Below are positions 1 through 64,000 of a DNA stretch of 64,000 nt, piece by piece; the stretch's first letter is position 1, and each line of letters starts with the position of its first letter. The stretch covers positions 124,001 through 188,000 of the forward strand of contig NZ_PCPZ01000001.1 of NCBI RefSeq assembly GCF_002979865.1. Direction: 5' to 3'. The notes beneath the pieces were generated by a model, which saw only the letters and a list, made by a program, of their open reading frames with translations, searched no databases and was not told the origin of the DNA. Position numbers and translations under genes: made by a program. This DNA comes from Arthrobacter sp. MYb214. GTDB taxonomy: Bacteria > Actinomycetota > Actinomycetes > Actinomycetales > Micrococcaceae.

Positions 1-145
1 ACTTCCAGCACCAAGCTCAGAGTGGCCTTAGGGCAACTAAGTTCGCCATCTATCCAGGTCCAGCGGGCCTGAGCGCAGAACCAGACAGATCATGCAACGC
101 GCACAAGCAGCAGAACCTCCGGCCTGCGGCCATGTCCCAGCCAAG
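1..145. other. Left window edge, unassigned
   Basis: No complete gene is visible here. Two plus-strand frames are open from the left edge, one closing with TGA at 70-72 and one with TAG at 201-203, so the 3' end of an upstream gene may be present. I cannot tell which frame, if either, is coding. An in-frame ATG at 92 could extend the next gene but would place 18 non-hydrophobic residues ahead of its signal peptide. Confidence 0.2.
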
Positions 146-844
146 ATGCGCATCGTTCCGATGCTGCTCTTGCTGGGAATCGCCCTGGTTTCCTGCACGG
201 TAGAACCCCAGACTTCGCCGCAAGCGGCCATGCCTGGGGAACCAGCCGAAACTACATTGGCGACTATCGATCAGCAGCTGCACGAATCAGCCTTGGCGGC
301 GCCCTCCACCAAGGCGGGCAAGGCCGCTGAAAAATCCGAGGATTCAGCTTCTCCTGCCGAGAAAGCAGAGAAGTCCACATGGAAAAAGGACAAGGATGCG
401 CAGAAAGTGGCGCCGGATGCCCAAGCGGCTGGCAAGCCGCCTGCCACAGCCAAGGCAGTGGACCTTGCTGAAGAAGTCCAGGCGGGCCCGCATGCGCAGA
501 TGCGGATCAAGCGCATCGAGCAAACCCAGTCCGAAGCAGAAGGCATCGGGCAAATCGCAGGGGCCGCGACACTGGTTGAAATCGAGTTATCCAACGACGG
601 AGTCACCACGCTGGACTTGGGCAAGACCCAAGTGCGCTTGTTCTACGGCGACGGCAGGGAACCGGCGGCCGTGCTCACCGACACACGCAGCACCGTACTT
701 CCTCCACAACTGGCGGCAGGCAAGCAGGCTACTGCCACCTATCTCTTCAGCGCCCAAACAGAATCAGCGTCTGACGTGACCCTAGAATTCGAAACCGGCG
801 CAACCAAGAAAATCCAACAGCTCGCAGGTGAGGTATCGCCATGA
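146..844 (+). CDS. Putative secreted lipoprotein, unknown function
   Basis: Predicted surface lipoprotein of about 232 residues. I prefer the ATG at 146 because it opens directly on a signal peptide: a hydrophobic core (MLLLLGIALVS, residues 6-16) ends at Cys17 in an LVSC lipobox. Residues 20-110 form a linker rich in Ala, Lys, Glu and Pro, as in cell-wall-spanning segments. The last ~110 residues alternate hydrophobic strands (LVEIELSNDG, VRLFYGDG, ATYLFSAQ), resembling a small Ig-like beta-sandwich of the DUF4352 kind; that resemblance is a guess. Its stop overlaps the next start in an ATGA (841-844), so it is probably translationally coupled to the large secreted protein and may help anchor it. 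No clear Shine-Dalgarno was found, so the exact start is uncertain. Confidence 0.7.
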   Translation: MRIVPMLLLLGIALVSCTVEPQTSPQAAMPGEPAETTLATIDQQLHESALAAPSTKAGKAAEKSEDSASPAEKAEKSTWKKDKDAQKVAPDAQAAGKPPATAKAVDLAEEVQAGPHAQMRIKRIEQTQSEAEGIGQIAGAATLVEIELSNDGVTTLDLGKTQVRLFYGDGREPAAVLTDTRSTVLPPQLAAGKQATATYLFSAQTESASDVTLEFETGATKKIQQLAGEVSP

Positions 845-3800
845 TCCGCAGATCCGCCCCGGCCATCGCCCGATGGGCCATGACCATGATTGCTGCAACC
901 GCGCTGATCGCGGCCGCCGCATTAGCCACGCCGCCGCAGGCACTTGCAGATAGTGTGCCCGCGGATCCGTCAGACCCGCTCACCCCTGCGACCGTCACCG
1001 CCGATGCCCTCCCGACCGTCCAGATCGATGGCGTGGTCTGGAGCCAAGTGGTCATTGGCAACACGGTATATGCAGGAGGAAGCTTCGCTACCGCGCGTCC
1101 TGCAGGTGCGGCGGCCGGGACGCAAACCGCAACACGCAAGAACATCCTCGCCTACGACATTCGAACCGGAGAACTGCTCAACAGCTTCACTCCGGAATTC
1201 AATGCCCAGGTACTCACTCTTGCTGCCTCGCCGGACGGCAGCCGGCTCTACGCTGGCGGCGACTTCACCACCTTGGACGGGCAAAGCGCTTCGCGCATTG
1301 CGGCACTGGACCCGGTGACCGGAGAGCGCATCGAGGAATTCGACCCGCAGCCTTCAAATTCCGTGCGCAGCATTGTCGCCACGAACACCACGGTGTACCT
1401 GGGCGGTTCGTTCTTCCGCATTGGCGAAGCCTGGCGCGAGCAAGCGGCTGCGTTGCGTGCCAGCGACGCGGCCCTCCTGTCGTTCAGGCCAGTGGTCGGT
1501 GGAGGGCACGTCGAGTCCATGTCGCTGTCGCCCGATGGGACAAAGCTGGCCTTGGGCGGCAAATTCACGCAGGTGAACTCGACCAGCGACTTCGCCAACG
1601 GCCTGGCCGTCGTGAGCACCGAGACCAGCGGGAAGTACCCATATCCGGCAGCCTCGCATGTCCGCAACGGCGGGGAGACTGGTTCCATCACTTCCATTGC
1701 CACGGATCAGGACACTTTCTACGCCAGCGGCTACACATTCGGGCGAGAGACCACCCTGGAAGGCGTGGTGGCCATCAAATGGGCAGACCTCGAAACACGC
1801 TGGGTGGAGGACTGCCACGGGGATACCTACTCCGTGCACGCCACCGGAGACCTGCTCTACCTTGCCGGCCATCCGCACTATTGCGGAAACATCGGCGGAT
1901 TCGCCCAGGAACCCAACTGGCAGTACAACCGCGCCATGGCCTTCAGCAAGGAAACAGCAGGGACAATTGACCGTGAAATCCACGGATATACCAATTTCGA
2001 AGGACTGCCGCATCCGCGGCTGCAGACCTGGTTCCCGGCGTTGAGCACCGGCACCTATACCGGGCAGAGCCAAGGACCATGGAGTGTCACAGGCAATGAC
2101 GAATACATTGTCTATGGTGGTGAATTCCAGCGGGTGAACTACAAGAACCAGCAGGGACTGGTCCGCTTCGCTATCCGCAGCCTGGCCCCCAATGACAGGG
2201 GACCGCTGCCAAGCGGCGAGGACTTCGTTCCGACCCTGAGCTCCACCACTGCAGGCGAAGTGCGCATCCGCTGGCAGGCAGCCTCGGACATGGACAACGA
2301 GACCCTGGCCTACAAGGTGATCCGTGACGGGGCGAATAACGCGCCCATCCACACGGTCCAAGCCGACTCGACCTTCTGGATGCGCCAAGGCATGTCCTTC
2401 GTGGACAAGGACGTGGAGCCGGGAAGCACGCACAGCTACCGGATCTTCGCCGTGGACCCGACGGGGCGGGAGGCACGCAGCACCACCGAAAGCATCACGG
2501 TGGCGCAGGACACCGTTGCCTCCACCGCATACGAAAAGGTCATCAAAGCTGACAAGCCCAAGGCCTACTGGCCATTCGGAGCAGCTGACAACTCCACTGC
2601 CCTTGACGCCACCGGAAGCGAAGACCTGCAGCTCGCAGGAAATGCAGGAGTCGATTCCTCATCAGCTATTGCCGGGGGAAATGGCCGCAGCCTATCCCTG
2701 GGCGGCAGCGGGGCGCAGGACATGGTTCGCTGGCAGCGTCCGCAGGAGTTCACGACCGAACTGTGGTTCAAAGCTTCGCCCCTGCAGCGTGGCCGGCTCA
2801 TCGGCTATGGCAATGGACAGAATGCGGACTCGACCGACCATGACCGGTTGACCTATGTGAATTCCCTGGGACGGTTGTCCTTCGGCGTGACCGAACGCGG
2901 CGCTCGCCGGGTGATCAGCTCGTCCGGGATCTACAACGACAACAGGTGGCATCATGTGGTCTCAAGCCTGGGAGAAGATGGCATGCGCCTGTACGTGGAC
3001 GGGCAGCAAGTAGCCTCGCGTGCAAGCACCAAATCCGCATTGGAACTCGACGGCTTCTGGCGAGTGGGCAATGACCGTGTCAGCGGATGGAGCTCGGCGC
3101 CAACTGGCGGTTTCGCCGGACGGGTCGATGAAGTCGCGGTCTACGGCAAGCAGCTGAGCCCGGCCGCGGTGGCGAACCACTACCAGGCTGGAATCGGACG
3201 ACCTGCCAATGCCAGTCCGACGGCTGAATTCACCCATGAGATCCAGGGCCAGCAGCTCACCGTGGATGCATCGGAGTCCACGGATCCCGACGGCACCATC
3301 GCCAGCTATGGATGGGATTTCGGAGATGGAAACAGCGCCGAAGGCATCACCGCCGGGCATAGCTACGCAGAACCCGGGACCTATCAGGTGAAGCTGACGG
3401 TCACCGATGATGCCAACGGGACGGATACGGCCACGAAGCAGGTCACCATCCTGCCGCCGCCCGAACCCAACCAGCCTCCGGAAGCGGCCTTCGAAATTAC
3501 TGAAGTGGACGGGCTGAAGGTTACCGTTGATGCCTCGCAGAGTTCTGATCCCGATAATGATGAGCTCAGCTACCGCTGGTCCTTCGGCAACGGCAGCGAC
3601 TGGGTGGAGGGCGCAGCCATTGAATTGTTCAGCTACAGCGAACCAGATGAGTACACGATAACCCTGGAAGCCAGTGATCCGGACGGCTTGGTGGATAGCC
3701 ACACCGAAACGGTGAAGGTCTCGCTACCGCCAAGGCCGGTGGCAGTTGACGCCTTTAGCCGCAATGTCACCGGCAATTGGGGCGCTGCCGATACCGGTGG

Positions 3801-4368
3801 CACGTGGACGCGGACCGGATCCGCGGCGACAGCCAACGTCGCTGGGGGAGTCGGCCAGCTTCTGGGCCTGAATCCCGGTTCAGGGCCGGCGATCTACCTG
3901 CCGGTGGTCGACAGCACCACCACGGAAGCTGCTGTCCAGGTGCAGCTGGATAAGCAGCCGACCGGCAATGGAACCTATGTGTCCTTCTCGTCGAGGTATC
4001 TGGGCAATGCGAACCAGTATTACCTCAAAAGCCAGTTCACTTCCTCGGGCGGCATCCAGATCCAGCTGATTCGTGCCGTGGGCGGTGCGGAGAGTGTTCT
4101 GGCCACGCAGTACCAGTCCTCCTTCGGCTACCAGGCTGGCGAGGCGGTCCACTTGAAGCTGTCGGTGACAGGAACCAACCCGACGCAGCTGGCGGCAAAG
4201 ATCTGGGCTGCCGCAGACAGCGAGCCAGCCGACTGGCAGCTCAACGCCAGCGACTCGACCAGCGAGCTGCAAGTTCCAGGAGGCATAGGCCTGCGCCTGT
4301 ATCTCTCCGGCTCGACATCCAATGCACCGGTGACCGCGTCCTTCGACAACCTGTCCGTGATCGGTTAG
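841..4368 (+). CDS. Secreted beta-propeller / FnIII / LamG / PKD multidomain protein
   Basis: Large exported protein of 1175 residues. Residues 1-36 are a Sec-type signal peptide with an Ala-rich core. Residues ~50-460 carry repeats with the pattern [YL]GGxF (AGGSFATA, AGGDFTTLDG, LGGSFFRIG, LGGKFTQV, YGGEFQRVN), typical of delta-60/beta-propeller folds. A fibronectin type III-like stretch follows (~465-560), then a LamG/concanavalin-like module (~565-785, with WHHVV and LYVDGQ), two PKD domains (~790-875 and ~876-965, with YGWDFGDG and YRWSFGNGS) and a C-terminal beta-rich domain. Such architectures usually bind polysaccharide or act as surface adhesins; no catalytic domain is evident. There is no LPXTG motif or terminal membrane segment, so it is probably released or held by partners such as the coupled upstream lipoprotein. 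Confidence 0.85.
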   Translation: MIRRSAPAIARWAMTMIAATALIAAAALATPPQALADSVPADPSDPLTPATVTADALPTVQIDGVVWSQVVIGNTVYAGGSFATARPAGAAAGTQTATRKNILAYDIRTGELLNSFTPEFNAQVLTLAASPDGSRLYAGGDFTTLDGQSASRIAALDPVTGERIEEFDPQPSNSVRSIVATNTTVYLGGSFFRIGEAWREQAAALRASDAALLSFRPVVGGGHVESMSLSPDGTKLALGGKFTQVNSTSDFANGLAVVSTETSGKYPYPAASHVRNGGETGSITSIATDQDTFYASGYTFGRETTLEGVVAIKWADLETRWVEDCHGDTYSVHATGDLLYLAGHPHYCGNIGGFAQEPNWQYNRAMAFSKETAGTIDREIHGYTNFEGLPHPRLQTWFPALSTGTYTGQSQGPWSVTGNDEYIVYGGEFQRVNYKNQQGLVRFAIRSLAPNDRGPLPSGEDFVPTLSSTTAGEVRIRWQAASDMDNETLAYKVIRDGANNAPIHTVQADSTFWMRQGMSFVDKDVEPGSTHSYRIFAVDPTGREARSTTESITVAQDTVASTAYEKVIKADKPKAYWPFGAADNSTALDATGSEDLQLAGNAGVDSSSAIAGGNGRSLSLGGSGAQDMVRWQRPQEFTTELWFKASPLQRGRLIGYGNGQNADSTDHDRLTYVNSLGRLSFGVTERGARRVISSSGIYNDNRWHHVVSSLGEDGMRLYVDGQQVASRASTKSALELDGFWRVGNDRVSGWSSAPTGGFAGRVDEVAVYGKQLSPAAVANHYQAGIGRPANASPTAEFTHEIQGQQLTVDASESTDPDGTIASYGWDFGDGNSAEGITAGHSYAEPGTYQVKLTVTDDANGTDTATKQVTILPPPEPNQPPEAAFEITEVDGLKVTVDASQSSDPDNDELSYRWSFGNGSDWVEGAAIELFSYSEPDEYTITLEASDPDGLVDSHTETVKVSLPPRPVAVDAFSRNVTGNWGAADTGGTWTRTGSAATANVAGGVGQLLGLNPGSGPAIYLPVVDSTTTEAAVQVQLDKQPTGNGTYVSFSSRYLGNANQYYLKSQFTSSGGIQIQLIRAVGGAESVLATQYQSSFGYQAGEAVHLKLSVTGTNPTQLAAKIWAAADSEPADWQLNASDSTSELQVPGGIGLRLYLSGSTSNAPVTASFDNLSVIG

Positions 4369-4438
4369 CTAGGATCCGCACAATGCCAGACCCGCCAGAG
4401 CCCAGGCTTTGGCGGGCCTGGGCTGCCGAGGGGGCATC

Positions 4439-5884
4439 ATGGAAACCGGAACTGCAGGGCCGCTCGCGGTCAGCCGCCGCACGTTCCTGGGCTTGGCTGC
4501 CGGCGCATTGCTGCTGGCCGGGTGCTCAGGGGAATTAGTGGCAAAGCGCGCCTCGCCCAAGGCGGTCAGCGCGGCAGACCTGCTCGGGCAAGATCTTTTC
4601 TACATTGCCCACCGCGGGTCGGGGGATAACTGGACCGAGCATACGCTGCATGCCTACCGGCAAGCCCTGGCCCATGGCGCCCAAGCCATCGAGATCTCGG
4701 TCCACCGGAGCAAGGACGGCCATTTCATTTGCCACCATGACGCCAGCCTGGAGCGCCTGTGCGGAGTCCCGCGGCTGATCAGCGAAACCGCGTGGGACGA
4801 GCTCCAAGCACTGCGCAACGATGCTCGCCAATGGCTTGGACCGAATGCTGCGTTGGAGCCCTTGGCACGCCTGGAAACCGTTCTGGAAGCACTGGCGGAC
4901 CAGGCCGTCCTCTTTATCGAGGACAAGAGCGGACAGCATGCCGCCGAGCTGATCGAGATGATTGCTGCTTCCCCGGTTCCTATCGAATCGACGGTGTGGA
5001 AGCAGCCGGCAACCGGCACCGGAGCCGAATTGGCATCGGCCGCCGGGATGAAGACCTGGGGCTACTTCGCCCCGGAGAATTTTGGCGGCATTGAACAGCT
5101 TGCTGGGGGTTTCGATGCACTAGGCATCCACGATTCGGCTGATCTGGGCACCATTGAACGCGCAGTGGCCACGGGGCTTCCTGTGATCTGCTGGGAAGTG
5201 CACCGCAGAAGCCAGAGGGACTGGCTGGCACGGCAGGGCGTGCGGGGAATGATGTGCTCGAACTTGCCCTACGTAACTTCTTCACCGCAAGCCGTGCCTA
5301 CGGTTGCAGACGGCTTTACCAGCGGCCTGCGGGCCGCGGGTGATCTGCCCGATGCGATCACCTGGAAAGCGCAGCCACAGATCTCTGCCGCAGAGGGCAT
5401 TCTCACGCTTGGCGACTCCCGCAAGGCATCCTATGCCCTGGGATCTATGGCCTTGGCTGGGGCCGGCAATTGGCGTTTGAAGGCCCAGATCCGCTGGCCG
5501 CAGCGGGGAAGCGGGAACCAGATTGCCGGGCTGGCCTTCGGACTGCCAACGGATGAGCCCTACCGGGCATTCGAGGAATCGCAGGCAGACGGATTCCACC
5601 TCCAGCTCGAAAGCCACGGCGAAGTATCGCTCTGGCGAGCAGGCGGGAAAACTCCGCACAAGCTGGGAAGGGCAATGTGGAATGCGCCTTCTGGAGGTGA
5701 ATGGGCGCAGATCGAGCTGGTGATGGCGGATGGACGGATCCTGGCCGAATGCGGTGGCGAGGCATTGGCAGCGGAACTGGGCGAATCTGTTGCGCCAGGC
5801 TACCTGAACCTGCTGAACCTGATTCCGGCCGGGTATGGGGTGGACTTCCGAAAGGTGTCGCTGGAGCTGGAAGCGTCGGCGTAA
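4439..5884 (+). CDS. Tat-exported lipoprotein of the glycerophosphodiester phosphodiesterase family
   Basis: The ATG at 4439 follows a purine-rich GAGGGGG and is preferred to the in-frame ATG at 4409. The N-terminus has a twin-arginine motif (SRRTFLGLA) and a lipobox ending LLLAGC, so the protein should fold in the cytoplasm, cross by Tat and be lipidated. Residues ~50-290 are GDPD-like: IAHRGSGDNW near the start and later HHDASLERL. Members hydrolyse glycerophosphodiesters or teichoic-acid-like polymers. The usual metal-binding ExD pair reads EIS here (AIEISVHRSKDG), so one ligand Asp is replaced by Ser and activity is uncertain. The last ~190 residues form a beta-rich domain, perhaps carbohydrate-binding. 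The gene converges on the glycosyltransferase that follows. Confidence 0.8.
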   Translation: METGTAGPLAVSRRTFLGLAAGALLLAGCSGELVAKRASPKAVSAADLLGQDLFYIAHRGSGDNWTEHTLHAYRQALAHGAQAIEISVHRSKDGHFICHHDASLERLCGVPRLISETAWDELQALRNDARQWLGPNAALEPLARLETVLEALADQAVLFIEDKSGQHAAELIEMIAASPVPIESTVWKQPATGTGAELASAAGMKTWGYFAPENFGGIEQLAGGFDALGIHDSADLGTIERAVATGLPVICWEVHRRSQRDWLARQGVRGMMCSNLPYVTSSPQAVPTVADGFTSGLRAAGDLPDAITWKAQPQISAAEGILTLGDSRKASYALGSMALAGAGNWRLKAQIRWPQRGSGNQIAGLAFGLPTDEPYRAFEESQADGFHLQLESHGEVSLWRAGGKTPHKLGRAMWNAPSGGEWAQIELVMADGRILAECGGEALAAELGESVAPGYLNLLNLIPAGYGVDFRKVSLELEASA

Positions 5885-5909
5885 CCGGGCCAGAGCATGG
5901 AGCTGGAGA

Positions 5910-7067
5910 CTATCCGGAGGCAAGAAGCGATTTCAAGGCGGAATCCATGCGCTGTCCGAAGAGCTCGGGGTCGTGGAATTCTCGCGCCTTCACCGCCGAC
6001 TGCTGCGCCGAAACTCTGAACTGCTCCCACCCGCTGCGGATCATCTCGATGGCCGCCGCCAGCTGTTGGGGATTTCCTGGTTCAACGAGTACCGCGCTGG
6101 AATACGGTTCCACGGCTTCCTGCAAGCCGCCGATGCGCGAGGCAATGACCGGACGTTCGGCGAGTATGGCTTCCACCGCGGTGTTCCCGAAGGATTCTTC
6201 GAGCTGCGCGGGGACCACAGCGATGTCCGCGGATTCATAATGGGGCCAAACATCGGATTGGAATCCCAAGAACTCTACAAGTTCGGGTCGCGGCAGAGCC
6301 TTGACGCGATCTTGGAGCGCCTGTTCGAAGGATTCGTAGCCTTCGAATACGGCCCCGACCAGGCTCAACGACACGTCCACGCCTTGCTGTTGCAGGATCG
6401 TGACGGCATCGAGCAGCACCAGCAATCCTTTTCGCTCAGAGAGCCGTCCAACGTAGAGCAATCGCAAGGGGCCGTTAAGTTTCTGCCGGGCCGGCGCTGG
6501 ATGCGGGGGTCCTGCGATGCCGTTGTAGATGACTTGGCTGTTCTTCTGCGCCCAAGGCACGTGCTGGAGGTACGCGGCATTGGTGAAGCGGCTGTTGGCG
6601 ATGATCCTGTGAGCGAAGGTCCCGGGCAGGGACAAGCCCAAGCGCATCGGTTTGGGGGAATGGGATTCGGACTCGTGCACGTGCAGGGCAACCTTGTGCC
6701 CCGACAGGCGGGCATAGGCGACCCATAAGGGGATGATGGTGGTGTTCACCAGGACAGCGGATGGCTTGGTGCTCTTGAGCAATGCATGCATTTGGCGCAC
6801 GCCTTGGAAAGTGTCTTTGGCAAACCCCACGGCCCCGCGCGGGGTGAAGATTGACTTGCGCAGCACCGGCGTATTGCAGACCACTACCTTGGCGCCCTGC
6901 TCACGCAAGGCCGACGCCAGCAGACCCTCGGCAGGAAGTCCGACGGTGACCCTCCAACTTCCCCGCAACAAGCCTTTGACGTCCTCCAGCAGCATTCTGT
7001 CGGATCCATACATTTCGGAACCTGGATGCGCTACCACGATCGTTCGGTTCGATGCCTTTGCCCCCAT
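5910..7067 (-). CDS. Glycosyltransferase family 4
   Basis: Cytoplasmic GT-B fold glycosyltransferase of 385 residues. The N-terminal domain opens with a strand (RTIVVAHPG) and the loop YGSDRML that usually contacts the acceptor. The C-terminal nucleotide-sugar domain has LLYVGRLSERKG and the GT4 signature E-x7-E in EESFGNTAVEA, followed by PVIASRIGGLQE. The ATG is preceded by GGGAAG at Shine-Dalgarno distance. It converges on the GDPD gene 25 bases away, which leaves little room for a terminator. The substrate is unknown. The setting next to secreted wall-associated proteins suggests a surface polymer or glycolipid. Confidence 0.85.
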   Translation of the reverse strand: MGAKASNRTIVVAHPGSEMYGSDRMLLEDVKGLLRGSWRVTVGLPAEGLLASALREQGAKVVVCNTPVLRKSIFTPRGAVGFAKDTFQGVRQMHALLKSTKPSAVLVNTTIIPLWVAYARLSGHKVALHVHESESHSPKPMRLGLSLPGTFAHRIIANSRFTNAAYLQHVPWAQKNSQVIYNGIAGPPHPAPARQKLNGPLRLLYVGRLSERKGLLVLLDAVTILQQQGVDVSLSLVGAVFEGYESFEQALQDRVKALPRPELVEFLGFQSDVWPHYESADIAVVPAQLEESFGNTAVEAILAERPVIASRIGGLQEAVEPYSSAVLVEPGNPQQLAAAIEMIRSGWEQFRVSAQQSAVKAREFHDPELFGQRMDSALKSLLASG

Positions 7068-7430
7068 GAAATGATCTTCCCATTTGAAACTGATATCCGA
7101 TAGGAGCAGTCAGTCGCAGATCTTGTATCCAAGTAAAAGTAGGGGGACCGCAAAAAATACCCGCCAGCGATGCGGCGAAGTCGATGTGGATCCGGAAACA
7201 CAGGGATGAGAGAGATGGCATCCTGAGTGGAAACGTAATGTTTCGCACCGGCATTCGATACATCCTATCCAATAAGTGAAAGTTTTCACAAAGTCGGTTC
7301 TTCCCTGCGTAACATGCATGAATTCGAGGGAAAACGGGGGATGCATAGCGCTACTCTGGAAATGTAGGCAGTGGAAAACAGCTGCCTCCATGCAAGCATC
7401 AGCCCAAGAAATCGCAAAGGTGCCACACCC
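7068..7430. other. Divergent intergenic region upstream of serA
   Basis: About 360 bases between the divergent glycosyltransferase and serA starts. It must hold promoters for both genes, but no -10/-35 pair stands out. A long minus-strand open frame crosses the region and runs into serA; it has no recognisable domain and I treat it as a shadow. I see no riboswitch or convincing leader peptide. Confidence 0.4.
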
Positions 7431-9026
7431 GTGTCTGACAACAAGCCAATCGTACTTCTGGCCGAACAACTCTCCCCAGCAACCGTTGCTGCTCTCGGCC
7501 CCGACTTTGAAATTCGTCAGACCGACGGAGCTGACCGCTCCCAGCTGCTCGAAGCCATTGCCGAGGTAGATGCAATCCTCGTTCGCTCCGCAACCCAGGT
7601 GGATGCCGAAGCTATCGCCGCAGCAAAGAACCTGAAGGTTATCGCCCGTGCCGGCGTGGGCCTGGATAACGTAGACATCAAGGCCGCCACCCAGGCTGGC
7701 GTCATGGTGGTCAACGCTCCAACCTCCAACATCATCTCCGCGGCTGAATTGACCGTGGGCCACATCGTGTCCCTGGCACGCCGCATTCCTGCTGCCAACG
7801 CATCGCTGAAGAACGGCGAATGGAAGCGCAGCGCCTACACCGGCGTTGAACTCTTCGAGAAGAAAGCCGGCATTATCGGACTGGGCCGCATCGGTGCACT
7901 GGTTGCTGCCCGCCTGCAGGGCTTCGGCATGGAGATCGTTGCCTACGACCCATATGTCACTCCTGCCCGTGCAGCACAGCTGGGTGTCACCCTGCTGACC
8001 TTGGACGAGCTGTTGGCTGATGCCGACTTCATCACTATCCACATGCCAAAGACTCCGGAAACCCTGGGCATGCTGGGCAAGGATGCCTTCACCAAGATGA
8101 AGAAGTCCGCATACGTGGTCAACGTGGCCCGTGGCGGTCTGGTGGATCAAGACGCGCTTTACGAAGCATTGAAGAATGAAGAGATCGCAGGCGCTGGCAT
8201 TGACGTGTTCGTCAAGGAGCCAAGCACCGATCTTCCATTCTTCGAATTCGAGAACGTCACCGTCACCCCGCACCTTGGCGCTTCAACTGATGAAGCTCAG
8301 GAAAAGGCTGGCGTCTCGGTTGCCAAGTCGGTTCGCCTGGCACTGGCCGGCGAATTGGTCCCGGATGCTGTGAACGTTGCCGGCGGCGTCATCGATGAGA
8401 ACGTGCGCCCTGGCATCCCGCTGATTGAGAAGCTGGGCCGTATCTTCAACGCATTGACTTCCGGCTCGCTGACCAGCATTGACGTTGAAGTTGCCGGCGA
8501 GATCGCTTCACTGGATGTCAAGGCCCTGGAGCTCTCGGCACTCAAGGGCGTCTTCATGGACGTAGTTTCGGATCAGGTCTCCTACGTGAACGCGCCGGTC
8601 TTGGCTGAGCAGCGTGGTGTTGCTACCCGTCTGATCACCACCCCCGATTCGCCTGAGTACCGCAACCAGCTGACCATCAAGGGGTCCACCAATGAGGGCA
8701 CCCAGCTTGCTGTGGCGGGCACCTTGACCGGGCCTAAGCAGATCGAGAAGCTCGTAGGCATCAACGGCCACGAAATCGAAATCCCTATTTCGGATCACAT
8801 GATTGTCGTTCGCTACGCGGATCGTCCAGGCGTCGTTGGTTCGCTGGGCAACGTGCTGGGGGAGCAGGGCGTCAACATTGCCGGTATGCAGGTATCGCGC
8901 GATGAAAAGAAGGCGGAGGCCTTGGCTGTCATCAACATTGATTCCGCACTGCCGCAGGGCGTTCTGGATGTTGTGGGTGCGGCGATTGGTGCGAGCGTGG
9001 CGCGAGAGATCAATCTAGCTGGGTAA
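7431..9026 (+). CDS. serA: D-3-phosphoglycerate dehydrogenase
   Basis: Oxidises 3-phosphoglycerate to 3-phosphohydroxypyruvate with NAD+, the first step of serine synthesis. The GTG at 7431 (VSDNKPIVLLAEQL) gives 531 residues, the usual length of the long actinobacterial form, and has AAAGG just upstream; the ATG at 7371 would add 20 residues without family support. The substrate domain is followed by a Rossmann NAD domain with GLGRIGALVAARL. Catalytic residues lie in NVARGGLVD (Arg), GIDVFVKEP (Glu region) and PHLGASTDEA (His). The C-terminus carries the intervening domain and an ACT domain (~residues 455-531), consistent with serine feedback control. In related Actinobacteria serA is followed closely by leuB; here about 30 kb separates them. 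Confidence 0.97.
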   Translation: MSDNKPIVLLAEQLSPATVAALGPDFEIRQTDGADRSQLLEAIAEVDAILVRSATQVDAEAIAAAKNLKVIARAGVGLDNVDIKAATQAGVMVVNAPTSNIISAAELTVGHIVSLARRIPAANASLKNGEWKRSAYTGVELFEKKAGIIGLGRIGALVAARLQGFGMEIVAYDPYVTPARAAQLGVTLLTLDELLADADFITIHMPKTPETLGMLGKDAFTKMKKSAYVVNVARGGLVDQDALYEALKNEEIAGAGIDVFVKEPSTDLPFFEFENVTVTPHLGASTDEAQEKAGVSVAKSVRLALAGELVPDAVNVAGGVIDENVRPGIPLIEKLGRIFNALTSGSLTSIDVEVAGEIASLDVKALELSALKGVFMDVVSDQVSYVNAPVLAEQRGVATRLITTPDSPEYRNQLTIKGSTNEGTQLAVAGTLTGPKQIEKLVGINGHEIEIPISDHMIVVRYADRPGVVGSLGNVLGEQGVNIAGMQVSRDEKKAEALAVINIDSALPQGVLDVVGAAIGASVAREINLAG

Positions 9027-9084
9027 GACATTCGTAGCTCGACTAAATACGAGTTCCATTAACTCGTAATTCGTAGAAAGTTCC

Positions 9085-9125
9085 AAGAAGGGTATGGCAC
9101 AGGCTGGATGTGCCATATCCTTCTT
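9085..9125 (+). terminator. Strong hairpin terminator after serA
   Basis: A 17-bp stem (9085-9101 with 9109-9125) has one G-U pair and a 7-base loop, and begins about 60 bases after the serA stop. Both arms end in A-rich/T-rich sequence (AAGAAGG and CCTTCTT), so it could stop transcription from either side. Confidence 0.85.
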
Positions 9126-9601
9126 GCGCTCTACATACAAGTGGGGGGACAATCGAAATTCATTTTGAGAATCCGGCACGCTTCGATCTGGTCGGGGAGC
9201 AATAGCATCTCGATCAATACTGTCAAACGGGAAATTGTTCCTTCGAGCAATTAAAACGGAGGAATTGAATTTCCGTGCTACGTATCGAAAATTTCCTTAC
9301 GTAGTAGAAAGTTCTAAGATTTTTCGCGTCGTAACTTGGGTGTTTATTCCGCTTATAAACCTGATGATCTTACATCAGGCGATGCTTTGATTTCAAAGTT
9401 TCCAACTTTACGTCTGCTATGTCGATGTTTCCAGGCAGAATTGGTCCTGACGAACAATAACAATGCATACCGATAATTCCTGCTCTTCCTAAAAGTCGTT
9501 AGCGCGGACCGTGTAGTTTCGCACATGAATACTAACTAGCCGATAGTTAGTTGCTGGGCACTGTTGCGACTACAGCGGTATGGACCATCCTTTACTAGAC
9601 T
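9126..9601 (+). other. AT-rich intergenic region opening the island, with two small hairpins
   Basis: About 475 bases with no credible gene, visibly AT-richer than serA. It contains two short perfect hairpins: CCTGATG/CATCAGG (9360-9379) and ACTAACTA/TAGTTAGT (9531-9551). The second lies about 50 bases before the next start and could be part of a 5' leader. Promoter elements are probably here, but I cannot place them. The change of composition marks the left edge of the polysaccharide island. Confidence 0.45.
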
Positions 9602-12088
9602 ATGATTAGAGAGAATCAAGCATGGATGAAAGTTGTGCCGAAGTTGAACGCTAATTACTATGAACTGCTGGAATCATACGCATGTCGTATCCGTCGAAAC
9701 ATGCCCCAAGCGGAAGAACACGCGCTTCTTACCAAATCAATGAAGTATCGCGATGTTTTGGCCACCATCGTAGTTGGACAAGGAATTACCTACGACGAAC
9801 TTTCTGAAAATCTTGATGACTTCACAAATGGTGAGATCGACTTTGCTGTTCTTGCGTCCTTGGGAAGGATCGTGGCCCTGCAGAATATCAATACCGAAGA
9901 TCGGGCAAACGGACGAAAAATCATTCATGCGGCGAATGAAAATTTACCTCGAACGAAACTTTTCCAGAAGTACAGGCAACTCGAATTCGAACTGATCTTC
10001 GAATCAGCTTCATATTCCGAAGCGGTGGCACATTTGAATGCAAACCCGGAACTGAAAGAGGTTCAAGACGGGTATCTAGAAGTGGATATGTATAACCCGT
10101 TCTTAGGTTTGGAAAACAGTGAGTATACGCACTGGCAACAAGGATTTAATAAGATATTCGAATCTTGTGGCAGAATTCCAGTCGCGTTATCTGGGGAAGC
10201 TAAGAGACCATTTGACCGTTTGACGGCAGCCAATGATCTGAATCGAATAACTGACGGCCCGCTTGTTTCAGTCATCATGACCAGTTACGACCCCGAGCCG
10301 GAAGCTTTTATAGCGGCAGCACGTTCCATTTTGAATCAGACCTGGAGAAATCTTGAGCTAATCATTATTGACGATGCAAGCCCGAACCGCGAAAGTGAGC
10401 TCTTAGAAAAACTAGCTGGAGAAGATGCCAGGGTTAAACTCGTGTTATTGACGGAGAATGGAGGAACGTACCGCGCGCGCAATGTTGGTTTGGAAGTCGC
10501 CACGGGAGAATTCGTAACGGGACAAGATTCTGACGATTGGTCTCATCCTGAACGAATAGAATCTCAAGTTAAATACATGCTCGAGGACCCAAAAGCTGCT
10601 GGTGTGATGACCTCGGCAGTTCGCACGGATGAAAACCTAAGTCGGATTATGCCAGGCCTTAGTCCAACACGAAAATGCGAAGTTAGTTTTATGACTCCAC
10701 TCCATCTAGCACGTGAGGTTGGCGGTTACCTAGATGCACGTAAAGCAGCTGATAGTGAATTTAGGCAACGCGTAGAATTTTATTCTCAAAGAAATGTTGG
10801 AGTAATCCACGATGCGCTCTATATCATTCGTCTAATGCCTAATTCGCTGTCTCGTGGTGATTTCTCTTCAGGTTGGTCGCATCAATCACGTCGTGCTTTC
10901 TGGAATGCAGCCCTGTATTGGCATTCGAATACTCCGTCACTAAGTCTGTCCGTGAAAGACGAACCGAAGGTTCCGCTACCGATCCCACATCGTTTCCAAA
11001 TCACCAAGCCCGCACCCAGCGAGCTGGATATCGTCTTTGCTGCAGACTGGCGTGTGTCACATGGATGGCAGCGAGCTGCTGTCGACGAAGTGAAATTCCT
11101 TGTTGCCAGAGGTCTGCATATCGGTATCATGCAGATGGAATCACCAAACTCAAACGCCCGTACTTCTACGAAGCCGAACTTACAGATACAACAACTGATC
11201 AATAATGGGACAATAACGCAGGTCACTTCCGACCAAGAAGTAAAAATTGCGAACCTGATCTTCCATGATCCGTCCATCATGCAATTCCCGACTTCGCAGG
11301 AATCCAATCTTCGGGTTGGAAAGATAATAATGGCTCCGTTTGATCTCCCCTCTGATAACAACGGTGAAATCATTCGATATTTATATGATGACTGCACTCG
11401 AAACACGCAGAATTATTTTTCCGCTAATGTAGAGTGGTCATTCCTAAATAGCATGTCGCAGGTTGTAGGTGAGGCTGAAGGCTCTGGAGTTTCGGTACTG
11501 CCAGGAGCATGGCCATTGGTCCTCCATCTGGAATCTTGGACTGGAAAGAATAACTTAGGTATTAACAGTCCTCAAAAAATACCGATTCTAGGACGTAGCT
11601 GCCAGAATAATTATTCGGGCTGGCCGATGAAAGAAACAATTCAACAATTGTGGCCAACAGACGATTCTGCTGAAGTCTGGATCTTAGGTGACGCTCGCGG
11701 AGCGCTCAGAAACCTCAATGACAAATATTATGCAGATAACTGGGTTTCATTCCGAGAAGGCGAGATTCGTCCGGTGGATTATATGAGGGCGATCGACTTC
11801 TTCGTTTACTTCCCGAGCGAAGATTCGGACGAAAATCTTTGTAGAGAAGCATTTGAAGCCGCTGCTACTGGGAAGATTGTCATTCTCCCTGAAAAATTCC
11901 GTGATGCGCATGGTGATACTGCACTTTATAGTACTCCGGAAGGAGTGGCCCAACTGCTTGAATATTACTGGCGAAGTCAAGAATCATATCAAGTGCAGGC
12001 CAGAAACGTTAGAGACACATTGACTCGAATGTTCGCAGACGGCGAAGTCTTAGAAGAACACTTCCGAAACCTTTTGACTTTGGCATAG
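9602..12088 (+). CDS. Dual-domain glycosyltransferase (GT2 plus GT-B-like domain)
   Basis: An 828-residue cytoplasmic protein. Residues ~1-215 are mostly helical. A GT2 (GT-A fold) domain starts near 217 with PLVSVIMTSYDP, continues with LELIIIDDASPNRE, and has its metal-binding acidic motif in GQDSDDWSHP (~308-314). From ~470 a second Rossmann-like domain begins (LDIVFAADWRVSHGW) and ends with an E-x7-E-like segment (ENLCREAFEAAATGKIVI), as in GT4 enzymes. It could add two sugars in succession. It is paralogous, with the same domain order, to the protein at 28035-30791 but lacks that protein's N-terminal membrane hairpin. The next gene, 13 bases on, encodes such a hairpin separately. An in-frame ATG at 9626 has a better purine-rich upstream sequence, so the start could be eight codons later. 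Confidence 0.8.
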   Translation: MIRENQAWMKVVPKLNANYYELLESYACRIRRNMPQAEEHALLTKSMKYRDVLATIVVGQGITYDELSENLDDFTNGEIDFAVLASLGRIVALQNINTEDRANGRKIIHAANENLPRTKLFQKYRQLEFELIFESASYSEAVAHLNANPELKEVQDGYLEVDMYNPFLGLENSEYTHWQQGFNKIFESCGRIPVALSGEAKRPFDRLTAANDLNRITDGPLVSVIMTSYDPEPEAFIAAARSILNQTWRNLELIIIDDASPNRESELLEKLAGEDARVKLVLLTENGGTYRARNVGLEVATGEFVTGQDSDDWSHPERIESQVKYMLEDPKAAGVMTSAVRTDENLSRIMPGLSPTRKCEVSFMTPLHLAREVGGYLDARKAADSEFRQRVEFYSQRNVGVIHDALYIIRLMPNSLSRGDFSSGWSHQSRRAFWNAALYWHSNTPSLSLSVKDEPKVPLPIPHRFQITKPAPSELDIVFAADWRVSHGWQRAAVDEVKFLVARGLHIGIMQMESPNSNARTSTKPNLQIQQLINNGTITQVTSDQEVKIANLIFHDPSIMQFPTSQESNLRVGKIIMAPFDLPSDNNGEIIRYLYDDCTRNTQNYFSANVEWSFLNSMSQVVGEAEGSGVSVLPGAWPLVLHLESWTGKNNLGINSPQKIPILGRSCQNNYSGWPMKETIQQLWPTDDSAEVWILGDARGALRNLNDKYYADNWVSFREGEIRPVDYMRAIDFFVYFPSEDSDENLCREAFEAAATGKIVILPEKFRDAHGDTALYSTPEGVAQLLEYYWRSQESYQVQARNVRDTLTRMFADGEVLEEHFRNLLTLA

Positions 12089-12101
12089 ATAAGGGATCAC
12101 A

Positions 12102-13877
12102 TTGATAAAAGTTTTTGCAAATAAAATCAAATTATTCTTAGTGTTAGCTGCAGCATTGACTACTGTTGGAATAGTGTTTGAACTAATCGGAATATCGTCG
12201 ATAAGTAGGATCATGATCCTCTTGGTTGCCCTAGTAGCTGCAACCATGGGTGGCTTGACATTTTATAAACTCATTCAGATCAGGAACGAAACTGATCGGT
12301 TGACAACTAAAATACTGAAAATTGATAACCGAACCGGAGAACTCTTGGACTTCTCCGGAAAAAGTCACCGCGAAATACTTCGACGCCTCGAAGGAGTTGA
12401 CCAAATTTCGAATCGTCAAGTTAAAGAGATAGAGAAGCAATCGCGAGCAACACGTGAAGAGTTACGTACGAATTTCAAGTCTCTTCATACTACCCAGACT
12501 GAGTATGATCGTGATGTGAAATTCGGGATTTCACAGCTGAAAGATTCTGCTAAAAATACCATTGATTACACAGTTCAATTGAATGACATTGAGCTACGCG
12601 TCCGCAAGTTAAGTAATCTGTATCAGGCGGACGCCAAAAATTTACGTGAGAAAAATTACGAAGTTTTGGAATTGATTCGCGCAACGAATGAAGTTGGCAT
12701 TCAGAATCACAACGTTATTAATCTCCTGGAACGCAGGATCATAAATAAGCTCCGTGTCAACCCTGAGCTAACTAATGTACGTGCACGAGTCGAACGAATG
12801 GAACGTCGTTTAATTGGATTGATGGAACGTCTACGTACTGAATCAGATGATTCAGTTAACTTGTTATCTGTTTCAATTCAGACAGAAATCGAGAAAATCA
12901 ATGGACTTCTGCTTTCAATACGCGACGAACAAGAAGTGTCGCTCTCGAAACAATCCACTCACTTAGAAAAATACGTGACCGCTGGAAATACATCCATTGG
13001 CGAGGCGCTAGCCACGCGTTCCGAGGATATTGAATCGCATCTCCAACAGCTCAAGGAAACTTTTAATGCTCGCATTGAGGAGCTCCTTGCTGAATTTGCG
13101 CGTCTCGGGGAACAAACTCAAAACGTTAACCTGAGTGAGGAAACGACCGCAAAACTTGCCGAAGAGTCGTCACGAAACAGCCTCCACAATCGACGACAAT
13201 TGCGCAGGCACATCACTGAGACTGTCCGTGACAGCACGAGACAAATGGAAGCACTTGTTAAGTTGGCACCACGACTGGCTGAAGTTAATCCCTTGGTTCC
13301 GCCGACAGGTGGGTATGCGTTAGATGCGCAGGCCCTATTGCACCTAATTGATGTGTTAGAACGTGTACAGCCAAAGTTGATCGTAGAGTTCGGCGGCGGT
13401 ACTTCAACAATATGGATGGCGTACATCTGTGAGAAGTTCGGTACGCGCATTATTTCGTTTGATCATCTCGAAGAGTACTTGTCACGAACACAGACTGAAG
13501 TCGATCGACATGGTTTTAGCGATATGGTCGAGCTTCGTTTGGCACCTTTGGAGGAAATTCAAGTTGAGGGCGAGAACTATTCATGGTATTCGCTCGCTGA
13601 ATTAGACGATCTCGAAGATGTAGACCTGCTATTTATAGACGGACCACCAGAATCTACTGGTACCAATGCACGGCGCCCAGCCATGCATGTTATGACGGCA
13701 AGACTTAATGACCATGCGGTCATCGTTCTTGACGACACCCATAGGGAGAGTGAGCAAGATACGGTTCAAATTTGGACATCATCATTCCCCAATTATCAGG
13801 TGGTGGATGCAAATATCAGCCGCCTGACGGTGTTAGAAAGTACCGGAGAGAAGAACCAGGAAAGTATTTTGGAATGA
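12102..13877 (+). CDS. Membrane-anchored coiled-coil protein with C-terminal methyltransferase domain
   Basis: A 591-residue protein starting at TTG 12102, with AAGGGA about 7 bases upstream. Residues ~11-31 and ~37-58 form a two-helix membrane hairpin. Residues ~60-400 are charged and almost wholly helical, with heptad-like spacing, predicting a long coiled coil. From ~425 a class I SAM-dependent methyltransferase-like domain begins: motif I LIVEFGGGTSTIW, the acidic strand IISFDHLEEY, then DLLFIDGPPES and VIVLDDTHRE. It is linked to the next gene by an ATGA overlap and follows a dual-domain glycosyltransferase. Family knowledge gives only methyl transfer. I infer a membrane-tethered modifier of the growing polymer, possibly a length-measuring cap. 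No exact family is recognised. Confidence 0.75.
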   Translation: MIKVFANKIKLFLVLAAALTTVGIVFELIGISSISRIMILLVALVAATMGGLTFYKLIQIRNETDRLTTKILKIDNRTGELLDFSGKSHREILRRLEGVDQISNRQVKEIEKQSRATREELRTNFKSLHTTQTEYDRDVKFGISQLKDSAKNTIDYTVQLNDIELRVRKLSNLYQADAKNLREKNYEVLELIRATNEVGIQNHNVINLLERRIINKLRVNPELTNVRARVERMERRLIGLMERLRTESDDSVNLLSVSIQTEIEKINGLLLSIRDEQEVSLSKQSTHLEKYVTAGNTSIGEALATRSEDIESHLQQLKETFNARIEELLAEFARLGEQTQNVNLSEETTAKLAEESSRNSLHNRRQLRRHITETVRDSTRQMEALVKLAPRLAEVNPLVPPTGGYALDAQALLHLIDVLERVQPKLIVEFGGGTSTIWMAYICEKFGTRIISFDHLEEYLSRTQTEVDRHGFSDMVELRLAPLEEIQVEGENYSWYSLAELDDLEDVDLLFIDGPPESTGTNARRPAMHVMTARLNDHAVIVLDDTHRESEQDTVQIWTSSFPNYQVVDANISRLTVLESTGEKNQESILE

Positions 13878-14839
13878 AATCAAATAACGCATTATCTGGC
13901 CAGATTTCAACTTTCGATGAAAAATTCTGGGTAAAGGACGATATATTCGTTAACACACGGAATGACCTTGCCGCTACGGATGCAATTCATCTCGTAGACT
14001 GCACGTATCTTGAATGGCAGGATATTCTTTCGACTGAAAAATCGCCATTTGATAATACCGACGGTGAGTTTGAACAACAGTTTCGGATAGTTCCCGACGG
14101 CATTCATGCAAAAAGATTGCATTTGGATGCCCTACTTGTTCGTCGCGATTCTAAGAAACTTCTCGTCGTGTTTCATGGCGCCTTAGATCGCGAGAAGTAC
14201 ATCCTGCCGCGATTTGAGTTCAAAACTAGTGTGAAACGATTTGATGGATCGGTGCTATTCATTTCGGATCCCTCTTTGCAAACTCATGATGAGTTGGGAC
14301 TAGCATGGTACGTCGGAGATGAAGTCGACAATGGTCATGAGATGATTACTACTCTTGTACGAGAATTTGCAAGACACCTCGGAACAGAAAAGATTGTCCT
14401 GACTGGAAGCAGCGGTGGAGGTTATGCGGCTTTATCGACCTCGTTTCATATTGAAGGATCGGTAGCTCTTCCTTTTTCCCCACAAACGAGTGTTGAAGGT
14501 TACTACCAGGGGCATCGGACTCGTCTATTGTCTTCCGCTTTCTCAACGTGGCCTGATTTGAAACAGGGATTATTGTCTAATGTAACTCGCTTTGACCTAG
14601 GTGCGCTTTACGGGTCAAATGCAGCACGAAATAAAGTCTGGTTCATCCAGAATACTGGAGATAAATTTCACATACTAAATCACTGCATACCATTTGCTAA
14701 ATCATTGGGCATTGACTTCTCTAAAGGCGATTACCGTAATGACAATATACGGTTTGATTTGATCCTCTACCGCGACGGCCATAAACCGCCATTGCCAAGG
14801 ACGATGAATGATTACATCTCAAAAGCCTTCGATCTTTAA
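13874..14839 (+). CDS. Alpha/beta-hydrolase-like protein, polysaccharide locus type
   Basis: The ATG at 13874 overlaps the preceding stop as ATGA and has AGGAAAG upstream, so I choose it over the open frame reaching back to 13772; 321 residues. The central region has LLVVFHGAL (a strand followed by a His-Gly loop) and the nucleophile elbow GSSGGGYAAL, the G-x-S-x-G pattern of serine hydrolases. A C-terminal RDGHKPP could supply the catalytic His. It shares the elbow, an NH-x-x-PF segment (NHCIPF here, NHYMPF there) and the late GH motif with the protein at 22539-23435, so the two are distant paralogues. The role is unknown; deacylation or acyl transfer on a surface polymer, in the manner of Asp2-like accessory proteins, is inference. 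Confidence 0.7.
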   Translation: MKSNNALSGQISTFDEKFWVKDDIFVNTRNDLAATDAIHLVDCTYLEWQDILSTEKSPFDNTDGEFEQQFRIVPDGIHAKRLHLDALLVRRDSKKLLVVFHGALDREKYILPRFEFKTSVKRFDGSVLFISDPSLQTHDELGLAWYVGDEVDNGHEMITTLVREFARHLGTEKIVLTGSSGGGYAALSTSFHIEGSVALPFSPQTSVEGYYQGHRTRLLSSAFSTWPDLKQGLLSNVTRFDLGALYGSNAARNKVWFIQNTGDKFHILNHCIPFAKSLGIDFSKGDYRNDNIRFDLILYRDGHKPPLPRTMNDYISKAFDL

Positions 14840-15013
14840 TAAATTCAAAATTTCTGAATTACCTCCAAGCTCTATTTGGAATGGGTCGTTCCACGGTGAA
14901 ATTAAACTTCGTGCTTCAGGCTATTAATTGCTAAATAGCGTTTCTTGGTAGTGCTGTTCTGGCAACCCGGTAGGACCGCCTCCGGGCAGGTGGTAGTTTG
15001 AATCCGGCTAGCT

Positions 15014-15075
15014 GGCAGCGGCGGACGCTGCCTTTGATAATGGCTCAAAACCCCGTCAGGGGTTCTGAGCCATTA
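15014..15075. terminator. Two tandem hairpins between the hydrolase gene and IS debris
   Basis: A perfect 7-bp stem GGCAGCG/CGCTGCC (15014-15032) is followed by a long stem (15038-15054 with 15059-15075, 16 of 17 positions paired, loop GTCA). They could terminate transcription from the polysaccharide genes or of the decayed minus-strand IS21 ATPase gene. They may equally be part of an old IS end. Confidence 0.5.
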
Positions 15076-15125
15076 CTCTATTGAGGGGAAGGCTCGGGAT
15101 GAGCGGTCAGGCAACGGACCGCATC

Positions 15126-16020
15126 TTATTCCCAGAAATCAGCTGACTCCCGTGCCTTCTCATGCTTCAGCTTGCGCATATCAGCTTCGCCCAGCAACAG
15201 CCACCTCGTGTTGTTCGCCAACCGATTCACGATTGAATCACCGGCAACACGGTCAGGCAAAACCTGCACCCAATACGACGGATCAGTCTGGCTGACGATC
15301 ATCGTCGGCAGCTTGTGCTCCCGGTCCGCCTGTTTAGCAGCTGTATTCGGTAGCGCATGTGTACCGATCCGGTAGCAGCAGTGCGTGGATCGGATAACAC
15401 CGAAAAATCGTCACCGAGCGGGTCCCAATCGTTGCGCGCGGGTCCGAAGATCTATCACGACAGGTACTGGACACTGTTGCTGACGCGGTCTCGGTGTGGC
15501 GTAGTCTTCCTGAGCCGTTCCTAAATCCTCGGCATGGAATCAGGTGCACGACTTTCGTCTCTCGACCCAATCACAGTCGGCTTGAAGGGCTACGCTGCTT
15601 TTCCTGGGCTTTCCTCTCGACGATACGCATTGCCTCCAGGAAGCGAGAGCTTACTGCAACAAGCCCCACGGAGGCTCTGAGTTTTTCGGTTGTCTGGCGT
15701 CGCAGCCAAGAGATTTTATTGTGCTTGAGCCAGTCTCTGCAGCGGGTGACATCGACGCGCTACCCGATCGTTACATCGACGCTATCCGATGCGCGCACAG
15801 GCGCTTCCAAATACTTCGTCTATACACCGCCAGCACTCCGTAAACATCGCTAGCGATGTTCTGGTCCAGGCCGACTGTTAAGAAATCATCAACGGTCAAC
15901 AGGTCCGCCTCACGCAGCCGCTCCAGCAACGCATCATGATCCCGCCCGTTCTCGCGGGCATTCAGCAGATTCCTAGCCAGCACGTCCATCCTGCTGAATA
16001 CGGCTAGTCGGTACCACCAG
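15126..16020 (-). pseudogene. istB: IS21-family helper ATPase (IstB) remnant, interrupted
   Basis: Two pieces of one IstB-like gene read on the minus strand. The C-terminal piece (15126 to ~15330) includes HKLPTMIVSQTDPSYW and ends DSIVNRLANNTRWLL...SADFWE-stop. The upstream piece (15831 to ~16020) includes ALLERLREADLLTVDDFL and NIASDVYGVLA, the Walker B region of this AAA+ family. They are separated by a 496-bp insertion flanked by CCGCC, and removing it joins VYGVLA to DREHKLP in frame. The N-terminal half, with Walker A, and the partner transposase IstA are missing; the frame is lost in the 22-bp tandem repeat at 15999-16058. This is non-functional debris of an IS21-type element. Confidence 0.85.
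15331..15826. mobile_element. 496-bp non-autonomous (MITE-like) insertion within istB remnant
   Basis: The element begins TGTTTAG and ends CTATACA. Its terminal 31 bases are imperfect inverted repeats (23 of 31 positions identical between 15331-15361 and the complement of 15796-15826). It is bracketed by a 5-bp duplication, CCGCC (15326-15330 and 15827-15831), and removing it restores the istB reading frame. Each end carries three copies of a motif like ATCGGTAGCG: ATTCGGTAGCG, GATCCGGTAGC and GATCGGATAAC on the left; ATTTGGAAGCG, CATCGGATAGCG and GATCGGGTAGCG on the complement of the right end. These look like subterminal transposase-binding sites. No recognisable transposase is encoded. The IS family is unknown. 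Confidence 0.8.
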
Positions 16021-16058
16021 TACGGCTAGTCGGTACCACCAGTACGGCTAGTCGGTAC
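15999..16058. repeat. 22-bp tandem repeat, about 2.7 copies
   Basis: Two identical 22-bp units (15999-16020, 16021-16042) and a partial third (16043-16058), each beginning TACGGCTAGTCGGTAC. There are no spacers, so it is not CRISPR. Because 22 is not a multiple of 3, the expansion shifts and stops the istB frame and may be what broke that gene. Confidence 0.9.
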
Positions 16059-16076
16059 TTGAATTCCGGCTTGTCC

Positions 16077-16145
16077 TGTCTCAACGCACCGTCGACACAC
16101 GATCTCATGACATCGTGGACAGCATGTCTCAACGCATCGTAGACA
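16077..16145. repeat. Direct repeats resembling IS-end transposase sites
   Basis: TGTCTCAACGCA-[CT]CGT-[CA]GACA occurs at 16077-16097 and 16125-16145 (19 of 21 identical), with a partial third copy ACATCGTGGACA at 16110-16121. Short iterated repeats of this kind are typical of IS21-type and related element ends. They sit between the istB remnant and the IS3 element, so they may belong to either. Confidence 0.6.
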
Positions 16146-16257
16146 CCCTCAGGATCCGGATCGTGGCAGATTCCCTGTCTGTCAGGCTTGAGTGAGACCA
16201 CCGATTCATAGCAAGTTACCCTCCCCAGACAGGACGAGAATAGGACTAATCTCCACC

Positions 16258-16731
16258 ATGAGCAACGCCCCCATCCACCCATCGGCCAGCACCATGCCGG
16301 AGAATGGGACCATGGATTCCACCCAGCCCCGCCCGGACCAGCCGCGAAGCCGTACCATCACCCCGGCCCGGAAACTCGCTCACCTGCAAGGCTACGAAAA
16401 CGCGATCTAAAGCGGGCAGGGTCGCGGCTACCTGCGCGCCAACGGACTATATTCTTCGCAGATCGTCGAGTGGCGCAGGCTCCGCGATGCGGGAATCCTC
16501 GACGGAAACAACCCCGCCAACAGCACCAAAAGTGGCGGGAAGCTGAGCAAGGAACAAGCCGAAATCGCCCGGTTGAAAAAGCAGCTCGCGGCCAGCGAGC
16601 AGCAGCTCGCCACCACGCAGACCGCCTTGGACATCATGGGAAAAGCACACGCGCTCTTGGAACAAAACTCAAAGAGCGCGGATTCCAAATCGCAGCACAA
16701 GACATCCCTGCCGATGCCTACCAGCAGCTGA
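16258..16731 (+). pseudogene. IS3 transposase orfA (HTH protein) with premature stop
   Basis: Reads from ATG 16258 through RKLAHLQGYENAI to a TAA at 16408-16410. It then continues in the same frame as SGQGRGYLRANGLYSSQIVE and a Leu/Lys/Gln-rich coiled coil to 16731. A single base change (for example GAA to TAA) would explain the interruption. The later part, EIARLKKQLAASEQQL, is the leucine-zipper region typical of IS3 OrfA. A GGGAAAA heptamer at 16638-16644, read as G GGA AAA in this frame, is a good candidate -1 frameshift site into orfB. Confidence 0.75.
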
Positions 16732-17729
16732 TCGACAGCGGCGTTCCCACGCGGTGGGCCAGCACGCTGGCAGGGGTCAGTCGGGCCACGATGCACCGCC
16801 ACCAGCAAGCTACGCGAGCACCACAGCCGGTTGCTGCAGCGCCGCGTCCAACGCCGGCGAACAAGCTCACCACGAGCGAAGAAGCCCTGATCCTGGAAAC
16901 CTTGAACAGCGAGCGGTTCATCGATCAGGCGCCCGAACAGATCGACGCGGTCCTCTTGTCTGAGGGCACGCATTTGTGCTCGGTGTCCACCATGCATCGG
17001 CTGCTGCGCCGTGAGAAGCAAGTGGCAGAACGCCGCCAGCAGGCCCGCCACCCAGCCCGGAAAGTTCTGGAACTGGTCGTGTACCAGCCAGGTGAGGTGT
17101 TCACGTGGGACATCACGAAATTGGCTGGCCCAGCCAAGGGCACCTATTTTGATGCCTACGTGATGATCGATATTTACTCGCGCTATATTGTCGGTTACCA
17201 AGTCCATGCCCGTGAATCCGGTGAGCTGGCTAGGGAGTTCATGGCGCAGGTGTTCGCCACCGACCAGATCCCCAAGGTAGTCCATGCCGATTGGGGGACC
17301 TCGATGACCTCGAAGCCGGTCGCTGCATTGCTGGCGGACTTGGATGTGCTGAAGTCGTATTCGCGGCCGAAGGTCAGCAATGATAATCCCTATTCAGAGA
17401 CTTGGTTCAAGACCTCGAAGTATCTTCCGGTGTTTCCGGAACGGTTCGGTTCGCTGGCTGATGCCCGGGATTTCATGGACCGGGTCGTTCAGGCGTACAA
17501 CGGGCATCACCGGCATTCGGGGATCGGCTTCCATACGCCGGCAGACGTGCATTTCGGGATGACCGGGCATGTTGAGGACCAACGGCAGGCCGCGCTGCAG
17601 GCTGCGTGGGACGCGCATCCTGAACGGTTCGGTCAGCGTAGTCTGCCGAAGAAACTGCAGGTGCCTGAAGCGGCGTGGATCAACGAGCCAATGAAGCTGG
17701 AGGAGCGTGAAGAAATGATCGCTGTTTAG
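16638..17729 (+). CDS. IS3-family transposase orfB (DDE integrase core)
   Basis: The orfB frame runs to 17729 and is open from well before the region of homology. From the slippery site it reads GKSTRALGTKLKERGFQIA, then an HTH_21-like stretch with RWASTLAGVSRATMHRH and TMHRLLRR. The integrase catalytic core has the three acidic residues: TWDITKL (Asp), VVHADWGTSM (Asp) and NDNPYSETWFKTSKY (Glu). It would normally be made as an OrfAB fusion by -1 frameshifting. Since orfA has a stop before the shift site, fusion cannot form without readthrough. No independent start with a good ribosome site was seen, so this core is intact but probably unexpressed. Confidence 0.8.
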   Translation, partial: GKSTRALGTKLKERGFQIAAQDIPADAYQQLIDSGVPTRWASTLAGVSRATMHRHQQATRAPQPVAAAPRPTPANKLTTSEEALILETLNSERFIDQAPEQIDAVLLSEGTHLCSVSTMHRLLRREKQVAERRQQARHPARKVLELVVYQPGEVFTWDITKLAGPAKGTYFDAYVMIDIYSRYIVGYQVHARESGELAREFMAQVFATDQIPKVVHADWGTSMTSKPVAALLADLDVLKSYSRPKVSNDNPYSETWFKTSKYLPVFPERFGSLADARDFMDRVVQAYNGHHRHSGIGFHTPADVHFGMTGHVEDQRQAALQAAWDAHPERFGQRSLPKKLQVPEAAWINEPMKLEEREEMIAV

Positions 17730-17770
17730 CACCCGTTGGTCTCACTTGACTTGAAAATTTCCGGTTTCAG

Positions 17771-17798
17771 TGTCCACGAAGTCACGAGATTTCACACC
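17771..17798 (+). repeat. 28-bp direct repeat, left copy (probable IS481-type right end)
   Basis: Identical to 18925-18952, starting TGTCCACGAAGTCACG and containing GAGATTTCACA. Its orientation at both sites is the same, so these are not the two ends of one normal IS. It abuts the right end of the IS3 element. Confidence 0.9.
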
Positions 17799-17799
17799 A

Positions 17800-18858
17800 G
17801 GTAGCCGGACGTCCGGTACCAACAAACCCTATCCAGCACGCTATTTAGCAGCCATGGCGCTTTGGCAACTCGACGCCTTCGAGTACAGGGCCCTCTCCGA
17901 TCAGGTGGTGACCGTCTACCGACTCATCGACGATGCGACCCGATTCGACGTGGGCTCCAGCGCGTACGCACGGCATGAGAACAGCGGCGACGCGCAACAG
18001 GTGCTCGCAAACGACATCATTGACTACGGGCCGCCCAAGGAAGTCCTCAGTGATAACTCCAAGGCGTTCAACCAGCTCCGTGGTGGAACCATCGGCATCG
18101 TGGAGGCCTATTTAGCGTCCCAGGGAAGCATGCCGATCACGGGGTGGCCGGGCAGGTCGACGACTCAGGGCAAGAACGAACGTTCGCACCAGACCCTTCA
18201 GCAGTTCCTCAAAGCCAACAGGCCGCAGAATCCTGCGGACGTGCAGAAGCTGCTTCGACGCTACCGTAAACACTACAACCAGCGCCGCCCGCATCAGTCC
18301 TTGAATCAGGCAACCCCGCAGAAGGCCTGGGAGCTGCTGGAGCACACGCCGGTCACCGAGCCGATACCGATGGTGGTGCTGGAAGCCAAGGCTGCTGAAT
18401 ACCTGATGAAGCGTAGAATCGGCAGCTCGGCGGTGAATCGGGCTGACCTTGTCGTTTCGAAAACTGGCGACATCCTGAAGAAGCTCACGGAGCAACACGA
18501 GCCTGATATGGACCGGGAAAGCCATCAGCTACTGGTACGGGTCAATAAGGACAACTGCCAAGCCTATTATCGGGGCAAGCAGATCTCACTGCCTCAGACC
18601 TATGCCGACCGGCAGTTCCTGAGGACGATTACCGACGACGAATTCATCTTGTCGGAACCTGATACCGCGAAAGTGGTGTTGAGCTTCCCTTTGCCCATGG
18701 TGGCATTGCGTGTCCATCAGTGGTTTGTGTCCTCGTACTCGATCAGGGGAATTCACTTGGCGAACCAGACAAAGCAGTGGTGCCGGAAGGCCGCCGAGTA
18801 CCGGGCCCAGTACGAGGCTCGGGAAGAAGACATGCCCGAGGTATTTGATTATCGGTAG
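17800..18858 (+). pseudogene. IS481-family transposase lacking its N-terminus
   Basis: The open frame encodes the integrase core with DDE residues in LWQLDAFEYR, VLSDNSKAF and GKNERSHQTLQQFL, followed by NQRRPHQSLN. It ends with the long C-terminal region of actinobacterial IS481 transposases. The N-terminal helix-turn-helix (~130 residues) that normally precedes the first Asp is absent: recognisable homology begins near 17829, right after the 28-bp repeat. The gene has therefore been 5'-truncated, probably by recombination or IS nesting, although the remaining frame is undamaged. The same 28-bp repeat lies 66 bases after the stop and is likely the element's true right end. Confidence 0.75.
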
Positions 18859-18924
18859 TTGGTTGTTGCCGGCGGCGCTCGAAGGGGAGCCGCCGGTAGT
18901 TGTGTACAAAGTATTGAGATCGGT

Positions 18925-18952
18925 TGTCCACGAAGTCACGAGATTTCACACC
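18925..18952 (+). repeat. 28-bp direct repeat, right copy
   Basis: Exact match to 17771-17798. About 60-70 bases after each copy there is also a similar stretch, CGCTATT-[TC]-[AT]-GCAGCCAT, so the right flank may hold a second, more decayed IS481 fragment reaching to about 19060. Confidence 0.85.
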
Positions 18953-19145
18953 TTGTAAGGAGAACGGCGGTACCCGCTTGTAAGAACAGAGGTACCTTCA
19001 AACGCTATTCTGCAGCCATACCGCATTCATCGAATGCATCCTACCGATACACCCTACTTGGCAGTAAATTGCAACATGCTTGTGTCATGAGCGAGAAGGC
19101 CCCTAACTCGCAAATCGTGCTTGGGATTGGATAGGATGTACGTCT

Positions 19146-19859
19146 ATGAAGCGAGTTTTTATTTACGGTGGGTGCACGAGCCGCGATGCTGTTGATTACT
19201 ATCCCCAACACGGTTTAGAACTCCAAGCGTACGTTGCGAGGCAATCACTGATCAGCGCGTTCAAACCAGCAGCCGTAAACGAGTTTAATACACAGTTCAC
19301 AGAATCGAACTTTCAACGACGAATGTATGAAGGTGATATCCAAGGGAACTTGGCCGCGACTATAAGAAAGAACGCTCCAAAAATCGATGTTCTGGTCTGG
19401 GACTTGATGATTGAGCGTAACGGAGTCGCACGTGTTCGATCAGGCGGCCTAGTAACACGTAATGGTGTTCCAAAAAAGGAAGGTATGGAAGCCATCGGCG
19501 GTGCATACGCATTTGCATCCGACGGTCATTTCCGCCTTTGGACCTGGGCATTGGACAGGTGGGTGACATTGCTGGATCAGATGAAATTAAAGGAAAAAAC
19601 GATACTCAATGCTACTCCTTGGGCTTTGATAGACAATAAGGGGCAACTCGTAAAGTCGCAGGGCGGGATGACGGCAGAATTTTTCAATAACAATATTGAA
19701 AGGTACTGGGATGCTGCAGAAGAACAGGGAATCAAAGTAGTGCGCCTACCTCAGGACGTTGCTGTCGCTGACACCGAACACAAATGGGGGAAAGCATTCT
19801 TTCACTATGTACCGGAAACTTATGAAGCGCAGCTTGATGCTATAACTAAAGTGATCTAA
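19146..19859 (+). CDS. DUF6270-like protein
   Basis: A 237-residue soluble protein with the start-proximal motif FIYGGCTSRDAV, close to the GSCxSRD motif that opens DUF6270 (SGNH-hydrolase-like) proteins common in capsule loci. Here the Ser position of GSC is Gly, so if that Ser is the nucleophile this copy may be inactive or use another residue. Other features are VLVWDLMIERNG, the run RLWTWALDRW, and a C-terminal block with HKWGKAFFHYVPETY, where His residues could be catalytic. AGGA lies about 10 bases before the ATG. Assignment rests on motif memory. The function in polymer modification is inferred from neighbours. Confidence 0.65.
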   Translation: MKRVFIYGGCTSRDAVDYYPQHGLELQAYVARQSLISAFKPAAVNEFNTQFTESNFQRRMYEGDIQGNLAATIRKNAPKIDVLVWDLMIERNGVARVRSGGLVTRNGVPKKEGMEAIGGAYAFASDGHFRLWTWALDRWVTLLDQMKLKEKTILNATPWALIDNKGQLVKSQGGMTAEFFNNNIERYWDAAEEQGIKVVRLPQDVAVADTEHKWGKAFFHYVPETYEAQLDAITKVI

Positions 19860-19933
19860 ATATCGTTTGTATTCTTTCGGAGGTCAACTACACACCTTAG
19901 CTCAGCTACTCCGGAGCATACTCATAAATAACT

Positions 19934-19971
19934 AGCCAGGTCAATCTATAATAATATAGAAAGACCTGGCT
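19934..19971. terminator. Bidirectional terminator between convergent genes
   Basis: A stem AGCCAGGTC/GACCTGGCT (19934-19942 with 19963-19971) contains an inner TCTATA/TATAGA stem and is followed by TTTG. It lies between the plus-strand DUF6270 gene and the minus-strand asparagine-synthase-like gene and can serve both. Confidence 0.8.
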
Positions 19972-20085
19972 TTGCACTCCCTGAACATAACATTCAAATA
20001 ATGCGTATTCAATTTCAATTCATAATAAGATTTATAGTTTAATATAAAGCTCATTATGATCATCGGGACGCCTTAGTTGGCGAAT

Positions 20086-21924
20086 TCAAAATTTCTTTGG
20101 ACTGCAAAGAAGTCGGCTAGAATTTTGTTCGTCGGACAACCAGAGGAAACTGGACAGTAAAGCGTATAGAGTTCGTATTCTAACTCTGGTGTTTGCCGGC
20201 CGTTTAACTAAGATGTCAATTTCGTTCAGATTAAATATTTTCGCGAGCTCAACCTGATCACGCGTGCGAATGACTAGTGACACTGCTTGTCGGGCGTGAG
20301 CGCGGCCAGCTATTTGGGATGCACGGGATTTAATTTTCTTGGCGTACTCGACGTCTTCTTTAGTCGTCTTCGGAATCGCTAACACTCCGGAATTGATCGG
20401 TAACGGCTTACTCGATGATGCGTCGTCAAACTTCGGACGTACGTGGTTATATGAAATAGGCTGTGTATAGCCGTGTTTACTTGTGACCGACTCACCGAAT
20501 TTTATAGAGTCAAAAGGAACCGAAAGTAGTGGTTCGCACATTCTTTTCATTAACTCAAATCCAATTAGATTATCCATCCGCTTCTTGAGTCCCAGTTTGA
20601 ATGCAAGTTTAATCCCAGAGGGTGAATAAAGGGGGTCAAAGCGATTTATGTAACGATTCCAGTTACTTGTTATTACTCCGACAAAGTAACGATTTCTAAT
20701 TTGAAGGTACAGGAAATCAGGTAAATCATCTTCGGCGACTCCGAGTTTTCTTCCTTTGTCTAGTTCAGCATCGATTTTCGATGCGTAACTGCTAATGAAC
20801 TTACTGGAGAATAAACCAGATCCATCTGGCGAGAATAGGTAAGGGCCCCAAATCGTTGATCCGAAATATTCCCCGGTCAATTTCCCACTATCAAGTCGAC
20901 CAATTCGAGTTCCGTAAAATGACCTGAACGTTTCGCCATAGCCGCCACTTAGTAATGTGACATCGGATTCCTGGTGCCCAGCGCTAGGGCCGGTTGGGAG
21001 TATTCCGCTTGATACCAACATTGAACTTAGGAGTGCTCCACCGTAATCAGAAACTTGGTAGTCGCTCGGTGTTCCGTTGCGTAGAGTCATTATCGCGCCG
21101 ACTTTTGCCGCGGCGGATTGAGCTATTTTCGTGTCTTCTTGCACAGGGTCACCCTTACAGAAGAAGCGAAACTGATCCACTACTCCTTGGGATTTCGCAG
21201 CTGCAAGAACGAGCCGGCTATCAAATCCACCTGTTAGATGAGCAATCCTCTCCGCAGAGCCGCTATTTGCCGCGGCTCGCACATTTTGTTGGATCTCAAT
21301 CGTGGCTAAATCTAATAGTTCTTCAGCTGACAGCTTTGTGTTGAAGAATTCCTTTGAGTCCTCGTAATAATTAATAGAAATACCACTCCGTGAAACGGTT
21401 GCGTATTGCAACATGTCCAGAGTGGAGACTTCGATGTAACTACTCTTTGTGAAGCCACCATTGCTCGATACCGAGAGTTCTAGCGCATAGTTGATAGATT
21501 TTGTAAGTGGGAGATTTAGTCGAGCAGTTAGTTTCTCTATAACTTGAAGATCGCCAGTTAAAATATCGACGCCAGAATTAGAATAGTGAAAGAGGATTGC
21601 TTCACCAAGGAGGTCAGGTAATGCGTATAAAGTATGAGAAGAATTATTCTTCAAGTAAGCGATTCCGGCTCCACGGAATGAACTGCTAAATGTAGCTACT
21701 GGTTCGTCCGTGTCCAACGAGGGGAGTAGTTGTTCGAATAGATCTGAATTAGATTTGACGAATTTTTCATTCAACACACCGTTGCCTTGAAATCCAAGTA
21801 CGGACCATTTGCCATGGTGAACGATATTGGATTCCGAATAGAAATAACAGTTATCCGAAAGATGCAGGTCGTCAATTGAATCTAATTTATTATTACTCCA
21901 AATGACGGCTGGAAAGTTTTTCAT
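20086..21924 (-). CDS. Asparagine-synthase-like ATP-pyrophosphatase
   Basis: A 612-residue protein related to class B asparagine synthetases. The ATP-binding PP-loop is AHLTGGFDSRLVLAAA (TGGFDS at residues 231-236), and a second conserved segment is LLSGGYGETFRSFYG. The N-terminal ~200 residues resemble the glutaminase-fold domain (LYALPDLLGEAILFHY, DILTGDLQV), but residue 2 is Lys, so the catalytic Cys2 needed to release ammonia from glutamine is absent. Relatives without Cys2 join a carboxylate to an amine (beta-lactam synthetase, lasso cyclase). In O-antigen loci, AsnB-like proteins amidate sugar uronic acids. The locus encodes two UDP-uronate dehydrogenases, so a uronic-acid substrate is plausible but unproven. 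ATG preceded by GTGAGGAT. Confidence 0.75.
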   Translation of the reverse strand: MKNFPAVIWSNNKLDSIDDLHLSDNCYFYSESNIVHHGKWSVLGFQGNGVLNEKFVKSNSDLFEQLLPSLDTDEPVATFSSSFRGAGIAYLKNNSSHTLYALPDLLGEAILFHYSNSGVDILTGDLQVIEKLTARLNLPLTKSINYALELSVSSNGGFTKSSYIEVSTLDMLQYATVSRSGISINYYEDSKEFFNTKLSAEELLDLATIEIQQNVRAAANSGSAERIAHLTGGFDSRLVLAAAKSQGVVDQFRFFCKGDPVQEDTKIAQSAAAKVGAIMTLRNGTPSDYQVSDYGGALLSSMLVSSGILPTGPSAGHQESDVTLLSGGYGETFRSFYGTRIGRLDSGKLTGEYFGSTIWGPYLFSPDGSGLFSSKFISSYASKIDAELDKGRKLGVAEDDLPDFLYLQIRNRYFVGVITSNWNRYINRFDPLYSPSGIKLAFKLGLKKRMDNLIGFELMKRMCEPLLSVPFDSIKFGESVTSKHGYTQPISYNHVRPKFDDASSSKPLPINSGVLAIPKTTKEDVEYAKKIKSRASQIAGRAHARQAVSLVIRTRDQVELAKIFNLNEIDILVKRPANTRVRIRTLYALLSSFLWLSDEQNSSRLLCSPKKF

Positions 21925-22458
21925 TATATCCTCACTTTTTACAATTTAAGATGAATCATTTTCGGATCATCTTCATTTCCGTGAGCGGAATCATCTTCTT
22001 AATGTAATCCGGCTAGCGGTAACTTCGAAAATAATAAATTGTTTATAGTCAATTATTATTATTTGAGATTGTGAAGACGACCAGTTTTGGCCCGATCGTT
22101 TGATCGGGTCTCACTGAAACGCTTGGCATGGCTGCGCATTTCATTACTCTTATAAAAAGTACAGTCGTGTCAACATGGATCTGGCTTGATTCGTATTGTA
22201 ACGAGTATATGCGATTCTGACGGTACATTTTGAAACGATGATAGATGATTTCTGCATTCGAGTAGTCGCGGAACACTGGAGTGACGTATCTGACTCGGTA
22301 CACAGGCAACCTGTCGAAATCCTCTCACGATGTCAGTCTTGTAAGGTTAGTTCACCGAGAACCCAGTACCTTTCCAAACTTCCCACTTCGTGGTATGCCG
22401 TGTGGCGATCTAGTTTCCACTAGAGGATTCGATTCATCAGCGATTGACGATAATAAAC
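21925..22458. other. Non-coding stretch in the minus-strand block
   Basis: About 530 AT-rich bases upstream of the asparagine-synthase-like gene. Only short frames without recognisable domains occur. A perfect 7-bp hairpin CCCGATC/GATCGGG (22091-22108) is present. The region probably holds the promoter of the asparagine-synthase-like gene; none could be placed confidently. Confidence 0.4.
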
Positions 22459-22487
22459 GTATGGCTTGAGCGGAACCCAAGCCATAC
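22459..22487 (-). terminator. Terminator after the second alpha/beta-hydrolase-like gene
   Basis: A perfect 10-bp stem GTATGGCTTG/CAAGCCATAC (22459-22468 with 22478-22487), about 50 bases past the minus-strand stop, followed on that strand by GTTTATTAT. Confidence 0.75.
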
Positions 22488-22538
22488 ATCTCACTGTTGC
22501 TTTGCTTCATGCATCTAAAGCCGCCATCCTAGAATCGG

Positions 22539-23435
22539 CTAAAAACCGCGTTTGCTGCGCCAAAATTCGAGAGCTTTAGATAGGTGTTCGTCGTATTCGG
22601 CAGGAGTTATCTTCCCATGTCCCGAGACTTGTCCCCTATAGAGGGAGAACATCATATTGCCACGAGGTGAGACGCCATCGTCGGAGCGCAAGCCGGTGGC
22701 ATCCTTAAACGGCATGTAGTGGTTGGTTACATGCGATGTATCTTCGACACTTTGTGCATAGTAGACAAAGTTTTCTGGATTTCTCTGATGGTAGTGCCGA
22801 ACCATATCGAATCGTTCCGGGAAAGCCTGAAGTAGCGAGTGTCGATTCCAACCGGGCCATGCTATTTGGAAGTAAGTATTAACTACTGATTCAATGTAAT
22901 TTGCGATGTTAGTTTGTGGCTCTTGGACAAATGCCATTGACCCTGGCATCATGGCAGAAATCCTGAGTGCAGCATAGCCACCACCAGAACCACCGATGAA
23001 GATAACGTGCTTGGAGCCGGTTTTTCCTTGCGCCTTTTTAATGGCTTTTAAGATGGGTAACGCTGGGTCAAATCCGGCGCCGCCTAGATACCAGGACAGC
23101 AACATTTTTTGATCCACATCCATTTTCATCGTCGGATCGGCGAAGGCAATTAGCGCAGATGCTCGTCCTCGCATAGAACTGATTCGCGAAAACTTTGGAT
23201 AGAAATTGTTGTTAGGTAGGTTTGCTCCCATGAACGTGACAACTAATTCATCATTGGAACCGAGCTGCGCATAAAAATCCAAGGAAAGTCCGTTGCCAAG
23301 CGGCACTGTGTGTAAAGCTGTCCGTTGGCCAGTAAAATTGAGCGAGTTCGTCCCACGCTGATGTACTAAGGGCACTCGGAAGAATTCGTTGAATTCTTCT
23401 TTGAGTTTGGTTTTGGGATTAATCAATACAGTCAC
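22539..23435 (-). CDS. Alpha/beta-hydrolase-like protein, paralogue of 13874-14839
   Basis: A 298-residue protein from a GTG start. It carries the serine-hydrolase elbow FIGGSGGGYAALRIS, the strand ELVVTFMGANLPN earlier, NHYMPFKDATG after the elbow, and a late SGHGKITPAEYDEHL with a possible catalytic His. The same order of motifs occurs in the protein at 13874. The substrate is unknown; presence of two divergent copies in one polysaccharide locus suggests two distinct tailoring steps. The ribosome-binding site before the GTG is weak, so the start is tentative. Confidence 0.7.
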   Translation of the reverse strand: MTVLINPKTKLKEEFNEFFRVPLVHQRGTNSLNFTGQRTALHTVPLGNGLSLDFYAQLGSNDELVVTFMGANLPNNNFYPKFSRISSMRGRASALIAFADPTMKMDVDQKMLLSWYLGGAGFDPALPILKAIKKAQGKTGSKHVIFIGGSGGGYAALRISAMMPGSMAFVQEPQTNIANYIESVVNTYFQIAWPGWNRHSLLQAFPERFDMVRHYHQRNPENFVYYAQSVEDTSHVTNHYMPFKDATGLRSDDGVSPRGNMMFSLYRGQVSGHGKITPAEYDEHLSKALEFWRSKRGF

Positions 23436-23934
23436 CGTTCAAGGATACAGCGTCTCCAATTGAGGTTGAATCAACAGTTCGCGGGTTACGTACGATGTTG
23501 TAATCGCGGTTCTGCAACTTGGAACGTTCCAAGTCACTATTTGGGATCACATAGGATAATTTGGCCTGCGGTCTGTTTAAGGTACATGCGAACTTTCAGT
23601 CGGCACGTGGTTGCTCTCTTTTGAGGTGCAGCCTTATGCGGTATCTACCACTCAGCCAAGCGTGAGAGGTTGTTTACAACTCGGTGAAGGTAAGTTTATG
23701 TGTTGCAACTTCTTAGGCGATTCTCGGATCGACGGATTGACTGGTGGATGTGAAGATATCCATTCTTAAGCGCCCGAGTGACATTGCGTACGAATAGTAC
23801 GAGGTCAGGTACGGGTGACGTTCAATCGACCACCTCATCGAAGTGAATCGAACGACGTAGCCCGATTGTCAAATACCGATTTGAAAATATTCTCGTGACG
23901 ACGTCTCTTGCCTTGTTGTCAGTAGTATCGAAGC
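23436..23934. other. Divergent intergenic region, no gene seen
   Basis: About 500 bases between the minus-strand hydrolase-like gene and the plus-strand NYN gene. No open frame with recognisable content, tRNA or strong hairpin was found. It should contain divergent promoters. Its length leaves room for an unrecognised small RNA, for which I have no positive evidence. Confidence 0.4.
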
Positions 23935-24942
23935 ATGATGAATCAAACTGCAATATTTATTGATGCCGGATTTCTGCTCTCATTAGGCGGTCATCGTGCC
24001 GCCGGAACAACCTTACGATCAGCCTTTACAACACATTACGAGGCGCTGGTACGCGGGATCGTGCAAACCGTAAAGAAGAACACGGGTCTTAACAACCTCC
24101 GTGTTTATTGGTACGACGCCTCGAAAGACGGGCTATTTACTGAACAGCATAAGCGGATTGGTTTGATACCCGGCGTTAAAGTGCGCCTAGGCCGTATCTC
24201 CTATAACGGCGAGCAAAAGGGCGTGGACCTGAGACTGGCGCTGGACCTAGTAGGGGTTGCCCGTAATGGTTCGGCATCAATTGCTTACTTGGTATCCGGC
24301 GATGACGACCTCGCCGAGGCCGTCGAAGAAGCGCAAGACTTGGGCATGAAAGTAGTGTTACTGGGCGTAGCGAAATCCGATAGCCGTCTTGGGGTAGCCT
24401 CGGTGGCTGAACACCTGGCTTTGACCGCTGACTACATTGAAATCGTTCCGAACCAACTATTGGATAGCGCATTCACTAAAGTTCTCGAATGGGACAAAAA
24501 TCATTCTGAAAAGACGTCTCTAATTGCTAGTGCATCTTCGGAAACAGAAGCAAAACCAGCCGCGAAGACGTCGATTCCTACTCCTGCCGTCATGGCTCAG
24601 AAGCCAGTTATCAAACCAGCCGTTGAACCGGAGGTCGAACCTGTGGTGATCTACTCCAGTGGTGGTGAAAGTTCTGGCTATCAGGGTTCCGCGGCTTATG
24701 AGCAACAAGAGTTGAAGGTTGCAGAAGAGATCGGCGCTAAGGTTGCTGAATCCTGGCTTGCCTTCACGACACAGTCTGACGTAGTAGAACTCATTGCTGA
24801 CAAGCCGCAACTGCCACCCGAAATAGACAGGACTTTGCTCAAGGATTGCGCTCAAGTGCTAGGGGAATGGAAAACTGATCAGCAGATCATCCGCCGCACG
24901 CTTCGAGGTGCCTTCTGGGAGTATTTGGACAGGATCATGTGA
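23935..24942 (+). CDS. NYN-domain (LabA-like) protein, putative ribonuclease
   Basis: A 335-residue protein. Residues ~1-165 form a NYN/PIN-like fold with conserved acidic residues in AIFIDAGFLLS, KGVDLRLALDLV and YLVSGDDDLAEAV, the arrangement of metal-dependent RNases of the LabA/DUF88 group. A low-complexity Pro/Ala/Val/Glu linker follows (~190-235). The C-terminal ~90 residues are helical (DRTLLKDCAQVLGEWKTDQ), a conserved extension of bacterial NYN proteins perhaps used for nucleic-acid or protein binding. Starts at ATGATG, and either Met could be used. It ends 57 bases before metG, so joint transcription is likely. No direct link to polysaccharide synthesis is visible. Confidence 0.8.
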   Translation: MMNQTAIFIDAGFLLSLGGHRAAGTTLRSAFTTHYEALVRGIVQTVKKNTGLNNLRVYWYDASKDGLFTEQHKRIGLIPGVKVRLGRISYNGEQKGVDLRLALDLVGVARNGSASIAYLVSGDDDLAEAVEEAQDLGMKVVLLGVAKSDSRLGVASVAEHLALTADYIEIVPNQLLDSAFTKVLEWDKNHSEKTSLIASASSETEAKPAAKTSIPTPAVMAQKPVIKPAVEPEVEPVVIYSSGGESSGYQGSAAYEQQELKVAEEIGAKVAESWLAFTTQSDVVELIADKPQLPPEIDRTLLKDCAQVLGEWKTDQQIIRRTLRGAFWEYLDRIM

Positions 24943-24999
24943 CGAGTCAGTACAATCTGGAAATCCGCTTTCTGGCGCTAGCTAAGGTAAATTTATATC

Positions 25000-26550
25000 G
25001 TGACTTCACAGCAGAAACCTTTTTACATCACCACGGCTATTTCTTACCCGAATGGTACCCCGCACATTGGGCATGCCTACGAGGTAGTGGCTACCGACGT
25101 CATGGCTCGATTCAAGCGCCTAGATGGTTTTGACGTCTTCTTCTTGACTGGCACCGATGAGCATGGCCAGAAGATGATGCAGACCGCAGAGAATCTTGGG
25201 GTCACGCCGGCTCAGCTGGCCCAGCGTAACTCGGATGCATTCCAGGCCATGAATGATGAGCTGGGTACAAGCTACGACCGCTTCATCCGTACCACTGATG
25301 CAGACCATCATGCGGCTGCGCAGGAACTCTGGCGCCGCATGGAAGCCAATGATGACATTTACTTGGATAAGTACGCAGGATGGTACTCGGTACGCGATGA
25401 GGCCTTCTACACCGAAGACCAGACGGAAGTGCGCGAGGACGGTATTCGTTATGCCGTTGAAACCGACACCGAAGTTGCTTGGACTGAAGAAGAGTCCTAC
25501 TTCTTCCGCTTATCCAAGTACCAGGACAAGTTGCTGGAGTACTACCAGAACAACCCTGAATTCGGCGCGCCACGTTCCCGCTTCAATGAAGTAGTACGGT
25601 TTGTCGAAGGCGGTCTGATGGACCTTTCGATCTCTCGAACAACTTTTGACTGGGGCATCCCAGTACCAGGCAACGAGAAGCATGTAATGTACGTCTGGGT
25701 AGACGCCCTGACCAATTACCTGACGGGCGTTGGATTCCCGGACGTTGAGTCTGCTTCTTTCCAGAAATACTGGCCGGCGGATGTCCACGTGATCGGCAAA
25801 GACATCTCTCGATTCCACGCGATCTACTGGCCAGCATTCCTGATGTCTGCAAAACTGCCATTGCCTAAGCGCGTCATGATCCATGGATTCCTGCATAATA
25901 ACGGCGTGAAGATGTCCAAATCCCTGGGCAACACTGTTTCCCCAGATGATTTTGTGAACCGTTATGGCTTGGACCAGGTACGCTACTTCTTCTTGCGTGA
26001 AGTTCCGTTCGGTGCCGACGGCAGCTACAACCACGAGACCATCGTTGCCCGTATTAACGGTGACCTGGCCAATAACTTCGGCAACCTTGCACAGCGTTCA
26101 CTTTCGATGGTCGCAAAGAACTGTGGGGGAGTAGTCCCGACCCCGGGCGAATTGCTAGAAGCTGATCAGCAGATTCTGGAAGCAGCCGGCAACCTGCTGG
26201 AGATCAACCGCGATGCTTTCTCGCGTCAGGAATTCAGCAAGGCACTTGAATCCGTTTGGCACGTTCTGGGCGATACCAATGCCTACTTCGCTGAGCAGGA
26301 GCCATGGAAGCTGAAGAAGACCGATCCTGAGCGTATGGCTACTGTCTTGTACGTGACCATTGAGATTGTCCGCAAGGTGGCATTGCTGCTTCAGCCAGTA
26401 TTGCCCCAGGCCATGACTTCTATGCTCAATGCGTTGGCAGTTGGCGAAGGTTCGGCGCGGACCTTCGAGTCCTTTGATAGCGCTTTGGTCCCAGGCACTG
26501 AGCTGCCAGCTCCTTCTCCTGTGTTCCCACGCTACGAGGAACGGGAATAA
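25000..26550 (+). CDS. metG: Methionyl-tRNA synthetase
   Basis: Charges tRNA-Met with methionine. The GTG at 25000 begins [15 protein letters not shown]; 516 residues, matching the short actinobacterial class I enzyme that lacks the C-terminal tRNA-binding domain. Signature motifs are the HIGH-type [13 protein letters not shown] and the KMSKS loop in [16 protein letters not shown], with the methionine-pocket region [12 protein letters not shown] between them. The helical anticodon-binding domain ends the protein. Codon use and composition resemble housekeeping genes more than the surrounding island. Its usual neighbours in relatives (rsmI, tatD) are absent here. Confidence 0.96.
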
Positions 26551-26761
26551 GTAGTTTTCTGGGCCGTGTTTTAGGGCAATCGACGTTTACTGCGTAGCAG
26601 ATGGTCGCATAGAGCGAATAATTCCAAATACGTTAGAATGGTCGAGGCTTGTTTGACTCGACTGAGGACTTGTTGTGATTGCGGATACAAATTCGGGTCA
26701 AGGAATTGAACTCACAATCATGCAAAGAACGAAAAATATTTGAAAGAGAGACATAGGAAAT

Positions 26762-28018
26762 ATGCAAAAACTTGTAGTCGTAGGCCAGGGATACGTTGGC
26801 CTTCCACTTTCCCAGGGTGCCACACACGCCGGACTTCAGGTCACGGGCCTCGAATTGAATAAGACTGTCGTTGAGAACCTCAATAATGGAATCTCACATG
26901 TTGACGATATCTCTAACGATGACCTTTCTGTTTTACTCGGCAAGGGCTACCGCGCAAGCAACGATCCATCTGTTATTGCAGATGCTGACGTCGTCGTCAT
27001 CTGTGTGCCTACTCCGCTTGGTGAAGCCGGTAGCCCAGATTTAGGCGCAGTTATCGGAGCAACGAAAACCATCCGTGACAACCTTGCAGGCGAGACTCTG
27101 GTAGTTCTCGAATCCACAACTTACCCAGGCACAACCGAAGAAATTTGCCTGCCAATCCTAACCGAGAACGGTGCAGTGCTTGATCAGGACCTGTTCTTGG
27201 CATTCTCGCCTGAACGCATTGATCCGGGCAACCAAACCTACGGTTTGAAGAACACCCCCAAGGTAGTCGGTGGAATGACTGTCGAGTCCGGTGACCGCGC
27301 GGTTGCATTCTACAGCCAGTTCATTGATTCTGTGGTCCGCGCCAAGGGTGCCAAGGAAGCTGAAACTGCAAAGCTTCTGGAAAACACTTATCGCCACATC
27401 AACATCGCCTTGGTTAACGAAATGTCCAAATTCTGCAACGAGATGGATATTGACCTCTGGGACGTCATCAATGCTGCTAAGACCAAGCCCTTCGGTTTCC
27501 AAGCCTTCTACCCAGGCCCAGGCGTCGGTGGACATTGCATCCCAATTGATCCAAACTACTTGAGCTACTCGGTTCGCAAGTCACTCGGGTATCCATTCCG
27601 TTTCGTTGAACTTGCTGAGGAAATCAATAACTCGATGCCACGCTACGTCGTAGATCGAGTGCAGAACGTTCTTAACGAGTCCGGTATGGCTTTGAAGAAT
27701 GCCAAAGTTCTTCTTTTGGGTGTCACTTACAAACAGGATATTGCTGACCAGCGTCACTCGCCGGCGCTGCCGGTCGCAGAAGTATTCCTGGAGCGCGGTG
27801 CGGATGTCTCTTTCCACGATCCAAAGATTGATGAGTGGTTCGTTGGCGGGCAGTCCTTCGCGCGCGTCGACTCGCTCGAAGAGGCCGTTGCGAATGTTGA
27901 CGTAGTTGTGCTGTTGCAGAACCATGCAAGCTACAATCCAGACGCCCTGGCAACATCCAGCAAGGCATTCTTCGACACTCGTGGTGTTTCTGCAGGCAAC
28001 GCTGCAGTACGCCTGTAA
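26762..28018 (+). CDS. UDP-glucose/UDP-GlcNAc 6-dehydrogenase family (WbpA/TviB-like)
   Basis: A 418-residue nucleotide-sugar dehydrogenase that oxidises C6 of a UDP-hexose to a uronate with two NAD+. It has an N-terminal Rossmann motif VVGQGYVGLPLSQGA, the active-site segment VVLESTTYPGTT, and the catalytic Cys in PGPGVGGHCIPIDPNYLSY. The HCIPIDPNY variant is typical of WbpA/TviB-like enzymes acting on UDP-GlcNAc or UDP-Glc, unlike the HCIAVDPWF of the second dehydrogenase at 35013. The C-terminal domain (LLLGVTYKQDIADQRHSPAL) is complete. AGGAAAT precedes the ATG. It is the first gene of a run of seven plus-strand polysaccharide genes. Confidence 0.88.
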   Translation: MQKLVVVGQGYVGLPLSQGATHAGLQVTGLELNKTVVENLNNGISHVDDISNDDLSVLLGKGYRASNDPSVIADADVVVICVPTPLGEAGSPDLGAVIGATKTIRDNLAGETLVVLESTTYPGTTEEICLPILTENGAVLDQDLFLAFSPERIDPGNQTYGLKNTPKVVGGMTVESGDRAVAFYSQFIDSVVRAKGAKEAETAKLLENTYRHINIALVNEMSKFCNEMDIDLWDVINAAKTKPFGFQAFYPGPGVGGHCIPIDPNYLSYSVRKSLGYPFRFVELAEEINNSMPRYVVDRVQNVLNESGMALKNAKVLLLGVTYKQDIADQRHSPALPVAEVFLERGADVSFHDPKIDEWFVGGQSFARVDSLEEAVANVDVVVLLQNHASYNPDALATSSKAFFDTRGVSAGNAAVRL

Positions 28019-28034
28019 GCCGAGAGATTTACGG

Positions 28035-30791
28035 ATGCTAAGAAAATTACACGGTTTTCAGCCCTGGCAGATTGCCATACTCGCAGCGAGTGCATTCGGT
28101 TTCATTCTGGCCGTAGTTGGAGGGTTGTTGAAGCTGAATGTACTAGTAGTTATCGGTATCGGTGCCGCGGTTCTCGGTACCTCTGGACTGCTCCTACTGT
28201 TCAGCCGTCAAACTTGGCGTCAGTTAAAGAAACTCGACGCAAAAGTCGGCGAGCTGTCCTACGGCGTTGCTTCCATTGATTTATCACCGGTTTCAGCTCA
28301 TACTGATGGATCTTCTTTTCCTCCGACTGCCGGACCATTGCCAGCAATCGGACTCGACAATGAATGGGCACGCCGAATGCCGCACATTCGGTCAGATATG
28401 GAGACATTCGCGCTTCGTTCCAAGAGCACTCGTATCCGCGACTCGATAGCACTTGCCGCGACCAAAGGGACGCTGAAGTATAAGCCGCTTCGTGAAATGC
28501 TCACGGTTACAGACATGGGAATGATCGATCGCAATCGATTGGAAGTCGTCCGTTCATGGGATAAGGACATGCTGCTGACCCTGGCGCGTTTGGCCGCTAA
28601 CCAACGTGCGTTTGAAAGCGATATGAACGATTCCGTGCGCCTCTTCAATTTGGTGGAACGCTACTTCGGTATCAAGGCTCTCGGTCGGAACGACCGACTA
28701 ATTTACGTTGAGGTGCTGACTGAGACTGGAGAACTAAAGAAGCAGCGCGAAGCGATCAAACGCTTTGGCATTCGCAACAAGTTTCCAGTTCAAGGTGAGC
28801 TTCTGCGCTTAAATTCAGTACACCATGTTGATAACGGCGTTACTGAACGATGGTTGGCTGAACTTAACTTGCTGTTCCGAAAGGAAGGTCTCGCAGAAGT
28901 TCACTTCGCCGGATCTGACTCCAACGCGGCGATCGACCGTTTACGAAGCGACACCAAGAAGATTACCGACGGACCGAAAGTTTCCGTACTTGTACCGTCA
29001 TTCCGTGGTGGAGTGCTCCTTAAGACTGCCTTAATTTCCTTATTAGAACAGACTTGGGACAATCTCGAAATTATCGTCATTGATGATTGCTCGGGCGAAG
29101 AATACGAACAGTATCTTGTCGAGGCAGAATCAATGAGCACCAAAATTAAGGTCTTGCGTCAGTCGGAGAACCTTGGTGCCTATTGCGCGAGAAACGCAGG
29201 ACTAGCAATTGCGCAGGGCGACTTCATCACTGTTCATGACGATGACGACTGGTCTCACCCTGACAAGATAGCTCTTCAGGTGACGAATTTGATCGAGAAT
29301 CCTGACCTACCGGGTAACATGTCGTTACATGCTCGTTCCACAGAAGATCTGAAGTTCCTGCGTATTAACAACAATCCACAGTTCGCCCAGCCAAACTTCT
29401 CTTCATTGATGGTCCGTCGATCTTTGTTCGACGAGATTGGTCCTTGGGATACGGTCAACCGCGGTGCGGATGCTGAATTCCGAGATCGTCTCGTACGGCG
29501 GTTTGGAACACCTATTCAGTCAGTAGGGCAGATGGCGCTTTCCTTCACCCGCACGCGTGAAGGTTCACTTACTGCAGGCGAAATGAGCCGAGGATTCGTT
29601 GACCCATCGCGTCTTCTTTACCTCGCAAGCTATACGAAGTGGCATGGCCAGTTCGCAGAGAGTCCTGAGAGTATCCATCGAGGGCAGAATCGTGAATATA
29701 TGATTCCCTCCACGATGGAAGCCGGCAAGCGCGGTGCTGATCTCGGAACATTCGATGTTGTCTATGTGACAGATTTCCGGTTCCCAGGCGGGACGACCAC
29801 TTTGACCCTTGCGGAAATGAAAGCAGTTGCACAAAGCGGTAAACGCGTCGGATTTATTCATTTGGAGTCTCCGCTAAATAAAGCATCAACGCCGATTAAT
29901 GATGGTCTCTTCACGCAGCAGAACAGTGGCAAAGTTGAGCAGCTCAGCTTAGGCGACGTTGCTCATGTCCATGTTTTGATAGTGCGTCACCCATCAGTGG
30001 TGACTTTCTTGGAGCGTGCCGATTCCAAGATTTCTGTCGACCATTCTCTCTTAATTGTGAATAACCCGCCGGTCAATAAGGGTGGCAGTGGCATGGTCTT
30101 CGATTTGGAAGTTTGCGTTGATAACATGGATCGCCTTTTTGGCACTGAAACCTACGTTATTGGTGAGTCCGATCTGACTCGCAAGCTTTCAGTTCCTTTG
30201 GCTCCAGCGTCTAGACTGTTGGAGAGCACCTGGCCAGGCGTGATAGCAAGCGGAAGTGTTCCGTCACCTGATTTTGAGAAGAAGCCTGTTCTCGGACGGC
30301 ACTCAAGGGATCATGTTTTGAAATGGCCTTCGACCCTAGAAAAGTTCCGTTCAGCATACGTATCGGATAGCTATGAGACAGAAATTCTCGGCGGCGCTAC
30401 AGAACTTCGTAAGAAGTTGGGTGAGGTAGCAACTGAAGGTATCACCGTTCATGAATTCGGCTCCATGGAAGTTGATGACTTCCTAAGCACAGTCGATTTC
30501 TGGGCGTACTTCCACGACGACAAGCTAACTGAGTCCTTCGGCATGTCTACTGCGGAAGCCATGGCGGCGGGAAAAGTGGTTATTCTTCCAAGGTACATGG
30601 AAACGACGTTCGGTGATGGCGCTGTATACGCTGACTCCCATGAGGTTCATAGCGTTATTATGCGATATTGGTCCGATCGTGATCTATATCTTGAGCAGTC
30701 GGAAAGGGCTAGGAAATACATCGCTGATCGCTACGGCATCGATGCGTTAATGAAGCGTCTCCAGTCATTTGATGATCAGGAAGTCGCTTAA
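28035..30791 (+). CDS. Membrane-anchored dual-domain glycosyltransferase (GT2 plus GT-B)
   Basis: 918 residues from the ATG at 28035; the open frame extends upstream into the previous gene but the ATG just before MLRKLHGFQPWQIAIL is the sensible start. Two adjacent membrane helices occupy ~14-36 and ~39-60. A helical region follows, then a GT2 domain from ~312 (VSVLVPSFRGGVLL, LEIIVIDDCSG) with the acidic motif HDDDDWSHP near 400. A GT4-like C-terminal domain runs from ~570 (FDVVYVTDFRFPGGTT), with ESFGMSTAEAMAAGKVVI as its E-x7-E segment. It probably adds two sugars at the membrane face. It is paralogous to 9602-12088 and, in its membrane hairpin, resembles the start of the coiled-coil methyltransferase at 12102. 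Confidence 0.82.
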   Translation: MLRKLHGFQPWQIAILAASAFGFILAVVGGLLKLNVLVVIGIGAAVLGTSGLLLLFSRQTWRQLKKLDAKVGELSYGVASIDLSPVSAHTDGSSFPPTAGPLPAIGLDNEWARRMPHIRSDMETFALRSKSTRIRDSIALAATKGTLKYKPLREMLTVTDMGMIDRNRLEVVRSWDKDMLLTLARLAANQRAFESDMNDSVRLFNLVERYFGIKALGRNDRLIYVEVLTETGELKKQREAIKRFGIRNKFPVQGELLRLNSVHHVDNGVTERWLAELNLLFRKEGLAEVHFAGSDSNAAIDRLRSDTKKITDGPKVSVLVPSFRGGVLLKTALISLLEQTWDNLEIIVIDDCSGEEYEQYLVEAESMSTKIKVLRQSENLGAYCARNAGLAIAQGDFITVHDDDDWSHPDKIALQVTNLIENPDLPGNMSLHARSTEDLKFLRINNNPQFAQPNFSSLMVRRSLFDEIGPWDTVNRGADAEFRDRLVRRFGTPIQSVGQMALSFTRTREGSLTAGEMSRGFVDPSRLLYLASYTKWHGQFAESPESIHRGQNREYMIPSTMEAGKRGADLGTFDVVYVTDFRFPGGTTTLTLAEMKAVAQSGKRVGFIHLESPLNKASTPINDGLFTQQNSGKVEQLSLGDVAHVHVLIVRHPSVVTFLERADSKISVDHSLLIVNNPPVNKGGSGMVFDLEVCVDNMDRLFGTETYVIGESDLTRKLSVPLAPASRLLESTWPGVIASGSVPSPDFEKKPVLGRHSRDHVLKWPSTLEKFRSAYVSDSYETEILGGATELRKKLGEVATEGITVHEFGSMEVDDFLSTVDFWAYFHDDKLTESFGMSTAEAMAAGKVVILPRYMETTFGDGAVYADSHEVHSVIMRYWSDRDLYLEQSERARKYIADRYGIDALMKRLQSFDDQEVA

Positions 30792-30823
30792 GTAGTCCTG
30801 AGACCAATGGGAAGCATATCTAC

Positions 30824-32029
30824 ATGAGTTCAAACTCATTACGGGTGATTGCGCGCAGTCTTCGAATCAAATTCGATAGGCTGCGCGCTATATCCACGTA
30901 TAAATACATGTTTAGTGGAAACGTTGTTGGCTTGACGTTTTCCAAAGGATCTGAAAAGCCACATGTGCTTTTCGTGACCAGTAACGGTGCTGGTATGGGG
31001 CATATAACGAGATGCCTAGCTATAGCCAGTAGCGGGAGGGCGGCATTTCAGTCGTCCTTCGTAACCCTCTCCACTTCCGCAGAAGTCATCGGGAAGCAGG
31101 GATTCGAGTATCTGCATTTCGCGAGTTCCGGTACTACTGGTCAACCTGCCCGTGTCTGGAACAATAATTTTTACCACTTCTTCAACCAATTATTGCGCAG
31201 GAACAAATTTGACGCCGTAGTCTTCGACGGAACCTGGATTTATCGAGGACTGCGCGACGTGCTGGATAATAATCCGGACGTAAAGTTAGTTTGGTTACGC
31301 CGTGGTCTTTGGAAGAAATCGGCTAGCGTGGAACAACTGCCAGAGATGGAAGCTTACTGCACGAAAATTCTAACTCCTTGGGATATTGGACAGCATCTAG
31401 ATCATGGCGCGCTGTCCCGGGTAAACACTCAAACCCCTGTTCGAGGAATCGTTCTATCGGAAGGAGCCTTACTCTCCCGCGAGGTAGCCCTTGACGAGCT
31501 GGAGCTGGATCCCTCAAAGCACTACGCACTCATTCAGCTTGGGGCCGGAAATATCAACGATATTTCCGAGACTCGCAAGAAAGTGATCGAAGCGATTCAG
31601 AAACTATCGAACGGTCTAGTTATTCCGGTCATTGCTTCGTCTCCATTAAGTGGGCAAACGCAGAGCGAATTCAGTTTAAAAACTATACGGAAATATCCGA
31701 TTTCTCCTTATTTGCTAGCCTTCGATTTTGTCGTATCTGCAGCTGGATATAACAGCATTCATGAATTAATTAGGTGGAGCATCCGATCACTGGTAATACC
31801 AAACTTGGATGCCAGCACGGATGACCAGAAAGCCCGTGCTTACGCTTTGCAAGACGGGGAAAATCACTTTACAGCGTTGACGGATGCGGAGATTGAATCG
31901 GGAATTTCTGCATTGCTCATTAAGAATGTAGAGGCGTCAGAGCCCCAATCCTCCGACACTGTGTATTCGAAATTTATTGATTCTGGTGACAACGCTGCAC
32001 AGGTTATTAGTGAGACCGTGGGATTGTGA
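30824..32029 (+). CDS. GT28/MurG-like glycosyltransferase
   Basis: A 401-residue GT-B enzyme. The N-terminal domain carries VTSNGAGMGHITRCLAIA, matching the glycine-rich G-x-G-H loop of MurG and the UDP-sugar transferases that bind a lipid-linked acceptor. The C-terminal domain has HYALIQLGAGN and the donor-binding SAAGYNSIHELIRWSIRSLV, where MurG has a Gly-Glu pair. It lies 32 bases after the dual-domain transferase and 42 before a GT4 gene, inside the operon. Donor and acceptor are unknown. A basic, amphipathic N-terminal tail (RSLRIKFDRLRA) could contact the membrane. Confidence 0.78.
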   Translation: MSSNSLRVIARSLRIKFDRLRAISTYKYMFSGNVVGLTFSKGSEKPHVLFVTSNGAGMGHITRCLAIASSGRAAFQSSFVTLSTSAEVIGKQGFEYLHFASSGTTGQPARVWNNNFYHFFNQLLRRNKFDAVVFDGTWIYRGLRDVLDNNPDVKLVWLRRGLWKKSASVEQLPEMEAYCTKILTPWDIGQHLDHGALSRVNTQTPVRGIVLSEGALLSREVALDELELDPSKHYALIQLGAGNINDISETRKKVIEAIQKLSNGLVIPVIASSPLSGQTQSEFSLKTIRKYPISPYLLAFDFVVSAAGYNSIHELIRWSIRSLVIPNLDASTDDQKARAYALQDGENHFTALTDAEIESGISALLIKNVEASEPQSSDTVYSKFIDSGDNAAQVISETVGL

Positions 32030-32071
32030 AAACAGATTATGTTCGGATGAATGGAATAGACGATAACTAGT

Positions 32072-33268
32072 ATGAGAATTCAGTTGCTGACTCATTCATT
32101 CGGGTCCGAGATTTCTCCGCCGCAGCGGCGTTGGTCAACGTTCATTGAATCTTTTCTTGAGAACGGGGCGGACGTCGACGTTGTTGCGCCCAATCGGAAA
32201 CAGGGAAATGCCTGGACACCATTCAGCGACGGAGTCCTAGCAAGAGTAAGCGGAAAGTTTGCTTTATACTCGTTCGCGTTCCGTTTTAAGGCACTGCGTT
32301 GGTATTCGAAAATAGTCGTACAGTTCTTAATGATCATATTTATGATCCCTTGCGCCTTACGTGCGCCAAAACCGGATTTATTGATAGTAACCGTACCTGC
32401 TTTACCCACACTGGTAGCTGGATACGTTGTTTCTAAATTGCGCAGTGTTCCGATGATCGTTGAAATGCGCGATGCATGGCCAGAGCTCTTGGAAGAGTCA
32501 GGCATAATCCGTTGGAAAGCTGTTGAGCGAATGGCCGTACGTAGCATTAGGCACATGCAGAATTCAGCATCAAAGGTTATTGCCGTGACTCCGGGTCACG
32601 CAGAAAAATTGTTTGCTCAGGGCTGCAAAGACATTGATGTCGTAACTAATGGTTATCGATTCAAGAAATTCAAGAAATCCAAAAGCCGGAGTTACTCCAA
32701 TAGTCGTCGATTACGTGTATTGTACCTGGGAAACCTAGGGGAGAGCCAAGGACTACAGAAGGTGCTGGATATAGCGGCGGTTTCAAAAAACTGGATGGAT
32801 CTTCGAATTGTTGGCAGTGGATCGGCGCTTCCTTTGTTGCGAAAGCGAGCGAACGAGTTGGGTCTGGGCGATATCTTTAACCCTCCGGTTAAGGGTGAAG
32901 AAGTTCTAGCTTGGTATGACTGGGCAGATAGTTGCATTGTTTCACTTCGGGAAGATTGGGAAAGCTTTGAGTACACTGTGCCGTCCAAACTCTTCGAGTT
33001 AGCAGGCTACGGATGTCACGTCACCGGCTTAGTAACTGGCGAAGCGCGAGGATTAATTGAAAAGTATGGCCTTGGTTCCGTTTATTCGGGCGATGTGCTG
33101 TCGATAGCGCAGGCCTGGTCGGCGGACGCTCCGAGAATTGCCGGTTGGCAACCAAACCCGAGAGTTCTTAGTGAATTCAAGAACCGCTTCGACTTAGAGC
33201 GATTGGGTCATGAATACTTTAATCTTTTAAGATTACACCGGCAGCAAATCGAAGGAAGAGAATCATGA
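32072..33268 (+). CDS. Glycosyltransferase family 4 (WbuB-like)
   Basis: A 398-residue GT-B enzyme. It opens MRIQLLTHSFGSEISPPQRR, typical of WbuB-type transferases of O-antigen and capsule loci. A hydrophobic helix in the N-terminal domain (FLMIIFMIPCALRAP, ~90-105) suggests membrane association with a lipid-linked acceptor. The C-terminal half has LRVLYLGNLGESQGL, and the donor-binding region EYTVPSKLFELAGYGC replaces the strict E-x7-E. Its stop overlaps the next start by four bases (ATGA, 33265-33268), implying translational coupling. Confidence 0.85.
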   Translation: MRIQLLTHSFGSEISPPQRRWSTFIESFLENGADVDVVAPNRKQGNAWTPFSDGVLARVSGKFALYSFAFRFKALRWYSKIVVQFLMIIFMIPCALRAPKPDLLIVTVPALPTLVAGYVVSKLRSVPMIVEMRDAWPELLEESGIIRWKAVERMAVRSIRHMQNSASKVIAVTPGHAEKLFAQGCKDIDVVTNGYRFKKFKKSKSRSYSNSRRLRVLYLGNLGESQGLQKVLDIAAVSKNWMDLRIVGSGSALPLLRKRANELGLGDIFNPPVKGEEVLAWYDWADSCIVSLREDWESFEYTVPSKLFELAGYGCHVTGLVTGEARGLIEKYGLGSVYSGDVLSIAQAWSADAPRIAGWQPNPRVLSEFKNRFDLERLGHEYFNLLRLHRQQIEGRES

Positions 33269-34944
33269 AATCCTCTCTTAGGATTCGCGGACTGCTAGCT
33301 TTATCCCGCATAGGATTAAATGGCGTACGAGAAGATCCTATTCATTTTGCTTTACTAGTTTCTCGTAGGTTCGCATCCAGCAAAATTTTCCTTCAAGTCA
33401 CTATGCGAATAGGGCGAATTCTAGAAAATAGAGCCCTGTCGAAAACTGGATTTGCAAACCGAATGCGTAGCTCCATACATCTACTGGAGGGAAAGCCGAA
33501 TGAGGCTTTCAAAGTGTTGGAGGGCTCTGAAGATGCAAAAACTCAGTGTGCCCGAGCCAGGATTCTTGCTTTCTTAGGTGAGTACGAGATGGCTTTTACT
33601 ACGGCGTTCAAGGCGGGAAGAAGAGGCCGGCGACTCGCCAGGCAGTATGGTGCGGAAAAAACAGTACTTTCAACGCCCGTACTGCCTAAAATGGCGTTGG
33701 CTAATGGTGGGCGAGTGAAGGGACGTAAAGTATTGCACCTGCTTAGTAATTCCTTGCCTTTCACCAACAGTGGATACACCCAGAGGAGTCATAGCGTACT
33801 AAAATCGATTCAGAACGCGGGATGGGATGTTTTCCCATTTTCGCGCGTAGGCTATCCCTGGATTGTAGGGGTTTTACCCAGTCTGGAAACCAACGAGATC
33901 GACGGAGTCACTTACCGCCGCCTTTTACCGAAGACTATTCCAGATACAGTAACTGAACGCCTAGACGTTCAGTCGCACCTGTTATCGGAACAAGTCAAAG
34001 AGATTGACCCCTCGGTCCTTCACACGACGACTGAGTTTTTAAACGGTATCTCTGTCAAAGAAGTCGCGGAGAGCTACGGTATTCCTTGGGTCTATGAGGT
34101 ACGGGGACAGCTTGCTGACACTTGGCTTTCTGGCTGCGACGATCGTAGCCGCGACTCTTTCCGGTACGTTAGTTTCAGAGCTCGCGAAGCTGAGATCGCC
34201 AAGTCAGCTGACGCTGTTATCACTCTTGGCAGCACCATGAAGAACGAATTAATTGCCTCCGGCGTGGACCCAGACCGTATACTCATCTGTCCTAACGCCG
34301 TGGGAGAAGAATTTATAGAGAATGTTCCTGAAAAGTCCGCTAGTCGCCAGGAGCTTGGCCTTGATGACGAGATGCAATTGATTGGCACTGTATCGAGCTT
34401 GGTTGGTTATGAGGGACTCGACTTGCTTGTTCGTGCGTTCGCTGGGCTTGTTCCGAACAATCCTAAACTGCGTTTAGTGATCGTAGGGGACGGCACCGAA
34501 CGGACTCGACTTATTGATCTAGCCGCTGAACTTGGCGTTAGAGACCGAACAGTATTCCCGGGCCGAGTTGAGAAGAACCGAGCACGCCTATATCATCGAG
34601 CGTTGGATGTTTTTGTTGTTCCTCGTCGTGATTTAGATGTGACACGTGCTGTAACCCCGCTCAAACCAGTTGAAGCGATGGCGTTTGAAGTGCCGGTGGT
34701 AGCTACGGATCTTCCAGCATTGCGAGAGATCGTCGATGATGGGGTAGATGGTTTGCTCTTCAATGCCGGTGACCAGATAGATCTTGCTGAAAAGATACGA
34801 ATTTTACTGGGTGACGAGGCAGTAAGAGAAACGATGGGTCGGGCCGGTCGTCGAAAAGTATTAGCGACCAGAACCTGGGCCGCCAATGCGGAACGTATAA
34901 CCGCTCTGTACAGTTCGTTGTGTGATGAGAGAATTAAGCAGTAG
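33265..34944 (+). CDS. Glycosyltransferase family 4 with N-terminal extension
   Basis: A 559-residue protein. Residues ~1-150 are a helical, basic extension with no recognised domain, containing TPR-like pairs around EGKPNEAFKVLEG and ARILAFLGEYEMAF. The GT-B core starts near 155 (GRKVLHLLSNSLPFTNSGYT), where SGYTQRSH matches the acceptor-side loop of GT4 enzymes. The donor domain contains LIGTVSSLVGYEGLD and AVTPLKPVEAMAFEVPVVA. It is coupled to the preceding GT4 gene by an ATGA overlap, so the two probably act in sequence. The extension may mediate complex formation; that is inference. Confidence 0.84.
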   Translation: MKSSLRIRGLLALSRIGLNGVREDPIHFALLVSRRFASSKIFLQVTMRIGRILENRALSKTGFANRMRSSIHLLEGKPNEAFKVLEGSEDAKTQCARARILAFLGEYEMAFTTAFKAGRRGRRLARQYGAEKTVLSTPVLPKMALANGGRVKGRKVLHLLSNSLPFTNSGYTQRSHSVLKSIQNAGWDVFPFSRVGYPWIVGVLPSLETNEIDGVTYRRLLPKTIPDTVTERLDVQSHLLSEQVKEIDPSVLHTTTEFLNGISVKEVAESYGIPWVYEVRGQLADTWLSGCDDRSRDSFRYVSFRAREAEIAKSADAVITLGSTMKNELIASGVDPDRILICPNAVGEEFIENVPEKSASRQELGLDDEMQLIGTVSSLVGYEGLDLLVRAFAGLVPNNPKLRLVIVGDGTERTRLIDLAAELGVRDRTVFPGRVEKNRARLYHRALDVFVVPRRDLDVTRAVTPLKPVEAMAFEVPVVATDLPALREIVDDGVDGLLFNAGDQIDLAEKIRILLGDEAVRETMGRAGRRKVLATRTWAANAERITALYSSLCDERIKQ

Positions 34945-35012
34945 CCATCTTTTATCGCCGTAGTAAGCGCTAGATTGACTAAGCGCAAATATACTTTGGA
35001 AGTTGAGTAAGA

Positions 35013-36251
35013 ATGTCGGAAATTGATGTCTGTGTCGTGGGCATGGGTTATATAGGTTTGCCCACTTCAGTTGTATTGGCCAAAGCCGGCTGGCGAGTAC
35101 ATGGAGTAGACATTAATGAGAAAGCCGTCGAATTATTAAGTAACGGCGTCGCGACGTTCGAAGAACCGGGCATATCGGCGGCTTTGAAAAGTAGCGTCCT
35201 CAGCGGGAACCTCACTGTAGGTTCGGTTCCGAAGGAATCCAAGGTATACATCATTGCGGTGCCTACGCCCATCGATGCAAATTTTGAACCAGATACTTCC
35301 TACATTCGGTCGGCCGTTGAATCAGTAGCTTTGTTGGCGAAAGCGGACGACTTATTCATTTTGGAGAGTACTTCGCCTGTAGGGACGACGGAAATGATTC
35401 GCGATATCTTGCATGATCTGAGGCCCGACCTCACCAATGCGTTGATGTACTTTGCCCACTGTCCTGAACGAGTCATACCCGGTCGCATGATGAAAGAAAT
35501 CATTAGCAATGATCGCGTCGTTGGGGGAATCGATGCAAATTCCGCAGAAAAGGCAGCGAACCTGTACCGTTCGTTCTGCGAAGGAGAAATACATCTTACA
35601 GATGCACGAACAGCTGAACTTACCAAGCTAACGGAAAATTCGTTCCGCGATGTCAATATTGCATTTGCTAACGAGCTTTCAATCGTGGCAGATCATCTGG
35701 GCGTTAACGTTTGGGAAGTCATTGAGCTGGCCAATAAGCATCCTCGTGTTCAGATTCTTCAGCCTGGCCCGGGCGTAGGTGGGCATTGTATTGCTGTGGA
35801 TCCTTGGTTCCTCGTTGCTTCAGCACCAATGAAGACATCTTTAATCCGTTCTGCACGCAGAGTCAATGATTCCAAGCCTAGGTTCGTAGTGGATAAGATC
35901 GCGACGTACCTACGTGAGACTAATCGCGAGAGCGTGGCGCTCTTGGGACTGGCTTTCAAAGCAAATGTAGATGACCTTCGCGAGTCACCTGCTGTAAACA
36001 TCGCCGTAGAATTGGCGGAACATTTTCCAAATGTAAGGCTTAGCATTGTCGAACCGTTCGTCGATGAGCTACCACGAGCGCTTCAAAACTTCGATAATGT
36101 ACACCTTGTTGATCTTCAGGTTGCCTTTGATAACGAACAATTGATTGTATTGTTAGTCGATCACGACATTTTTAAATTGATTCCGAAGAGTACTCTGGAA
36201 GCCAAAGACCTGGTGGATACACGAGGTATGTGGAAAGAATTGGATATCTAG
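35013..36251 (+). CDS. wecC: UDP-N-acetyl-D-mannosamine dehydrogenase
   Basis: Oxidises UDP-ManNAc to UDP-ManNAcA with NAD+. 412 residues. It has the N-terminal dinucleotide motif CVVGMGYIGLPTSVVLA, FILESTSPVGTTEMI, and the catalytic Cys in PGPGVGGHCIAVDPWFLV, the WecC-type signature. The C-terminal part carries ALLGLAFKANVDDLRESPA. It sits three bases before the epimerase gene that makes its substrate, which supports the specificity. The other UDP-sugar dehydrogenase of the locus (26762) has a different active-site sequence, so two distinct uronates are expected. Start ATG follows a short purine tract. Confidence 0.9.
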   Translation: MSEIDVCVVGMGYIGLPTSVVLAKAGWRVHGVDINEKAVELLSNGVATFEEPGISAALKSSVLSGNLTVGSVPKESKVYIIAVPTPIDANFEPDTSYIRSAVESVALLAKADDLFILESTSPVGTTEMIRDILHDLRPDLTNALMYFAHCPERVIPGRMMKEIISNDRVVGGIDANSAEKAANLYRSFCEGEIHLTDARTAELTKLTENSFRDVNIAFANELSIVADHLGVNVWEVIELANKHPRVQILQPGPGVGGHCIAVDPWFLVASAPMKTSLIRSARRVNDSKPRFVVDKIATYLRETNRESVALLGLAFKANVDDLRESPAVNIAVELAEHFPNVRLSIVEPFVDELPRALQNFDNVHLVDLQVAFDNEQLIVLLVDHDIFKLIPKSTLEAKDLVDTRGMWKELDI

Positions 36252-36254
36252 TCC

Positions 36255-37454
36255 GTGAAAGCAAAAAAACTGCTGGTAATTTTCGGAACGCGTCCGGAAG
36301 CAATTAAGGTCGCACCTATAATTCGAGCAGCCAAGTGCTCCCCCCAGTTGGAATGCGTGGTTGCGGTTACCGGTCAACATCGAGAGCTGTTAGATCAGGT
36401 GAACACGCTTTTTGGAGTGGTTCCTGATTTTGATTTGGACGTATTCACTACGGCTCAGTCTCTGAATCGCCTGGTTGCACGAATTATAGATGGTTTGGAT
36501 GGTGTCTTTGACGCATGTGAACCGGACGCCGTGTTGGTGCAAGGTGATACAACGAGTGCTGTTGCTGGTGCCATTGCGGCTTTCTACCGAGGGATTCCAG
36601 TCGTTCATGCGGAAGCGGGGCTGCGGAGCTATAATTTGCTTTCGCCTTTCCCGGAAGAAGCTAACCGCAAAGTTGCGAGCCAACTCGCCACGCTTCATTT
36701 AGCGCCAACTATGTTTAACAAGCGAAACCTGTTGAACGAAGGAATCAGCGAAAACGCCATCGTAGTTACAGGCAACACAGTGATTGATGCCCTGCTCGAA
36801 ACTCTCTCAGACGAGATCAGTTTCTCCGACAGGCGTCTTAAGGATCTGGAATCTTCGGGGCGACGCATTGTCACCGTGACGACTCACCGTCGTGAGAACC
36901 ATGGCGAACGAATGGCATCTATCGCGAATGCAATATCCGTAATCGCTAAGTCAGCTCCCGATACGGATTTCGTATTGCCATTGCACTGGAATCCTGCTGT
37001 ACGTGAACGCATTATCCCCGCAACTGCAGGGCTTCCCAACGTTATAGTTACTGATCCATTGAATTATGCTGAGTTCACCAAGCTACTTAGCCTCTCGTCT
37101 GTTGTCCTTACCGACTCGGGTGGGGTTCAGGAGGAAGCTCCGAGTTTAGGCAAACCCGTCCTTGTAATGCGTTCGAATACGGAGCGTCCTGAAGGTATTG
37201 TTGCGGGCTCTGTAAAATTGGTAGGAACTGACACTGAGGACATAGTCCGTGAGATGCTTATACTCCTAGAAGACCAAGCCGTTTTTGATTCAATGGCAAC
37301 CGCAGTGAATCCGTATGGGGACGGCAATGCTTCCTTTAGAAGCATTGAAGCCATTAAGGAGCTGCTCGGTGTCGGGCAACGCGCGGAGGAATTTAATTCT
37401 TGGAATCCTAGCGAAGAACAATTAGTGCGTGCTGCTCGCATGATTCACAGGTAG
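36255..37454 (+). CDS. wecB: UDP-N-acetylglucosamine 2-epimerase (non-hydrolysing)
   Basis: Interconverts UDP-GlcNAc and UDP-ManNAc. 399 residues from a GTG start three bases after wecC. Diagnostic segments are IFGTRPEAIKVAPII at the N-terminus, VQGDTTSAVAGAIAAF, HAEAGLRSYN, the DNA/UDP-contact region TTHRRENHGERM, and LTDSGGVQEEAPSLGKPVLVMR. It completes the UDP-ManNAcA branch with WecC. It is the last gene of the polysaccharide operon and converges on the two-component regulator genes. Confidence 0.93.
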   Translation: MKAKKLLVIFGTRPEAIKVAPIIRAAKCSPQLECVVAVTGQHRELLDQVNTLFGVVPDFDLDVFTTAQSLNRLVARIIDGLDGVFDACEPDAVLVQGDTTSAVAGAIAAFYRGIPVVHAEAGLRSYNLLSPFPEEANRKVASQLATLHLAPTMFNKRNLLNEGISENAIVVTGNTVIDALLETLSDEISFSDRRLKDLESSGRRIVTVTTHRRENHGERMASIANAISVIAKSAPDTDFVLPLHWNPAVRERIIPATAGLPNVIVTDPLNYAEFTKLLSLSSVVLTDSGGVQEEAPSLGKPVLVMRSNTERPEGIVAGSVKLVGTDTEDIVREMLILLEDQAVFDSMATAVNPYGDGNASFRSIEAIKELLGVGQRAEEFNSWNPSEEQLVRAARMIHR

Positions 37455-37486
37455 AACCTTTCCATAAGGCCTAAGGTACGGTGTGG

Positions 37487-37521
37487 GCCGGTGTCTGGAT
37501 TTCTAAGACTCAGACACTGGC
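37487..37521. terminator. Bidirectional terminator between wecB and the response regulator
   Basis: An 11-bp stem (37487-37497 with 37511-37521, one G-U pair) between convergent genes. Its right arm overlaps the stop codon of the minus-strand response regulator. Confidence 0.7.
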
Positions 37522-38202
37522 AATACCAGTTTGGTAGGCGATGACTACCGCCTGGACCCGGTCACGAGCTTCCAATTTGGCCAGAATATGACCCACATGG
37601 GTTTTGACTGTGGCTTCTGACAGGAATAGTTTTTCTGCGATTTCCGGGTTGGAAAAGCCTTCTGCAATCAAGCCAAACACTTCCCGCTCGCGAGGTGTCA
37701 GCGATTCAACAGCGGCAATGAGGTGATCCTTGTGCTGTGACGAGCTCTTCTTGAGCATTGGAGCCATGTGATCCAGCAACCGTCGAGTGGTCGATGGCGC
37801 TATGACGGCATCTCCTCGATTGACGGTGCGTACTGACTCCAAGAGTTCTTCGGGGGGCGCATCCTTCAAAAGAAAGCCGCTGGCGCCGGCTTGAATGGCG
37901 CTTAGCGCATATTCGTCCATGTCGAAAGTCGTCAGCACGATGATCTTGGGACCATCCGCAGCCTTCTTATCTGGATCCAGTAGGCGTTCGGTAGCTTCGA
38001 TGCCGTCCATTTCCGGCATTCGCACGTCCATCAAGATGACATCCGCCTGTGCCATCAGTGGTGCAGCTAGTGCTTCACGGCCATTGCCAGCTTCAACAAT
38101 GACTTCCATATCCTCTTGGGAATTAATGAGCATTCTGAAGCCACTGCGAACCAAGAGCTGATCATCGACCAAGCCGACCTTGATGGCATCTGTATTAGGC
38201 AT
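37510..38202 (-). CDS. NarL/LuxR-family response regulator
   Basis: A 230-residue DNA-binding response regulator. I place the start at MPNTDAIKVGLVDDQ (38202); longer upstream starts would overlap the kinase gene. The receiver domain (~1-125) has the acidic pair VDDQ, the phosphorylatable Asp in VILMDVRMPEMDG and the conserved Thr/Lys positions (IVLTTFDM, FLLKDAPPEE). The C-terminal LuxR helix-turn-helix is LTPREREVFGLIAEGFSNPE...SEATVKTHVGHI. It lies seven bases after the kinase gene on the same strand, a classical pair. The regulon is unknown. The position beside the polysaccharide operon suggests, but does not show, control of that operon. Confidence 0.92.
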   Translation of the reverse strand: MPNTDAIKVGLVDDQLLVRSGFRMLINSQEDMEVIVEAGNGREALAAPLMAQADVILMDVRMPEMDGIEATERLLDPDKKAADGPKIIVLTTFDMDEYALSAIQAGASGFLLKDAPPEELLESVRTVNRGDAVIAPSTTRRLLDHMAPMLKKSSSQHKDHLIAAVESLTPREREVFGLIAEGFSNPEIAEKLFLSEATVKTHVGHILAKLEARDRVQAVVIAYQTGIASV

Positions 38203-38209
38203 TTGAATA

Positions 38210-39442
38210 TTAGTCCTCGGTGTAAGGGATGGAAACATTAACGGCGAAACCGCCCCCGGTCCGGGGGAGTGCAGTGCAGGTACCTTCATATAATGCTACG
38301 CGTTCTTTCATGCCCTGCAGACCTTGCCCTACGCCTTCCAGGACGATGGAACCGGCACCTCGCCCATCGTCGCTGACGCTCAAATTCAAGCCCCGGGAAG
38401 TCCACTCAATATGGACTTGGGTCTGTGTGTCAGGACCAGCGTGCTTAATGACATTCGTGAGCGATTCTTGAACGCATCGATAGATTGTGAGCTCCGCGCC
38501 TGCCGGTAGTTCTTTCCGCGGGGTTCCAGAGGTTTCGAGATGGACATTCAGTCCGGACACGGCAACGCTTTCTACGAGTTCAGGTACGTTTGCCAATGAC
38601 GGAAGAGGGCGATTCTCCAACTCCTCATCTTTGCGTAGAACTCCCAGAAGCCTGCGCATTTCTTTCAGTGAAGCGCGGCCAGTATCTGAAACTGTCTTCA
38701 GGGTCTCGATTGCAATCTCCGGGTCTTTCGCCGCCGCATATCGTGCCCCGTTAGCCTGGGTGATGATGACAGAGAGCGAATGGGCCACGATGTCATGCAT
38801 CTCGCGGGCAATGTGGTTTCTCTCGTCGGAAGCTGCCAGAGCGCGCTCGGTGAGGCGTTCCTTCTCGAGGCGTTCGGCATGATCCCTCAGGGACTTCATG
38901 GCCAGACGCCTCGTTCGCGCTAAGTCACCGAAGGTCCAAGAAAGGGTGACAACCAATGCAAGACCCACGAAAGAGATCATCATGTCGAAGGTAAAGACGG
39001 GTGATGGATCAGGTGAGTACCTTGAGGCCCCGAACATGCTGAACGTCGCCAACAACGCGCCAATCAGACCCAGCCCCAGCGTGCTGAATGACTGCCAGCG
39101 TTTCCCGTAGACAGCCATGGTGTAAACCATAATTGGAACGGATACTTGCGAGAACATCATTAGCCCATCAAAGCCCAGTTGCAATAGATGTCCGATGGCG
39201 ACAACGAGGGTCGCTGCCCATGGGCAGCGGCGCCGCACCATCAGCGGCGCTGACTGGAGAAGAGAGAGACTCAGCACGGCGAGAACGGCGGCAACTGACA
39301 TTGAAGAAGCGAGGCTGAGGGCTGCTGGAATGCAGAACAGCGTGTACAGCAGGCCGGTGATGAAATCTACTCGTCCGGGATTCTCGCGGATCCAACCGTC
39401 AATTCGACGGTGGGGATTGGCAAAGATCAAGAGTTCCTGCAA
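38210..39442 (-). CDS. Sensor histidine kinase (HisKA_3, NarL-partner type)
   Basis: 410 residues. About five or six hydrophobic helices (~25-180) form a membrane sensor without a large extracellular domain. The dimerisation/phosphoacceptor region has the His in HIAREMHDIVAHSLSV, typical of HisKA_3 kinases. The HATPase domain shows IYRCVQESLTNVIKHAG (N box), VSDDGRGAG and GLQGMKERVALYEG (G boxes). The only in-frame start near the expected N-terminus is a TTG at 39442, so the true start is uncertain. It transfers phosphate to the adjacent response regulator. Signal unknown; small multi-helix sensors of this type often detect envelope stress. Confidence 0.88.
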   Translation of the reverse strand: MQELLIFANPHRRIDGWIRENPGRVDFITGLLYTLFCIPAALSLASSMSVAAVLAVLSLSLLQSAPLMVRRRCPWAATLVVAIGHLLQLGFDGLMMFSQVSVPIMVYTMAVYGKRWQSFSTLGLGLIGALLATFSMFGASRYSPDPSPVFTFDMMISFVGLALVVTLSWTFGDLARTRRLAMKSLRDHAERLEKERLTERALAASDERNHIAREMHDIVAHSLSVIITQANGARYAAAKDPEIAIETLKTVSDTGRASLKEMRRLLGVLRKDEELENRPLPSLANVPELVESVAVSGLNVHLETSGTPRKELPAGAELTIYRCVQESLTNVIKHAGPDTQTQVHIEWTSRGLNLSVSDDGRGAGSIVLEGVGQGLQGMKERVALYEGTCTALPRTGGGFAVNVSIPYTED

Positions 39443-39625
39443 TTCGACGTGTTAGTAACTGTTGATCCTTATAGCGAAGCAAAGGATCTGTTTATCTAAG
39501 GTTATCGGCAACGAAGACGGCGATGCCTCATGCCCAGGGAGGAAATATGTCGGCGAAAACTAATCGGATCTCATTATTTGAGATGAACTCTCAAATGGCG
39601 GACGCCAGTCGATAGAATCTGTGCC

Positions 39626-40684
39626 ATGGGAAATGTAATTGATATTGCGGTCATTCCGGGTGACGGTATTGGCCCAGAAGTTGTTGCCGAAGCGGTTAAG
39701 GTTCTGAAGTTCGTCACTAATGGTGGCAAGAACGAGATCAAGCTGACCGACTACAAGCTTGGTGCAGAGCATTGGCTGGCGACTGGCGAAACACTTCCGG
39801 ATGCGACGCTGGGAGCTCTTAAGAAGCACGATGCCATTCTCTTCGGCGCTGTTGGCGCTGCCCCTGGAGATACGCGCATTCCGTCCGGAATTATCGAGCG
39901 CGAAATGCTTCTGAAGCTCCGCTTCTCGCTGGATCATTTCGTGAATCTGCGTCCGGCTAAGCTCTATCCTGGAATTGAGAGCCCCCTGGCTAACCCCGGT
40001 GAAATTGACTTCGTGGTGGTTCGCGAAGGTACCGAAGGCCCGTATGTAGGCAACGGTGGTTCGGTGCGCACAGGCACCGCGCATGAAATCGCTACCGAAG
40101 TATCGGTAAATACCGCCTACGGTGTGGAACGTGTTGTGCGCGACGCCTTCCGCCGTGCATCAGAGCGTGAACGCAAGCGTGTCACCCTGGTGCACAAGCA
40201 CAACGTGCTGGTGCACGCGGGGCATTTGTGGAAGCGCACGGTCGAAATGGTGGCGCAGGAATTCCCAGAGGTTACCCACGATTACCTGCACGTGGATGCG
40301 GCTACCATCTTCTTGACCACGGACCCATCGCGTTTCGACGTGATTGTCACTGACAACCTCTTTGGCGACATCCTCACCGACCAGGCCGGCGCCATTACCG
40401 GTGGTATTGGCTTGGCCGCCAGTGGCAACATCAATATGGACCGTACCTACCCATCGATGTTTGAGCCGGTTCATGGTTCCGCTCCGGATATTGCCGGCCA
40501 GCAGAAGGCAGACCCAACCGCGGCGATTCTGTCCGTGGCACTGATGCTTGATCACCTCGGGTTGGCTGAAGAAGCCCGCACAGTTGAGCAAGCTGTTGAA
40601 AAAGAGATCACTTCACGTCAAGAATTGACCGATAATCGCACCACAAGTGAAATTGGCGATGCAATTGTGGCATTACTGGCATAA
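39626..40684 (+). CDS. leuB: 3-isopropylmalate dehydrogenase
   Basis: NAD-dependent oxidative decarboxylation of 3-isopropylmalate in leucine synthesis. 352 residues from ATG 39626. It has the N-terminal [16 protein letters not shown], the substrate region with [10 protein letters not shown] and [15 protein letters not shown], the metal-binding [17 protein letters not shown] and the NAD pocket [20 protein letters not shown]. Homologues in Mycobacterium follow serA closely. Here the polysaccharide island intervenes, and leuB returns to housekeeping composition. Followed by a hairpin region and ilvE, the next branched-chain gene. Confidence 0.96.
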
Positions 40685-40700
40685 GCTGAAAGTGACGTTT

Positions 40701-40768
40701 CTGGTTAGCTAATAACCAGTAGCAAATTCCACGAACGGATGTTCCGCAGAGGCGTGGAGCATCCGTTC
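40701..40768 (+). terminator. Hairpins between leuB and ilvE (terminator, possible attenuator)
   Basis: First a 7-bp stem CTGGTTA/TAACCAG (40701-40719), then a 13-bp stem with one G-U pair (40733-40745 with 40756-40768) followed by TTTGTTT, which looks like an intrinsic terminator. It ends only ~32 bases before the ilvE start, leaving little room for an independent ilvE promoter. A six-codon frame GTG ACG TTT CTG GTT AGC TAA (40692-40712; peptide MTFLVS) overlaps the first stem and contains Leu and Val codons. Confidence 0.65.
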
Positions 40769-40799
40769 TTTGTTTATTGAACTAGGAAGTCCAGGGTAG

Positions 40800-41894
40800 A
40801 TGGAATTCACCGAAAATCTCTCAACGAATCTCAAGAGCGAACAGGACCGAGCCGGCGTCTTGGCTAATCCTGGGTTCGGAGACTTCTTCACTGACCACAC
40901 CGCAGTTATCGACTGGTCAGCAGACGATAGCGGCCGTAACGGTGAATGGCATGATGCTCGAATTGAGCCATACGGCCCTATCGCCATGGACCCGGCGGCT
41001 TCAGTACTGCATTATGGCCAGGAAATCTTTGAAGGTCTCAAGGCCTACCGCCATGCCGATGGTTCGGTATGGACTTTCCGCCCGCAGGCCAACGCTGCCC
41101 GCATGAACAAGTCGGCTCAGCGCCTAGCACTCCCGCAGCTGGATGAAGATGTTTTCGTCGACTCGCTGCGCAAGCTGGTAGCAACGGATATCGATTGGGT
41201 TCCTACCGGTGACGGTGAAGCCCTGTACCTGCGTCCATTCATGATTGCTACCGAAGCATTCCTTGGTGTGCGTGCAGCGCGTGAGGTTTCCTACCGCGTC
41301 ATCGCATCACCAGCAGGCAATTACTTCGGTGGCGAACTCAAGCCAGTGGCCATTTGGGTGTCGAAGAACTACGCACGAGCAGGCCGAGGCGGTACAGGTT
41401 CGGCTAAGTGCGGTGGCAACTACGCGGCCTCGCTCGTAGCCCAGCTGGAAGCTGAAGAAAACGGCTGCAAGCAGGTTCTGTTCCTTGACTCCTTCAATGA
41501 CAATGCCGTTGAAGAGCTCGGGGGCATGAATGTCTTCTTCGTAACGAAGGACAACAAGCTGGTGACCCCAGCGTTGACCGGAACCATTCTTGAAGGCGTG
41601 ACCCGTTCGTCGGTCATCCAGCTCGCGAAGGATCGCGGCATGGAGGTGGAAGAACGCAAGATCACCTTGGATGAGTGGCGTGAAGGCATCGCCTCAGGCG
41701 ATATTGCCGAGGTCTTCGCTTGCGGTACAGCAGCGGTGATCACCCCAATCGGCCTGCTGAAGAACGGCGAAGAGCTCATTGGTGAGGAGAATGCTGCAGC
41801 CGGTGAGGTGACCATGTCCATTCGCGAAGAACTGCTGGGAATCCAGCGCGGTACCGTAGAAGACCGCCACGGTTGGCTGGAACGGTTGGCCTAA
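40800..41894 (+). CDS. ilvE: Branched-chain amino acid aminotransferase
   Basis: PLP-dependent transamination that finishes leucine, isoleucine and valine synthesis or starts their breakdown. 364 residues, fold type IV. Conserved elements are LHYGQEIFEGLKAYRHADGS and AARMNKSAQRLALP, the PLP-binding Lys in GSAKCGGNYAASLVAQ, then LEGVTRSSVIQLAKDRG and FACGTAAVITPIG, where the PLP phosphate is held. Length and motifs match actinobacterial IlvE. The short leader with hairpins upstream hints at readthrough from leuB or attenuation. Confidence 0.96.
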   Translation: MEFTENLSTNLKSEQDRAGVLANPGFGDFFTDHTAVIDWSADDSGRNGEWHDARIEPYGPIAMDPAASVLHYGQEIFEGLKAYRHADGSVWTFRPQANAARMNKSAQRLALPQLDEDVFVDSLRKLVATDIDWVPTGDGEALYLRPFMIATEAFLGVRAAREVSYRVIASPAGNYFGGELKPVAIWVSKNYARAGRGGTGSAKCGGNYAASLVAQLEAEENGCKQVLFLDSFNDNAVEELGGMNVFFVTKDNKLVTPALTGTILEGVTRSSVIQLAKDRGMEVEERKITLDEWREGIASGDIAEVFACGTAAVITPIGLLKNGEELIGEENAAAGEVTMSIREELLGIQRGTVEDRHGWLERLA

Positions 41895-42059
41895 CAGTGG
41901 GGGTGTCGCATTTGCCATAATTGCGAAAAGCTTGGCGCCCACAGTAATGGAACTTCTCGTAGGTTCGAGGCAATTTTTGAAAATTTGTGCATGGTGCGCC
42001 GAAGGACTTATCTTGGCCCCGCGCATAGTTCATTTTTCGAAGTTTTGAGGTTATAAGAG

Positions 42060-44219
42060 GTGTCGTCAGACTCGGAAAAGCTCTCTAGAAAAATCACCCG
42101 CAGGACGATTCTGGCTTCTACGCTTGCAATTGGTTCATCGATGGCAAGCGCCTCGACTATCAGTGACGGTAGGCACGGCTCAGTAAGGAGAGAGTCGGGC
42201 GAGTCGATGTGGGAATCCAGGGAGATAGACCTACTGGCACCGCTTGTTCGCGTGAATGATACGCGAGGTATTCTGAGAAAGCATGAGAATGCTTTTCCAG
42301 TTGCCGAAGTTTCAGAAATTCTGGAATTAACGAATATCGACGGCACCGGGAAATCTTGGTTTGCTGTAACTTTGATTGGCATCTCCAACCAATTACAAAT
42401 ACTGGATCCGTCGAAAGAGAGTCCAATCTATGTTATTAGTATCCCAGAAGGCCATGATGGTGGAATCGGTTCCATGGCATGGGATTTTTCAAGAAGGCGT
42501 TTATTTTTAACTAGTGCTAACCAGATTTATAGTTGGAGCCCGAACGAGCCTGACGGAGTTTCCAAGGTAACCAGTATTGAAGAAGCTACGTATCTGTATG
42601 GGATCAACGTCGATTCCTCAGGCAGGATTTGGATGGGAGGTTATCCGACTGGGGCCGTGTATAAATTTGACCCTGTACAGAATAATTGGGAGTCTACGGG
42701 AAAGTTAGCACCTGACACGGATTATGCGAGAGAGATTCTTCTCGACCAGTTCGACAATGTTTGGGTCGGCACTGGTTCCAAAAACCCGCGATTATTTGTT
42801 TTTTCTGTGCACAATTTGAATCAAGTGCATGAAGTCTTGCTACCTAGCCCACAAGAAAACGGATTCGTAACCAGTTTGTATTCATTTGACGTATTCATTG
42901 TTGTGAGCGTCAGTGGAATCACAGAACAGCTAATTTATAATCAGCGCACTAGAGAATGGGATCACCGACTGTCTAGAGTTTGGGCAAAGCGGAATGCATC
43001 AAATAGTGTCCGTTTTGCGGCTAATGAAGTTTTCTACAGCATTACCGACGGATCGCTCTACATGACGCGTATCAATAATTGGACGGACGTCCGCATCGGA
43101 CGCATTCCCGAAGGTTCAGTGCTGAGCATCATTGCAAATAACGATGATATTTTATTGGTTTACAAAGAAGCCGGCGGATTGCAATTGATCAGTGTCCATC
43201 CGAAAAGTTTGGACACCAAGGGAACTATCAACGTTTCACTTGTAAGCGGGAATTACGCAATTCAGTCCTTACTTGGAACCTCATCGGGAAAGATTTATCT
43301 TGGTGCCTTTATGGGAAAAGGTATTAACTCTATTGATGGTGATACCGGTGAGCGCTGGTCCTCCCCGGATGCGGAATACCGCATCAATCAAATTGAAGGC
43401 ATGATTGAAGCAGCGGGGAAAATATTCATCGGATCTTACGGATACGCGGATCTGATTAGTGTTAACTTGACCCACCGGGATGATCCTGGATCGTATATTC
43501 TACTCGAACGTCTGGATCGAAAGTATCATCAATCCCGCCCGTTTGGTTGGGCGGCAAACTCGGAGAGTGTATTTTTTGGTACTGTTCCGGACTACGGTCG
43601 TTCGGGGGGTGTCTTTGGGAAGATTTCACTGCTAAGCAATGAAATAGAGTGGGTTATGGACGGGAATGGCAAAGGGTTTGTTGACTCCCACTCTGTTATC
43701 GGGCTCGTTGCAGATGAAGAGTTCGTGTACGGCACGACGTCAGTTCGGAACGGCTACGGTACGCCTGACACCGAGGGCCAGGCCAAAGTATTCAAATTCG
43801 ACATTGCCAACAAGCGGATGAGTTGGATCACGAACCCTGTGATTGGCGCAGGGGCGTTATATTCTCCGAAACTTGTCGACGGATGGTTGCTTGTCGCAGA
43901 CATTGAGGGCGTAGCCGTCATTGATCCGGATAATGGCTCGATGGTCAGGAAGCATCACTTATCGAATACTGAAAATTCGAATAGGCGACCTGGTTGGGCG
44001 AGCGCAGACATGGCTGTTAGTGCTAGCGGAAAACTAGTCCATAGCGCAGCGGATGTAACCACCGTCGTTGACTTCATATCTCACACAAAGTCAACTATTG
44101 GTAGCCGGGAGAGTCCTTGCAAATTTGGGAATCGAATTACTGCGTTACCGGATGGTCGGGTGTTCGGAGTGTATAAAGATACAAACTTGGTGGAACTTGA
44201 TTTGCTACCGAGTCGATAA
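42060..44219 (+). CDS. Tat-exported beta-propeller protein, unknown function
   Basis: 719 residues from a GTG start. The N-terminus has a twin-arginine motif (KITRRTILASTLAIG) and a probable cleavage after MASAS, so it should be exported folded. The rest repeats blades of the form GRIWMGGY...YKFDP, NVWVGTGS, GKIYLGAF, GKIFIGSYGYADL and SVFFGTVP, consistent with a seven-bladed propeller. No enzyme motif was recognised. It is AT-richer than its neighbours and interrupts the usual ilvE to FAH-family spacing, so it looks like an accessory insertion. It shares the export-plus-propeller theme with the protein at 841-4368 but the repeats differ in sequence. A carbohydrate or wall-related role is only a guess. 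Confidence 0.75.
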   Translation: MSSDSEKLSRKITRRTILASTLAIGSSMASASTISDGRHGSVRRESGESMWESREIDLLAPLVRVNDTRGILRKHENAFPVAEVSEILELTNIDGTGKSWFAVTLIGISNQLQILDPSKESPIYVISIPEGHDGGIGSMAWDFSRRRLFLTSANQIYSWSPNEPDGVSKVTSIEEATYLYGINVDSSGRIWMGGYPTGAVYKFDPVQNNWESTGKLAPDTDYAREILLDQFDNVWVGTGSKNPRLFVFSVHNLNQVHEVLLPSPQENGFVTSLYSFDVFIVVSVSGITEQLIYNQRTREWDHRLSRVWAKRNASNSVRFAANEVFYSITDGSLYMTRINNWTDVRIGRIPEGSVLSIIANNDDILLVYKEAGGLQLISVHPKSLDTKGTINVSLVSGNYAIQSLLGTSSGKIYLGAFMGKGINSIDGDTGERWSSPDAEYRINQIEGMIEAAGKIFIGSYGYADLISVNLTHRDDPGSYILLERLDRKYHQSRPFGWAANSESVFFGTVPDYGRSGGVFGKISLLSNEIEWVMDGNGKGFVDSHSVIGLVADEEFVYGTTSVRNGYGTPDTEGQAKVFKFDIANKRMSWITNPVIGAGALYSPKLVDGWLLVADIEGVAVIDPDNGSMVRKHHLSNTENSNRRPGWASADMAVSASGKLVHSAADVTTVVDFISHTKSTIGSRESPCKFGNRITALPDGRVFGVYKDTNLVELDLLPSR

Positions 44220-44349
44220 TTTGCGGTATCCGATTGACATCCAAGTCAATTTTCGTCAGGTCGCAAGACGGCAAATATTCAAAGAATTTCTGGTTCCGAC
44301 AGAATGATGTCAGATACCATGTAAAACTCAATGTACTAGGCTTGTATTC

Positions 44350-45114
44350 ATGCGCATTGCACGATTTGTAGTAGATAGCGACCCGCTGTACGGCGTCGTC
44401 GACGGTAACGATATTCATGTTTTGGCTGGAGATCCATTTTTCCAGGGGATCAAGACCACTGGTGCTACGCACTCCTTGGATGATGTTCGGTTGGTAGCCC
44501 CGATCATCCCTCGCTCAAAGGTGGTGGGCTTTGGCCGCACGTACCGCGAGCACGCCAAGGAACTTGGAAATGAAGTTCCTGCTGAGCCGCTGATGTTCTT
44601 GAAGCCGAATACTTCCGTCGTCGGCCATGGAGACCCCGTCACCCTGCCGGCGTTTTCAAATGAAGTTTCCTTCGAAGGTGAACTTGCCGTGGTGATCGGC
44701 CGTATTTGCAAGGACGTTCCAGCCGACAAAGCGCAGGACGTGATCTTCGGCTACACGGTAGCAAACGATCTGACCGCCCGCGATGCTCAGCGCACCGATC
44801 CGCAATGGGCTCGTGCCAAGGGCTTTGATGGTTCTTGCCCGCTGGGCCCGTGGATTGAGACCGAGATTGCCGACCCGGATGATCTGGGAATTATCAGCCG
44901 CGTCAATGGAGAGGTTCGCCAAGATGGAACTACCAACGACATGATCTGGCCAGTCAACGAATTGGTTGCTCGTGCTTCCGAAGCTTTCACCTTGCTGCCA
45001 GGCGATGTCATCATGACCGGCACCCCGGCGGGCGTCGGCTTAGTAAATGCAGGCGACGTTGTAGAAGTGGAAGTCGAAGGTATCGGTTCATTGAGAACCG
45101 TCTTCCGTCGCTAG
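44350..45114 (+). CDS. Fumarylacetoacetate hydrolase family protein
   Basis: A 254-residue protein of the FAH superfamily, which hydrolyses or decarboxylates diketo- or oxo-acids such as 2-hydroxyhepta-2,4-diene-1,7-dioate or oxaloacetate. The metal-binding acidic residues lie in NEVSFEGELAVVIGR and TVANDLTARDAQRTDPQW; further family blocks are GFGRTYREHAKELG, LMFLKPNTSVVG, and the C-terminal LLPGDVIMTGTPAGVGLV. The gene precedes gltX as in mycobacteria (Rv2993c type), where its physiological substrate is not settled. ATG at 44350 is preferred by alignment of the short N-terminal domain. Confidence 0.92.
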   Translation: MRIARFVVDSDPLYGVVDGNDIHVLAGDPFFQGIKTTGATHSLDDVRLVAPIIPRSKVVGFGRTYREHAKELGNEVPAEPLMFLKPNTSVVGHGDPVTLPAFSNEVSFEGELAVVIGRICKDVPADKAQDVIFGYTVANDLTARDAQRTDPQWARAKGFDGSCPLGPWIETEIADPDDLGIISRVNGEVRQDGTTNDMIWPVNELVARASEAFTLLPGDVIMTGTPAGVGLVNAGDVVEVEVEGIGSLRTVFRR

Positions 45115-45133
45115 GAACCATCACTGATGTTGT

Positions 45134-45167
45134 GAGGCTTTCGATCGCTAATGTGATCGGGAGCCTC
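45134..45167 (+). terminator. Terminator after the FAH-family gene
   Basis: A 13-bp stem with two G-U pairs (45134-45146 with 45155-45167), loop of 8, ending GCGCTTT. It lies 19 bases after the stop and separates this gene from gltX. Confidence 0.7.
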
Positions 45168-45215
45168 GCGCTTTAACTGCAAGTTTCTTTGCAGAAGGCA
45201 TAGAATGAAAACATC

Positions 45216-46721
45216 ATGACTGATCTTTCGTTGATTCCCGTTGTTACCGAAGATACCCCGGTACGCGTTCGTTTTTGCCCATCCCCAACTGGTACCCCTC
45301 ACGTAGGTTTGATCCGTACTGCCCTTTTCAACTGGGCCTACGCGCGTCACACCGGCGGCAAGATGGTCTTCCGCATCGAAGACACCGATGCCAAGCGTGA
45401 CTCCGAAGAAAGCTACAACCAGCTTTTGGATGCTCTGGCATGGTTGGGTATCGATTGGGACGAGGGCGTCAACGCGGGCGGTCCGCATGAGCCATACCGC
45501 CAGTCGCAGCGTGGTGGCATCTACGAGGACGTCATTGCCAAGCTTCGTGCTGCAGGCCATCTGTACGAGTCCTACTCGACCCCAGAAGAAGTTGAAGCAC
45601 GCCACAAGGCAGCCGGCCGTGACCCGAAGCTGGGCTACGACAACTTCGACCGCGAGCTGACCGATGAGCAGAAAGCTGCGTTCAAGGCCGAGGGCCGTGA
45701 ACCGGTATTGCGTGTTCGCATGCCGGATCACGACATCACCTTCAACGACTTGGTACGTGGCGAGATCACCTTCAAGGCTGGATCCGTTCCCGACTACGTG
45801 GTGGTGCGCGCCAACGGCAAGCCACTGTACACCCTGGTCAACCCAATCGATGATGCGCTGATGGGTATTACCCACGTACTTCGTGGCGAAGACCTGTTGT
45901 CCTCGACCCCACGCCAGGTCGTCTTGTATGCGTTGCTGCACGATATCGGCGTTGCCCAGTACATGCCGCGCTTTGGCCACCTGCCATACGTTATGGGACA
46001 GGGCAACAAGAAGCTCTCCAAGCGTGATCCAGAATCCAGCGTATTCCTGCACCGCGACAATGGTTTCATCCCGGAAGGCCTGCTGAACTACCTCGCGCTG
46101 CTTGGCTGGTCGCTAAGTGCTGATGAAGATATCTTCTCGCGTGAGCAGCTGGTAGAAGCCTTCGATGTAGCAGATGTGTTGTCCAATCCTGCCCGCTTCG
46201 ATGTGAAGAAGGCAGAAGCAATCAACGGAACCCACGTGCGCATGCTCGAAGCACAGGATTTCCGTGATCGTTTGGTTCCTTACCTGAAGGCCGCTGGCCT
46301 GGTGGGCGAAGAGCTGACTGAACGTGAAAACGTCATCCTGGACCAGGCTGCACCACTGGTGCAGGAACGCATTGCCCTGTTGGGTGAAGCGACCGACATG
46401 CTTGAATTCCTCTTCAAATCTGATGACGAAATTGTCATTGACGAGAAAGCGCTCAAGGGAATGCCGGCAAACCTGGTTGAGGTTGTCGATGCTACCGTCC
46501 AGGGCCTCGAAACCCTTACCGAATGGAACGCCGAAACCATCCAGGCAGCACTGCGTACGAAGCTTGTGGACGAACTGGAACTGAAGCCTCGTCAGGCATT
46601 CGGTCCAGCCCGTGTTGCTATCTCCGGAAAGCGCGTATCTCCACCGCTCTTCGAGTCCATGGAAATTCTTGGACGAGAGTCGAGCCTCAAGCGTTTGCGC
46701 GCATTTGGTGAGTCCCGCTAG
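45216..46721 (+). CDS. gltX: Glutamyl-tRNA synthetase
   Basis: Charges tRNA-Glu; in Actinobacteria lacking GlnRS it also makes Glu-tRNA-Gln for GatCAB. 501 residues, class I. The HIGH-type motif is in [19 protein letters not shown] and the KMSKS-type motif in [14 protein letters not shown]. The catalytic domain also has [17 protein letters not shown] and [16 protein letters not shown], and a helical anticodon-binding domain ends with [13 protein letters not shown]-type sequence ([16 protein letters not shown]). It is followed by its terminator and, nearby, tRNA-Gln and tRNA-Glu genes, both substrates. Confidence 0.97.
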
Positions 46722-46753
46722 CTATTCGCCGAAAGCCCGCTGAGAAGCAATTT

Positions 46754-46803
46754 GAACGCCTCGGATGGTTCCAGTCCTGTGACTGGTTCTGTCCGAGGCG
46801 TTC
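46754..46803 (+). terminator. Branched terminator after gltX
   Basis: A perfect 12-bp stem GAACGCCTCGGA/TCCGAGGCGTTC (46754-46765 with 46792-46803) encloses a second 6-bp stem CCAGTC/GACTGG and is followed by TCTTTGAG. The T tract is short, but the stem is strong. It overlaps the start of the broken HAD gene. Confidence 0.75.
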
Positions 46804-47255
46804 TCTTTGAGTTTGATGACGCGCGCGTAGATTTGCAAACGCCCGCAATCCGCGGTTTCTCGTTCATGTCGGAGCTGGAATGACGGCAGCTTTTGCTGGT
46901 GAGGGCGATTAAGCCCGGGAGAGGTGCATCGCAGGCAAGATCACGTTTATGGAAAAGCGAGCAGTGCGGTTGCTGCGTGTGTACAGTTTGGCAAGATTAT
47001 TCGCGTCAAGAGGAGAAGCCTAGGCGCCTTGGATCGCTGGATACGATGCAACCGGTGCTCCTAAACCCCATTTGTGCCCCGTTCCTTGGCTGGTGCGCTG
47101 AACTAGAGGGTCTGCCGGCACAGGCGCTTTGCATAGGGGATGACCCTGTTGGCGGCTATCAATGTGCCGTTGACGCGGGACTCCAGTATTTTCTCACGGA
47201 CAGTGCTTCACTTCACAAGAATTTCCCTGCTTGGCTAGTGGCGGATTTGGGATGA
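46779..47255 (+). pseudogene. HAD-superfamily phosphatase remnant
   Basis: From a GTG at 46779 the frame reads VRGVLFEFDDARVDL, close to HAD motif I (DxDxT/V) but with Glu in the nucleophile Asp position, and hits TGA at 46881-46883. The same frame continues to 47255. Its last ~70 codons resemble a HAD C-terminus: LGWCAELEGLPAQALCIGDD (motif IV GDD), then GGYQCAVDAGLQYFL. Total length is about 159 codons against ~220-230 for such enzymes, and the middle is unrecognisable, so deletion and decay are both likely. A HAD hydrolase beside gltX is expected from related genomes (from memory). The gltX terminator overlapping its 5' end argues it is no longer expressed. Confidence 0.6.
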
Positions 47256-47414
47256 CTGGCAGCTGTTCTTTGCTGATTTTCCGCGGATTCTGCGTGGGGC
47301 ACCGGTCGCGAGGCTCGATTTGTGTACTGAACATTAGGCCGGTATAGTTTTATCTCGTGCTACGGCAGTGGCCGGAATGACGCTCAGCTGAATTCCGGAA
47401 AGGCCAAGTCACAG

Positions 47415-47486
47415 TGGGATATGGTGTAATTGGCAACACAACGGTTTCTGGTTCCGTCATTCTAGGTTCGAGTCCTGGTATCCCAG
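47415..47486 (+). tRNA. tRNA-Gln (CTG)
   Basis: A 72-base cloverleaf: acceptor stem TGGGATA/TATCCCA with discriminator G, T-loop segment GGTTCGAGTCC, and an anticodon loop TTCTGGT with CTG at 34-36. The anticodon stem pairs as A-T, C-G, G-C, G-C with a T-T mismatch at the innermost position. CCA is not encoded. Confidence 0.88.
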
Positions 47487-47490
47487 CGCT

Positions 47491-47530
47491 TCACCAAAGA
47501 GATTTGGTGAGCTGAAGATTAATCTTCAGC
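47491..47530. other. Two hairpins between tRNA-Gln and tRNA-Glu
   Basis: A perfect 8-bp stem-loop TCACCAAA/TTTGGTGA (47491-47510, loop GAGA... reading GA-GA) is followed at once by a perfect 20-base palindrome beginning GCTGAAGATT (47511-47530). They fill almost the whole spacer and may be RNase processing sites of a common tRNA transcript, or a weak terminator. Confidence 0.6.
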
Positions 47531-47534
47531 ATAC

Positions 47535-47610
47535 GGCCCCATCGTATAGCGGCCTAGTACTCCGCCCTCTCACGGCGGCAACACGGGTTCGAATCCCGTT
47601 GGGGTCACCA
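47535..47610 (+). tRNA. tRNA-Glu (CTC)
   Basis: A 76-base cloverleaf with encoded CCA: acceptor GGCCCCA/TGGGGTC (one G-T pair), anticodon stem CCGCC/GGCGG around loop CTCTCAC with anticodon CTC, and T-arm ACGGGTTCGAATCCCGT. All stems pair well. Confidence 0.96.
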
Positions 47611-47614
47611 CAGT

Positions 47615-47640
47615 AAAACCGCGGACAATTCCGCGGTTTT
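47615..47640 (+). terminator. Intrinsic terminator after tRNA-Glu
   Basis: A perfect 11-bp stem AAAACCGCGGA/TCCGCGGTTTT (47615-47625 with 47630-47640), loop CAAT, ending in a T run. It ends the tRNA transcript. Confidence 0.92.
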
Positions 47641-47709
47641 TGCGTTTCCCGGACAAAATCTGCATCAGGCTCGCGGGTTTCCCTGTTGGCATGAGGCAAG
47701 ATAGTTCTC

Positions 47710-49476
47710 ATGGAGTCGAATTCAGATCTGGCTAAGAGCTCAGGGCAGGAAACTGCCTCGCAAACCGAAATTGGCAGTGATTCCGCGGCGCGTTTGAGCG
47801 AGCTCCAGAAGCTGCTCGAAGAGCTTTCCTTTGTAAATGGCCAGCCACGAGAAGCCTCTGCGTTCGAAGAACTGCGCAACAAGGCATTGCATCAAATCTC
47901 GGACTACCTGATTCCACGAGTTTCGAATCTCGGCGCACCGCTAACGGTGGTCGTCGGTGGCTCCACGGGCTCGGGCAAATCGACTCTAGTCAATTCCCTT
48001 CTGGGAGAACCTGTCAGTCTCTCCGGCGCCGTGCGTCCGACCACCCGGACTCCGGTCTTGGCTTTCAACCCTGTTGACCAATCCTTCTTTGAATCTGAAC
48101 GGATTCTTCCCGAACTTAAACGCGTAGCCGGACGTGGCTTCAATGCCGATGCCGGAGCAGCCAGTAATCATGCGCTGTTGATGACGCCCCGTGAGCAGGT
48201 ACCACGAGGTTTGGCCATCCTCGATGCCCCGGATATCGACTCGGTTTCCGACGAGAACAGGGAATTGGCGGGCCAGCTTCTGAACGCAGCAGATCTGTGG
48301 ATTTTTGTCACCACAGCCAATAGATACGCCGATGCTCTTCCTTGGGATATGCTCACCGAAGCCGGCGCACGGAAAATTACCGTCTGCGTCGTCTTGAACA
48401 GGGTGCCACCTGGAGCCGAAGACGATATTGTTCCGGATTTGAAACGCCTGTTAAGCGAGAAGGACCTGGATCCGTCGTTGCTGCATGTCCTGAACGAGAC
48501 GCAACTGGATGACCAGAAATTGATTCCAAGTGAGCACGTGGAACCCTTGCTCGCGTGGCTGAACTCACTGGCAGCAGATTCCGCTAAACGGCAGCAGATT
48601 GCGGCCCAAACACTTGACGGCGCGTTGCGGCGCACCACCGCAGATGTCAGTGAGCTTATCGCTGAACTGCAAGAGCAGGAGAAACAGCTCGTTGAATTGC
48701 GCGCCCTTACCAATGAGCGCTTTGAGCAATCGCTGGCCAGAATTAACGATTCGCTCAATGACGGCTCATTGCTGCGTGGCGAAATCCTGGCCCGGTGGCA
48801 GGACTTCGTAGGAGCGGGCGAGCTGCTGCGCGGAATCGAAGGCGCCATTGGACGGATGAGGGATCGTGTTGGCGCATTCTTGACGGGAAAACCGCCAGCG
48901 ACCCATCGTGTTGAACAAGCCATCGAATCAGGCCTGCACATGGTCTTCATTGCCGAGGCAACCAAGGCCTGCCACGACGTTGACAGGTCGTGGAAGAACA
49001 CGCCATTTGGCCAAGCGCTACGCTCTAATCTGCAATCGCCGCGCCCGCCACAGGATCTCAATGAGCAAGCTTCGGAAAGCATCCGGCTTTGGCAAAAAGA
49101 TGTCTTGGACATGATTCGGCAGGAGGGCGCCGGGAAGCGCAAGACGGCCCGCATGGCGGCATTTGGAGTCAACGGGGTGGCGGTCATCCTGATGGTCGTG
49201 GTCTTTGCGTCAACAGCGGGCCTCACCGGTCTGGAAATCGGTATTGCCGGCGGCTCCGCATTGGTAGGGCAGAAACTGCTGGAAGCAATTTTTGGCGAGG
49301 ATGCGGTACGTCGCATGGCCACCAAAGCCCGCAAGATGCTTGACACCCGGGCACGGGATCTACTGGATAGGACCTCGTCGATCTACCTGGACGAGCTAGC
49401 CGCAAAATCGCAGCCGGAGCTTGCCGATCGTTTGGGCAAGATTACCTCAGCCTTGAGCAGCAAAGGGGCTCACTAA
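47710..49476 (+). CDS. Membrane-associated GTPase (dynamin/YfjP-like), first of a pair
   Basis: 588 residues. A G domain begins near 75 with the P-loop VVGGSTGSGKSTLVNSLLG, a Thr-rich switch (GAVRPTTRTPVL) and the G3 segment LAILDAPDIDSV; NRVPP stands where NKxD is expected. A long helical, partly coiled-coil stretch follows (ELQEQEKQLVELRALTNERF). Near the C-terminus two hydrophobic helices (GVNGVAVILMVVVFASTAGL, then IGIAGGSALVGQKLL) indicate membrane insertion, recalling bacterial dynamin-like proteins. It overlaps the next GTPase by one base (TAATG), so the two are made together and probably interact. Such pairs are conserved in Arthrobacter-type genomes; the function is not established. 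Confidence 0.85.
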   Translation: MESNSDLAKSSGQETASQTEIGSDSAARLSELQKLLEELSFVNGQPREASAFEELRNKALHQISDYLIPRVSNLGAPLTVVVGGSTGSGKSTLVNSLLGEPVSLSGAVRPTTRTPVLAFNPVDQSFFESERILPELKRVAGRGFNADAGAASNHALLMTPREQVPRGLAILDAPDIDSVSDENRELAGQLLNAADLWIFVTTANRYADALPWDMLTEAGARKITVCVVLNRVPPGAEDDIVPDLKRLLSEKDLDPSLLHVLNETQLDDQKLIPSEHVEPLLAWLNSLAADSAKRQQIAAQTLDGALRRTTADVSELIAELQEQEKQLVELRALTNERFEQSLARINDSLNDGSLLRGEILARWQDFVGAGELLRGIEGAIGRMRDRVGAFLTGKPPATHRVEQAIESGLHMVFIAEATKACHDVDRSWKNTPFGQALRSNLQSPRPPQDLNEQASESIRLWQKDVLDMIRQEGAGKRKTARMAAFGVNGVAVILMVVVFASTAGLTGLEIGIAGGSALVGQKLLEAIFGEDAVRRMATKARKMLDTRARDLLDRTSSIYLDELAAKSQPELADRLGKITSALSSKGAH

Positions 49477-51119
49477 TGTCCGAGCGCAAGATTCTCAGAG
49501 CAGTCAGCGGTCTCAACTCTCAAATCAACAGCATCGTGGAAGCGATGCAGCTTGCAGAACCATATCTGGAACCAGAAACCATCGATCTAGCCGCGGACGT
49601 TATCACGCGTGCTGAATCTCGGCGCCAGCTTTCATCCGAACATGTGGTTGTAGGACTTTTCGGTGCCACAGGCAGCGGAAAATCAACGATGTTCAACGCT
49701 TTGGTAGGGCATGAGTTGGCGGCCACGGGTGTCATCCGCCCGACTACTACTGATACTGTCGCTGCAATCTGGGAACCAGAAGGATCAAGCGAGTTACTGG
49801 ACTGGCTGGAAGTTACTACTCGTCACGTCATGGGCGATCAGGACAGCCGGGCGCAACCTGGAAAGAAAAAGAAGTTCGACTCCGGTCTCTTGCTGTTGGA
49901 CCTACCGGACATGGATTCCACGGCAGTGGATCACCACAAGATTGCTGCTCGTTTGGTGGGCCAAGTGGATTATCTGGTATGGGTGCTTGATCCGCAGAAA
50001 TACGCCGACGCGTCAATACACCATGGATATCTCAATTCCTTGCGCAGCCAGCAGGGGAACCTGCTGATCGTCCTGAACCAGATTGACAAGGTTGCAGAAC
50101 AAGAACGCAAGCAAGTCGTCGATTCCTTGCGCGGCATCTTGGCAACGTCCGGCTTGGAGAACCTTCCCATCGTTTGCGCTTCTGCTGCCACGGGTGAAGG
50201 CGTCGCAGATGTGCATGCCAAGATTGCGGCCGCGGCGAAAAACAAGGCACTTTCCACGCGTCGGCTCCGCGCAGACGTTGATCAAGTCATCCACCGCCTC
50301 AGTGAGGAACTCCAGGTGGAAAAGGTGCGCCTGCCTAGCCAGCTGCACCAAGCGGAGCTGGAGCGTGTGATCGCAAAAGCGCACGGCGCCCAGTACATTG
50401 CTGACGCAGTGGAGACCTCCTACCTGCTTCGGGGTGCTTCGCGAACAGGATGGCCTTTGACCACGTGGCTGGTCAAGCTGCGCAACGATCCGCTGAAACG
50501 GATGAATCTTGGGCGCCGGCATGAAGGCCCTGAATTGTCCTTGACTTCGCGTCCAGAGCTTTCTGTCGCGGAGACTGCGGCTATCGAACATGGCATCGAC
50601 CAGTACGTTTCCGAGGCTTCCAGTGATCTTCCGGACAGCTGGAAAGAGCCACTGCGTGAAAAGGTGCACGCGAATACGGAGGTACTAGATGACGGCATCG
50701 ATGCGGCTATAGCCGGCACACCGCTGGGTGTTGAACGGTCCTCGTGGTGGTGGCCGGTAGTCAAAGTCATCCAATGGGTGGCACTTGTTGCTGCCCTGGG
50801 CGGAGCCTTGTGGCTCGCAGGCTATCCGGTGGCTGGATACTTCCAATTCGACCTGCCACCGGCTCCCCGGGTCGAAGGAATCGCCGTCCCGACGCTGCTG
50901 GTTTTCATAGGGATACTGCTGGGTATTGTCCTTGGCCTGGCTTGCTCGTTTGTCAACCGAATAGTCGCTAAAGTTAAGCGTAGGAAAGCGTTGAAGAACA
51001 TTGAACGCTCGGTATCCCACTTGGTCAGGCAGGCCGTGATTGATCCTGTTGACCAGCATTTGGACACCTTCAATAATTATTCAGCATTGATCACCTCAGC
51101 TGCCAAGAAAGCCGATTAG
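49476..51119 (+). CDS. Membrane-associated GTPase (YfjP-like), second of a pair
   Basis: 547 residues. P-loop VVGLFGATGSGKSTMFNALV, switch with GVIRPTTTDTVAAIWEPE, G3 in LLLDLPDMDSTAVDHH, and G4 NQIDK, so all canonical GTPase elements are present, more complete than in the first partner. A helical middle domain is followed by two clear membrane helices (VVKVIQWVALVAALGGALWL and LLVFIGILLGIVLGLACSF) and a basic tail. Heterodimeric action with the product of the overlapping upstream gene is likely by analogy with paired dynamin-like GTPases (DynA/DynB of Streptomyces), though no direct homology to those is claimed. Six bases before thiL. Confidence 0.86.
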   Translation: MSERKILRAVSGLNSQINSIVEAMQLAEPYLEPETIDLAADVITRAESRRQLSSEHVVVGLFGATGSGKSTMFNALVGHELAATGVIRPTTTDTVAAIWEPEGSSELLDWLEVTTRHVMGDQDSRAQPGKKKKFDSGLLLLDLPDMDSTAVDHHKIAARLVGQVDYLVWVLDPQKYADASIHHGYLNSLRSQQGNLLIVLNQIDKVAEQERKQVVDSLRGILATSGLENLPIVCASAATGEGVADVHAKIAAAAKNKALSTRRLRADVDQVIHRLSEELQVEKVRLPSQLHQAELERVIAKAHGAQYIADAVETSYLLRGASRTGWPLTTWLVKLRNDPLKRMNLGRRHEGPELSLTSRPELSVAETAAIEHGIDQYVSEASSDLPDSWKEPLREKVHANTEVLDDGIDAAIAGTPLGVERSSWWWPVVKVIQWVALVAALGGALWLAGYPVAGYFQFDLPPAPRVEGIAVPTLLVFIGILLGIVLGLACSFVNRIVAKVKRRKALKNIERSVSHLVRQAVIDPVDQHLDTFNNYSALITSAAKKAD

Positions 51120-51125
51120 AACTCT

Positions 51126-52142
51126 GTGACTATAAACCAACCAAACGTTGATGCAACGGTAGGTGACCTTGGGGAACAAGGCATCCTGGACGCGATGTTG
51201 CCGCTGCTTGATTCTGAACAAGCAAGTCTCGGGCCCGGCGATGACGCAGGCGCGCTGCGCGTGTGCGGAACGGAAGTTCTCGTCTCCGTGGATACCCTGG
51301 TTGAGAATCAAGATTTTCGGTTGATCTGGCCCAGCGGGCTAGAGCACAGAGCCTATGACATCGGGTGGAAATCCATTGCACAGAATGTTTCGGACATTAA
51401 TGCAATGGGCGGTCACGCTACTGGCGCCGTGATTTCTTTGTCCCTGCCGAAGGACACTTCCTTGGAATGGGTCAGGGACTTCAGCCGCGGCGTTGCCGAG
51501 GCCATACAGGGACTTGGCGCACAGGAACTTACCATTCTCGGGGGAGACCTCGGGAAGTCCCAAGAAATTTCCGTTACCACTACCGTTCTGGGCGAATGCG
51601 AGCATGGCAAGGTCCTGAGGAGCGGAGTCCAAGTTGGCGACCGCATTGCCGTGGCAGGACGTGTCGGTGCTGCTGGGGCAGGGCTTTCGGTCCTTGAGCA
51701 TGATCGCAACGAACAAGGCTGGAGCCGGGCGGTGCGCCGGCTGGTCCAGGCGCAGTGCCGTCCCGTGCCACCGTTGGAATCCGGCCCGCGTGCCGCGGGA
51801 GCTGGTGCTACAGCCATGATGGACATATCTGATGGGCTGATCCGTGACGCTGGGCGCTTGGCCAAAGCCAGCCATGTGAATCTCGAATTAGAGTCTTCCG
51901 CGCTGCAGGATTATGCTGTTCGCTTGGAAGCCGCGTCAGAACTGACCGGCACCGATCCGATGTCGTGGGTACTGTACGGCGGCGAAGATTTTGGACTCCT
52001 TGCTGCCTTCCCAGAGGGAATTGAAATCCCAGAGGAATTCACCGTAATTGGTGCTGCCAAGCCGGCTAATGGTCGCCGCGCAGTAGTGAAACTTGATGGC
52101 AAGGTCGCAAAGCCTGAGACAGGTTTTGACCACTTCGGCTAG
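51126..52142 (+). CDS. thiL: Thiamine-monophosphate kinase
   Basis: Phosphorylates thiamine monophosphate to thiamine diphosphate with ATP. 338 residues from a GTG start. AIR-synthase-fold motifs: GDLGEQGILDAMLP, the Asp-rich metal-binding LGPGDDAGALRV, AQNVSDINAMGGHATG, LTILGGDLGKS, AMMDISDGLIRDAGRLA and WVLYGGEDFGLLAAFP. No TPP riboswitch is visible upstream, and the gene appears to be read through from the GTPase pair six bases before it. It converges on the IclR-family regulator. Confidence 0.95.
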   Translation: MTINQPNVDATVGDLGEQGILDAMLPLLDSEQASLGPGDDAGALRVCGTEVLVSVDTLVENQDFRLIWPSGLEHRAYDIGWKSIAQNVSDINAMGGHATGAVISLSLPKDTSLEWVRDFSRGVAEAIQGLGAQELTILGGDLGKSQEISVTTTVLGECEHGKVLRSGVQVGDRIAVAGRVGAAGAGLSVLEHDRNEQGWSRAVRRLVQAQCRPVPPLESGPRAAGAGATAMMDISDGLIRDAGRLAKASHVNLELESSALQDYAVRLEAASELTGTDPMSWVLYGGEDFGLLAAFPEGIEIPEEFTVIGAAKPANGRRAVVKLDGKVAKPETGFDHFG

Positions 52143-52169
52143 CTGCACCGAACGTGCTTGATGAGCTGG

Positions 52170-52895
52170 CTACGCGCGGTCATTCTGGATGCGCAGCAGT
52201 TCGGAAAGCTCGTGGGCGGCGCTAGTCACGGCTTCGTGGTGAATCTTCCCTGGCTGGCGCGTGAGTCGTTCAATCGGGCCAGATAAGGACAGGGCCGCAA
52301 TGACTCGTCCGGACTGCCCGCGAACTGGTGCTGATACGGAAGCAACACCTGGCTCGCGTTCGCCCAGCGACTGGGCCCAGCCACGCCGACGGACGCCAGC
52401 CAGAATTGTCGGCGTGAAGCGCGCGTGATGCAATCCATCGACCATGCGTTCATTGTCTTCCCAGGCGAGCAGAATCTGGGCTGCCGAGCCGGCTTTCATG
52501 GACAGCTGGGTTCCAACAGGAATTGTGTCACGCAGGCCAATTGGACGCTCAGCACTGGCGATGCACACACGGTAATCGCCCTGCTTGCGGAAAATCTGCG
52601 TGCTTTCACCGGTGAGGTCGCGAAGCTTGATGAGCACGGGGCCCGCGGCGCTGACCAATCGGTCTTCGCCAGCGGCGCTGGCGAGTTCCACCAGACGGTT
52701 TCCCAGTTCAAAGCGGCCATGCATGTCGCGTCCCACCAATCCATGGTGAACCAGCGATTGCGCAATGCGGTGCACCGTAGGACGCGAAATCTCGGTGAGT
52801 TCCACCAGCTGGGACAAGGAAGTGGGACCATTCTCCAATGCGTTGAGAATGGCTGCTGCCTTGTCCAGTACGCCTACGCCGCTGCCTGTTGTCAT
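52170..52895 (-). CDS. IclR-family regulator of leucine biosynthesis (LtbR/NdgR type)
   Basis: A 241-residue transcription factor. I place the start at MTTGSGVGVLDKAAAIL (52895); the longer frame would run through the operator and leuC promoter. The N-terminal winged helix has LSQLVELTEISRPTVHRIAQ. The C-terminal effector domain has STQIFRKQGDYRVCIASAE, ALSLSGPIERL and related IclR blocks. Divergent position next to leuCD identifies it with LtbR (Corynebacterium) and NdgR (Streptomyces), which repress leuCD and control branched-chain amino-acid genes. A palindrome in the shared intergenic region is a likely autoregulatory site. Confidence 0.9.
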   Translation of the reverse strand: MTTGSGVGVLDKAAAILNALENGPTSLSQLVELTEISRPTVHRIAQSLVHHGLVGRDMHGRFELGNRLVELASAAGEDRLVSAAGPVLIKLRDLTGESTQIFRKQGDYRVCIASAERPIGLRDTIPVGTQLSMKAGSAAQILLAWEDNERMVDGLHHARFTPTILAGVRRRGWAQSLGEREPGVASVSAPVRGQSGRVIAALSLSGPIERLTRQPGKIHHEAVTSAAHELSELLRIQNDRA

Positions 52896-52899
52896 AGTT

Positions 52900-52943
52900 C
52901 CAGTATCACGTCTCAGTATTTGAGATTCAAGTCCGCATACTGG
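52900..52943. promoter_or_regulatory. Candidate operator between the IclR regulator and leuC
   Basis: TCTCAGTATTTGAGA (52911-52925) is a 5-5-5 inverted repeat, nested inside a wider pair CCAGTAT (52900-52906) and ATACTGG (52937-52943). It lies 15 bases before the regulator start and ~85 before leuC, where an LtbR/NdgR-type protein would control both. No consensus was matched formally. Confidence 0.5.
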
Positions 52944-53008
52944 AAAAGTCGATCTATGAAGTGTCAAAGTTGGAGTATCAAATGTTCGTAGCTTGAGGAG
53001 TGTGTCGC

Positions 53009-54457
53009 ATGTCCGCCATGCAGTCGCCCCAGACATTGGCAGAAAAAGTCTGGAATGCACATGTTGTGCGCCGAGGAGAAGGCGAAGGTGAAGCCCGCCA
53101 GCCGGATTTGATCTACATTGATCTCCACCTGCTGCACGAGGTGACCTCGCCGCAGGCCTTCGAGGGCCTGCGCCTGGCTGGCCGTCCGCTGCGTCGTCCA
53201 GACCTGACGATTGCGACCGAAGACCACAACACTCCCACGCTGGATATTGACAAGCCCATTGCCGACCTGACCAGCCGCACCCAGATCCACACCCTGCGGG
53301 ATAACTGCAAGGAATTCGGTGTTCGCCTGCACTCCTTGGGCGACAAGGAGCAGGGCATCGTTCACGTGGTAGGTCCGCAGCTGGGTCTGACCCAGCCAGG
53401 TATGACTGTTGTCTGCGGTGATTCGCATACTTCGACCCATGGCGCCTTCGGAGCCCTTGCTTTGGGTATCGGCACCTCAGAAGTCGAGCATGTCATGGCC
53501 ACCCAGTCGCTGAGCTTGAAGCCATTCAAGACCATGGCGATTAACGTCGAAGGCACCTTGAAGCCTGGTGTTACCTCCAAGGACATCATCTTGGCGGTCA
53601 TTGCCAAGATCGGTACCGGTGGCGGCCAGGGATACGTGCTGGAGTACCGTGGTTCAGCGATTCGTTCGCTGTCCATGGATGCCCGCATGACCATCTGCAA
53701 CATGTCCATCGAGGCTGGCGCCCGCGCCGGCATGATCGCTCCGGACGAGACCACCTTCGAATACGTCAAGGGGCGCCCGCACGCACCGGCAGGCGAAGAC
53801 TGGGACGCCGCCGTCGAGGACTGGAAGCAGCTGCACACCGATGAAGGCGCGCGCTTCGACGCTGAAGTCTTCTTGAATGCAGATGAACTTGAACCATTTG
53901 TCACCTGGGGTACCAACCCGGGCCAGGGTGTATCGCTGTCTGAGAATGTGCCTTCTCCGGAAGACTTCGAAGACGAGAATGATCGCAAGGCCTGCGAGCG
54001 TGCTTTGAACTACATGGGTCTGACCGGCGGCACTCCGCTGAAGGACATCCGCGTGGATACCGTCTTCCTGGGGTCCTGCACCAACTCCCGCATGGAGGAC
54101 CTGCGTGCAGCAGCTCAGGTCATCAAGGGCAAGGAAAAGGATCCTGATGTCCGCATGATCGTGGTACCCGGCTCGGCGCGTGTTCGGCTGGAAGCCGAAG
54201 CAGAAGGCCTGGACCAGATTTTCAAGGATTTCGGTGCTGAATGGCGCTTTGCAGGTTGCTCCATGTGCCTGGGCATGAACCCGGACCAGCTGGCCGAGGG
54301 GGAGCGCTGCGCGTCCACCTCCAACCGCAACTTCGAAGGACGCCAGGGCAAGGGCGGACGTACCCACCTGGTGTCGCCGCTGGTGGCCGCGGCTACCGCA
54401 ATCCGTGGAACTCTCTCGTCGCCTAGCGACCTTGTCAACGCACCGGCTTCGGTCTAG
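53009..54457 (+). CDS. leuC: 3-isopropylmalate dehydratase large subunit
   Basis: Isomerises 2- to 3-isopropylmalate with LeuD and a [4Fe-4S] cluster. The ATG at 53009 has GAGGAG nine bases upstream and is preferred to the GTG at 53000; 482 residues. Aconitase-family signatures are [18 protein letters not shown] (with a cluster-region His), [17 protein letters not shown] and [18 protein letters not shown], which supply the three cluster Cys residues. Followed 14 bases later by leuD. Probably repressed by the divergent IclR-family protein. Confidence 0.97.
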
Positions 54458-54471
54458 GAAGGATCACCGTC

Positions 54472-55077
54472 ATGGAAAAGATTGTCAGCCACACCGGTAT
54501 TGGTGTTCCACTGCGCCAGAGCAATGTGGACACGGACCAGATTATTCCTGCTGTTTATCTCAAGCGCATCACCCGTACCGGATTCGAGGATGCGTTGTTC
54601 GCGGGTTGGCGACGGGATGAGAACTTCATCCTGAACCAGGAACCTTTCAATACGGGCTCCGTGCTGGTGGCAGGTCCCGACTTCGGCACCGGTTCTTCGC
54701 GCGAGCACGCTGTCTGGGCGTTGAAGGACTACGGATTCAAGGCTGTGATCTCCGCTCGTTTTGCCGATATTTTCCGTGGGAACTCGGGCAAGCAGGGACT
54801 GGTTGCTGCTGAAGTGGCCCAGAGCGATATTGAATTGATCTGGAAGGAACTGGAGAACAATCCCGGCACCACGGTCACCGTTGACCTGGAATCGCGTACG
54901 GTCCAGTGCGGTTCCATCTCGGCACCGTTCCAGATTGACGACTACACCCGCTGGCGCTTGATGGAAGGCCTGGACGATATCGGCCTGACCTTGCAGCATG
55001 AGGAGGATATCACCGCATACGAAGCCAAGCGTCCTGCGCATAAGCCGCAGACTTTGCCGGCACGAACCGCAGGCTAA
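54472..55077 (+). CDS. leuD: 3-isopropylmalate dehydratase small subunit
   Basis: Swivel-domain partner of LeuC. 201 residues, normal length. Family blocks are [17 protein letters not shown] near the start, [19 protein letters not shown] (substrate-contact Ser-Arg-Glu-His) and [27 protein letters not shown] precedes the ATG. Co-transcribed with leuC and closed by the hairpin at 55105-55139. Confidence 0.97.
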
Positions 55078-55104
55078 GCAACGAGTTCAAAGTAATTGGA
55101 ATGG

Positions 55105-55139
55105 TCCGCTCCTCCCTGACGTTGTTAGGGGTGAGCGGA
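55105..55139 (+). terminator. Terminator after leuCD
   Basis: Outer 7-bp stem TCCGCTC/GAGCGGA (55105-55111 with 55133-55139) extended inward by further pairs with mismatches, followed by TTATTG. The rest of the ~190 bases before murA should contain its promoter; none could be placed with confidence. Confidence 0.7.
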
Positions 55140-55334
55140 TTATTGCATTCCTGATGGAATGAATTTCGGCAGAGCATAATAGGTCTGTCTGAAAGCATGC
55201 TCACAATGTGTGCGCCACGAGATGATCTGGGCATACTGGCAGGTACAGAGGCGGTATGCTTACTTAGTCCTGCCAGTTCGAAAGCCTAGAGGCTTCGGCG
55301 GGCGATAACGACTACGCGATGAGGTAATTCATAC

Positions 55335-56654
55335 ATGGGTAAGATCCTGACGATCCATGGTGGTGTCCCGCTCAAGGGCACGGTACGAGTCGGCGGAGCA
55401 AAGAACCTAGTGCCAAAAGCCATGGTCGCGGCTCTGCTTGGCGATACCCCTTCGGTATTGCGCAACGTACCGGAGATCAAAGATGTAGCTGTCGTGCGCA
55501 GCCTACTTGAAATCCACGGTGTCAAGGTTGACCAGGACCCTGAAACCGGCGATCTCACCATGGACCCTACCCAGGTCAAGACCGCCTCGAACCAGGCGAT
55601 CGATGCCCATGCCGGTGACTCGCGTATCCCTATTCTTTTCTGCGGACCATTGATCCACGCCCTGGGCGAAGCGTTCATCCCGGATCTGGGTGGCTGCCGC
55701 ATCGGCGACCGTCCGATTGACTTCCACCTGGAAGTGCTGCGCGACTTTGGAGCGATCGTTGACAAGGCTGCCGATGGCATCCGCATCTCGGCCCCTAATG
55801 GGCTGACCGGCGCCAAGGTTGAACTGCAATACCCAAGTGTCGGCACCACCGAACAGGTACTGCTCTCGGCCGTTCGAGCCAAGGGTGTCACCGAAGTCAG
55901 CAACGCGGCCATTGAGCCAGAAATCCTAGACCTGATCTCGCTGCTGCAGAAGATGGGCGCCATCATCTCGGTGCACCGCGACCGCGTGATCCGCATCCAG
56001 GGTGTTGAGAAGCTTACGGGCTTCGATCACTCCGCTTTGCCTGACCGCAACGAAGCCGCGTCATGGGCCTCTGCCGCGCTGGTCACCAAGGGCGACATTT
56101 TCGTCCAGGACGCGACCCAGCGTGATTTGACTGCTTTCCTGCACGTCTACCGCCAGATAGGTGGTGAATTCGACGTCAAGTCCGACGGCATTCGCTTCTA
56201 TCACCCAGGTGGAGACCTTAATCCACTGATCCTGGAAACCGACGTCCACCCGGGCTTCATGACTGACTGGCAGCAGCCGCTGGTAGTGGCCCTGACCCAG
56301 GCCAAGGGTGTATCGGTCATTCACGAGACCGTGTATGAGAACCGCTTCGGATTCACCGATGCGCTGGTTCGCATGGGTTCCACCGTCCAGGTTCACACCG
56401 ACTGCCTTGGGTCCACCCCTTGCCGCTTCGGACAGCGCAACTTCAAGCATTCTGCTGTTGTCGTAGGCCCAGCGCAGCTGACCGGTGCCGACATCGATGT
56501 TCCTGATCTTCGTGGCGGTTTCTCCCATTTGATCGCTGCTCTGGCTGCCGAAGGCACCAGCAAGGTCACCGGCATTGAGATCATCAACCGAGGCTACGAG
56601 CACTTCATGGAGAAGCTGCAGGCCCTGGGCGCAAATGTCGAGCTGAGCAACTAA
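55335..56654 (+). CDS. murA: UDP-N-acetylglucosamine 1-carboxyvinyltransferase
   Basis: Transfers enolpyruvate from PEP to UDP-GlcNAc, the first committed step of peptidoglycan synthesis. 439 residues. Conserved elements are GTVRVGGAKNLVPKAMVAAL (Lys-Asn pair), DLGGCRIGDRPIDFHLE, which contains the catalytic Cys that fosfomycin alkylates, and a C-terminal DLRGGFSHLIAALAAEG. Cys rather than Asp at the active site predicts the usual fosfomycin-sensitive chemistry. Begins a cluster with plsC, gpsA and ddl devoted to envelope building. Confidence 0.95.
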   Translation: MGKILTIHGGVPLKGTVRVGGAKNLVPKAMVAALLGDTPSVLRNVPEIKDVAVVRSLLEIHGVKVDQDPETGDLTMDPTQVKTASNQAIDAHAGDSRIPILFCGPLIHALGEAFIPDLGGCRIGDRPIDFHLEVLRDFGAIVDKAADGIRISAPNGLTGAKVELQYPSVGTTEQVLLSAVRAKGVTEVSNAAIEPEILDLISLLQKMGAIISVHRDRVIRIQGVEKLTGFDHSALPDRNEAASWASAALVTKGDIFVQDATQRDLTAFLHVYRQIGGEFDVKSDGIRFYHPGGDLNPLILETDVHPGFMTDWQQPLVVALTQAKGVSVIHETVYENRFGFTDALVRMGSTVQVHTDCLGSTPCRFGQRNFKHSAVVVGPAQLTGADIDVPDLRGGFSHLIAALAAEGTSKVTGIEIINRGYEHFMEKLQALGANVELSN

Positions 56655-56668
56655 AGGGGATCCGAATC

Positions 56669-57433
56669 GTGGTAAAGATTCTGGCCCCTGGCGAATCTGC
56701 TAAGACTAAACGGGTTTTCTCGCTATTGGCGGGCATTGTCCGTTCTGCCATGAACGGTTTGATGGGCAAAACGTGGAAGGGCTTCGAAACCCTCCCTCCA
56801 GGCGGGTACATCCTCTGCCCCAATCACCTGACCGAGATTGATCCGTTGGTTGTCGGCCATGCTATTTACAGCAATGGCCGGCTGCCACGCTGGCTGGCCA
56901 AGGAATCCTTGTTCAAGATCCCAGTGCTCGGATGGATGCTGCGCGAGACCGGACAGGTTCCGGTGTCACGCAGCGCATCCAATGCTGGCGAATCGCTGGC
57001 CGCGGCCCGAAAAGTCCTGGACGCCGGCGGGGTCATAGTCATTTACCCGGAAGGGACGCTGACCCGCGACCCTGCTCTGTGGCCAATGGTAGGACGAACC
57101 GGTGCCGCCCGTTTGGCCCTGCAGACTGGCGCACCAGTGGTACCGATGGCTCACTGGGGCGACCAGGAACTGCTGCCGCGCTATTCCAAGAAAATGTATC
57201 CGTTCCCGCGAAAGCACGTCACCGTGTCAGTTGGCCAGCCAGTGGATCTTGATGACTTGCGTGATGGCCCGCGGACTCGGGCAGTGCTGCAAGAAGCCAC
57301 CGATCGCATCATGGACGCGATCACCGCACTGACCGCTGAACTGCGCCAAGAAGAAGCACCAGCTGCACGTTGGGATCCCAGCAAGCATGGACAGTCGAAG
57401 ACTGGCCGCAATTTCGATACCCCGGATAACTAA
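56669..57433 (+). CDS. plsC: 1-acyl-sn-glycerol-3-phosphate acyltransferase
   Basis: Acylates lysophosphatidate to phosphatidate at the membrane. 254 residues from a GTG start. The catalytic HX4D motif is in PNHLTEIDPLVVG; later acyltransferase blocks are VPVSRSASNAGES and VIVIYPEGTLTRDPAL (the EGT motif), and APVVPMAHWG. GGGGATCC precedes the start. It lies 14 bases after murA and 33 before gpsA, whose product makes the glycerol-3-phosphate backbone, a functional pairing seen in several Actinobacteria. A C-terminal basic tail (DPSKHGQSKTGRN) is unremarkable. Confidence 0.92.
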   Translation: MVKILAPGESAKTKRVFSLLAGIVRSAMNGLMGKTWKGFETLPPGGYILCPNHLTEIDPLVVGHAIYSNGRLPRWLAKESLFKIPVLGWMLRETGQVPVSRSASNAGESLAAARKVLDAGGVIVIYPEGTLTRDPALWPMVGRTGAARLALQTGAPVVPMAHWGDQELLPRYSKKMYPFPRKHVTVSVGQPVDLDDLRDGPRTRAVLQEATDRIMDAITALTAELRQEEAPAARWDPSKHGQSKTGRNFDTPDN

Positions 57434-57466
57434 TTACCTTGATCAACACCTTCCAGAGGACTGACA

Positions 57467-58501
57467 TTGACTAAGCCGCTACCACGCAAAATCGCCGTCA
57501 TGGGCGCTGGCAGCTGGGGGACAACCTTCGCCAAGGTGCTTGCTGATTCCGTTGCAGACAAGGGCATCAACGTTCAGATTTGGGCCCGTCGCGAAGACGC
57601 CGCCACTGAAATCAATGAACGCCACACCAATTCACGCTACCTGCGCGAAACCAAGCTTCCGGCCAACATCTCGGCATCATCGGATCCGAAGACCGTTCTC
57701 AACGACGCTGACCTTGTCGTCTTGGCGATTCCGGCTCAGTCGTTGCGCCAGGAATTGGCGAAGTTCAAAGAATTCTTTGAACCCGGAGCGGTCTTGCTTT
57801 CACTGATGAAGGGTCTTGAACGCGGGACCGATCTGCGCATGAGCCAGGTGATCGCCGAAGTCACCGGGCTGCCTGCAAAGCAGATCGCTGTGCTGTCCGG
57901 ACCAAACCTGGCAATGGAAATCGCACGTGAGCAGCCAACTGCTTCGGTCGTGGCCTGCACCGATTCTGATATTGCGCAGTGGATTGCTGAACTGTGTTCC
58001 GCTGCATACTTCCGTCCTTACACTAATGACGATGTCTTGGGTGTTGAGCTTGGCGGAATCGTCAAGAACATCATCGCCCTTGCTGTTGGCATGTGCGATG
58101 GCATGGGAATGGGCGATAATACCAAGTCCACTGTCATCACGCGTGGCTTGGCTGAAACCACTCGCTTGGTCCTCGCCTTGGGCGGCCGTTTGGATACCTT
58201 GGCAGGTCTTTCTGGCCTTGGCGACCTTGTGGCTACCTGTTCTTCCTCGCTCTCCCGCAACAACACTGCGGGACGCCTGCTTGGCCAGGGGCTCTTCTTG
58301 GAAGAGGTCAATGACCGCATGTCGCAGACTGCGGAAGGCATCAAGTCAGCACGTGCCGTATTCGACTTGTCCCAGGCCCATCACGTGGAAATGCCAATCA
58401 CCGAAGCGGTGGTCATGGTCCTGGAGGGCACCTTGAGCGTTGAAAATATGGCTGCACGCCTGTTGTCGCGTGAATTGAAATCTGAAGGAGAACGTCACTA
58501 A
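57467..58501 (+). CDS. gpsA: Glycerol-3-phosphate dehydrogenase [NAD(P)+]
   Basis: Reduces dihydroxyacetone phosphate to sn-glycerol 3-phosphate for phospholipids and teichoic polymers. 344 residues from a TTG at 57467, with AGAGGA eight bases upstream. The dinucleotide motif is IAVMGAGSWGTTFAKVLAD; others are VLSGPNLAMEIAREQPTAS, the catalytic Lys in LGGIVKNIIALAVG, GLSGLGDLVATCSS with a substrate-binding role, and SRNNTAGRLLGQG. Its stop TAA shares its last base with the ATG of ddl, so translation is coupled. Confidence 0.95.
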   Translation: MTKPLPRKIAVMGAGSWGTTFAKVLADSVADKGINVQIWARREDAATEINERHTNSRYLRETKLPANISASSDPKTVLNDADLVVLAIPAQSLRQELAKFKEFFEPGAVLLSLMKGLERGTDLRMSQVIAEVTGLPAKQIAVLSGPNLAMEIAREQPTASVVACTDSDIAQWIAELCSAAYFRPYTNDDVLGVELGGIVKNIIALAVGMCDGMGMGDNTKSTVITRGLAETTRLVLALGGRLDTLAGLSGLGDLVATCSSSLSRNNTAGRLLGQGLFLEEVNDRMSQTAEGIKSARAVFDLSQAHHVEMPITEAVVMVLEGTLSVENMAARLLSRELKSEGERH

Positions 58502-59613
58502 TGACTGAACGCAAGCTCCGCGTCCTCTTGCTCTTCGGTGGCCGTTCCTCAGAGCACTCCGTTTCCTGCGTTACTGCGGCCGGCGTCATGCACGCTATCG
58601 ACCGCGAGCGTTTCGAAATTGTTCCGGTGGGCATCACCCGCGACGGCGGTTGGACCCTGCTGGACGAGGATCCAGAAGGCTGGGCACTGAATACTGGCAA
58701 GCTGCCAGAAATTTCCTCGGTGGATCATCCGGTGCATCTTTCCACCGACGCGCAGAAGACATCCTTGCTGTCCTACTCGGACTCCACGGTGGCAGATCTG
58801 GGCGAGATCGACGTGGTCTTCCCGTTGCTTCATGGTCCGTTCGGCGAGGATGGATCAATCCAGGGCATGCTGGAAATGGCTGGCGTTTCCTACGTTGGTT
58901 CCGGTATCGCAGCCAGTGCGATGGGCATGGACAAGCATTTCATGAAGGTTGTCTTCGAAGGGGCAGGCTTCAAGGTAGGCCCGTACGAAGTCATCACTAA
59001 CAAGCAGTGGCTGCGCAACAGCGAAGCTGCCATGAAGCGTTGCGAAGACCTGCAGTACCCGTTGTTCGTCAAGCCGGCACGTGCAGGATCCTCGGTAGGC
59101 ATCACCAAGGTAGACGAGCCTTCGGGGCTTCGTGCCGCTATTGAGATTGCCCGTGCTGAAGATCCCAAGGTGATCATCGAGCAGGGGATTGTCGGCCGTG
59201 AAATCGAATGTGGTGTTCTTGAAGGCCGCGGCTGCGAACCTTCGCGTGCCTCATTGCCAGGCGAAATCGCGGTGGCAGATAATGAGCACACCTTCTACGA
59301 TTTCGAAGCGAAATATGTTGATGGCGCCGCGGCCGAGCTCAGCTGCCCAGCAGATCTGAGCGAAGAAGCCACTCGCGAGATCCGCGAACTTGCAGTCAAG
59401 GCCTTCGACGCTATTGATGCAGAAGGCTTATCTAGAGTTGATTTCTTCTACACTCCTGAAGGGGAGTGGATCATCAATGAAATCAACACCATGCCCGGCT
59501 TCACGCCTTCAAGCATGTACCCGCAGATGTGGGCCAAAACGGGAATTGAGTACCGTGAACTTATTGATGAGCTGATTGGGCTGGCTACCGACCGGAATAT
59601 CGGTTTGCGCTAA
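58501..59613 (+). CDS. ddl: D-alanine--D-alanine ligase
   Basis: ATP-dependent formation of D-Ala-D-Ala for peptidoglycan. 370 residues, ATP-grasp fold. Signature blocks are VLLLFGGRSSEHSVSC at the N-terminus, LHGPFGEDGSIQGMLEMAG, LFVKPARAGSSVGITKV, and the C-terminal metal-binding VDFFYTPEGEWIINEINTMP. The omega-loop region and EIEC-type segments are normal. Follows gpsA with a one-base overlap and ends at a strong bidirectional terminator. Confidence 0.96.
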   Translation: MTERKLRVLLLFGGRSSEHSVSCVTAAGVMHAIDRERFEIVPVGITRDGGWTLLDEDPEGWALNTGKLPEISSVDHPVHLSTDAQKTSLLSYSDSTVADLGEIDVVFPLLHGPFGEDGSIQGMLEMAGVSYVGSGIAASAMGMDKHFMKVVFEGAGFKVGPYEVITNKQWLRNSEAAMKRCEDLQYPLFVKPARAGSSVGITKVDEPSGLRAAIEIARAEDPKVIIEQGIVGREIECGVLEGRGCEPSRASLPGEIAVADNEHTFYDFEAKYVDGAAAELSCPADLSEEATREIRELAVKAFDAIDAEGLSRVDFFYTPEGEWIINEINTMPGFTPSSMYPQMWAKTGIEYRELIDELIGLATDRNIGLR

Positions 59614-59629
59614 TCCGGGAATAGCCGTC

Positions 59630-59673
59630 AAAGCGTGAGGGTGTGTTGAAGAATCAACACACCCTCACGCTTT
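59630..59673. terminator. Strong bidirectional terminator between ddl and the DUF3515 gene
   Basis: A perfect 20-bp stem (59630-59649 with 59654-59673), loop AGAA, with AAAG and CTTT at its base. It ends 17 bases before the stop of the convergent lipoprotein gene. This is the strongest hairpin noticed in the window. Confidence 0.95.
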
Positions 59674-59690
59674 GCTTGTAGGCGATCCGC

Positions 59691-60215
59691 TTACAATTTC
59701 ACTGACTTGTCAACGCTGACGCACTTCTTGGAAGCCGGGATCTTCTGGGCTGCATCCGACAGCGTGGCCAGCACGGTACTTGACGGGATGACGTTAGGAT
59801 CCAAGACGACTTCGGTCGCTGGCGTCCGGCCATAAGTAGTCAACGTCCAGATACCTGATTCTTCATCCTCATTCGCTACCCAGTCGACGTCATTCACGGA
59901 TACACAGGGGTCAGTAGTGGGTCCTGGAACTTCGACACCGCAACGCAAGACAACTTTTGACGGGTCGCCCCAGGCCGAGGTTGCCTGCGAGGTCGTTGAA
60001 CGGCGCTCGGCATCATCGATGGCTTCAGGCAGGACGACCATCATTTCGGCACAAAGCGGGTTGGCTGCGTCCGGGGCAGCATCCACGGAAGCGACTGATG
60101 CGCAGCCTGCAAGTACTGGTAGTAATAAAGTACCGCTCATCACCAATGCCGAAGTTTGAGCAAGTTTTCGGTTAAGTTTTGGTGACAGTCGGGCTTTCAA
60201 GCTGATTTTAGACAC
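59691..60215 (-). CDS. DUF3515-family lipoprotein
   Basis: A 174-residue secreted lipoprotein from a GTG start. A basic N-terminus leads into a hydrophobic segment ending in a PVLAGC lipobox. The mature part has ANPLCAEMMVVLPEAIDD, SAWGDPSKVVLRCGV and WTLTTYGRTPATEVVLDP, which match actinobacterial DUF3515 proteins, with two or more Cys likely in disulphides. Family function is unknown. Its position next to ddl is conserved (mycobacterial Rv2980 lies beside ddlA), suggesting an envelope role. It is transcribed divergently from the LCP gene with a 66-base spacer. Confidence 0.85.
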   Translation of the reverse strand: MSKISLKARLSPKLNRKLAQTSALVMSGTLLLPVLAGCASVASVDAAPDAANPLCAEMMVVLPEAIDDAERRSTTSQATSAWGDPSKVVLRCGVEVPGPTTDPCVSVNDVDWVANEDEESGIWTLTTYGRTPATEVVLDPNVIPSSTVLATLSDAAQKIPASKKCVSVDKSVKL

Positions 60216-60281
60216 GTTATAAGACTACATCGGCACTCTGAAAGATAGGATGTACAGAGTTGAAACTGTGAAAGGTAGCAA

Positions 60282-61328
60282 ATGTCCTTTGAAGAGCACC
60301 CAGCGCGACCGCGCAAAAAGAAAAAGCGCACCGGGCGAGCCATCGTCTTAAGCGTGCTTGCCCTCGTCATGGTCGCGGCGCTTGTTGCCGCCGGTTACCT
60401 TTGGAACCTTGGCAGAACTTTCGACTCTGAAAGCCAGACGATTACGGATGCCTTCCCCGCGGAAGAAACTCGTCCTGAAGTCAATGACGAGTCCAAGGAC
60501 GCCGTCAACATCCTGCTGCTCGGAAGCGATACTCGCGCAACTCGTGAGGCGGATGAGGACAGCGAAGACTTTGGTACTCTGCCTAACGGTGGCCGCTCAG
60601 ACACCATGATGCTGGTTCATATTCCTGCAGACCGCGAGAATGTGTTTGTCACCTCCGTCATGCGCGACACCTGGCTTGATATTCCGGGCGTAGGAACTGC
60701 CAAGATCAACCGCGCTTTTGCCAGCGGTGGAGTGCCCAAAGCAGTCGAAACCCTTGAGGGGCTCTTTGGCGTTCGCATTAACCACGTCGCGTCCGTCGAT
60801 TTCGAAGGATTCAAGGGTCTAACCGACGCAGTGGGCGGAGTTACCGTCAATAACCCGCGAGGCTTCAAGCAGTCAATTGTTAATGGCATGTACTTCCCAG
60901 AGGGTGTTCAAACCCTGGACGGTGAACAGGCACTGGCATTTGTCCGTGAACGCAAGTCCTTCCCAGGTAGCGACTACGAGCGCGTCAAGAACCAGCAGCT
61001 TTTCGTCAAGGCTTTGCTTGGTCAGTTGATGTCCAAGGAAACCCTGACCAACCCGGGTAAGGTCTCTGAAGTTGTTTCTCAAATTGCACCGTTCATTGCA
61101 GTTGATGAAACTCTGGATTCTGGCAAGGTTGCCTCTTACGCTTCCTCCATGCTGAACCTGCGTTCGAACGATATGGAATTCTTCACCCTTCCAAACAAGG
61201 GCCCGGGACGTTCGGCCGACGGACAGTCAATTGTCATTCCGGATATGGAAGTGATTGAGAAGTTTGGCAAGGCACTGCAAGAAGACAAGATGGCAGAGTT
61301 CGTAGAAACTACTGACCTGTCACGATAA
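60282..61328 (+). CDS. LytR-CpsA-Psr (LCP) family phosphotransferase
   Basis: Transfers undecaprenyl-linked glycopolymers (teichoic acid, arabinogalactan, capsule) to peptidoglycan outside the cell. 348 residues: a basic cytoplasmic tail (PRKKKKRTGR), one membrane helix (~27-48), then the LCP domain with NILLLGSDTRAT, GGRSDTMMLVHI, VTSVMRDTWLDIPG (conserved Arg and Asp), KINRAFASGG and LAFVRERKSFPGSDYERVKNQQ, all in canonical order. This is a good candidate for anchoring the polymer made by the island at 9-38 kb, although most Actinobacteria carry several LCP proteins and the substrate cannot be read from sequence. Confidence 0.93.
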   Translation: MSFEEHPARPRKKKKRTGRAIVLSVLALVMVAALVAAGYLWNLGRTFDSESQTITDAFPAEETRPEVNDESKDAVNILLLGSDTRATREADEDSEDFGTLPNGGRSDTMMLVHIPADRENVFVTSVMRDTWLDIPGVGTAKINRAFASGGVPKAVETLEGLFGVRINHVASVDFEGFKGLTDAVGGVTVNNPRGFKQSIVNGMYFPEGVQTLDGEQALAFVRERKSFPGSDYERVKNQQLFVKALLGQLMSKETLTNPGKVSEVVSQIAPFIAVDETLDSGKVASYASSMLNLRSNDMEFFTLPNKGPGRSADGQSIVIPDMEVIEKFGKALQEDKMAEFVETTDLSR

Positions 61329-61351
61329 CTCCACTGAAGGACCAACTTTCC

Positions 61352-62320
61352 ATGACTCCCCAAAAACTCGATACCTCGGTGCGTGCCATCAGAGAATGGC
61401 TCGCACGGAGTGTCAAGAGTCTCGGGAACCATTCTGACCGGCTCAATGCCATCAACGTTTTCCCGGTAGCAGACGGAGATACGGGCAGTAACCTGTATCT
61501 GACTGCACGGGCAGGTCACGATGCAGTGAGTAAACTGGAAAGCGACGACATCGGTGGCTTCTTAGAAGTTGCTGCGCGCGCGTCAATGGAATCGGCGCGC
61601 GGCAACTCTGGAACCTTGCTGGCTGTGTTCCTCAGCGGTCTGAGTGAACCGTGGGTCGGTTACGAGCGGCTTACCGCTCCGCTGCTAGCTCTTGGGCTTG
61701 AACGTGCCAAGGTGCGCTCCTGGTCAGCACTGAGTGAACCAGTTGAAGGCACCATGCTCTCCGTGATCAACGCCATCGCGTTGGCCGCAGGCTCAACCCT
61801 TGCTCACTTGAAGTGTGATTTAGAGAGCCGTGCAGCGTTGGACACGGTATTGACCCAGATGAGCCAAGCGGCTCGATTGGCAGTGAAGGGAACTGAAACA
61901 GAGCTCCCGTCCCTCGTTGAAGCCGGTGTAGTAGATGCGGGCGCGGTGGGCATGCTGATCATCATCGATGAATTTTGCGCTGCTATTCGAAGCGACGCCA
62001 CTGATTTTGAGTCCTACGAGAAATTCCATGGCTATCAGGTCCAGGATCCGCATGTTCATCTGAACAATGACACTGAAACCGGCGTCGAAGTCATGTGCAC
62101 TGTATCTCTGGATGCATTAGGCGCCGCTACTCTGCGCGGTCAGCTAGATGCTATGGGCAATTCCGTGATCATGTCACCGGTAAACCAGCTTGAAGAAGAC
62201 ACTTACCGTTGGCGCGTACATGTGCATGTCCCGGAGTCTGAAAAAGCCTTGGACCTGATCAAGAAATACGGTGACCCAGTGAATATCAGCGTCACCGATC
62301 TGTGCACCCACGATGGCTGA
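61352..62320 (+). CDS. DAK2-domain protein (FakA/YloV-like)
   Basis: 322 residues. The DAK2 (dihydroxyacetone kinase L-type) domain occupies ~10-210, with nucleotide/metal-binding segments NVFPVADGDTGSNLYLT, ARGNSGTLLAVFLSGL and EPVEGTMLSVINAIA, and EAGVVDAGAVGMLIIIDE. A second domain follows (~225-320). It is shorter than FakA (~550 residues) because the C-terminal EDD-fold region is missing, as is usual for actinobacterial versions next to recG. FakA relatives phosphorylate fatty acids bound by FakB; whether this protein does is unknown. Its stop lies inside recG (8-base overlap). Confidence 0.87.
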   Translation: MTPQKLDTSVRAIREWLARSVKSLGNHSDRLNAINVFPVADGDTGSNLYLTARAGHDAVSKLESDDIGGFLEVAARASMESARGNSGTLLAVFLSGLSEPWVGYERLTAPLLALGLERAKVRSWSALSEPVEGTMLSVINAIALAAGSTLAHLKCDLESRAALDTVLTQMSQAARLAVKGTETELPSLVEAGVVDAGAVGMLIIIDEFCAAIRSDATDFESYEKFHGYQVQDPHVHLNNDTETGVEVMCTVSLDALGAATLRGQLDAMGNSVIMSPVNQLEEDTYRWRVHVHVPESEKALDLIKKYGDPVNISVTDLCTHDG

Positions 62321-64000
62321 AACAACGTTGACAACGTTTGAGAATGCAGAACTCTCAACATTCCTCGGAAATAAGAACGCCACCGCGCTGGAAAAGGCAT
62401 TCGGCTACAGCACAGTGGGGGAGTTCCTCTGGCATTTTCCGCGGCGCTATGTCGAAGTAGGCGAACTTACGCCGATTTCAGAGCTTCCCTTTGACGAGCA
62501 CGTCACCGTTGTAGCCCAGGTGGTCAACGTTAGCCAGCGACAGATGCACTCGCGTCGCGGTTTCATTTTTGAAGTGACCGTTAGCGATGAGCTCAGTGCA
62601 GGTGGCCAAGAGCTGAAGATGACCTTCTTCAATGGTTACCAAGCCCGAACGGACCTGGATATTGGAACTATTGCAATGTTCAGCGGCAAGGTTGGCTGGT
62701 ACCAAGACCATCTGCAGCTGAGCCAGCCCGAATACGCGATCCTAGATGAGGCATCACAAGCGGATCCGCGCCCTATCCCGATCTATCCGGCTTCGGCGAA
62801 GATGCCGAATAAGCGCATCAGGGATTTGATGGCGTTGTTGATGGAACAATTCACAGATCAGAATCTTCCTGAATTTCTTCCAGCAGAACTGCTACGCACC
62901 CATCATTACCCAGTACGCCATCAAGCGTTCATGGATCGACATTTTCCCAAAGAAATCAAGCAGGCTTACGTGGCTCGACAGCGCTTTGCCTTTGAAGAAG
63001 CCTTCATGCTGCAGCTGGCATTAGGGGAACACGGTCGCCAGCTGGGAGCGCAGAAAGCTATCGCGCGTCCACAGGTGCCAGGACGACTGGCCGATAAATT
63101 TGATGCCATCCTGCCGTTTACCCTGACTGAAGACCAGCTCCTTGTCGGAGAACAAATCTCTGCCGATCTGGCACAGCCACATCCGATGCATCGGTTGCTG
63201 CAAGGAGAGGTGGGCTCCGGCAAGACCATTGTCGCGCTACGCGCCATCTTGCAGGTGATCGATGCCGGAGGACAGGCGGCGCTCCTAGCGCCGACAGAAG
63301 TCCTGGCCGCCCAGCACTATGCGTCTATCAAGAAGATGCTTGGCAACCTTGCAGAACCCGGATTGTTCGGCGAAGGTGAAGGAACTGGAGTCGCGCTCCT
63401 GACAGGTTCGGCAAAAACTGCACAGCGTCGCGAAGCTCTATTAGGTATTGCCAGCGGTGAAACAGGACTGGTGATTGGGACGCATGCCCTGCTGGGCGAT
63501 CAGGTGCAATTTGCTGAACTTGGCCTAGTCGTCGTGGATGAGCAACATCGTTTTGGCGTTGAACAGCGCGATGCCTTGCGGGCTAAGGCGGCCGGCTCTG
63601 TTCCGCATACCCTGGTCATGACCGCTACGCCGATCCCGAGAACCGTCGCTATGACCGTGTTCGGCGATTTGGACACGTCGACAATCAAGCGCCTGCCCGC
63701 GGGGCGCGCACCGATCCAAACGCATATTGTGCCCATGCAGCTGACCGGTTTCCGGGACAGGTTGTTCTCAAGGATCATTGAGGAAGTCGGGAAGGGCCAC
63801 CAAGTCTATGTGGTGTGTCCAAGAATTTCGGACACGACAGCGGAACAAGGCGTTCTCCTAGCGACCTATGAAGATTCTGCCGGACAAACCATGAGCGTCG
63901 AAGCCATGCAGGAGTTGCTGGGTGGGATGCCTGAATTTGTTGGGATACGTACCGAAGCGCTGCACTCGCAACTGGATGCAGCAGACAAGCAAGAAACCAT
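62313..64000 (+). CDS. recG: ATP-dependent DNA helicase RecG (3' end beyond window)
   Basis: Branch-migration helicase that remodels stalled forks and Holliday junctions. The ATG at 62313 overlaps the DAK2 gene by 8 bases; about 562 codons lie in the window and the frame is open at the edge (partial). An N-terminal OB-fold wedge domain is followed by helicase motif I (LLQGEVGSGKTIVAL), Ia (LAPTEVLAAQHY), the DExx box VVDEQHRFGVEQRD with the RecG-type DEQHRFG sequence, motif III (LVMTATPIPRT) and the beginning of the second RecA-like domain. Housekeeping composition. Confidence 0.96.
   Translation, partial: MAETTLTTFENAELSTFLGNKNATALEKAFGYSTVGEFLWHFPRRYVEVGELTPISELPFDEHVTVVAQVVNVSQRQMHSRRGFIFEVTVSDELSAGGQELKMTFFNGYQARTDLDIGTIAMFSGKVGWYQDHLQLSQPEYAILDEASQADPRPIPIYPASAKMPNKRIRDLMALLMEQFTDQNLPEFLPAELLRTHHYPVRHQAFMDRHFPKEIKQAYVARQRFAFEEAFMLQLALGEHGRQLGAQKAIARPQVPGRLADKFDAILPFTLTEDQLLVGEQISADLAQPHPMHRLLQGEVGSGKTIVALRAILQVIDAGGQAALLAPTEVLAAQHYASIKKMLGNLAEPGLFGEGEGTGVALLTGSAKTAQRREALLGIASGETGLVIGTHALLGDQVQFAELGLVVVDEQHRFGVEQRDALRAKAAGSVPHTLVMTATPIPRTVAMTVFGDLDTSTIKRLPAGRAPIQTHIVPMQLTGFRDRLFSRIIEEVGKGHQVYVVCPRISDTTAEQGVLLATYEDSAGQTMSVEAMQELLGGMPEFVGIRTEALHSQLDAADKQET

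Follow-up and report, generated by a model that had tools for sequence, protein, structure and literature searches.

A gene of Arthrobacter sp. MYb214 (12102..13877, plus strand) encodes a membrane-anchored, coiled-coil O-methyltransferase-like protein of 591 amino acids. Positions are those of the window, i.e. the whole stretch of 64,000 nucleotides that was analysed. We show here that this protein combines a membrane hairpin, a stalk with coiled-coil-like periodicity and a methyltransferase domain in one chain, that the domain is conserved in a large family in which stalk length is kept within a clade and differs between clades, and that glycosyltransferase genes recurrently accompany this family. 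The protein could act as a terminator and ruler similar to WbdD, the membrane-anchored methyltransferase capping the chain end and the stalk setting polymer length, and we regard the chances of this as evenly balanced. As a hypothesis, the ruler reading is plausible and is strengthened by the behaviour of stalk length and by the gene company. To our knowledge, little is understood of how the length of intracellularly made Gram-positive wall glycopolymers is set.

Anatomy of the window protein

The reading frame begins with TTG and has no internal stop. Hydropathy of the protein is maximal at residues 11-29 and 28-46, and AF2 places helices at residues 2-28, 33-147, 158-197, 203-219, 221-292 and 298-392. 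The hydropathy peaks and the first two helices together confirm the two-helix membrane hairpin (12102..12272, plus strand; approximately residues 2-57) proposed in an initial annotation of this DNA. Because AF2 gives one helix from residue 33 to 147, the second membrane helix is predicted to continue into the stalk. The N terminus is rich in lysine, and lysine and arginine residues follow the second helix, suggesting that both ends of the hairpin are cytoplasmic. Two proteins with a domain closely related to that of the window protein (L027 and L086) come without a predicted membrane anchor, which suggests either that anchor and stalk were lost or that the start was misplaced.

The stalk comprises the 332 residues 61-392 (12282..13277, plus strand), of which 33% are D, E, K or R, with 2 prolines and 10 glycines. 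Its strongest hydrophobic period lies between 3.30 and 3.70 in 41 of the 42 segments scanned along it and at 3.98 in the remaining one. The mean power of this periodicity is 0.845 compared to 0.452 (sd 0.078) in shuffled sequences, and none of 300 shuffles was as high. In the AF2 model (41 aligned sequences, single chain; mean pLDDT 77.7, pTM 0.51) the helix is broken at residues 148-157, 198-202, 220 and 293-297, and confidence in the stalk is moderate, with ten-residue means of 38-91 that fall below 50 at 138-161. Thus, the charged helix of about 340 residues described initially is borne out in its charge content and coiled-coil periodicity, while the wording "nearly uninterrupted" was slightly too strong. 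Sequence and model agree on the order of the parts: the membrane end, the coil as judged by periodicity, and the methyltransferase at the far end.

The class I SAM methyltransferase domain occupies residues 396-584 (13287..13853, plus strand). Residues 428-546 match Methyltransf_24 (PF13578) with an E-value of 2.3e-11 and 44.9 bits (Pfam cut-off 26.3), and AF2 returns an alpha/beta methyltransferase with ten-residue means of 94-98 over residues 411-580. Family match and confident fold thus establish the C-terminal methyltransferase-like domain; the predicted structure is firm here, in contrast to the discontinuous stalk helix of middling confidence. Of 45 aligned domains, 44 or 45 retain each of E429, G433, L483, W495, Y496, D513-G-P, R524, P526, D544-D545, R548, E551 and W558. 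Residues that are invariant or present in at least 90% of rows are E429, G431, G433, S435, W495, Y496, D513-G-P, R524, D544-D545, R548, E551 and W558, and in the full-length alignment all invariant and nearly invariant columns fall inside the methyltransferase domain. D513 and D544-D545 stand at positions that we take to be those of the metal-binding acids in metal-dependent O-methyltransferases. Profile matches in the PDB are to O-methyltransferase family 3 and to catechol O-methyltransferases, and most of them cover the first half of the domain. A plain WbdD homologue is unsupported, as these are the best matches; no protein named WbdD occurred among the 50 PDB sequences recovered at E<=0.01 in this profile search, judged by name. 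No kinase family is found among the Pfam and NCBIfam matches of the protein and no glycosyltransferase family among its Pfam matches, the latter unlike the one-chain WsaE type. A co-polymerase of the Wzz type was rejected, because no Wzz is among the three Pfam families matched at E<=1 and the hairpin precedes the stalk; in the Wzz layout, membrane segments flank the stalk.

Glycosyltransferase partner and gene company

The methyltransferase gene starts 13 bases past the 3' end of a gene for a putative dual glycosyltransferase of 828 amino acids (9602..12088, plus strand), its presumed polymerase partner. Pfam recognizes GT2 at residues 223-346 and has no match in the C-terminal half. The protein aligns along its length with a dual glycosyltransferase paralogue in the window (28029..30791, plus strand; 27% over 803 positions) that has GT2 and GT4 matches, the GT4 match lying below the Pfam cut-off. 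The upstream dual-domain glycosyltransferase is therefore upheld, GT2 by Pfam and the GT4-like half through the paralogue. By eye, the paralogue has an N-terminal hydrophobic hairpin of its own. The idea that partner glycosyltransferases are generally hairpin-anchored was dropped, as a pair of TM segments within the first 350 residues is seen in only 2 of 120 long enzymes of glycosyltransferase clusters 1 and 4.

Downstream, a gene for 321 amino acids (13874..14839, plus strand) is coupled by the ATGA overlap noted initially. A GSSGGGYA motif, noticed by eye, is the sole basis of its former label as hydrolase-like, so that hydrolase or acyltransferase is an assignment by motif; the protein has no Pfam match at E<=1 and no NCBIfam match at E<=0.01. 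The G-x-S-G-G-G motif recurs in the product of 22539-23435, neither protein being above cut-off in Pfam or NCBIfam, and proteins with this motif (cluster 13) are present in 9 of 115 relatives' loci. An asparagine-synthase-like protein, so called from a GGFDSR motif seen by eye, is encoded at 20086-21924 on the minus strand (612 amino acids; no Pfam or NCBIfam match).

Further along the plus strand lie a nucleotide-sugar dehydrogenase gene (26762..28018; Pfam/NCBIfam), three further glycosyltransferase-like genes (30824..34944; the first just under the Pfam cut-off), and genes for a UDP-ManNAc dehydrogenase of the WecC type (35013..36251; NF008286 over cut-off) and the UDP-GlcNAc 2-epimerase WecB (36255..37454; TIGR00236 over cut-off). 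WecB and WecC together point to a chain that would contain ManNAcA and be teichuronic-acid-like. Genes for an ABC-2 permease, an ABC ATPase, LCP and TagF-like proteins follow approximately 6 kb after the window ends, at a distance of some 56 kb from the methyltransferase gene. Wzt_C (PF14524) has no match in the genome, nor in the ABC ATPase near the window, and hence an export gate that recognizes the cap in the manner of O9a is absent in that form. Among relatives, Wzt_C occurs in one of nine Pfam-scanned ABC ATPases (L136, Luteimonas), and an ABC ATPase cluster lies near 10 of 38 long-stalk loci. Within approximately 8 kb on each side of these 38 loci, no Wzx or Wzy family was found in the 16 of 29 transporter-like neighbours scanned with Pfam. 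At about 17-30 kb on the upstream side, a separate cluster (locus L172, read by eye) has sugar-transferase, flippase-, Wzz- and Wzy-like genes, and a Wzx/Wzy route may thus be conceivable. The GC content is 0.44 at 12001-14000 compared to 0.54-0.63 in the two flanks of the window; between 8001 and 24000 it is 0.43-0.51 apart from transposase-like ORFs at 16470-18858 (by eye, GC 0.595). With its low GC content and transposase-like ORFs, the locus resembles an exchangeable island for a surface polymer.

Relatives were present in 16 of 295 genomes sampled from the family (the best three or four candidates per genome being scored), in 18 of 297 from the order and in 10 of 296 from the phylum, figures that all include the genome of the window. 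Within the genus 2 of 18 genomes were positive, the other one carrying a shorter and distant relative. A first contig scan with the whole 591-residue protein as query gave no match; a scan of named genomes gave 308 pattern matches, of which 130 were relatives and 80 were kept. Hosts include Nesterenkonia, Brevibacterium, Cellulomonas, Actinoplanes, Jiangella and Aeromicrobium, and also Luteimonas, Lysobacter and Halomonas, and three sampled genomes (G110, G261, G467) have two matches each. Anchor, stalk and methyltransferase follow one another in the same order throughout a large family whose stalks differ in length and whose genes repeatedly adjoin those of glycosyltransferases, which lends the initial interpretation indirect support.

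Removal of 10 duplicates from 115 neighbourhoods left 105 loci, the phylum-level loci L076-L084 being outside these counts. Glycosyltransferase cluster 1, to which the window partner belongs, is represented in 66 of the 105 loci; in 60 of them a member lies no more than three genes away, and in 47 it is the neighbouring gene. This is a single-linkage cluster of proteins of 186-1372 amino acids, some of them single-domain. Cluster 1 or 4 is found in 76 of the 105 loci. With both clusters counted, a member is the next gene upstream in 32 loci (median gap 40.5 bases) and the next gene downstream in 13, each time on the same strand, and 11 adjacent members are on the opposite strand. Pfam assigns GT2 plus a GT4-type domain to the partners in L064 and L067 and GT2 only to that in L024. 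In both Luteimonas L124 and Lysobacter L127, the methyltransferase gene stands between two glycosyltransferase genes, and a dehydrogenase gene comes after the second of these. Across the 295 family genomes, in searches for the two genes that scored the best three or four candidates per genome and used different E-value limits, the glycosyltransferase occurs in 13 of 16 with the methyltransferase and in 20 of 279 without it (Fisher p 1.7e-11, a value that is too optimistic because shared descent was left uncorrected); conversely, 20 of the 33 genomes carrying the glycosyltransferase lack the methyltransferase. A GlnD-like protein (cluster 6) is encoded upstream in 15 of 115 loci (L099, L102, L103 and others), with HD and ACT domains in L122, the one member scanned. 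The methyltransferase gene of Actinoplanes and kin therefore adjoins housekeeping genes rather than a variable island. Mainly in the same group, 12 of 115 loci (including L096, L107 and L112) encode proteins of 139-256 amino acids with N termini that look coiled-coil-like by eye (cluster 12); the one member scanned has no Pfam match.

Stalk length across relatives and its possible meaning

Stalk length was taken from the last TM segment, called by hydropathy threshold only, to the methyltransferase. Of 115 proteins, 86 have a predicted TM segment, and their stalks measure 26-471 residues, N termini in GC-rich loci being over-long where ORFs use the first possible start. The remaining 29 have no predicted TM segment and several stalks measure 26-60 residues, so that the enzyme can do without a long stalk. 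For the window protein the value is 366 residues when one TM segment is called; 345 was set by hand for the pairwise and tree comparisons. The tree holds 109 methyltransferase domains, six of the 115 rows being omitted as partial or ill-defined ORFs (L063, L071, L073, L083, L131, L159). Within it, a clade of 22 proteins from Actinoplanes and kin (SH-aLRT 99) has stalks of 84-87 residues in 21 members and of 70 in the other (L147). These 21 were first chosen by stalk length and afterwards checked on the tree; their stalks are as little as 0.37 identical (median 0.49; methyltransferase median 0.65) and their C-terminal tails span 6-33 residues. The nearest kin of the window protein (SH-aLRT 90) have stalks of 345 (window), 318 and 212 residues, along with two members without a predicted anchor, and in the sister groups stalks are 103-132 residues long. 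Pairs at 0.6-0.7 methyltransferase identity, mainly of the Actinoplanes clade, agree within 3 residues in 92% of 177 cases. At 0.5-0.6 identity most pairs differ modestly (median 26 residues), a difference above 50 being seen in 21% of 167 pairs; among the listed pairs at 50-56% identity the difference reaches 205. Coiled-coil periodicity has z>2 in 46 of 69 stalks and z<=2 in 23, values that stand without a control set of other stalked proteins. Length is thus kept despite sequence drift and changed between clades, as a spacer or ruler predicts. A tether under weaker rules would fit this pattern too, and close relatives tend to keep their length anyway.

In the mechanism that we infer, the hairpin would anchor a cytoplasm-facing sugar O-methyltransferase in the membrane, where it would act on the chain built by the dual glycosyltransferase encoded just upstream. 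The coiled-coil stalk, probably oligomeric, would place the enzyme at a distance of up to approximately 50 nm if fully extended, given some 340 residues of 1.5 Å each. A growing lipid-linked chain would reach the methyltransferase only once long enough, methylation of its outer end would stop growth, and the finished chain would be exported, perhaps by the ABC transporter some 6 kb beyond the window.

The main rival to the ruler is a tethered, decorating methyltransferase that modifies internal or side-chain sugars, hairpin and stalk keeping it beside the glycosyltransferase complex with no measuring. Short-stalk and anchorless members fit such an enzyme, as does an acyltransferase-3-like cluster (cluster 2; identity by eye and from the description of AMIS_70460) in 39 of 115 loci, which decoration would predict. 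A wall teichoic acid of Streptomyces antibioticus is described with some side-chain glucose residues that are 3-O-methylated (PMC13274773). However, a mere tether needs neither the 84-87 residues held in 21 of 22 proteins despite drift nor the large jumps between clades, and we consider decoration a real possibility that falls well short of an even chance. It is improbable that the substrate is something other than a polymer (a lipid carrier, a protein or a small molecule) and that the position of the gene reflects chance island content: the low GC content of 0.44 and the presence in 2 of 18 genus genomes would suit this, but the gene is found with glycosyltransferases again and again, in different families and phyla. 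Most unlikely is a scaffold whose stalk recruits and spaces glycosyltransferases with methylation being minor, since stalk diversity and large adjacent glycosyltransferases agree with it but the conserved columns all lie in the methyltransferase domain.

Returning to the ruler, we tentatively propose, at somewhat less than an even chance, that these proteins form a second class of glycan rulers, one that is widespread and arose independently, with an N-terminal membrane hairpin, a stalk of lineage-specific length, a Methyltransf_24 terminator and a GT2+GT4 polymerase partner. In Actinobacteria this class would determine how long teichuronic-acid-like wall polymers become, and in some Gram-negatives how long surface glycans become; genomes with two copies of different stalk length would make two polymers, each with its own set length. 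Two of the three genomes with two matches carry copies of clearly different stalk at separate loci (L024, 318 residues, and L029, 113; L032, 113, and L035, 221). As one conserved enzyme comes with a natural series of stalks of 26-471 residues, the family would allow tests of a ruler with natural polymers and stalk swaps. If the proposal is true, it suggests a function for proteins now recognized only as SAM-dependent methyltransferases.

Relation to known terminators and rulers

Rulers of this kind are an established idea in E. coli O9 and in K. pneumoniae O12 (PMC11231755). In the WbdD systems of E. coli and Klebsiella, the terminator is described at the end of a coiled coil far from the membrane and the polymerase near the membrane; the WbdD of O8 is a methyltransferase without kinase, and the partner WbdA is a multi-domain glycosyltransferase (PMC11231755, PMC3482155). 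Like WbdD (E. coli O8/O9/O9a, K. pneumoniae O3/O5), the window protein has a methyltransferase at one end of the predicted coil and the membrane at the other, and it shares a multi-domain glycosyltransferase partner, here judged by gene adjacency and co-occurrence. Several features differ. The order is inverted, with the anchor N-terminal and the enzyme C-terminal, so that "reversed topology" was correct as a description of domain order. The anchor is a hydrophobic hairpin, while that of WbdD is an amphipathic helix. There is no kinase, unlike in the O9a type and as in the O8 type, and Wzt_C is missing from this genome, unlike in the WbdD systems. In K. pneumoniae, ORF6 (O7) and WbbB (O12) likewise have a coiled coil between terminator and polymerase, but are described as one chain of terminator, coil and glycosyltransferases (PMC11231755), whereas here two proteins are involved.

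A Gram-positive case is WsaE of Geobacillus stearothermophilus, whose methyltransferase is assigned to the 2-O-methyl rhamnose cap that ends the S-layer glycan; methylation in vitro is reported there to be independent of chain length (PMC2943079). As in the window, a methyltransferase is tied to glycosyltransferases, two such domains in WsaE. WsaE is, however, a soluble single chain and not actinobacterial (PMC2943079), and here the genes are separate. Among actinobacteria, the utr cluster of Streptomyces griseus and S. antibioticus is described as making a teichuronic acid, a uronic-acid polymer whose non-reducing end is modified; its end group is a 4-O-acetyl, unlike the cap considered here, and the term "methyltransferase" is absent from the main text of that paper (PMC13274773).

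In open-licence literature, judged by titles and the beginnings of abstracts, no description of an actinobacterial methyl terminator or ruler was found. The initial statement that no actinobacterial counterpart is described needs qualification, both by the Gram-positive methyl-capping WsaE and by AMIS_70470 from the gsf cluster of Actinoplanes missouriensis. AMIS_70470 is described with two TM helices and a SAM methyltransferase domain at residues 160-332, and its neighbours are genes for a GT2, a UDP-ManNAc-type dehydrogenase and an acyltransferase (PMC13390465). The term "coiled-coil" is absent from the main text of this paper, the authors of which propose GtrA-dependent glycosylation and no ruler. 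Deletion of the whole gsf cluster leads to small sporangia (PMC13390465). Compared by description, AMIS_70470 looks like a relative of the window protein.
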